IMG/VR virus record: IMGVR_UViG_3300017741_000065
Span: 1 to 21,711 of that record
Length of the DNA stretch: 21,711 nucleotides
Strand: one strand, 5' to 3'
Source: a virus
Part shown: positions 1 to 21,711 of the stretch, piece after piece
Layout: each line of letters opens with the position of its first letter
How positions within the stretch are numbered: the stretch's first letter is position 1
Notes under the pieces: model-generated
What the model was told of the DNA's origin: nothing
Database searches by the model: none
Seen by the model: only the letters and a program-made list of their open reading frames with translations
Position numbers and translations under genes: made by a program

Positions 1-3000
1 AACCTCCAATAGAATTATCACCTTCTATTGCATCCCTGTCTTCATTAAGTTCGTTTTCATTTTTTAAAGAACCATCTTCATTGAATAATTCAGGATTAGT
101 TTCCTTTATCTGCTCAGTAGCTTGTTGTCTTTTAGCTTCTGCATCAGCAGCTTTTTGCAATCTTCTATTATTAAATCTTAATATAGATTCTTTTTTCTGT
201 TGTTTTACATCTTCAAGCAACGCTTGAGCTACCTCTAAAGAAGATTCTTGTAAATCTCCAAATTGGTCATAAGCTAACTGTAATTGTAACAAACTTTCTT
301 CCCTTAAAGTAAGTTCTTCATTATTTAAAACTTTTTGCGAAGACTCGTTAATTGTAACCCTGTTACTATCAAGTTTGTTCTGAATGTCTTTTAAGGCTTG
401 TTGTCTTAGTTCCGGATTAGTAATAGAAACTGCATCTAATACTTCTTTGATATTAGCAAATGTAACTTGACCAATAGCATCAATACCTTTTGCTCTTGGC
501 TTCCCTGATTGTTTTCTTGGACTTGCCTTAGCTTTAACTATTTTATAGATATCTTTAATTACATCTCTCTTTATTTTAGCACGTTGCTGCTCTACCACAG
601 ATAATATTTTTTCTTTTTGTGCTTGAAAATTATCTACAGTTGTTTTAGTAACTGCCGTCAAGAGCCTGTTAAGTTGAGCCTGTGTGTACTTATCTGACTT
701 AGGCAACATTGTTCTTATAAAGTTTTTTAATTGTAGTTGGACTTGTTTAATATTATCTCTTCCTACTTTTTTATCACTTAAAGATTGTCTTATGTTTGCC
801 AACTCTTGAGATACATTTTTATTTCCTCTATATCCAAGGCTTCTGTCAAATCCAATTTGTAACTCTTGTTGTACTTGTTCCGGTTGAGCTTGAAAAATAG
901 GATTAGCCTTTAATAGTTCTTGTGCTTTTTCACGAATCTCTGAGAAACTTTTTACTCTTTGCCCATCTTTTATTGAGAAGTCTTGAAGAGCTACGTTTAT
1001 TTCATTAAATAATTGAGCAGCTTTTTGAACACCACCCTCAACTCTACTAAACTCTGTTGGCATGTTTTGTGCTCCATCAATTTGTACAGTCATAGCTTCT
1101 TTAATTTGAGAAACTAAATAACCTCTTCCTTTCAGAACTTCTTTTATTGATGCATCTGAAAACCCATTCTCTCTACCTACACGTACTATATCTCCAATAC
1201 TTTCGTCAGTTCTAAACATAGCGTTAGCTAAGTTGTCAGTTAGAGTTGTGAGTTGTTTGTCTGTCATTTTAACAGGAGCACCACCAAGTATATCAGCTAA
1301 TGCAGTTCCTAAGAACTCATCCATTGTTAGATTTTGAATTTCCTCTACAGTTAAATCTTTTGAAAGTTTAAATTTATTTTTGACATAAGACCACACGGAT
1401 GCTATCCAATCCTTTATTTTTTGTTTTAATCCTGCCTCTACTACAGACTCTCCTTTGTTTCCTATAAGCGTTGCCATTGTTTCATCAACTGCTTTAGTCA
1501 CATCTCCATCAAACTTCTTTAAAAACTTCTTATACGTTTCTGTTTGTTTTACAAGAGCCTCACCTTTTGCATATATCTTTTTGCCTTGTGGTGTTAATTT
1601 TAAATTCTCAACCCATATGTGACCCATCTCGTGAATTGCAGTATTATACAATTCGCTCTCGGTATTATGAACTTCAGAATTAATAAATATTTTTCCATCT
1701 TGTGTAAGACCATATACTACCTGCCCTTCTTTTAAGTAAGGTGTAACAAATGGACTTGATAAAACTCGGTCCATTGTTTGTTGGTCCGTTGATATGGTTA
1801 CAAAAGGGAAACTACGATTTAAGAAATCCATAAATCTACCTGCGTTATCCATTCCCACTTTGCTTCCGGTAAACTCAAGATTACTTAATCCTGTTTGAAC
1901 AGGAACCGTTTGTGACAATCTTTGTTTAGATGTACGCTTAGGTCTTGAACCTTCCAACTCTTGCTCTTGTCCTAATACAACATTATTCATTGCACTTGGG
2001 AAAAGCTCCACAATTGATTGAGGCTGCTCTATAATACCCATTACTTTACCTCTCGGTCCAACAGGGTAATTAGGATGAGTAGTTTTTTCTAAACCGGGAT
2101 TTAATACATCCACACCTACCACCATATAAGCAGACCTTTGTGGGGTATTGGCTAATTGAGGTTCAGTTAATATGTCAGTAATAGCTCCTTTATTTAGTTT
2201 ACTTCTTTCCTCAATAGATGGATTATCACCTAATAAAAACTTAGCCACCATTGAGGTAGGTCCGGGTTTACCGGGCACCGGCTTCTTGGTTAATGTAGGA
2301 CTATTGGTTTTCCCATAGGTTATGGCATCAACAATTTTGTTTACAGATGCAAGAGTTTTTAATTGGGACAATGCTTCGGGTCTTACAATATCTGCTATAG
2401 TAGCTGCTTCAATATTGTCAACCATTGCTTGTATGTCAGATATTTCAGAAATGTCTTTATTATAATTTCTTATAGTCATCTTAGAAAGAGGCTTACCTGT
2501 TTTTTCGCTAACTCCTTTTTCAATCCTTGTTATTAAACTTTCTTTTTGTTTTGCAAGAGTTTGCATAAACAAATTTAAAGCCTCTCTTTTTACTTCAGCA
2601 GGAAAAGATTCAAGGTTATCTGCTAACACTCTAACAACTGCTTCATTACTTAATATGGATTTAGATTCCATTTTAGTTATAACCATAGGGACAAGACCAT
2701 TATATTCAGGATTCTTGCTCCACCATGTATCAAAAAACTGTTTGTTATTGTCATATACTCTATTGGCTCTTGCAATTTGTGACTTAACTGAACCTTCGTC
2801 TATACTTGCCCAAGCAATATTTTGATGACCTTCTACTCCGGGAAACCCGAGTCCTCCTTTTAAGTTGTCAATTACATTACCTGTACTTGGATTTACTATG
2901 TCTCCTGTTCTAAGTTGGTCCGAGATATTAAATATCACCGGTACTCCATCAATCACTTTCCACTCAATAGTTGGGATAGGATTATCAGTACGACTGTTTA

Positions 3001-6000
3001 GTTCTTCTACATCAATCTTCGGTGAATCAGGATTTGTTTCTTCTACTGCCTCTATATCCACAGTAATAGCTTCGTTCTGAGCATTCATTTCCGCTACAAT
3101 ATCCTCCACAACCCCTGCACCTTCGGTGCTTAAATCTTCTTTCAGTCTGAAGTTCACCTCACCTGACTCAATTTGAGTACGCTCTGCGTTTAGTTCTTGA
3201 ATCAATGCAGCCTTGGTTGCTCTGTTTCTTTTAGAAGCTCTTATTTCTTTTATTTTAGCGTCTATCTCTGCTAATCTTTTTTTCTTCTTAGCAGGAGTCA
3301 ACCCTTTTACTTTTGCTTTAGGTTTTGCTTTAGGTTTTGCTTTAGGTTTTGCTTTAGGTTTTGCTTTAACTTTAGGTGGAAGTTTTACTCCTGATTCTTG
3401 TAGTGTTGCTTCTAAGTCTGACACCTCAGCTTCATCAACCACTACTTCTTCAGTTGGTGTCTTCAAAGACACCTCATTAGTTTCTGTTACAGTTTCTACA
3501 GACACCTCTTCTTTTACAGGTAATCCGGCAGCTTTACGTTGTCTGTTAGACATTTTGTTTTCCGTCTTAGGATTTCTTACAGTTGTAATGTCTACCTCTT
3601 CTGTGGTTTGTATATCTCCTGCGGCATTAGTTAAATATTCTTCATTAGACAAGGTATTGTCTTTAGATATTTTTTCAGTAGTGAAGGCGGTCCCCTCATT
3701 ATCGGTAAGCCTCATTACTCTACTACCATCAAGATTTGTAGTCATAGTAGCATTAAAGGTTTCCCCGTTAGGGTCTGTATATGTAAACGCCTGTTGTTTG
3801 ACAGGGATTCGACTATCGTTTAATGTTTCTACTTCATTCTCCTGAGTGGTCGTAGTCCCCCCGGCTTCTTCGTTGTTCCGTATCTCTGTGTCCACCGCTT
3901 GTATATTTCCGGTTTGTTTATTTTCAAATAATCCTCTTGTTTTTTGCTCTTGAATGGCATCTGTTCCAAATTTATCGTTAATAATTTTTGCTACATCTTG
4001 GTCGTTATCTACTTGTATCTTGGCTTTCTTAAAAGAACTTAGAGACATATCTCCAATTCTTTTTAAGAACTTAGATTTAGTTATACTCTTTCCGTCAATA
4101 TTGTAAGAAGCCTTAACATCGCTTCGAATATCTGTTGAGGTGTTTTGTCTCCCTAATCCTGCAATTTGTAAAAATGTTTGTTTGTCGGTTGGTCTTACTT
4201 TTTTTGTTTCAGCTAACTCTGCTAACTCTGCTTTTACTTCAGAAATCTTAGAACTGAATACTGACTTTCTGTTTGCAGTAGATTCAAGTTCATTCTTAGC
4301 AGCCATCAATTCCATAGTTCTATTTAGAACTTCTTTATTGACACCGCCTTCAGTAGCATTTAAAACATTTAAAGCATCTTGTCTTAAGCCAAGATTTTTT
4401 TGAATACGTTGGTTTACATCTGTGCTTATCTGACCAAGACGCTCCATGTTGTTAGACCAATTAGAAACTTTCTCAGGAGTAACACTCATTTTAAATCCGA
4501 GCTCTTTATTTATTCCTTGTATAGTTGTTAGGTCATTTGCAATTGTGACATTGTTTTGACCTCTCATATCAAGAGCCATATTTAAAGCAGCAAATGGAGC
4601 GTTGTTTCCTAACCCTCCAATACCTTCAGCAAAAATTTCCTTCCAATCTATTTCATCTCCCGCATTTAATTGAGCCATTAATTCTCCTGTAGATTCAGCA
4701 AGAGGGTCAAACACAATACGCTCACCAACTCCTGTCAAAGCTCTTCTTCCTAAAGATGTGGTTTTTCCAACTTGAAACAATCTACCCGCAAGACCTGCGG
4801 ATAGCATATCAACAATTGCAATAGGAATACCCCTTGCAGTTCCTCTTTTCCCGCCTTCAGACCACACGTTCTCATCCTGTAAAGCCATTTTCATTTCTTC
4901 AGGATTCATTATGTTATACCCATTATCTCTTGCGGCATCCATAATTGAGTTGGTATATTCTAATGCAAAGCCTGTTGCAGAAAACCCTGTTCTAAGACCC
5001 CAACTAAAACCGGTTAAGGCACCTCCCGCAGTTGTTACTACACCACCGGGTCCTGAAACAAAACCTGTCGCACCTATACCTGCTCCTATACCTGTTCCTG
5101 TTGCTGCAGAACTACCAATAATCTTCCACCCATAAGGTAGCATTTGAGAGATACTATTACCTGCCATACTAACTGCAAGTTCTGCCGGATTGTCTTTAAA
5201 GGCATTCCAAGACTCTCTAAAACCTTTTGCTTGGTGCCAACGTGCCATAGCTCGACTTGTCTTTCCGGTGTTTCCGGCTTCCATATAATCAACAATTGCT
5301 GAAGCAACATCTGATGTGTCTGAATCGCTATCAATATCTTTTAAACCAAGAGCTAATTTTAATATTTCATTTCCTGCCTTACCTCTATACCATCCTTGCT
5401 CAATTTCATTAGACATTCCTGCCCAATTTTCTACTATCTCTCCACGCAGGTTTTCATCATACTTACTGTCTAAATAGGTTTGTGCTACCTCGTAAGTGTT
5501 GGCAGCTTGTTGAGCCAAATCTTTTGATGCTTTGTATGTTGTTAATATAGAGTCTTTCAGTTTTACTCCTTCTGCATCATCGGGAACATAATCATTAAGC
5601 TCATCTAATGTTACACCAAACTCACTAAGCGATTTAGTTAATAATTCATTTTCTACATATTGCACAGAAGCATTTTGCATAACTGCTTCTTTGGTAATTT
5701 TCTGATATTTTTTATCTATGTATACATCATAATCTTCCCGAACTTCTTGCAAGTCATCGTCTTCATAAAAATCATATAGGTTATCTACTTTGTTTTGAGT
5801 TACCTCTAATATATCAGGTAAGTCGCCTCGAACAAATCCATCTTTACCGTAAAAATCTTTATATAATTCTTGCTCTTCAGAAGATAAGTCTTTAAACTCT
5901 CTTGGGTTATCTAACACATCCTCTATAAAAAGCACTTGGTCACGAGCAGTTTCATAGTCGTTAAAGTTTCGTGTCATTTCTAAGTAATCATAACCACGTT

Positions 6001-7225
6001 CTGAGAAAAAAGCATCTCCTTCAACATCCGCATTTCTAACTTCCTTCCAACTTCCTTTTGCAAAATCATCCGCCTTTTTAGCATCTTCAAACACAAACAA
6101 CTCACCTCTTTTTACTGCTTCATTGTAAGCCTCCATGCCGGAAAGCTCCACCCAATAATCCGGATTGTTAGTTTGAATAGATGGGTTCTTAGGGAAAAGA
6201 GTAGGGTAAACCACATCTTTACCATCTATGTTTGCTGATTCAAATAATACAGTAGATTCAGTTCCGTCAGCATTTAATCTTGGAGTTTTTCTTAAATTTT
6301 TTGCACGAAGTGAAGATTGCATAAAATTGCTTTCCACTTCTTCCCTTCTTTCTTCAGGCTTACGTGCATACTTTGTAACAAAATCTTTGACTTTTTGAGA
6401 TTCCCCTACTGCTCCTTTATTAGTAAAGGTGTCAAGGTCTATAGTTTCTGATACTACTTCTCCATTAGGTAAAACAGTAGACATTTTCATTGCATCACCG
6501 AGTCCTGTTTTTACAAAAGTAAATCCATATTTAGCATATAGATTATTAAAGTAAGCAACTCCTTCATCTTCCTCTAAACCAATCGCTTCTGCCGTGGTAT
6601 AGTCTAATGCGTCTATAAATTCCTTAGAGTTTATAATGTCTTTTCTGTTTGCTTCTTCTAATGCAACTTGTTCTGCTGCTTTTTGTTTTTCTTGTGATTG
6701 TGAAAATTTAAGATTTTCTAATTCTTTATCCGCATTTTTTCCGGTAATACTAATATCCGCAAACCTTTGTGACTGTGCTCGGTCTACACGGTCTTGGTCG
6801 GGATACATACCGAGTTGAGACATAGGGTCTCGATATCCTGTAGTTCTCGTATCTTGTCCTGTAACATTAGATGGTGAAAAATCAAATTTTAGTTTTCCAT
6901 TTTCATCAACTTGAATTTCAGAAATATCTCCTTGTAAATCTTGTTTAGGTTTTTGAGAGTCCAAAGAACCATCCCCCGATGGAGAATCCAAACTTGGTTG
7001 AGCCTTGTCTTTTTTTTTTACCGTACCTATGGAATCTAAAAAATCTATAACTGATACATCTGTTTTGTATGATGGGTCTAATTCTCCCATATAGCCATAA
7101 ATTTGAGACGCATATTGTTGGCTACCCATTTCAGTAATAAAATCTTCAAATACCACGTCTTGCTCAAACCCGGCATCATTTGATACTATGTAGTCATATA
7201 CTTGTCTTAAATATTCCTCATTCAT
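1..7225 (-). CDS. Giant phage internal/ejection protein with polyvalent modules and zinc-metallopeptidase motif (C-terminus beyond window)
   Basis: The frame is open for 2408 codons from ATG at 7225 to the left edge; I read every codon and found no stop. It starts 19 bases after the 628-residue gene. Visible parts: an N-terminal unit ending in a VKKKD motif (~1-75); a compact module at ~310-395 containing DGKDVVYPTLF and an F.D..KADDFA stretch, which recurs in large phage virion proteins; a glycine-rich hydrophobic stretch (~697-760), probably membrane-interacting; FDPLAESTGELMAQL (~830-850), typical of phage ejection proteins; coiled coil (~970-1020); a KPKA linker (~1286-1305); a module with GGLGFPGVEGHQNIAWAS (~1428-1600) continuing to HPNYP (~1705); and HEMGH at 1865-1869 with a candidate third ligand Glu1915. 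The rest is helical. Known: T7-type phages place their largest ejection protein last, after gp14 and gp15; large polyvalent proteins carry effector domains into the host. Inferred: an ejected protein carrying a protease that may act on cell wall or host proteins. No lysozyme or transglycosylase motif was recognised. Confidence 0.8.
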   Translation of the reverse strand, partial: MNEEYLRQVYDYIVSNDAGFEQDVVFEDFITEMGSQQYASQIYGYMGELDPSYKTDVSVIDFLDSIGTVKKKDKAQPSLDSPSGDGSLDSQKPKQDLQGDISEIQVDENGKLKFDFSPSNVTGQDTRTTGYRDPMSQLGMYPDQDRVDRAQSQRFADISITGKNADKELENLKFSQSQEKQKAAEQVALEEANRKDIINSKEFIDALDYTTAEAIGLEEDEGVAYFNNLYAKYGFTFVKTGLGDAMKMSTVLPNGEVVSETIDLDTFTNKGAVGESQKVKDFVTKYARKPEERREEVESNFMQSSLRAKNLRKTPRLNADGTESTVLFESANIDGKDVVYPTLFPKNPSIQTNNPDYWVELSGMEAYNEAVKRGELFVFEDAKKADDFAKGSWKEVRNADVEGDAFFSERGYDYLEMTRNFNDYETARDQVLFIEDVLDNPREFKDLSSEEQELYKDFYGKDGFVRGDLPDILEVTQNKVDNLYDFYEDDDLQEVREDYDVYIDKKYQKITKEAVMQNASVQYVENELLTKSLSEFGVTLDELNDYVPDDAEGVKLKDSILTTYKASKDLAQQAANTYEVAQTYLDSKYDENLRGEIVENWAGMSNEIEQGWYRGKAGNEILKLALGLKDIDSDSDTSDVASAIVDYMEAGNTGKTSRAMARWHQAKGFRESWNAFKDNPAELAVSMAGNSISQMLPYGWKIIGSSAATGTGIGAGIGATGFVSGPGGVVTTAGGALTGFSWGLRTGFSATGFALEYTNSIMDAARDNGYNIMNPEEMKMALQDENVWSEGGKRGTARGIPIAIVDMLSAGLAGRLFQVGKTTSLGRRALTGVGERIVFDPLAESTGELMAQLNAGDEIDWKEIFAEGIGGLGNNAPFAALNMALDMRGQNNVTIANDLTTIQGINKELGFKMSVTPEKVSNWSNNMERLGQISTDVNQRIQKNLGLRQDALNVLNATEGGVNKEVLNRTMELMAAKNELESTANRKSVFSSKISEVKAELAELAETKKVRPTDKQTFLQIAGLGRQNTSTDIRSDVKASYNIDGKSITKSKFLKRIGDMSLSSFKKAKIQVDNDQDVAKIINDKFGTDAIQEQKTRGLFENKQTGNIQAVDTEIRNNEEAGGTTTTQENEVETLNDSRIPVKQQAFTYTDPNGETFNATMTTNLDGSRVMRLTDNEGTAFTTEKISKDNTLSNEEYLTNAAGDIQTTEEVDITTVRNPKTENKMSNRQRKAAGLPVKEEVSVETVTETNEVSLKTPTEEVVVDEAEVSDLEATLQESGVKLPPKVKAKPKAKPKAKPKAKPKAKVKGLTPAKKKKRLAEIDAKIKEIRASKRNRATKAALIQELNAERTQIESGEVNFRLKEDLSTEGAGVVEDIVAEMNAQNEAITVDIEAVEETNPDSPKIDVEELNSRTDNPIPTIEWKVIDGVPVIFNISDQLRTGDIVNPSTGNVIDNLKGGLGFPGVEGHQNIAWASIDEGSVKSQIARANRVYDNNKQFFDTWWSKNPEYNGLVPMVITKMESKSILSNEAVVRVLADNLESFPAEVKREALNLFMQTLAKQKESLITRIEKGVSEKTGKPLSKMTIRNYNKDISEISDIQAMVDNIEAATIADIVRPEALSQLKTLASVNKIVDAITYGKTNSPTLTKKPVPGKPGPTSMVAKFLLGDNPSIEERSKLNKGAITDILTEPQLANTPQRSAYMVVGVDVLNPGLEKTTHPNYPVGPRGKVMGIIEQPQSIVELFPSAMNNVVLGQEQELEGSRPKRTSKQRLSQTVPVQTGLSNLEFTGSKVGMDNAGRFMDFLNRSFPFVTISTDQQTMDRVLSSPFVTPYLKEGQVVYGLTQDGKIFINSEVHNTESELYNTAIHEMGHIWVENLKLTPQGKKIYAKGEALVKQTETYKKFLKKFDGDVTKAVDETMATLIGNKGESVVEAGLKQKIKDWIASVWSYVKNKFKLSKDLTVEEIQNLTMDEFLGTALADILGGAPVKMTDKQLTTLTDNLANAMFRTDESIGDIVRVGRENGFSDASIKEVLKGRGYLVSQIKEAMTVQIDGAQNMPTEFSRVEGGVQKAAQLFNEINVALQDFSIKDGQRVKSFSEIREKAQELLKANPIFQAQPEQVQQELQIGFDRSLGYRGNKNVSQELANIRQSLSDKKVGRDNIKQVQLQLKNFIRTMLPKSDKYTQAQLNRLLTAVTKTTVDNFQAQKEKILSVVEQQRAKIKRDVIKDIYKIVKAKASPRKQSGKPRAKGIDAIGQVTFANIKEVLDAVSITNPELRQQALKDIQNKLDSNRVTINESSQKVLNNEELTLREESLLQLQLAYDQFGDLQESSLEVAQALLEDVKQQKKESILRFNNRRLQKAADAEAKRQQATEQIKETNPELFNEDGSLKNENELNEDRDAIEGDNSIGG
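3311..3370 (-). repeat. Five tandem 12-bp units encoding a (Lys-Pro-Lys-Ala) linker
   Basis: Five consecutive 12-bp units read ttttgctttagg on the plus strand; four are identical and the fifth ends in 'ac'. They encode alternating Lys-Pro-Lys-Ala on the minus strand inside the giant gene (residues ~1286-1305). The array stays in frame because the unit is a multiple of three. It separates the acidic, low-complexity middle of the protein from the next folded module, so it looks like a stiff, positively charged linker. The near-perfect copies suggest recent slippage and length variation between strains. Confidence 0.95.
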
Positions 7226-7244
7226 AATCGAGTCTTATTAATAA

Positions 7245-9131
7245 TTAACCCCCGGGTCTTGGAGCACCACCGCCTCCTGCAACTGTTTTCTTTGTTTTCT
7301 GTTCCTTACGCTTACCATAATCATCAGAATATTTTTTCTTTCCGTCTTCATCTAAAAGCATTTTTTGTTGTTCTAAAGACTTGTTAAGTATTTGTTGATA
7401 TATAGCTTCTAATTCAGTTTGAGCCGTATTCCCATTCTTCAAATTAACTTCACCAATTTTCTTACCGTTCTTATCTTGAATATAAATTCCTCTACCCGCA
7501 TTAAATGTTCTAACTTTTATATCAGACATTCCCGGTAAAGAAGATAACTGTGCTTTTACGGTGGCAACCGCAGCTTTTTCTTGGTCTTTAGTAATTGCAG
7601 GTCCTGCATCTACGAGTGCGTCAGCAGGTTTTAATTTAGCACCTTCGTTTTCTTTGTATGCTTCATCAAATGGTAATGTAACTGTTTTTTGTCCACGTGA
7701 ACTAAAGTCATATTCAGTACCCGACAACACAGGCTTGGTAAGGTCTAATTTACCTCTTGTAATCACTTGATTAATGTCAGCAATTTTGTTTTTGTCAGGC
7801 AAGACAAAGTTCATACCCGCTTCAACAAAGTCGGTTTGATTATCACCAAACGTAATTGTTTCACTTGCTCTTCCATCATTAAATGATATTGAAACACCTA
7901 AGCCGTCTTCAGTTAAATTTATTTCTTCTACGTTAGGATTGAATGCTCGTAATGAATCTGCCGCTTTTTGTTTCTGCTCTTTAGTACCATAGTATAATTG
8001 AGAGAAATTACTAACAACACTTACTTGTTGGTCTTCAGCATTTCCTTGGTCAACTTTTGCAGGTGGTTCATATGGTGTAGTACCTGCAGATTTGGTTTTT
8101 TCAGTTTCATCTATTCGTGCACGTATTGCAGTTCTCATTCTTTCTTTCACAACTTCTTCTTGGTCACCTGCAAACTGAACTTTACCCGCAGCATTCTCAC
8201 TACGGTCAATGTACATTAAATTTCCGTCTTTTCCTTGTTTGTCAAATTCATCCTTGTCGTAGGTAAAAGTATATTTTTTACCATTAGGTGCATTTAACAC
8301 ACGGTCGGTAAGTACAGAAGATATATTGTTTGGGTTCTTCATCATTGCTCCAACTTGGTCGTCTTCCCATGCCCTATAGTTAGAAACAAAATCCTCATCT
8401 TCTTGAGAATAATCCCCTGTTTTAGCGTCTACTTTTTGAACAATTGTATTTAGGTTACCCTCCGATGCATATTTAACTACAGAAGTTTCAATAGCACCTA
8501 AGCTACCGGCTGCATTTATTGCTGCGGCATCAAGGTCAAACCTATCGTATTGAGACTTGAGTCTCCCTCTTAATTCAGGAACTGTAGCAAAATCACTTGG
8601 GTTGCTTGAAATTTGACCGTTAACTCTTTTGCCTACACTTATAACTCCATTAGTAGGGTTTATATATCCACCCACATTACGAAGGTTTCCAAGACCTTCT
8701 GACTGCTCCATTTCCCATACCTCTCTGAATGATGATTCGTCTCCTTCCCATCGTGACATTTTGGTCTTATATTCTTCTTGATATTCTTTTGCAAGGTCAA
8801 ACATTTGAGATGTTCCTGACATTCCGTTTTGTCTATTTCTTGTGTAATCTCTAAGAGAAAGTTCTCCGGACTGTAGCAAACGGTCTTGCATTAATCTGTA
8901 TTCTTGCATTCCATTAGAAAAATCTGCAATAAAAGTGTTACCTTGGTCGTAGTCACCGGTGGGAGCATTAGAAAGTTCTTCCCCAAATTTTCGAGAGGCA
9001 TCTTTTATCTCTTCTTTCTTTTTAAACCTTGCTGCAGTTTCAGCCTTAAGCATGTCTGTAACACCCTTGCCAACTTCTGCCCAATTTATTTGGTCCTCTA
9101 CTTCACGCTTTACATATTTATAATAAGTCAT
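7245..9131 (-). CDS. 628-residue phage virion protein, probable internal/ejection protein in the gp15 position
   Basis: Highly charged soluble protein with no signal peptide, membrane segment or recognised catalytic motif. The N-terminus (YYKYVKREVEDQINWAEV) and the section around LSLRDYTRNRQNGMSGTSQMF (~95-115) resemble a structural protein family I associate with flavobacterial podoviruses; this is pattern memory, not a search. The C-terminus is lysine-rich and ends in a flexible GGGGAPRPGG tail. The ATG is preceded by AAGGA with a 9-base spacer, one of the better ribosome sites here, and lies 3 bases after the TAG of the 288-residue gene, in the same reading frame. In T7-like phages the second ejection protein (gp15) sits between gp14 and gp16 and forms part of the conduit through the periplasm; position and size fit that role, but the sequence itself does not prove it. 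Confidence 0.75.
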   Translation of the reverse strand: MTYYKYVKREVEDQINWAEVGKGVTDMLKAETAARFKKKEEIKDASRKFGEELSNAPTGDYDQGNTFIADFSNGMQEYRLMQDRLLQSGELSLRDYTRNRQNGMSGTSQMFDLAKEYQEEYKTKMSRWEGDESSFREVWEMEQSEGLGNLRNVGGYINPTNGVISVGKRVNGQISSNPSDFATVPELRGRLKSQYDRFDLDAAAINAAGSLGAIETSVVKYASEGNLNTIVQKVDAKTGDYSQEDEDFVSNYRAWEDDQVGAMMKNPNNISSVLTDRVLNAPNGKKYTFTYDKDEFDKQGKDGNLMYIDRSENAAGKVQFAGDQEEVVKERMRTAIRARIDETEKTKSAGTTPYEPPAKVDQGNAEDQQVSVVSNFSQLYYGTKEQKQKAADSLRAFNPNVEEINLTEDGLGVSISFNDGRASETITFGDNQTDFVEAGMNFVLPDKNKIADINQVITRGKLDLTKPVLSGTEYDFSSRGQKTVTLPFDEAYKENEGAKLKPADALVDAGPAITKDQEKAAVATVKAQLSSLPGMSDIKVRTFNAGRGIYIQDKNGKKIGEVNLKNGNTAQTELEAIYQQILNKSLEQQKMLLDEDGKKKYSDDYGKRKEQKTKKTVAGGGGAPRPGG

Positions 9132-9134
9132 ACT

Positions 9135-10001
9135 CTAATTTCCTTGAGATTTTTTCCAATCTAAAAACTGTTGATACTCAGAGTTCATCGACCCGGCTCC
9201 ATATTCCATACCAAAAGCATTGTTAAATTGTTTAGGTGCATATGATGCATAAGCAGTTTCATAAGCATCACTTCCAAAAATCTGCCCTTTTTCTGCACCT
9301 GATAATCCCGATTTAAACCTTCTGAAATCTCTATTTTTATAATTTGAAAAATCTATATTTTTTAACTGTGTGTCTCCTACTTTTATATTGTCAAATGATT
9401 TATCAGAAAAGTCCATGTCAGCTACTGCTTTTCTTTGACCTCCTATGTTTTGACTAAATAACGGAACCATTGACAACCCTTGTTGTAATGCGGCACCTGC
9501 CGATTGAATACCTTGCATCTTAGCAGCCTCGGCTCGTCTACCTGCGTCTGCCGCAGCCATTTGAGCACCTTCGACTTCTTGTAAATCTAATTTGACGTTC
9601 ATATCTCTTAAACGAGAATCTTCATCTGCTTGTAATTTTTCGAGTTTATTGACTTCCTGTTCTTGTGCGGCACGAATTTTACCTTGACCTTCTTGTGTGG
9701 CTAATTGAACTCTTCCTACTCCGGCTGCAGCTCCTCGCTCATCACCTTCCACTACTGCTTGAGTTGCACCTGCCGCTTGTTCTAATATTTTTTCTCTTTC
9801 AATATTATATACTTCTTTGTTGACACTTAATTCATCAAAAACATTGACTTCAAGTTTCTTTCTTGCTTCTGCCATCATTTTTTCCGCCCTAAGTTGAGCT
9901 GCCTCTCGTTCTCTTCTTGCGGCTCCGGCTTGTCCAAACGACATCGCAGATGAACCAATGGATACTGCTAAACCACCAATACCTAAAAATAATCCTGACA
10001 T
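9135..10001 (-). CDS. gp14-like internal virion (ejection) protein
   Basis: 288 residues. Residues 3-26 are a glycine/alanine-rich hydrophobic segment (LFLGIGGLAVSIGSSAMSFG), followed by a long Ala/Glu/Arg/Gln-rich coiled-coil region (~29-130) and a second Ala-rich helical stretch (~145-185). This hydrophobic-N-terminus plus coiled-coil layout, and its place directly before two larger internal proteins, match T7 gp14, the ejection protein that enters the host outer membrane to start the DNA channel. The start codon lies inside the last 19 bases of the cupin gene, behind an A-rich AAAAAAGAAAAG stretch, so translation is probably coupled to that gene. The stop is a single TAG that is in frame with the next gene. 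The C-terminal ~100 residues, rich in Phe, Tyr and Ser, are not recognised. Confidence 0.7.
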   Translation of the reverse strand: MSGLFLGIGGLAVSIGSSAMSFGQAGAARREREAAQLRAEKMMAEARKKLEVNVFDELSVNKEVYNIEREKILEQAAGATQAVVEGDERGAAAGVGRVQLATQEGQGKIRAAQEQEVNKLEKLQADEDSRLRDMNVKLDLQEVEGAQMAAADAGRRAEAAKMQGIQSAGAALQQGLSMVPLFSQNIGGQRKAVADMDFSDKSFDNIKVGDTQLKNIDFSNYKNRDFRRFKSGLSGAEKGQIFGSDAYETAYASYAPKQFNNAFGMEYGAGSMNSEYQQFLDWKKSQGN

Positions 10002-10522
10002 AATAACTTTTCTTTTTTAATTACACTTATGGGTAAAGTTTTATAATCTTCCGTGTATACATCTGCTTCTGCATCTTCAAAGGTTTTAGCCTCGGTTTTA
10101 TACACACAACACCACTTAGTATCTTCATGCATATACAATACTCTTTGAGTTCCTATCTGAGTAAAAATAATGTGAGGTGCTTTTATTGTTACAAGTTCCC
10201 CACTATCAGTCAAATATGACACTTTACCTTCAAGCAAAAAAGATGGGTGTTGTTGTTTGTGAATCATAGATATTATAAAATGTCCCTTTGGAATAAACAT
10301 CTGTCTTGTATACAAACCACCCTCTAAAGTTTGTTTAATTGGGTATACTTGTTTACAAATTTCACTTTGTTCTTCACCACACTTATGCGTAATTGCTTGG
10401 TCAAACTTACTCAAATCCTCTCTAAAGGTTTCTATTCTTTCCCAAAGCATTCCCCTGTTTTGATTTACATAATTTAATATGCTTTCAGGTTTATACTCCT
10501 GAACCTCTACAGAATCTTGCAT
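9983..10522 (-). CDS. Cupin-like phage protein
   Basis: 179 residues with a central single-domain cupin (double-stranded beta-helix) pattern. Motif 1 is FIPKGHFIIS followed by His88, His92 and Glu98-Gly99; motif 2 is around Gly124, Arg127 and His132 (GTQRVLYMHED). His88, His92 and His132 are candidate metal ligands, although the spacing departs from the classical enzyme motif. Residues 1-60 look helical and contain Cys48, Cys56 and a charged heptad-like stretch. Similar small cupin-like proteins occur in marine phage genomes without known function. It is the first gene after the promoter at 10541-10548 and overlaps the gp14-like gene by 19 bases, so it is co-expressed with the ejection proteins. 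It could be a minor virion or assembly factor, or an enzyme or sugar-binding protein acting on the host. The fold is fairly secure; the function is unknown. Confidence 0.7.
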   Translation of the reverse strand: MQDSVEVQEYKPESILNYVNQNRGMLWERIETFREDLSKFDQAITHKCGEEQSEICKQVYPIKQTLEGGLYTRQMFIPKGHFIISMIHKQQHPSFLLEGKVSYLTDSGELVTIKAPHIIFTQIGTQRVLYMHEDTKWCCVYKTEAKTFEDAEADVYTEDYKTLPISVIKKEKLLCQDYF

Positions 10523-10526
10523 ATAA

Positions 10527-10559
10527 TTAAATTTTATTTACAAAGATAGTAAAATTTAA
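10527..10559. repeat. Perfect 10-bp inverted repeat around the second promoter element
   Basis: TTAAATTTTA (10527-10536) and TAAAATTTAA (10550-10559) are perfect inverted copies separated by 13 bases that contain the TATCTTTG promoter element. The left arm lies between the element and the cupin start codon; the right arm covers the stop codon of the 276-residue gene. The arms are all A/T, so the hairpin would be weak as RNA and has no following U-run, which argues against a terminator. An operator for a dimeric regulator, or chance in AT-rich DNA, are the alternatives. Confidence 0.55.
10541..10548 (-). promoter_or_regulatory. Bacteroidota-type -7 promoter element for the cupin-ejection block
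   Basis: On the minus strand this reads TATCTTTG followed by TA, matching the Bacteroidota sigma-factor -7 consensus TAnnTTTG. It lies in the 33-base gap before the cupin gene, 18 bases upstream of its ATG. A clear -33 TTTG is not present at the expected distance (the region reads TCTTTCCC). The only other copy I found in the window has almost the same distance to a start codon (17 bases), which strengthens both. Confidence 0.55.
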
Positions 10560-11386
10560 GGGAAAGATTTCATCACTTCAGATTCAACCGCAAACAGTTC
10601 TGAAGGATTAATGGCAATAGTTTTGTCTAAAGTAAGAGTAAACTCACAGTAATGCCCCAAAATACCATGTGATTCTGCTATAGGATTCTTAATATAAAGA
10701 AAATAAGCATCATTTATAGGGACAGGATAAGTAGTACCCGCCACCGTAGTAGTGTCAATTACTAATTGATTTATGCCATTTACTTTATCTACTTGGATAT
10801 CAGTAATTACACCCGCAAATTGAGGGGTGTCGTAGGGAGGTACTGAAAAATAAAGATAATCTCCAACACTAACGATACTTCCAATATTAACATTCAAATT
10901 AAAAAGTATTTCATATGCTGCAGCAGGACCGTTTTCGGACACACTTCTGCCTATTCCATTTAAAGAACGTAATTCAAAAGCACCTTGCGTTACACCTGCA
11001 CCTGTATTGTTATTGGTTCTTATAAAAGCAAACCAATCTCCCTCTTTTCGCTCATACCAATTTTCTGTTGGACCTGCGGTAATATATCCATTGTTTTGAA
11101 TGTCAGTATTACCATTAAAACTCCAAGCATCATCACTTTCTAAATTAATAGTTTTAAATATTTTATTTTGTAAAGGTTGCTCATTAAATACTGTAGAGAT
11201 AGTAGAGTCGTAAGTGGTTCCATAAAAAGTATTATAGTTACTATTGACATTGTGTCTAAACAAATTACCACCTTTAAAGGTGTAAAAGTATTGATTCATT
11301 CCTATCATATAATCAGGAAAGTAAGAGTAAAAAGATGGAAATCCTTTTGAACCTTCGCTATATGTTAATGTATAATTTTCGGGCAT
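10556..11386 (-). CDS. Tail-tip protein resembling the distal part of muzzle/stabilization proteins
   Basis: 276 residues, no signal peptide. Residues 8-27 (TYSEGSKGFPSFYSYFPDYM) and 34-46 (FYTFKGGNLFRHN) followed by a Tyr/Asn-rich NTFYG stretch form a pattern that I know from the distal portions of tail muzzle/stabilization proteins of Crassvirales-like and other Bacteroidota phages, where the K-G-W/F-x-S-F-Y motif precedes 'tf.gG.ly.Hn'. The C-terminus (SELFAVESEVMKSFP, 262-276) also fits that family. The start is 2 bases after the preceding stop. As the large upstream gene carries the proximal muzzle part, this gene probably supplies a separate polypeptide of the same tail-tip assembly. 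It is the last gene of the first block; a new promoter element follows. Confidence 0.65.
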   Translation of the reverse strand: MPENYTLTYSEGSKGFPSFYSYFPDYMIGMNQYFYTFKGGNLFRHNVNSNYNTFYGTTYDSTISTVFNEQPLQNKIFKTINLESDDAWSFNGNTDIQNNGYITAGPTENWYERKEGDWFAFIRTNNNTGAGVTQGAFELRSLNGIGRSVSENGPAAAYEILFNLNVNIGSIVSVGDYLYFSVPPYDTPQFAGVITDIQVDKVNGINQLVIDTTTVAGTTYPVPINDAYFLYIKNPIAESHGILGHYCEFTLTLDKTIAINPSELFAVESEVMKSFP

Positions 11387-11388
11387 AA

Positions 11389-12318
11389 TTAACAGTTTGT
11401 TAGTGAGTTTATAATACCATCTCCATCGACAACCATTGTCTTTCTAATTACACCTACCTGTATATAGTAAGTTCCTTGAGATGCTTTTACAGAGCCGTTA
11501 GGGTCTACAACGCAAAATTCATTTACTGCAGGGTCCCCTGCAAGTCCTCCTGAATTTGGAACATTAAAATAAGTATTAGGCAAGTTAGCGGTTAAGCAAT
11601 CCGTTCCTCCGGTAACAAGGTTGGATGTTGAAAACCCTGTCAATTGAACCGGACAGTTAATACCAAGAGTCCACCCTGTGTTAGCACAAGGACCAAATAT
11701 CTCAACACTTACAACTTCCGGAGTTTGAAGTGGTTTAGGTATATACAAAGTGACCGGACCCGGAGACGGAATAGTTAATCGAACATCACCGCCATTACCG
11801 GTAACTACACCATTTGACCCTGTTGGGTCAAAATTTGCACCGTTAAAGTTAAAAGTATTTTCTCCTGAATATCCTCCACCATTTAAAGTTTGTGCAATAT
11901 TACAATCGCTATTTATATTTCCAACAAAAGTATAATGTCCATTGGTGTTTGAGGATAAATATCCTTGAGTTGCACTTGTTGTCTCGTTATAGAACTGATT
12001 ATTGTATTGTACCCTTATACCATCGGGTATTGCAGATACATTAAAATATAAAATAATAGCACCTACTGAACTTCCTGTCCCAAAATTCACGGTATAAATT
12101 CCACCACCACCACCGGCATTAATAGAAGTATTACAGGGTAAAACACATGAAGGACAAATAACAACTGCTAACAACACTCCACCTACTTGTTCTCTTGAAA
12201 TGACAGAGTTTGAATAAAATCCATCAGGTGCAGGTGTAGTTAGGGTGGCATCTGTAAATACTGCAGTAGCAGTCTCTAAAGTTGAACCGTCTATAAAATA
12301 ATTTCCAAAAACTCCCAT
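11389..12318 (-). CDS. Glycine- and cysteine-containing tail surface protein, adhesin-like
   Basis: 309 residues, predicted almost all beta and low in Lys. Residues 17-36 (ATAVFTDATLTTPAPDGFYS) followed by Arg42 and CPSCVLPC (55-62) resemble short surface modules repeated in tail proteins of Bacteroidota phages. A GGGGG turn, GAIILYFN (86-93) and PDGIRVQY (98-105) form a second recognisable stretch, followed by Asn/Gly-rich loops, an IPKP motif (~194), and four or five further cysteines, ending in Cys309. It has no signal peptide, which is expected for a virion protein assembled in the cytoplasm. It sits 12 bases after the muzzle gene, in the same frame but behind two consecutive TAA codons. 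Position and composition suggest a tail-tip or fibre-like component touching the host; a specific receptor cannot be named. Confidence 0.6.
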   Translation of the reverse strand: MGVFGNYFIDGSTLETATAVFTDATLTTPAPDGFYSNSVISREQVGGVLLAVVICPSCVLPCNTSINAGGGGGIYTVNFGTGSSVGAIILYFNVSAIPDGIRVQYNNQFYNETTSATQGYLSSNTNGHYTFVGNINSDCNIAQTLNGGGYSGENTFNFNGANFDPTGSNGVVTGNGGDVRLTIPSPGPVTLYIPKPLQTPEVVSVEIFGPCANTGWTLGINCPVQLTGFSTSNLVTGGTDCLTANLPNTYFNVPNSGGLAGDPAVNEFCVVDPNGSVKASQGTYYIQVGVIRKTMVVDGDGIINSLTNC

Positions 12319-12330
12319 ATCTAAATTTTA

Positions 12331-15300
12331 TTAAGGTATTTGATTTGAACACTCACAATCAACCAATTCCACATCAATGTTAGGGTCTGCAAAAACCTCG
12401 GTTGCACATATTGCAACTGACCCAAATCCGGGTACATCAATTTGAGAAGGTTTTATGCAATCCACATAAAAGAATGTTATTGTGTTTTGCGTATTGTTTA
12501 TCAAATTATATTCTTGACAAACTTGTATACAATTAGACACCAATGATATTCCTGTTATAGTATCTTGTGCCACTCCGCTCCCTGATGTGTTTACTACTTC
12601 GTAAATACACCCGTCTTGCAAAGTTACAAAACTCCCAACAAATACCGTAAAGCCTCCGTCATTTACCGGGAATGATGGTTGAACATCACCTCCACAGTTT
12701 TGAACTGTAACTAATTGAGGTGAAGGAGTTAGGTTGCAATCACAATCTCCAACTTCAGTAATTATTAATGCAGGGTCATATGGTTGTATGTCTTTTGCAC
12801 AAGTAGGGAAAACAACTATATCTTGTGGACCAACTGTAAGCGTGTTGGTACTGCCATCACATTGGACATACGTTATTGTTTCTGAAACATTTGTCGGATT
12901 TTCTATTCTATATTCTTGACATACCTCATTACAATCAGTAATAGTAAGTATGTTAGTAATAACTTCCCCTGTTCCTGTTAGTGGGTCACTTGTTGTATTC
13001 ATTACTTCAAACACACAATTATCTTCACTCCAAGATACAAAATCGCCTACCTGAGCATTTTGCCCGAAAGGAACTATATGAGTCTCATCAACAGTTTGTA
13101 ATGAACATTTTTTAATTAATAAATTGCTTGGTTGACAACTTACTAAAACTTTGGATACGCCGGTAGCAGAAGTTAAATCTGTAGCAGCTATGGTAACTGT
13201 TGCTCCATTAGCAATTGGAATAAAAGAAGCTACACCTGAACAATCTGTGTATTGATATAATATAGGTGAGCCTGAAGCATTAGTTATTTCATACTCTTGA
13301 CACACATCTAAACAAGACGATTCGCTTTCTACTTGATTTATTGTTTGAGTTGGTGTTAAACTTGTTAAAGCTAACACTTCCCATCTACAATCTGTATTTG
13401 ACAATATACTTACAATGTCGCCTACTTTAGCACTTGTAGACCCTTGAGATATTGTTTCCAAAGGAACAATTGCTCCGTCAGCTCTACATTGTTGAATGCG
13501 GAAGTTAAGCGGAGTGTTACACTCGCATCCACTATATTGAAGCGTTAAGTCCGCATCTAATGAAACCTGCCCCCCTGTTAAACATATAATATTAGAAGAA
13601 GCCGGTGGGATAGTTTGGCTTTGTTGTTGGAATAAGCAATCAAAATAAATTATAGTTCTGAAAAGAGTAGAGCTTGTATTAGTAACGATGTATTCACTAC
13701 ACTTAGAACTACAATTAAAGTTTGAAGAGAAACTATCTATAGTTGTCCCGCTCCCTGTTGCTGAAACAACAGATGTTATTTCGTAAGCACATCCATTAAC
13801 AAAAACAAAGAATCCAATACTTAGATTTCCTGCTGAATCCAATACCGTAATTGTTTCAGGTATTGAAGCAGGGGTAGTAGTGACCGCAGAGTTTTGGCAT
13901 AATTCTGCCTCATAGTAAATTTGATTACAAACACAGTCTATTAGCGTAACATTAAAATTACCGAGACTACCGGTCCAATTTGTAATTTCTCGAGCACATA
14001 ATTCTATAGTAGTTTCGTCATTAATAAATAATGTCTGAACAATACCATCGCAGTCCGTATACGTTAGGTCACCCCCACCTTCTTTTTCTGCACTATTTTC
14101 TATTTCATATCGTTGACAGACCTCAGAACAATCAGTAAATGAAGAAGCACCTAACATATTAAAGGTTGCTACTTGAGAAACATCAACTTGTAATACTTCC
14201 CAAACACATTGTTGATTGCTACCGTCAGTTATTGTTATTAAATCACCAACTGTTACATTAAATCCTGTAGTATCCGCATATCCTATTTGTGGGTAAGTTA
14301 AACTTTCATAAGAACTTTCACATCTTCTTACTTCCGACACAATTGTCGGAGGTAAAACAGTACAATCACAATCAATTAAAGTAAGCGTTACATCACCTAC
14401 CAATGTAGAAATAGTTTTAGCACAAATGGTTTCGGTATTTCCAATACCAAGACTTATTGTTATACTATCATCGTCACAATCAACATATGTGACATCGTAA
14501 GCGGTATCAGGACTTGTATTTGTAACTTCATATGTTTGACAAACATCTGAGCAGTCTGTAATATCAGTTCTAATTGTTGTTACTACTGCGTTAAGAGGGT
14601 CTTGTGTTTGTTGTACTACTTGATAAACACAATCATCATCACCTACACTAAGCTCTACAAAGTCCCCTATTATTAAACCACCTGCTTCAGTTATTATATA
14701 TTCTACTACAGGGTCTGTGGTGCTTAAGTTACATTTCTGAACTCTTAAGTTATCTCCTGTTTCACAATCACAACACACATCAAATGGGTCAATATTGCCA
14801 TAACATAATTCCACTTCTGTTGGTCTTCTATAATCGTATATTAAATACAAATATTCTTCGTTTGTATTTGGCATAGGAAACTCTACTTGATAAGTGTTTG
14901 GACCACCTGTTATAGGAGTTCCATTAACTGAGGCTGCCATTAAAGCTGCCATATCATTTGGAGTGTTTGCATAAAAAGTATTACTTCTTAAGTATCTCAA
15001 CTCATCTAAAGATGGGTCAAACACATAGTCATCAATAGGTAAGATTCTATTAGAAATTATTCTAACAGAAGCCGTATTAGCCGGTATAAAGCCTCCACCT
15101 TGAGGACCGCTTAATTGAGTATACTGAGATATTAAAGGATTTTGTGTTCCCGCAACGAGCTCTACTTGTTCGCTATGTAAAGGAGAAATAAAAGCTCCAT
15201 CAGTCCATCGGTATTCATTGTGAATAAACTTGTCCGCATCGGCACTAAGAGAATAACAAACTTGAATTATAGTTATTTCCGTGACCGCAGGGCAATTAAC

Positions 15301-18300
15301 AGTTACTTCTAAGGTGGTGGTACCTGAACTTTGAATAGACACTTCTACGGTATCCTCTGCTACAGAGTTTTTATCAACTATTAAAGTACCTGAAACAGTT
15401 GTATTACCTGTACTCACAGTTGTATTGTCGTATTCCGCATCAATGTTAAATGATGGAGTAACTCCAATTACATTGTAATCTATACTTACATCACCTACTA
15501 AATTTCCTACGTCAACGCAGAAATTTGAAGATGAGTTAGATGTAATAATTATTGTTCGAGTTATACCACAATCAATACAAACAGGTGTTGTAGGTAGTAA
15601 TTCAGAAGTAGCACTTAATACGTATTCATTCATGTAAGGGTCATATCCGCCAAGTTTCTGAGTTCCAAAAGAACCTAAGAATAAGTCTCTAAACCAAGAC
15701 CTCATTCCTGCTTCTGATATTACAGTTAACCTTTCGCTTTGACCTGATGTCCCTGTTAATTGAATTACCGCTCCTCTTTTTGCGTCAGTAAAAAATTTAT
15801 TAGGTCCCCATTTTGCATAACTTTCCGGGTTAAAGCTAATACCATATTCTTCAATCCGAGAAATTTGCGTACCCAAAACTTCAGGGATAGAAGCGATAGA
15901 GCCTCCGCCTGTTGAGTCAGATAAAAGGTTTTTACCTTGAAGCACATAAGAAATTTTATCCTCTTGTAATGTGAGTATGTCTGTTTCTCTTCCGTCTATT
16001 TTAAATATAGGTCCAAAGTTTTCTTCAATAGGTTTAAAGTTTAGTAATCCAAGATTAAATTCATTTAGCTTATTAACATTAGATTCATCATTAAACACAC
16101 CACTATAAGTTAAGTCAGCAAACCTTCTTACTTGCTGATAGTCTTGAGCTGATGTCGTAAATATTCTGTTTCCTAATTCAAGAGTTTTCCCTTTTATAGA
16201 GTCACGTGCTTGATAGCTTTCAACTCCATTACCAAAAGAATAACAATTAAAAAATTCTGTAGAAATAATTGCAGGAATACTTCCGGTTTGGTTTTGAATG
16301 TTTCCTGTATGCGTCCCCTCAGTTAAAGGTGAGCTATTAATCGTAACGTCTGCAGGAAACTGCGGAGGTGTTGAAGGGTTTATTGTAACTGAATTACAAA
16401 CTCCAATTACATCTACTATGTTATTGTCATTTTGTACAATAATAGAAGATGATTGATTATTTATATCTAAATAGTCAAACTGAATAGGTGCATTATTTGT
16501 GTCTACCTGTAATTTAAAAAGACATTTGTTGTTTCCCTGAATAATTGGGTAAGAGACAGAACTCTCAAACCATACATCAGGTAAAGCATCTTGAGTTGGG
16601 GTTTCAAATGCAATGAAAGATGTGCTTCTAATAACCTCAATAGTCACTTGAAGTGTTGTCTTTTTTCTACTATTTCCACTATATCCTTTTGAGCTCTTCC
16701 AACTAAAAAACGTACGTCCATTACTTGTTGTAAATTGACAAGAGATTTGTCCTGCACTACATCCTTGAAGAAAACCTCCATTAAGAATTGGATTGTAATT
16801 TATAGCACCTACACCTGACCCTTCATCTGAACCTTGAGCCTCTAATATACCTGCAATGTTACTATTATCAAACCATTCTTTGAAATTATCATACTCTTGG
16901 TCAACAGTAAAAGTTTGGTTTACTGACCATTTTTTAAAAGGCACTCGTCTAATTCCTCTACGTTGATTTAATATTTCAATTCTTACTCTACTACCTGCCG
17001 GAAGAGAGTAATCTACATAGGTCCCCGGGTTAGCACTATCTTCAATATCTACAGGATAGCTTACAACTCTACAACCTGAACCATTACTACTAATTAAACC
17101 GTAATTTACGACAGGATTATCTCCTACATCTGTATTAAATTCATTTGCTCTTATTTTCATATAAGTTCCTGTAGGTACAGGAATTTCTGCTCCGTTTAAA
17201 TCGAGAGGAGCAGGATTAAGAAAATCCCTTGGTTGAGATTTTTTTTCTAATACTGTAGCAAATGCACATCTATTTACCGGTCCTGTTGCATCACTCTTAA
17301 CTTTAAGAATATCTCCTTCTTCAACCTTCGTAGAGTTCTCACCGTCAAGTAAAAAATAATCAGCTCCCGTAGAAGGGTCTGTAAAAAAGAATGTAGTAAA
17401 AACATTAAAACCTCCCTCTTGGTCTTGTTTAATACAAAACTTATATCGTGTTGCAAAAGCAGGTGCAATTTGTTCAGGTGGTATTGTTATTTGTATTTTG
17501 TTTTGTAATTCACTATTGGCACACGGAACAGATATTGTGTTGTTTGGACTTACAAGAGCAGTTGTTGCACGATTAAAATCATCCATATAAATAATACCAA
17601 CTTCGTATGTTCTATCACTATGTAAACTTGTTGGGTTACCTATTTCTAAAAAAGTAAAATCTGCACCTGTAATTTCATAGTATTCGTAAACACTAACTGT
17701 AATAGCCGCTCCTGTAGGGTCGTCAACAAATCGCATAGCGGGTAATACAAAACCAATATTGTTAGAACCGGGAGAAGCCTCTATCCTAATCGGTTGTCCT
17801 GCCGTTGATATACCACTTTCAAGTTTAGTTAAGTTGCCTAAATTATTATTTATAATACAATTAAATTCATCGGTAAAAGTGGTTCCATCACACGCATCAA
17901 CTACAGGTTCTATGTTTGTTATACTACCAACTGCATCTATAAAAGAAACACTTGTAGCGAGTTCGTATACACTATTGTAATCTTGCGGTAATATAAAACC
18001 AAATGATATTTCAGCACTTTGCGTGGTTACATTAGGGAAGTCCGCAGGATTACCTGAAAACTGACTGTGTGTAAAAAATATTTGAATAGAGATAGAAGCT
18101 CCTGCTTTAAGCTCTAAATCCCCAACGTCTATAAAAGCAACTTGAGATTGATTAACTGCTACCACCCCATCTATGGTATAAACTGTAGCAAATAGTTCTT
18201 CTTCAATATCTTTTAATCCAATTATATTAGCTTCTAAATCTGCCGTATATTCTAATTGCGTAGGAAATCCACCTGCAGTTACAATATCTCTTTGTTCTAA

Positions 18301-19347
18301 ATAATTTGCATAAATTAATCTATTACCCATTATAGTTTGAGCAGTAGATAATAAAGGTACGTTGTCGTATAATCTTAAAATTTCACTTGATGGTAGTATT
18401 GTAAATATTTTTTGGTCACTAAATGTGTAAGTATATTCTGTGTTATTAAAAAGTCCTAAGTCTTCTTTGTTTAGTTTTTCAATAACTTTAATAGTACCGG
18501 AGTTCATGTCTTTGAATAGCAAATCAACACCCACTACTAATTCACTTCCGGAGTTGTATGTTATTTCAGCTTGATTCCCAAGGTTTAACATTCCATCATT
18601 TAAGCCTTTTGCAAAACTAAATTGAAAAGGACTTGGTATAAAAGCAGGTGCAGAAAATTGTGAGGTTGCGGAGTATTCACTATCAGCGTATTTATACCTG
18701 TATGCAAAACTTATAAACTTATCTTCTAAAAAATTATTTTGCCCTGAAGTTGGTAAAGTTTTAACAAGCGGAGAATTTAATGGTGGCTTCTTAATTACAA
18801 GAATAGATTCAGCAGTAAAAGCATCAATTGCTGCTTGAGGATTAGGATAGTCTCTTTCTGTGTTTATAAATCTTGGAGGATTATAATTATCAGTAAAAAA
18901 CAATAACTTTGAATCTACTAAGTTTACACCGTTAATTAAGTAATCTTCGTTAAAATTTAAAGTAGTATTTATATTACCACCATCATTAACACTAATAACG
19001 TGGTATGTTAAGATGTTTGTTAAAACATTAAGAGAAACAATAAGGTCTAATTTGTTTGTAACTTGAGAAGTAAAACCGGGGTCCGTAACAAACCAATATA
19101 TAGTTTCATTCGCACCATCCTCAAATGCACCTATACATTTTGCTTGACCCGACAAAGGTATACCTTCGTATTCAAGACTTGTTAAAGCAACATTCCCTTT
19201 TGCATTTTCTACAGAGCCAATTTCTGTTTCTTCTGTAGAACCTAACCTTACGTTTAAGGCATCAGTATATTGCCCATTAGGAATAAGTCTCTCATCGAGA
19301 CCTTTGTTCATAATACCCGCAATAAAATTTCTCTGTGTATTCGCCAT
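12331..19347 (-). CDS. Giant tail muzzle (stabilization/nozzle-like) protein with C-terminal cysteine repeat array
   Basis: 2338 residues. The N-terminus (GIMNKGLDERLIPNGQYTDALNVR, residues ~10-33, then a G.VENAKGN segment) is the typical opening of podovirus tail-tip beta-propeller proteins (T7 gp12 / P22 gp10 role, called muzzle in Crassvirales). A second conserved block at ~1074-1245 includes RFADLTYSGVFN, TDAKRGAVIQL (~1185-1196), ISEAGMRSWFRDLF and LGGYDPYMNEYVLS. After it come an Ig-like beta region (~1275-1351), a segment with QVCYSLSADADKFIHNEYRW (~1362-1381) that recurs in Bacteroidota phage tail proteins, a CCDC cluster (~1523-1527), and six cysteine-rich repeats (1534-2338). Muzzle proteins I recall are roughly 1000-1500 residues; the excess here is mostly the repeats. 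Its ATG is 2 bases after the stop of the ring-protein gene. Role: closes the distal tail and probably presents receptor-contacting modules. Confidence 0.8.
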   Translation of the reverse strand: MANTQRNFIAGIMNKGLDERLIPNGQYTDALNVRLGSTEETEIGSVENAKGNVALTSLEYEGIPLSGQAKCIGAFEDGANETIYWFVTDPGFTSQVTNKLDLIVSLNVLTNILTYHVISVNDGGNINTTLNFNEDYLINGVNLVDSKLLFFTDNYNPPRFINTERDYPNPQAAIDAFTAESILVIKKPPLNSPLVKTLPTSGQNNFLEDKFISFAYRYKYADSEYSATSQFSAPAFIPSPFQFSFAKGLNDGMLNLGNQAEITYNSGSELVVGVDLLFKDMNSGTIKVIEKLNKEDLGLFNNTEYTYTFSDQKIFTILPSSEILRLYDNVPLLSTAQTIMGNRLIYANYLEQRDIVTAGGFPTQLEYTADLEANIIGLKDIEEELFATVYTIDGVVAVNQSQVAFIDVGDLELKAGASISIQIFFTHSQFSGNPADFPNVTTQSAEISFGFILPQDYNSVYELATSVSFIDAVGSITNIEPVVDACDGTTFTDEFNCIINNNLGNLTKLESGISTAGQPIRIEASPGSNNIGFVLPAMRFVDDPTGAAITVSVYEYYEITGADFTFLEIGNPTSLHSDRTYEVGIIYMDDFNRATTALVSPNNTISVPCANSELQNKIQITIPPEQIAPAFATRYKFCIKQDQEGGFNVFTTFFFTDPSTGADYFLLDGENSTKVEEGDILKVKSDATGPVNRCAFATVLEKKSQPRDFLNPAPLDLNGAEIPVPTGTYMKIRANEFNTDVGDNPVVNYGLISSNGSGCRVVSYPVDIEDSANPGTYVDYSLPAGSRVRIEILNQRRGIRRVPFKKWSVNQTFTVDQEYDNFKEWFDNSNIAGILEAQGSDEGSGVGAINYNPILNGGFLQGCSAGQISCQFTTSNGRTFFSWKSSKGYSGNSRKKTTLQVTIEVIRSTSFIAFETPTQDALPDVWFESSVSYPIIQGNNKCLFKLQVDTNNAPIQFDYLDINNQSSSIIVQNDNNIVDVIGVCNSVTINPSTPPQFPADVTINSSPLTEGTHTGNIQNQTGSIPAIISTEFFNCYSFGNGVESYQARDSIKGKTLELGNRIFTTSAQDYQQVRRFADLTYSGVFNDESNVNKLNEFNLGLLNFKPIEENFGPIFKIDGRETDILTLQEDKISYVLQGKNLLSDSTGGGSIASIPEVLGTQISRIEEYGISFNPESYAKWGPNKFFTDAKRGAVIQLTGTSGQSERLTVISEAGMRSWFRDLFLGSFGTQKLGGYDPYMNEYVLSATSELLPTTPVCIDCGITRTIIITSNSSSNFCVDVGNLVGDVSIDYNVIGVTPSFNIDAEYDNTTVSTGNTTVSGTLIVDKNSVAEDTVEVSIQSSGTTTLEVTVNCPAVTEITIIQVCYSLSADADKFIHNEYRWTDGAFISPLHSEQVELVAGTQNPLISQYTQLSGPQGGGFIPANTASVRIISNRILPIDDYVFDPSLDELRYLRSNTFYANTPNDMAALMAASVNGTPITGGPNTYQVEFPMPNTNEEYLYLIYDYRRPTEVELCYGNIDPFDVCCDCETGDNLRVQKCNLSTTDPVVEYIITEAGGLIIGDFVELSVGDDDCVYQVVQQTQDPLNAVVTTIRTDITDCSDVCQTYEVTNTSPDTAYDVTYVDCDDDSITISLGIGNTETICAKTISTLVGDVTLTLIDCDCTVLPPTIVSEVRRCESSYESLTYPQIGYADTTGFNVTVGDLITITDGSNQQCVWEVLQVDVSQVATFNMLGASSFTDCSEVCQRYEIENSAEKEGGGDLTYTDCDGIVQTLFINDETTIELCAREITNWTGSLGNFNVTLIDCVCNQIYYEAELCQNSAVTTTPASIPETITVLDSAGNLSIGFFVFVNGCAYEITSVVSATGSGTTIDSFSSNFNCSSKCSEYIVTNTSSTLFRTIIYFDCLFQQQSQTIPPASSNIICLTGGQVSLDADLTLQYSGCECNTPLNFRIQQCRADGAIVPLETISQGSTSAKVGDIVSILSNTDCRWEVLALTSLTPTQTINQVESESSCLDVCQEYEITNASGSPILYQYTDCSGVASFIPIANGATVTIAATDLTSATGVSKVLVSCQPSNLLIKKCSLQTVDETHIVPFGQNAQVGDFVSWSEDNCVFEVMNTTSDPLTGTGEVITNILTITDCNEVCQEYRIENPTNVSETITYVQCDGSTNTLTVGPQDIVVFPTCAKDIQPYDPALIITEVGDCDCNLTPSPQLVTVQNCGGDVQPSFPVNDGGFTVFVGSFVTLQDGCIYEVVNTSGSGVAQDTITGISLVSNCIQVCQEYNLINNTQNTITFFYVDCIKPSQIDVPGFGSVAICATEVFADPNIDVELVDCECSNQIP
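12334..14748 (-). repeat. Six tandem eight-cysteine protein modules at the muzzle C-terminus
   Basis: Module boundaries by residue: 1534-1670, 1671-1811, 1812-1948, 1949-2075, 2076-2212 and 2213-2338. Each opens with a pattern like LRVQKC, then V/IGDxV, a Cys followed by V/W-Y/W-E-V, a DCxxVC motif, QxYEIxN, Y-x-D-C, I-C-A, and a closing DCxC. In module 1 the cysteines are residues 1539, 1573, 1599, 1603, 1624, 1642, 1660 and 1662. Five modules keep all eight; module 4 has six. The copies are clearly homologous in protein but well diverged in DNA, so this is an old, selected array rather than recent slippage. The second half of the module (QxYEIxN ... YxDC ... ICA) resembles a small beta module frequent in Bacteroidota phage tail proteins. 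Confidence 0.9.
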
Positions 19348-19349
19348 TT

Positions 19350-20273
19350 TTATTTAAGCCATTTATCCTTGCCTCTTAAATTCATAAGTAAACGACCCGG
19401 ATGTATATTACTTATTCTAATTTTTGCATTACGCAATAAAGCACTTTTTCTTTTACGAGCTCGTGCGATAATATATTCTTGAGTCATTGCTTTAGAGTTA
19501 AGTATTGCATACTCGATATAAGCATAAATATAATCTTCAAATAATTTATTAACACTAATTTCTGTATTGTCTCCACCCTCCATTCCATCTGAAACATACT
19601 CAAGAACTATGCTTTGATTTGCTAAATCAGAACTAAAGTTTATTACTCCTCCTTTTTTGTTTATACTAAAAGTAGGATTAGAGTTGGCGGTTTCTGTATT
19701 TAAACCATACCGAGCTCCTATTGAATAATCAAAATACCACAAACCATCACAACAATACCCCTCCAATCCATTAAAAGGACTATTAGAGTTTAAATAAATC
19801 GACCTTGTACTTCCTTTAATTCTATCTATATCTAACTCTGAGAATTGAGGACTTAACGCATTTCCTTCATGGTCAAATAATATCCTACAATTATTGTCTT
19901 GCAAATATGCATCAGACCAATTTGTTTGAATGTTTTCAGTTAAAGGGTAAAGCATTCCATTTTTATAAATAGAAATACGGACCCAATTTACATAATCAGA
20001 TGGTAAAACAAATCTCAATGAATTACAAATAGTTAATTGTAAAATTTTTATTTCTTTAAATGCATCGTAATTTAATTCCTGTATACCTCGTTTAGCGTGA
20101 AACAAAACTTTATATCTTTCCTCGTTGTTTATCAAGTTATGATTACCTGCATACATTAACATAAAATTGTTTACGATATCATACAATGACACGTATTGGT
20201 AAGAACCCCAATTAGCATCTTCGGGTTGGTTCCCATTGTTTTCATAATATTCGTATTGTGATATATATGGCAT
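19350..20273 (-). CDS. Ring/adaptor protein of the head-tail connector (gp11 / gp4 role, Crassvirales ring-protein-like)
   Basis: 307 residues. The N-terminal half is helical with SLYDIVNNFMLMYAG (29-43) and the strongly family-like HAKRGIQELNYD (59-70), followed by LPSDYVNWVRI (90-100). A beta middle section carries YVSDGMEGG, and the helical C-terminus ends in a basic RGKDKWLK (300-307). This order (HAKRGIQE, LPxDYV, SDG, Arg-rich helix, RGKxKW at the end) is one I recognise from the small ring/adaptor proteins that sit between portal and tail tip in Crassvirales-like phages; the functional counterpart in T7 is gp11. Start ATG 20273 lies 6 bases after the previous stop and the stop is 2 bases before the muzzle ATG, matching the usual gene order ring proteins then muzzle. 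Confidence 0.75.
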   Translation of the reverse strand: MPYISQYEYYENNGNQPEDANWGSYQYVSLYDIVNNFMLMYAGNHNLINNEERYKVLFHAKRGIQELNYDAFKEIKILQLTICNSLRFVLPSDYVNWVRISIYKNGMLYPLTENIQTNWSDAYLQDNNCRILFDHEGNALSPQFSELDIDRIKGSTRSIYLNSNSPFNGLEGYCCDGLWYFDYSIGARYGLNTETANSNPTFSINKKGGVINFSSDLANQSIVLEYVSDGMEGGDNTEISVNKLFEDYIYAYIEYAILNSKAMTQEYIIARARKRKSALLRNAKIRISNIHPGRLLMNLRGKDKWLK

Positions 20274-20279
20274 AATCTA

Positions 20280-21224
20280 TTATTTTTCGTCTGTGTCTTC
20301 TTTTGTTTCTAAGCCTTGTGCAAACTGTACGGCTCCTACTTCTCTAATTGACATACCTGCATATTGTAAAATTTTTAAAACTAAAGTTGGCTCATCAGAA
20401 ATTGATAATTCAAAATCTTGAAAGTCAGATTGAGTTTGGTCAAACGAAGGTTCGCCTCCTAACAAGGTAACATATGTCCATTTAGGGTCATTAGGATATC
20501 TTATGTATTGACATTCTACGGCACCGATAGTGTTTATACTTGCAGGAAACAAACTTAAATTAGGTTCCTGTTGAGTATATGCCGGAAACATAGTTGAGGG
20601 TGCAGTAAGCAAAGAATTATTAAGCATAGTAATTTTGCTTTGTGTAACTTTTTCTGCTTCATTTACAACACCATCGTCATAAATAACATAGTTTTGTGGA
20701 AACACCGTAAATATATCTGCATTAAGTTGAAGCGTGGTAGGGTTTACTACACTTACAACTTTAGCAACTTGTTGTGTTGTAACATTTCCAACAATATCTC
20801 CAACACCAACACCGGCTGCAATAAAGTCTGAAGAGTTATCTTCAAGACCATTTACCACCGCATTCGTGTTTACACCTGAAGCCAATAAACGAGTGTAAGC
20901 TAATACTTTATTTAACAAGTAATAATTATCGTTTGTTGTACTTGGACTTGGGGTAAAAAACTCATTATTAACATTATGTAATAAAAAGTTAGTTTTGGAA
21001 AATATATTTATTACTTCCTCGTATCCTTTTTTGATATCGGCATATCCTGTCCCTGATGCTCTTGCATTTTCTTTATTTATTTGATAGTTGTACTGATAAA
21101 AATAATCTTCAAAAATATCTAACTGTGCCTGTTTAGCAAATAAATTAAAGTCAGAGGGTGAGATGTACCCATAATTATTTTTATTTAGTACAGACAATAC
21201 CGTATTTCTTACCGAATTAATCAT
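20280..21224 (-). CDS. Second ring/adaptor-type tail protein
   Basis: 314 residues from ATG 21224, which follows an AGGA. A longer TTG start at 21254 is possible in frame, but it would lie within the terminator T-run and upstream of the promoter element, so I reject it. Residues 1-75 (MINSVRNTVLSVLNKNNYGYISP, a helix with FAKQAQLDIFEDYF, then ARASGTGYADI) are a very conserved-looking opening. A small beta insert (~132-182: GVGVGDIVGNVT ... Y-V-I-Y) follows, and the C-terminus carries CQYIRYPNDPKWTYV (238-252), GGEPSFDQTQSDFQDFEL and the helix LVLKILQYAGMSIRE. I recognise this combination from phage tail genes beside the gp11-like protein in Bacteroidota phages. It is likely another ring subunit between portal and muzzle; enzymatic activity is not suggested. 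Confidence 0.7.
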   Translation of the reverse strand: MINSVRNTVLSVLNKNNYGYISPSDFNLFAKQAQLDIFEDYFYQYNYQINKENARASGTGYADIKKGYEEVINIFSKTNFLLHNVNNEFFTPSPSTTNDNYYLLNKVLAYTRLLASGVNTNAVVNGLEDNSSDFIAAGVGVGDIVGNVTTQQVAKVVSVVNPTTLQLNADIFTVFPQNYVIYDDGVVNEAEKVTQSKITMLNNSLLTAPSTMFPAYTQQEPNLSLFPASINTIGAVECQYIRYPNDPKWTYVTLLGGEPSFDQTQSDFQDFELSISDEPTLVLKILQYAGMSIREVGAVQFAQGLETKEDTDEK

Positions 21225-21241
21225 TCCTAAAATGTTTAATA

Positions 21242-21249
21242 CAAAGATA
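21242..21249 (-). promoter_or_regulatory. Bacteroidota-type -7 promoter element for the tail block
   Basis: Minus strand TATCTTTG, followed by TA, 17 bases before the ATG at 21224 and directly after the terminator T-run. It matches TAnnTTTG. No convincing -33 TTTG is seen at the usual spacing because the terminator stem occupies that place, so a phage-specific activator or a relaxed promoter would be needed. The leader would be only about 10 bases. Confidence 0.55.
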
Positions 21250-21252
21250 CAC

Positions 21253-21280
21253 AAAAAAAAAGAGGGTAGTTAAACCCTCT
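21253..21280 (-). terminator. Intrinsic terminator after the right-edge gene
   Basis: On the minus strand, AGAGGGT (21280-21274) pairs with ACCCTCT (21267-21261) around a 6-base AGTTAA-type loop, and eight T residues (21260-21253) follow at once. A 7-bp GC-containing stem with an immediate T-run is a standard Rho-independent terminator. It lies 64 bases after the stop of the right-edge gene and just before the tail-block promoter element. Confidence 0.85.
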
Positions 21281-21304
21281 CTTCCTATTATTATGATTAA
21301 AAAC

Positions 21305-21327
21305 CAACACACCTTTCACACGTGTTG
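21305..21327 (-). other. Short stem-loop in the leader of the terminator
   Basis: CAACAC (21305-21310) and GTGTTG (21322-21327) form a 6-bp inverted repeat with an 11-base loop, between the stop of the right-edge gene and the terminator. The sequence also contains the palindrome ACACGTGT (21318-21325), giving an alternative pairing. It has no T-run. It may protect the 3' end of the upstream transcript or be a protein-binding dyad; chance is possible. Confidence 0.35.
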
Positions 21328-21344
21328 AGCCTACAATATACAAA

Positions 21345-21711
21345 TTACATTTGACTTTCCAAATATTTTAATTGGTCTATTCCATCTTCACTCTTAAACC
21401 AATCTGCTAAAAATTCTTGTGGGTCAACCCCAAATGGAATTGAAGTCATTCTTTTTTTATTTCCCTCCATATTAAAATAAACATCTTTTCTTTTATTTCT
21501 ATAACTCAATAATTTATTGTCAAAAAATAATTGAACTTGAGATTGCAATTTAACATTAGGGTCATTTATAAGGTTTAAAAAACCTTGTGGATTTCTCTTT
21601 GCAAATATTAATATATCTCTTTTTAATTCAGAGCTACTCAATTTACTGACATCCGTATTAAAAACCACTCGAGCAATATTTTCCATCTGCTCTATGGATA
21701 AAGATTTAGCC
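21345..21711 (-). CDS. C-terminal part of an unrecognised phage protein (5' end beyond window)
   Basis: The frame is open to the right edge, reading AKSLSIEQ before the first Met in view, so ATG 21686 is probably internal and the true start lies outside. At least 121 residues are visible. They contain a helical SSELKRDILIFAKRNPQGF segment, a region LINDPNVKLQSQVQLFFD, a basic stretch, VYFNMEGNKKRM and SIPFGVDPQEFLADWF, ending in a helical LKYLESQM. I have a weak impression of similar C-termini in marine phage proteins encoded before tail genes, but cannot name a function. No catalytic motif, membrane segment or cysteine is present. It ends in TAA and is followed by a stem-loop and the strong terminator, so it closes an upstream transcription unit, presumably the head or connector genes. 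Confidence 0.7.
   Translation of the reverse strand, partial: AKSLSIEQMENIARVVFNTDVSKLSSSELKRDILIFAKRNPQGFLNLINDPNVKLQSQVQLFFDNKLLSYRNKRKDVYFNMEGNKKRMTSIPFGVDPQEFLADWFKSEDGIDQLKYLESQM

Follow-up and report, generated by a model that had tools for sequence, protein, structure and literature searches.

In crAss-type phages, the muzzle protein is regarded as the docking gate. The muzzle gp44 of Bacteroides phage crAss001 forms a hexamer at the tail tip and contains an insertion, IG2/crass, that stops at residue 1021 (PMC10172136). It is made as one chain of 1371 amino acids with 10 cysteines; the isolated Flavobacterium phage elemo likewise carries the muzzle body and the MUZ_C region in one chain (1493 amino acids, 6 cysteines). 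Tail-associated proteins of crAssphage are furthermore known to possess tandem arrays of BACON domains, present in several copies, for which host contact has been proposed (PMC6949934).

The window that we analyzed, i.e., the whole stretch of 21,711 bases, belongs to the genome of a phage and is contained, with 5 differences over the 21,711 bases, in a nearly identical record of 58,269 bases (IMGVR_UViG_3300017728_000008). The near-identical 58-kb record also encodes its own GroEL (Cpn60, E=2.5e-59) and GroES (Cpn10, E=1.3e-9) at L103:7638-9749, and a gamma-glutamyl cyclotransferase-like domain (L103:13635-14741, E=2.2e-20) that adjoins a weak match to glutamine amidotransferase. An open reading frame (ORF) of 2338 amino acids and 67 cysteines occupies positions 12331-19347 of the window on the minus strand (Table 1). 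Its identification as a muzzle protein in the initial annotation was upheld by the match to phrog_14478 (E=2.2e-217, best stretch residues 6-757), and the N-terminal part of the protein also matches crAss001 gp44 by profile (E=8.8e-5). The nearest named relatives are filed under Elemovirus, Pachyviridae, and their records name no order.

The C-terminal region of this muzzle (PF25729, crAss_MUZ_C; E=1.4e-15) is found on a separate gene two ORFs further on. Residues 1-1245 of the window body align to residues 1-1239 of the elemo muzzle, and residues 6-276 of the window MUZ_C protein to elemo residues 1260-1493. About 290 extra residues, a cysteine-rich array and a separate gene for a 309-amino-acid protein lie between the two muzzle pieces; hence, the proposal that the array ends a muzzle protein is not supported with regard to the ancestral muzzle, since the array sits at a break in this chain, with MUZ_C encoded apart. 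The window MUZ_C protein matches residues 1200-1284 of crAss001 gp44 (E=2.5e-6), a stretch beyond the IG2/crass insertion that should hold the remaining blades of the propeller. Since MUZ_C is a gene of its own in Cellulophaga phage phi19:3 as well, the split muzzle is common to a wider group. Our search of the literature for a split muzzle retrieved only unrelated uses of the word. In the loci L057, L059, L060, L062, L071, and L072, the muzzle body is itself split near its N-terminus, into parts of about 346-362 and 1494-1556 amino acids.

Table 1. Position and strand of the features discussed in the text; residues are those of the muzzle body ORF.
Feature	Position in window	Strand	Remarks
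Head/tail structural protein upstream of muzzle	19350..20273	-	phrog_13977
Muzzle body, residues 1-1245	15613..19347	-	colinear with elemo one-chain muzzle 1-1239
Residues 1246-1534	14746..15612	-	conserved in nearer relatives, precedes variable slot, absent from elemo
Six-module array, residues 1534-2338	12334..14748	-	46 Cys; repeat comparison, shuffle test
Module 1 (half A then half B)	14335..14745	-	from residue ~1535, 137 aa, 8 Cys
Module 2	13912..14334	-	from residue ~1672, 141 aa, 8 Cys
Module 3	13501..13911	-	from residue ~1813, 137 aa, 8 Cys, most divergent
Module 4	13120..13500	-	from residue ~1950, 127 aa, 6 Cys, C6 and C8 both lost
Module 5	12709..13119	-	from residue ~2077, 137 aa, 8 Cys
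Module 6	12334..12708	-	from residue ~2214, 125 aa, 8 Cys
Next gene	11389..12318	-	309 aa, 9 Cys
Muzzle C-terminal region, separate gene	10556..11386	-	PF25729 crAss_MUZ_C
Short tail-fibre / adhesin-like protein	9983..10522	-	phrog_24280, phrog_12032
Putative cargo protein	9135..10001	-	288 aa, no Cys
Putative cargo protein	7245..9131	-	628 aa, no Cys
Putative cargo protein	2..7225	-	no Cys, 3187 aa in longer record, runs off window

The last 805 residues of the muzzle ORF hold 46 of its 67 cysteines and are made up of six in-register copies of one module, as the initial annotation had described them. Pairwise identity among the copies is 20-34%, and their alignment alone is too divergent for scanning a collection. 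When each copy was scored with an HMM built from the other five, it reached 45-79 bits (E from 1e-12 to 3e-23), while 2000 shuffles of the same residues topped out at 8-18 bits. Every copy therefore stands far above its own shuffles, and the repeat array is confirmed. The cysteine pattern attributed to the modules needs two corrections: module 4 lacks two of the eight cysteines (that of the "ICA" motif and the last of "DCxC"), and module 3 reads "ICL" in place of "ICA".

When we searched the relatives with separate HMMs for its two parts, the module (AB) proved to consist of two separable all-beta half-domains. Half A carries the motifs C, VGDxV, CxYEV, and DCxxVC, and half B the motifs CxxYxIxN, YxDC, ICA, and DCxC; in the fused module, one cysteine doubles as the last of A and the first of B. 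Half B occurs without A in L003, L028, and L055, B units alternate with A-like units (called by eye) between PT-rich linkers in the L036-L053 group, and AB pairs are present in a third group of relatives. We collected 51 distinct AB copies, six from the window and the rest from uncultured phages, in addition to lone A or B halves. Nearly all of the 51 keep the eight cysteines, which are thus conserved in relatives; the notion that tail-tip proteins rarely carry such an array is not supported by this comparison, given that many relatives do. Up to four B half-domains also stand ahead of MUZ_C, in the same gene, in L037:20500-22440, L030, and L042, which brings to three the number of tail-tip sites where the half-domain is employed.

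An AlphaFold2 model of a single module, calculated with 24 modules from the window and the fetched loci, contains ten strands and is all-beta (pLDDT 90.5, pTM 0.79). This supports the initial idea of a common module family, with a fold that is predicted confidently. For two joined modules the prediction was less certain (pLDDT 83.9, pTM 0.52), which lends no support to the idea of a rigid stalk.

The AB module yielded no credible match among the Pfam, NCBIfam, and PDB families. PHROG matches were single and weak, a Pfam scan of all six modules found BACON to be absent, and none of the Pfam carbohydrate-binding families matched the modules credibly. Weak Pfam matches, Borealin among them, were dismissed as chance. 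A Foldseek comparison of the module with the PDB returned nothing at E<=0.001, and the best structural match was BFVD entry A0A6J7WZY8 (E=4.8e-4 for a single module, 1.6e-6 for two), an unannotated protein of 841 amino acids from an uncultured Caudovirales phage with low global TM-scores (0.41 and 0.22). A tblastn search with the array and two other module pairs gave no matches in 50,697 phage records. Among 295 genomes from the class of a Bacteroidetes MAG, there were only two module matches, both marginal and partial, which gives no support to the idea that the module was captured recently from a gene of the host. We conclude that the AB module is a new domain, while its kind of arrangement, with beta domains in tandem on the tail of a crAss-type phage, is already known from the BACON arrays.

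To place the array among its relatives, we retrieved about 150 muzzle-body loci in two scans of IMG/VR and recorded the tails of the 106 distinct bodies with complete ends. The slot that follows residue ~1530 was empty in 28 of them and held two AB modules in 19, B halves only in 17, PT-linked A/B units in nine, the fused next gene in three, six AB modules in one (the window), a single AB module in one (L007), and other content in 28; the AB counts are HMM matches, and the B-only and other classes stem from a rough automatic rule under which short tails may have been mis-filed. In one single case, L075, the slot is occupied by a Laminin_G_3 domain of the laminin-G/concanavalin lectin type (Pfam, E=1.1e-13). 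The tree of the muzzle bodies contains at least 20 changes of tail type. Judged by these comparisons of sequences, domains are swapped at the position that follows residue ~1530. The array looks like an exchangeable arm, since the same position is empty in some relatives and in others holds a single module, a pair of modules, or sticky domains of an unrelated kind. The lectin-type domain that stands in for the array in L075 indicates that the slot is probably surface-exposed, and the many relatives with an empty slot indicate that infection does not, as a rule, require such arms.

The initial annotation had read the divergence of the copies as long-term selection for their number. The supported clade of seven members to which the window belongs contains AB counts of 6, 1, 2, 2, 2, 2, and 0, which lends this view no support; its zero is L047 (the sister of L006), in which the modules are gone and the neighboring 309-amino-acid protein is fused to the body. 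A pair of AB modules is the norm, and six is found among the relatives only in the window phage. In a large clade with two AB modules, the first modules cluster together in the module tree and the second modules do likewise. It follows that this clade has retained an ancient pair, a constancy at two rather than at six. The module trees have long branches and gave neither a firm placement nor an order of duplication for the six window copies; a recent tandem duplication is unlikely as their origin. One might also regard the array as neutral baggage that grew by chance unequal exchange and whose six copies have no selected role, a reading in line with the uniqueness of six among the relatives, with the two cysteines missing from one module, and with the lack of modules in L047 and many others. 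We consider it quite improbable, as the copies are divergent, all in frame, and keep all eight cysteines in five out of six cases, from which it appears that selection maintains the module fold.

The cysteines of the modules are lost by twos. C6 and C8 are missing together from window module 4, and both C4 and C5 from the first modules of L143 and L144, the C1 of which lies just beyond the extracted stretch and is visible in the close relative L142. Gains likewise come mostly in twos, with two or four extra cysteines in modules of L028, L086, and L090, so that an even set is conserved through two independent pair losses and several paired gains, with one exception. Module 1 of L117 and L127 has nine cysteines, the shared ninth replacing the V of VGDxV; this odd count might serve to link chains. 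Loss in pairs is to be expected of disulfides, but not of a metal site made up of four cysteines. Hence, the modules are probably clamped by disulfides, and the two loss events suggest the pairings C4-C5 and C6-C8. In principle, the CxxxC and CxC pairs could instead hold zinc or an iron-sulfur center, which would enable the modules to fold in the reducing cytoplasm. The cysteines do stand in close pairs (DCxxVC, DCxC), a spacing that also occurs in metal sites. Apart from the loss by twos and not by fours, the drift in the spacing of the third and fourth cysteines from CxxxC via CxC to CC argues against bound metal, which we regard as very improbable. The initial annotation had reasoned that, with assembly in the reducing cytoplasm, the bonds would have to form after lysis or the cysteines to bind metal; disulfides have been observed in tail proteins of a crassvirus by cryo-EM (PMC10172136), so that their presence in a virion poses no special puzzle here, and this observation too speaks for disulfides in the array.

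Cysteine content differs sharply between the protein classes of these phages. The three cargo-type ORFs (window 2-10001; L103-L105) contain no cysteine in 4103 residues, and over the relatives only 4 cysteines occur among the 61,124 residues (not de-duplicated) of the two smaller cargo types; the values for the muzzle bodies and the next gene are 1.71% and 3.12%, respectively. According to a review, cargo proteins are probably in a partly unfolded state during their passage (PMC10136315), and such a transit would explain their avoidance of cysteine.

The gene that follows the muzzle ORF has the same layout as tail-fibre adaptors: its first ~60 residues are conserved, and the remainder is variable or swapped in relatives. 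L047, L064, and L079 have it fused to the muzzle body, and in L020, L028, L089, and L090 its relatives end in AB modules of their own. The modules could be pure spacers that bind nothing and hold the product of this gene at a given distance from the muzzle, the true adhesin then being the 309-amino-acid protein. AB modules behind the N-terminal region encoded by the next gene (L020, L028, L090) are in keeping with such a role, as are the fusion of the 309-amino-acid protein to the module-free body of L047, the scaffold-like retention of cysteines and core at low sequence identity, and the parallel of Ig-like or BACON linkers, bacterial BACON domains having been described as linkers (PMC6949934). 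A spacer, however, should be conserved in length, and the count of modules runs from zero to six inside one clade; a lectin-type domain, moreover, can occupy the same slot. We therefore view a pure spacer as rather unlikely. As far as sequences can tell, the lectin-type replacement in L075 leans towards an adhesin and the recurrence of AB modules on the neighboring gene towards a spacer.

Our preferred reading, which we hold to be somewhat probable, is that the six copies of a two-part, probably disulfide-clamped domain act as adhesive or spacer arms at the swap slot of the muzzle. The array would be a string of six all-beta A+B domains hanging off the muzzle, or tail nozzle, of a marine phage that is related to the crAss phages of the gut, with the slot falling where the C-terminal part of the ancestral muzzle chain is interrupted, and the separate MUZ_C piece would presumably rejoin the muzzle during assembly. 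If the muzzle were a hexamer as in crAss001, which we only infer because the relationship to the crAss001 protein is distant, each virion would display six arms and 36 modules. These arms would lie outside the particle, where they may bind the host surface, touching or reaching through its surface layer before the muzzle docks; alternatively, they may hold the neighboring 309-amino-acid protein towards the host surface. An arm that branches off at the propeller would not necessarily extend as far as the tail tip. The stalk-like, receptor-reaching structure that had been envisaged initially stays plausible, while rigidity and a selected copy number are unsupported. More tentatively, the nozzle propeller may be built from two separately made chains, the break between them serving as a port for exchangeable disulfide-clamped adhesin arms and AB being a new family of arm units.

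A slot that is naturally swapped between 0, 1, 2, and 6 modules or a lectin-type domain makes it possible to address directly which structures the muzzle contacts. Annotation by the length of the whole chain will miss or mis-name split muzzle proteins, and the contrast in cysteine content that sets exposed proteins apart from ejected ones may be of use in distinguishing surface proteins and cargo when crAss-type genomes are annotated. In its overall plan, the locus follows crAss001 gp44 and the elemo muzzle, with a colinear body and MUZ_C region and then cargo-type genes; it differs from both in that the chain is split and that 290 amino acids, the six modules, and a further gene lie between the pieces. 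Phage phi19:3 (Pachyviridae; gp120/gp121) shares with the window a separate MUZ_C and an extra C-terminal tail on the body, but this tail consists of other domains and has no AB module. Like the BACON arrays, the window array is a tandem series of small beta domains, according to the predicted fold, on a tail-associated protein; unlike them, its modules have no Pfam BACON match, are two-part and cysteine-rich, and reside on the muzzle itself.

Follow-up and report, generated by a model that had tools for sequence, protein, structure and literature searches.

A viral tail protein of 2338 residues ends in six cysteine-rich modules (residues 1532-2338), which we interpret as β-domains held together by disulfides. 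Five of the modules carry eight cysteines, here numbered C1 to C8, and the fourth carries six. On our reading, to which we give a probability of roughly 0.6, one of the two bonds that involve the terminal CxC motif (C7 and C8) is missing from module 4, the simplest pairing being C6-C8 together with C3-C7. The analysis describes an apparently disulfide-rich β-domain, lacking a consistent match in the family libraries searched, which uncultured viruses of crAss-like and flavophage-like kinds carry on their muzzle-like tail proteins. The natural losses of cysteine among its homologues make two pairings clear except for which cysteine of the CxC each takes, a choice which module 4 as the sole case is insufficient to settle, and the proposed disulfide map is testable by ordinary experiment.

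The tail protein and its surroundings

The window, by which we mean the whole stretch of DNA analysed, is a virus record of 21,711 bases; practically the same virus is present in IMG/VR as a second record of 58 kb, IMGVR_UViG_3300017728_000008. All ORFs of at least 100 aa in the window lie on the minus strand, bar one of 210 aa within the frame of a 2408-aa ORF. The tail protein (12331..19347, minus strand) consists of a muzzle-like body (residues 1-1531; 14755..19347, minus strand) followed by the six modules. It matches phrog_14478, annotated as 'virion structural protein', with E = 2.2e-217 (the best of three stretches, residues 6-757), and tblastn finds structural-protein matches in 87 phage records, mostly of Flavobacterium and Cellulophaga phages. 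The 40 matches listed all fall within residues 1-1561, and the alignments to flavophage structural proteins that define the body cover, for example, residues 1-1515 and 1-1245.

The muzzle C-terminal domain, PF25729 (crAss_MUZ_C), has its own ORF in the window (10556..11386, minus strand; E = 1.4e-15, with 57.9 bits where the cut-off is 27), whereas in the homologue from Flavobacterium phage elemo it is fused to the body, at residues 1302-1373 of 1493 (E = 1.2e-18). The intervening ORF (11389-12318, minus strand) resembles, by eye, a stretch fused to the C-terminus of the body in L037, where L numbers denote loci in the set of B-domain homologues described below. A Pfam search of the 2338-aa protein with E up to 0.1 gave no match to PF25731 (crAss_MUZ) and returned only a hit of residues 2020-2062 to Borealin (PF10512), which at 15.2 fell short of the cut-off of 19.5; Borealin matches one of 21 single B domains (E = 4e-4) and was taken as a chance hit. 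A profile of 15 muzzle-like bodies gives a weak match to crAss001 gp44 (E = 9.1e-5, probability 59%). Judged by sequence, 'muzzle-like tail protein' seems a fair name, although membership is not proven.

Elsewhere in the window, the 2408-aa ORF (2-7225, minus strand) contains the stretch AIHEMGHIW, which we take to be a possible HExxH metallopeptidase motif; this ORF has no match in Pfam (E up to 0.1) or PHROGs (E up to 0.01). An ORF of 179 aa (9983-10522, minus strand) matches the PHROGs annotations 'tail fiber adhesin' (7.4e-23) and 'short tail fiber protein' (1.8e-21).

The six modules and their cysteines

The modules are 128-141 aa long, with identities of 20-37% over the 15 possible pairs, and each is made up of an A part containing C1 and C2, followed by a B domain of about 65 aa containing C3 to C8. 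From module 1 to module 6 the cysteines number 8, 8, 8, 6, 8 and 8. All modules are on the minus strand. Module 1 occupies 14344..14754 (Cys 1539, 1573, 1599, 1603, 1624, 1642, 1660 and 1662), module 2 occupies 13921..14343 (Cys 1676, 1714, 1740, 1744, 1766, 1784, 1805 and 1807) and module 3 occupies 13510..13920 (Cys 1817, 1853, 1879, 1883, 1904, 1922, 1941 and 1943). Module 4, the one without C6 and C8, lies at 13126..13509 (Cys 1954, 1987, 2012, 2016, 2036 and 2071), and is followed by module 5 at 12727..13125 (Cys 2081, 2111, 2139, 2143, 2163, 2183, 2202 and 2204) and module 6 at 12334..12726 (Cys 2218, 2247, 2273, 2277, 2297, 2314, 2331 and 2333).

The first-pass annotation of this DNA had described eight cysteines in modules 1, 2, 3, 5 and 6, and the absence from module 4 of exactly C6 (Ala2054) and C8 (Pro2073), and this description is exact in both residues and coordinates. 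Positions 13129-13188 are exactly codons 2054-2073, with Ala2054 (codon GCT) at 13186..13188 in the place of C6 and Pro2073 (codon CCA) at 13129..13131 in the place of C8, both read on the minus strand, as are the codons that follow. The terminal cysteine that is kept, Cys2071 (codon TGT, 13135..13137), is assigned to the C7 register from the sequence and from the register score described below. The other cysteines of this B domain are C3 (Cys2012, 13312..13314), which we infer to pair with Cys2071, and C4 (Cys2016, 13300..13302), for which the hairpin register in the predicted structure suggests C5 (Cys2036, 13240..13242) as partner.

Sequencing error was considered as the origin of the two replacements and rejected. 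It is unlikely because a cysteine codon needs at least two base changes to become that of Ala2054 and at least three to become that of Pro2073 (by the codon table), and because the DNA of module 4 is identical in IMGVR_UViG_3300017728_000008, with a single mismatch over all 17,378 bases aligned. By itself, however, the lone double loss is weak evidence for any bond, because two of eight cysteines can go in 28 ways, and 4 of these would hit a bond whichever four-bond scheme holds. It is the homologues that give the loss its weight.

Predicted structure

AlphaFold2 gave a pLDDT of 92.8 and a pTM of 0.83 for module 1 (using a 60-row alignment), and 95.8 and 0.84 for module 4, which is therefore predicted to fold without C6 and C8. 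The predicted strand order is the same in the two modules, with different lengths in the A part, and the short strand that follows C6 in module 1 (114-117) is shorter than three residues in module 4. The strands of the first B hairpin are at 73-79/86-91 in module 1 and 71-77/83-88 in module 4; counted from the strand ends, C4 is opposite C5 in both models (72 + 93 = 79 + 86; 70 + 90 = 77 + 83). Searches of solved structures gave no convincing match, the best Foldseek E against any PDB chain being 0.92. The best Z from VIA-align was 5.8 (PriA, to the A part) and the best E in BFVD was 1.2e-3.

The B-domain family

Homologues were collected with an iterated profile from 395 loci, some of which overlap on one contig, comprising 9,133 distinct ORFs of at least 60 aa. 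The profile found 263 B-domain stretches in 157 ORFs. The 249 stretches with E up to 0.01 correspond to 223 distinct sequences and to 185 representatives at 75% identity, from which we removed one truncated row and four hits lying within the muzzle body, and three rows (L060, L092 and L003) were corrected by hand. The final set has 180 representatives from 91 loci, mostly at the C-termini of muzzle-like tail proteins. Strongly cysteine-poor relatives may be missing from it, since the profile was seeded with 21 cysteine-rich domains.

Pfam, PHROGs and the PDB gave no known family for the module that was consistent across members; in PHROGs, no family was matched by more than two of 60 members of the family alignment (A5), with a best E of 0.0097. 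A search for distant relatives with an alignment of all six modules turned up no conserved stretch, and the modules, the L140 tail and the L242 modules gave no tblastn match in 50,697 phage records. Two scans with consensus peptides, one of them of bacterial genomes, returned one locus each, both in the set, and a viral scan for further relatives of L279 recovered only the three contigs of its own lineage. Such modules are not named in the titles or abstract openings of the open-licence PMC papers listed on muzzle disulfides or cysteines, cysteine-rich Crassvirales, or cysteines of Flavobacterium and crAss-like phages.

The A and B domains can evidently stand alone: in the tails of L042, L048 and L041, long linkers of Pro and Thr (PTP) separate the A-like and B domains. 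Beyond the end of the muzzle-like protein, fused A+B modules and B domains are found in other ORFs as well, namely in the +0 frame of L040, the +2 frame of L048 and second ORFs of L032, L242 and L246. L395, a contig in a MAG of a Planctomycetaceae bacterium, holds a PTP-linked B domain; our guess is that the contig belongs to a phage and that the gene is not bacterial. Among 43 fused rows the A part is complete in 39, and module 3 of L341 is counted without C1 in this tally only because the stretch supplied was too short.

Cysteines are mostly lost in pairs

C3 to C8 are all present in 142 of the 180 rows. Of the 38 incomplete rows, 34 are missing just one of three pairs: C3 with one cysteine of the terminal CxC (17 rows), C4 with C5 (15 rows), or C6 with one terminal cysteine (2 rows, module 4 and L279). 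Outside these classes, a single terminal cysteine alone is absent from two rows (L088 and L332), the third domain of L003 lacks C3, C6 and one terminal cysteine, and module 3 of L341 (L341:7917-8306) lacks C4 and C6. The cysteine total of this last domain stays even, as if the left-over cysteines had re-paired.

Position by position, C4 and C5 are concordant in 179 of 180 rows. Where both C7 and C8 are present (158 rows), C3 is kept in every row and C6 in 157. The CxC is halved in 22 of the 180 rows, 18 without C3 and 3 without C6, with L003 counted in both, so that 20 of 22 rows with one terminal cysteine lack C3 or C6. Conversely, C6 is kept with only one terminal cysteine in 17 rows and in L088 and L332, where the identity of the missing one as C7 or C8 is often ambiguous. 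The loss of C6 with one terminal cysteine recurs in a distant lineage of three contigs (L279, L280 and L281), in which C3, C4 and C5 are kept; L279 has 17% identity to module 4 in the B domain.

Fisher tests treat the rows as independent, which they are not; they give p = 5.6e-21 for C4 with C5, 2.9e-21 for C3 with the terminal pair and 0.0059 for C6 with the terminal pair, and p of at least 0.22 for the other seven pairs. At 45% identity the 180 rows form 90 clusters; the 17 C3-less rows fall in 3 of these, the rows without C4 and C5 in 4, and the pair without C6 in 2. On one quick tree, calculated without the cysteine columns, the state changes number 4 for C3, 2 for C4, 1 for C5, 4 for C6 and 7 for the terminal pair. 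A test of independent pairs has one supported pair among the cases listed, and no power there. Because the independent events are few, the case rests on the tidiness of the loss patterns and not on a p-value.

The cysteine totals may be considered in the same way. Of 95 distinct B-domain tails that are complete to the stop codon, 79 have an even total, counted after the end of the body alignment; a naive binomial probability for this excess is 3.5e-11, which is inflated by relatedness. The other 16 tails are odd, five of them with 25 cysteines each, all from the L065 query. Two extra cysteines between C4 and C7 occur in 9 rows, in all of them at C4+7 and C5-7, which is the same hairpin register. 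An odd number of extra cysteines in this interval is found in 30 of 180 rows (one in 23, three in 7), and some of these may have their partners outside the domain.

The choice within the CxC

From the joint loss of C6 and C8 in module 4, the first-pass annotation had predicted that these two form one bond or share a metal site. Module 4 and L279 favour the bond, but loss of C3 likewise goes with a halved CxC. Module 3 of L341 shows C6 lost independently, with C5, C7 and C8 kept, an outcome which that annotation had named as refuting its proposal, and the rows that keep C6 with one terminal cysteine may show the converse. These sequences thus support a specific C6-C8 bond in part.

In module 4 and in L279, the kept cysteine scores best as C7 by strand register, a score which identifies the true C7 correctly in 119 of 142 control rows and the true C8 in 123 of 142. 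The family alignment, contrary to this, puts the cysteine of L279 and L280 in the C8 column. Among the 17 C3-less rows, the cysteine that remains has the register of C7 in 6, that of C8 in 3 and one in between in 8.

Covariation offers a second view, and its verdict on C6 and C8 is divided. With all 180 rows, the strongest of all column pairs are C4-C5, C3-C8 and C6-C7, and C6-C8 trails the last two (z of 7.9 for C3-C8, 5.8 for C6-C7 and 4.7 for C6-C8). When the 18 C3-less rows are dropped, masked or placed as C8, C6-C8 leads them, the top three couplings being C4-C5, C6-C8 and C3-C7 in varying order. The absolute z-values mean little, because invariant cysteine columns reach z of about 5.4 with zero cysteine variation.

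It could be, although we consider it unlikely, that the native bonds are C6-C7 and C3-C8 (plus C4-C5). Module 4 and L279 would then have broken two bonds, with the left-over C3 and C7 re-pairing, and the loss of C8 would belong to C3. The couplings from all rows agree with such a pairing, and remain the same without the C6-less rows. The C3-less domains also speak for it: all 17 keep C6 and a terminal cysteine, with Gly 8-10 residues before the latter in 17/17, and Gly is found 8-11 residues before C7 in 89 of 142 complete rows. However, the ranking depends on where the C3-less rows are placed, their registers being split 6/8/3 as above, and without them C6-C8 and C3-C7 lead. In addition, re-pairing would be needed in both module 4 and L279. 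In our view C4 is the partner of C5, while C3 and C6 each take one cysteine of the CxC, with a lean to C6-C8 and hence C3-C7.

A model for the modules

With C6-C8 and C3-C7 as the preferred pairing, each module would be a compact pair of β-domains, A with C1 and C2 and B with C3 to C8, strung along the end of the tail protein, and its bonds would form when the particle reaches oxidising surroundings. C1 probably pairs with C2. There would be three bonds in the B domain, of which C4-C5 would staple the first hairpin, while C3 and C6 would each bond to one cysteine of the terminal CxC. These cysteines probably lie at one pole of the domain, where the bonds would clamp together the entry and the exit of the chain. 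In module 4, C6 and one CxC cysteine would have been lost together, with the remaining cysteine, in the C7 register, staying tied to C3.

Downstream of the muzzle-like body, relatives have PTP-linked cysteine domains, other domains or almost nothing. Together with the Big_9/cadherin-like domain of phi19:3, described below, this gives the look of an exposed and exchangeable tail-tip array, armoured with disulfides, and the array is likely to face outward and to act as an adhesin or a spacer.

It is improbable that the two losses of module 4 arose as unrelated drift, with selection on the repeat relaxed. They are a single event in a 2338-aa protein, in a module with only 27% identity to module 1 (33% in the B domain), which would suit drift; but by register the same two cysteines are absent from a distant lineage, for which the chance is 1 in 28, rising to 2 in 28 if C7 cannot be told from C8, and module 4 is predicted to fold (pLDDT 95.8) and has kept an even number of cysteines. 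More speculative still is a disulfide clasp at the tail tip in which C3, C6, C7 and C8 can shuffle between two workable pairings. It might act as a redox-sensitive latch, loosening the array of modules when the particle is at the host surface, with module 4 as a weaker link built into it; if this were true, lineages could drop either partner.

Least probable of all is a metal (Zn) site with C3, C6, C7 and C8 as four ligands, lost in module 4: the four are indeed lost in company with each other and not with C4 or C5, and two of them form a CxC, but rather than being kept or lost together they go by twos with the other four cysteines kept (17 rows keep C6 and one terminal cysteine, module 4 and L279 keep C3 and one), whereas a broken four-cysteine site should not retain two ligands so strictly, and since nine rows have gained two cysteines as a cross-strand pair and tail totals are mostly even, disulfides fit better than the shared site of the first-pass annotation.

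Comparison with known systems

The closest comparison is with the crassvirus muzzle (crAss001 gp44; PF25731 and PF25729), a gated hexamer that sits at the end of the tail. PF25729 is present in the tail gene cluster of the window, and is fused to the body in the elemo homologue; unlike the crassvirus muzzle, the 2338-aa protein has no PF25731 match and its MUZ_C domain is on a separate ORF. The B-domain profile found nothing convincing in crAss001 gp44 (best E 0.64). The muzzle-like protein of Cellulophaga phage phi19:3 (Pachyviridae) similarly has an extra domain near its C-terminus, at residues 1366-1453 of 1613, but this is Big_9/cadherin-like (Ig- or cadherin-like by Pfam) and not a cysteine module.

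Among solved structures, the B part overlays the spore-appendage protein Ena1C (9t3p) with Z 4.0 and rmsd 2.4 over 60 residues (Foldseek E 1.4), although several unrelated cupin-like entries score similarly and the similarity is far below a convincing fold match. Ena proteins (Ena1C; Ena2A, 9i0y) are cross-linked by disulfides, and their fold family is named DUF3992-like.

Disulfides have also been described in phage tails. They stabilise the tail barrel and fibre hubs of crAss001 (PMC10172136) and the sheath and baseplate of Agrobacterium phage Milano (PMC10811340), and the crass domain of the crAss001 muzzle, at the tail tip, is suggested to contact the cell surface (PMC10172136). The modules described here would resemble both phages in having parts of the tail held by disulfides, with the difference that the bonds described there are between chains (PMC10811340, PMC10172136), while here they are proposed to lie within a small domain.
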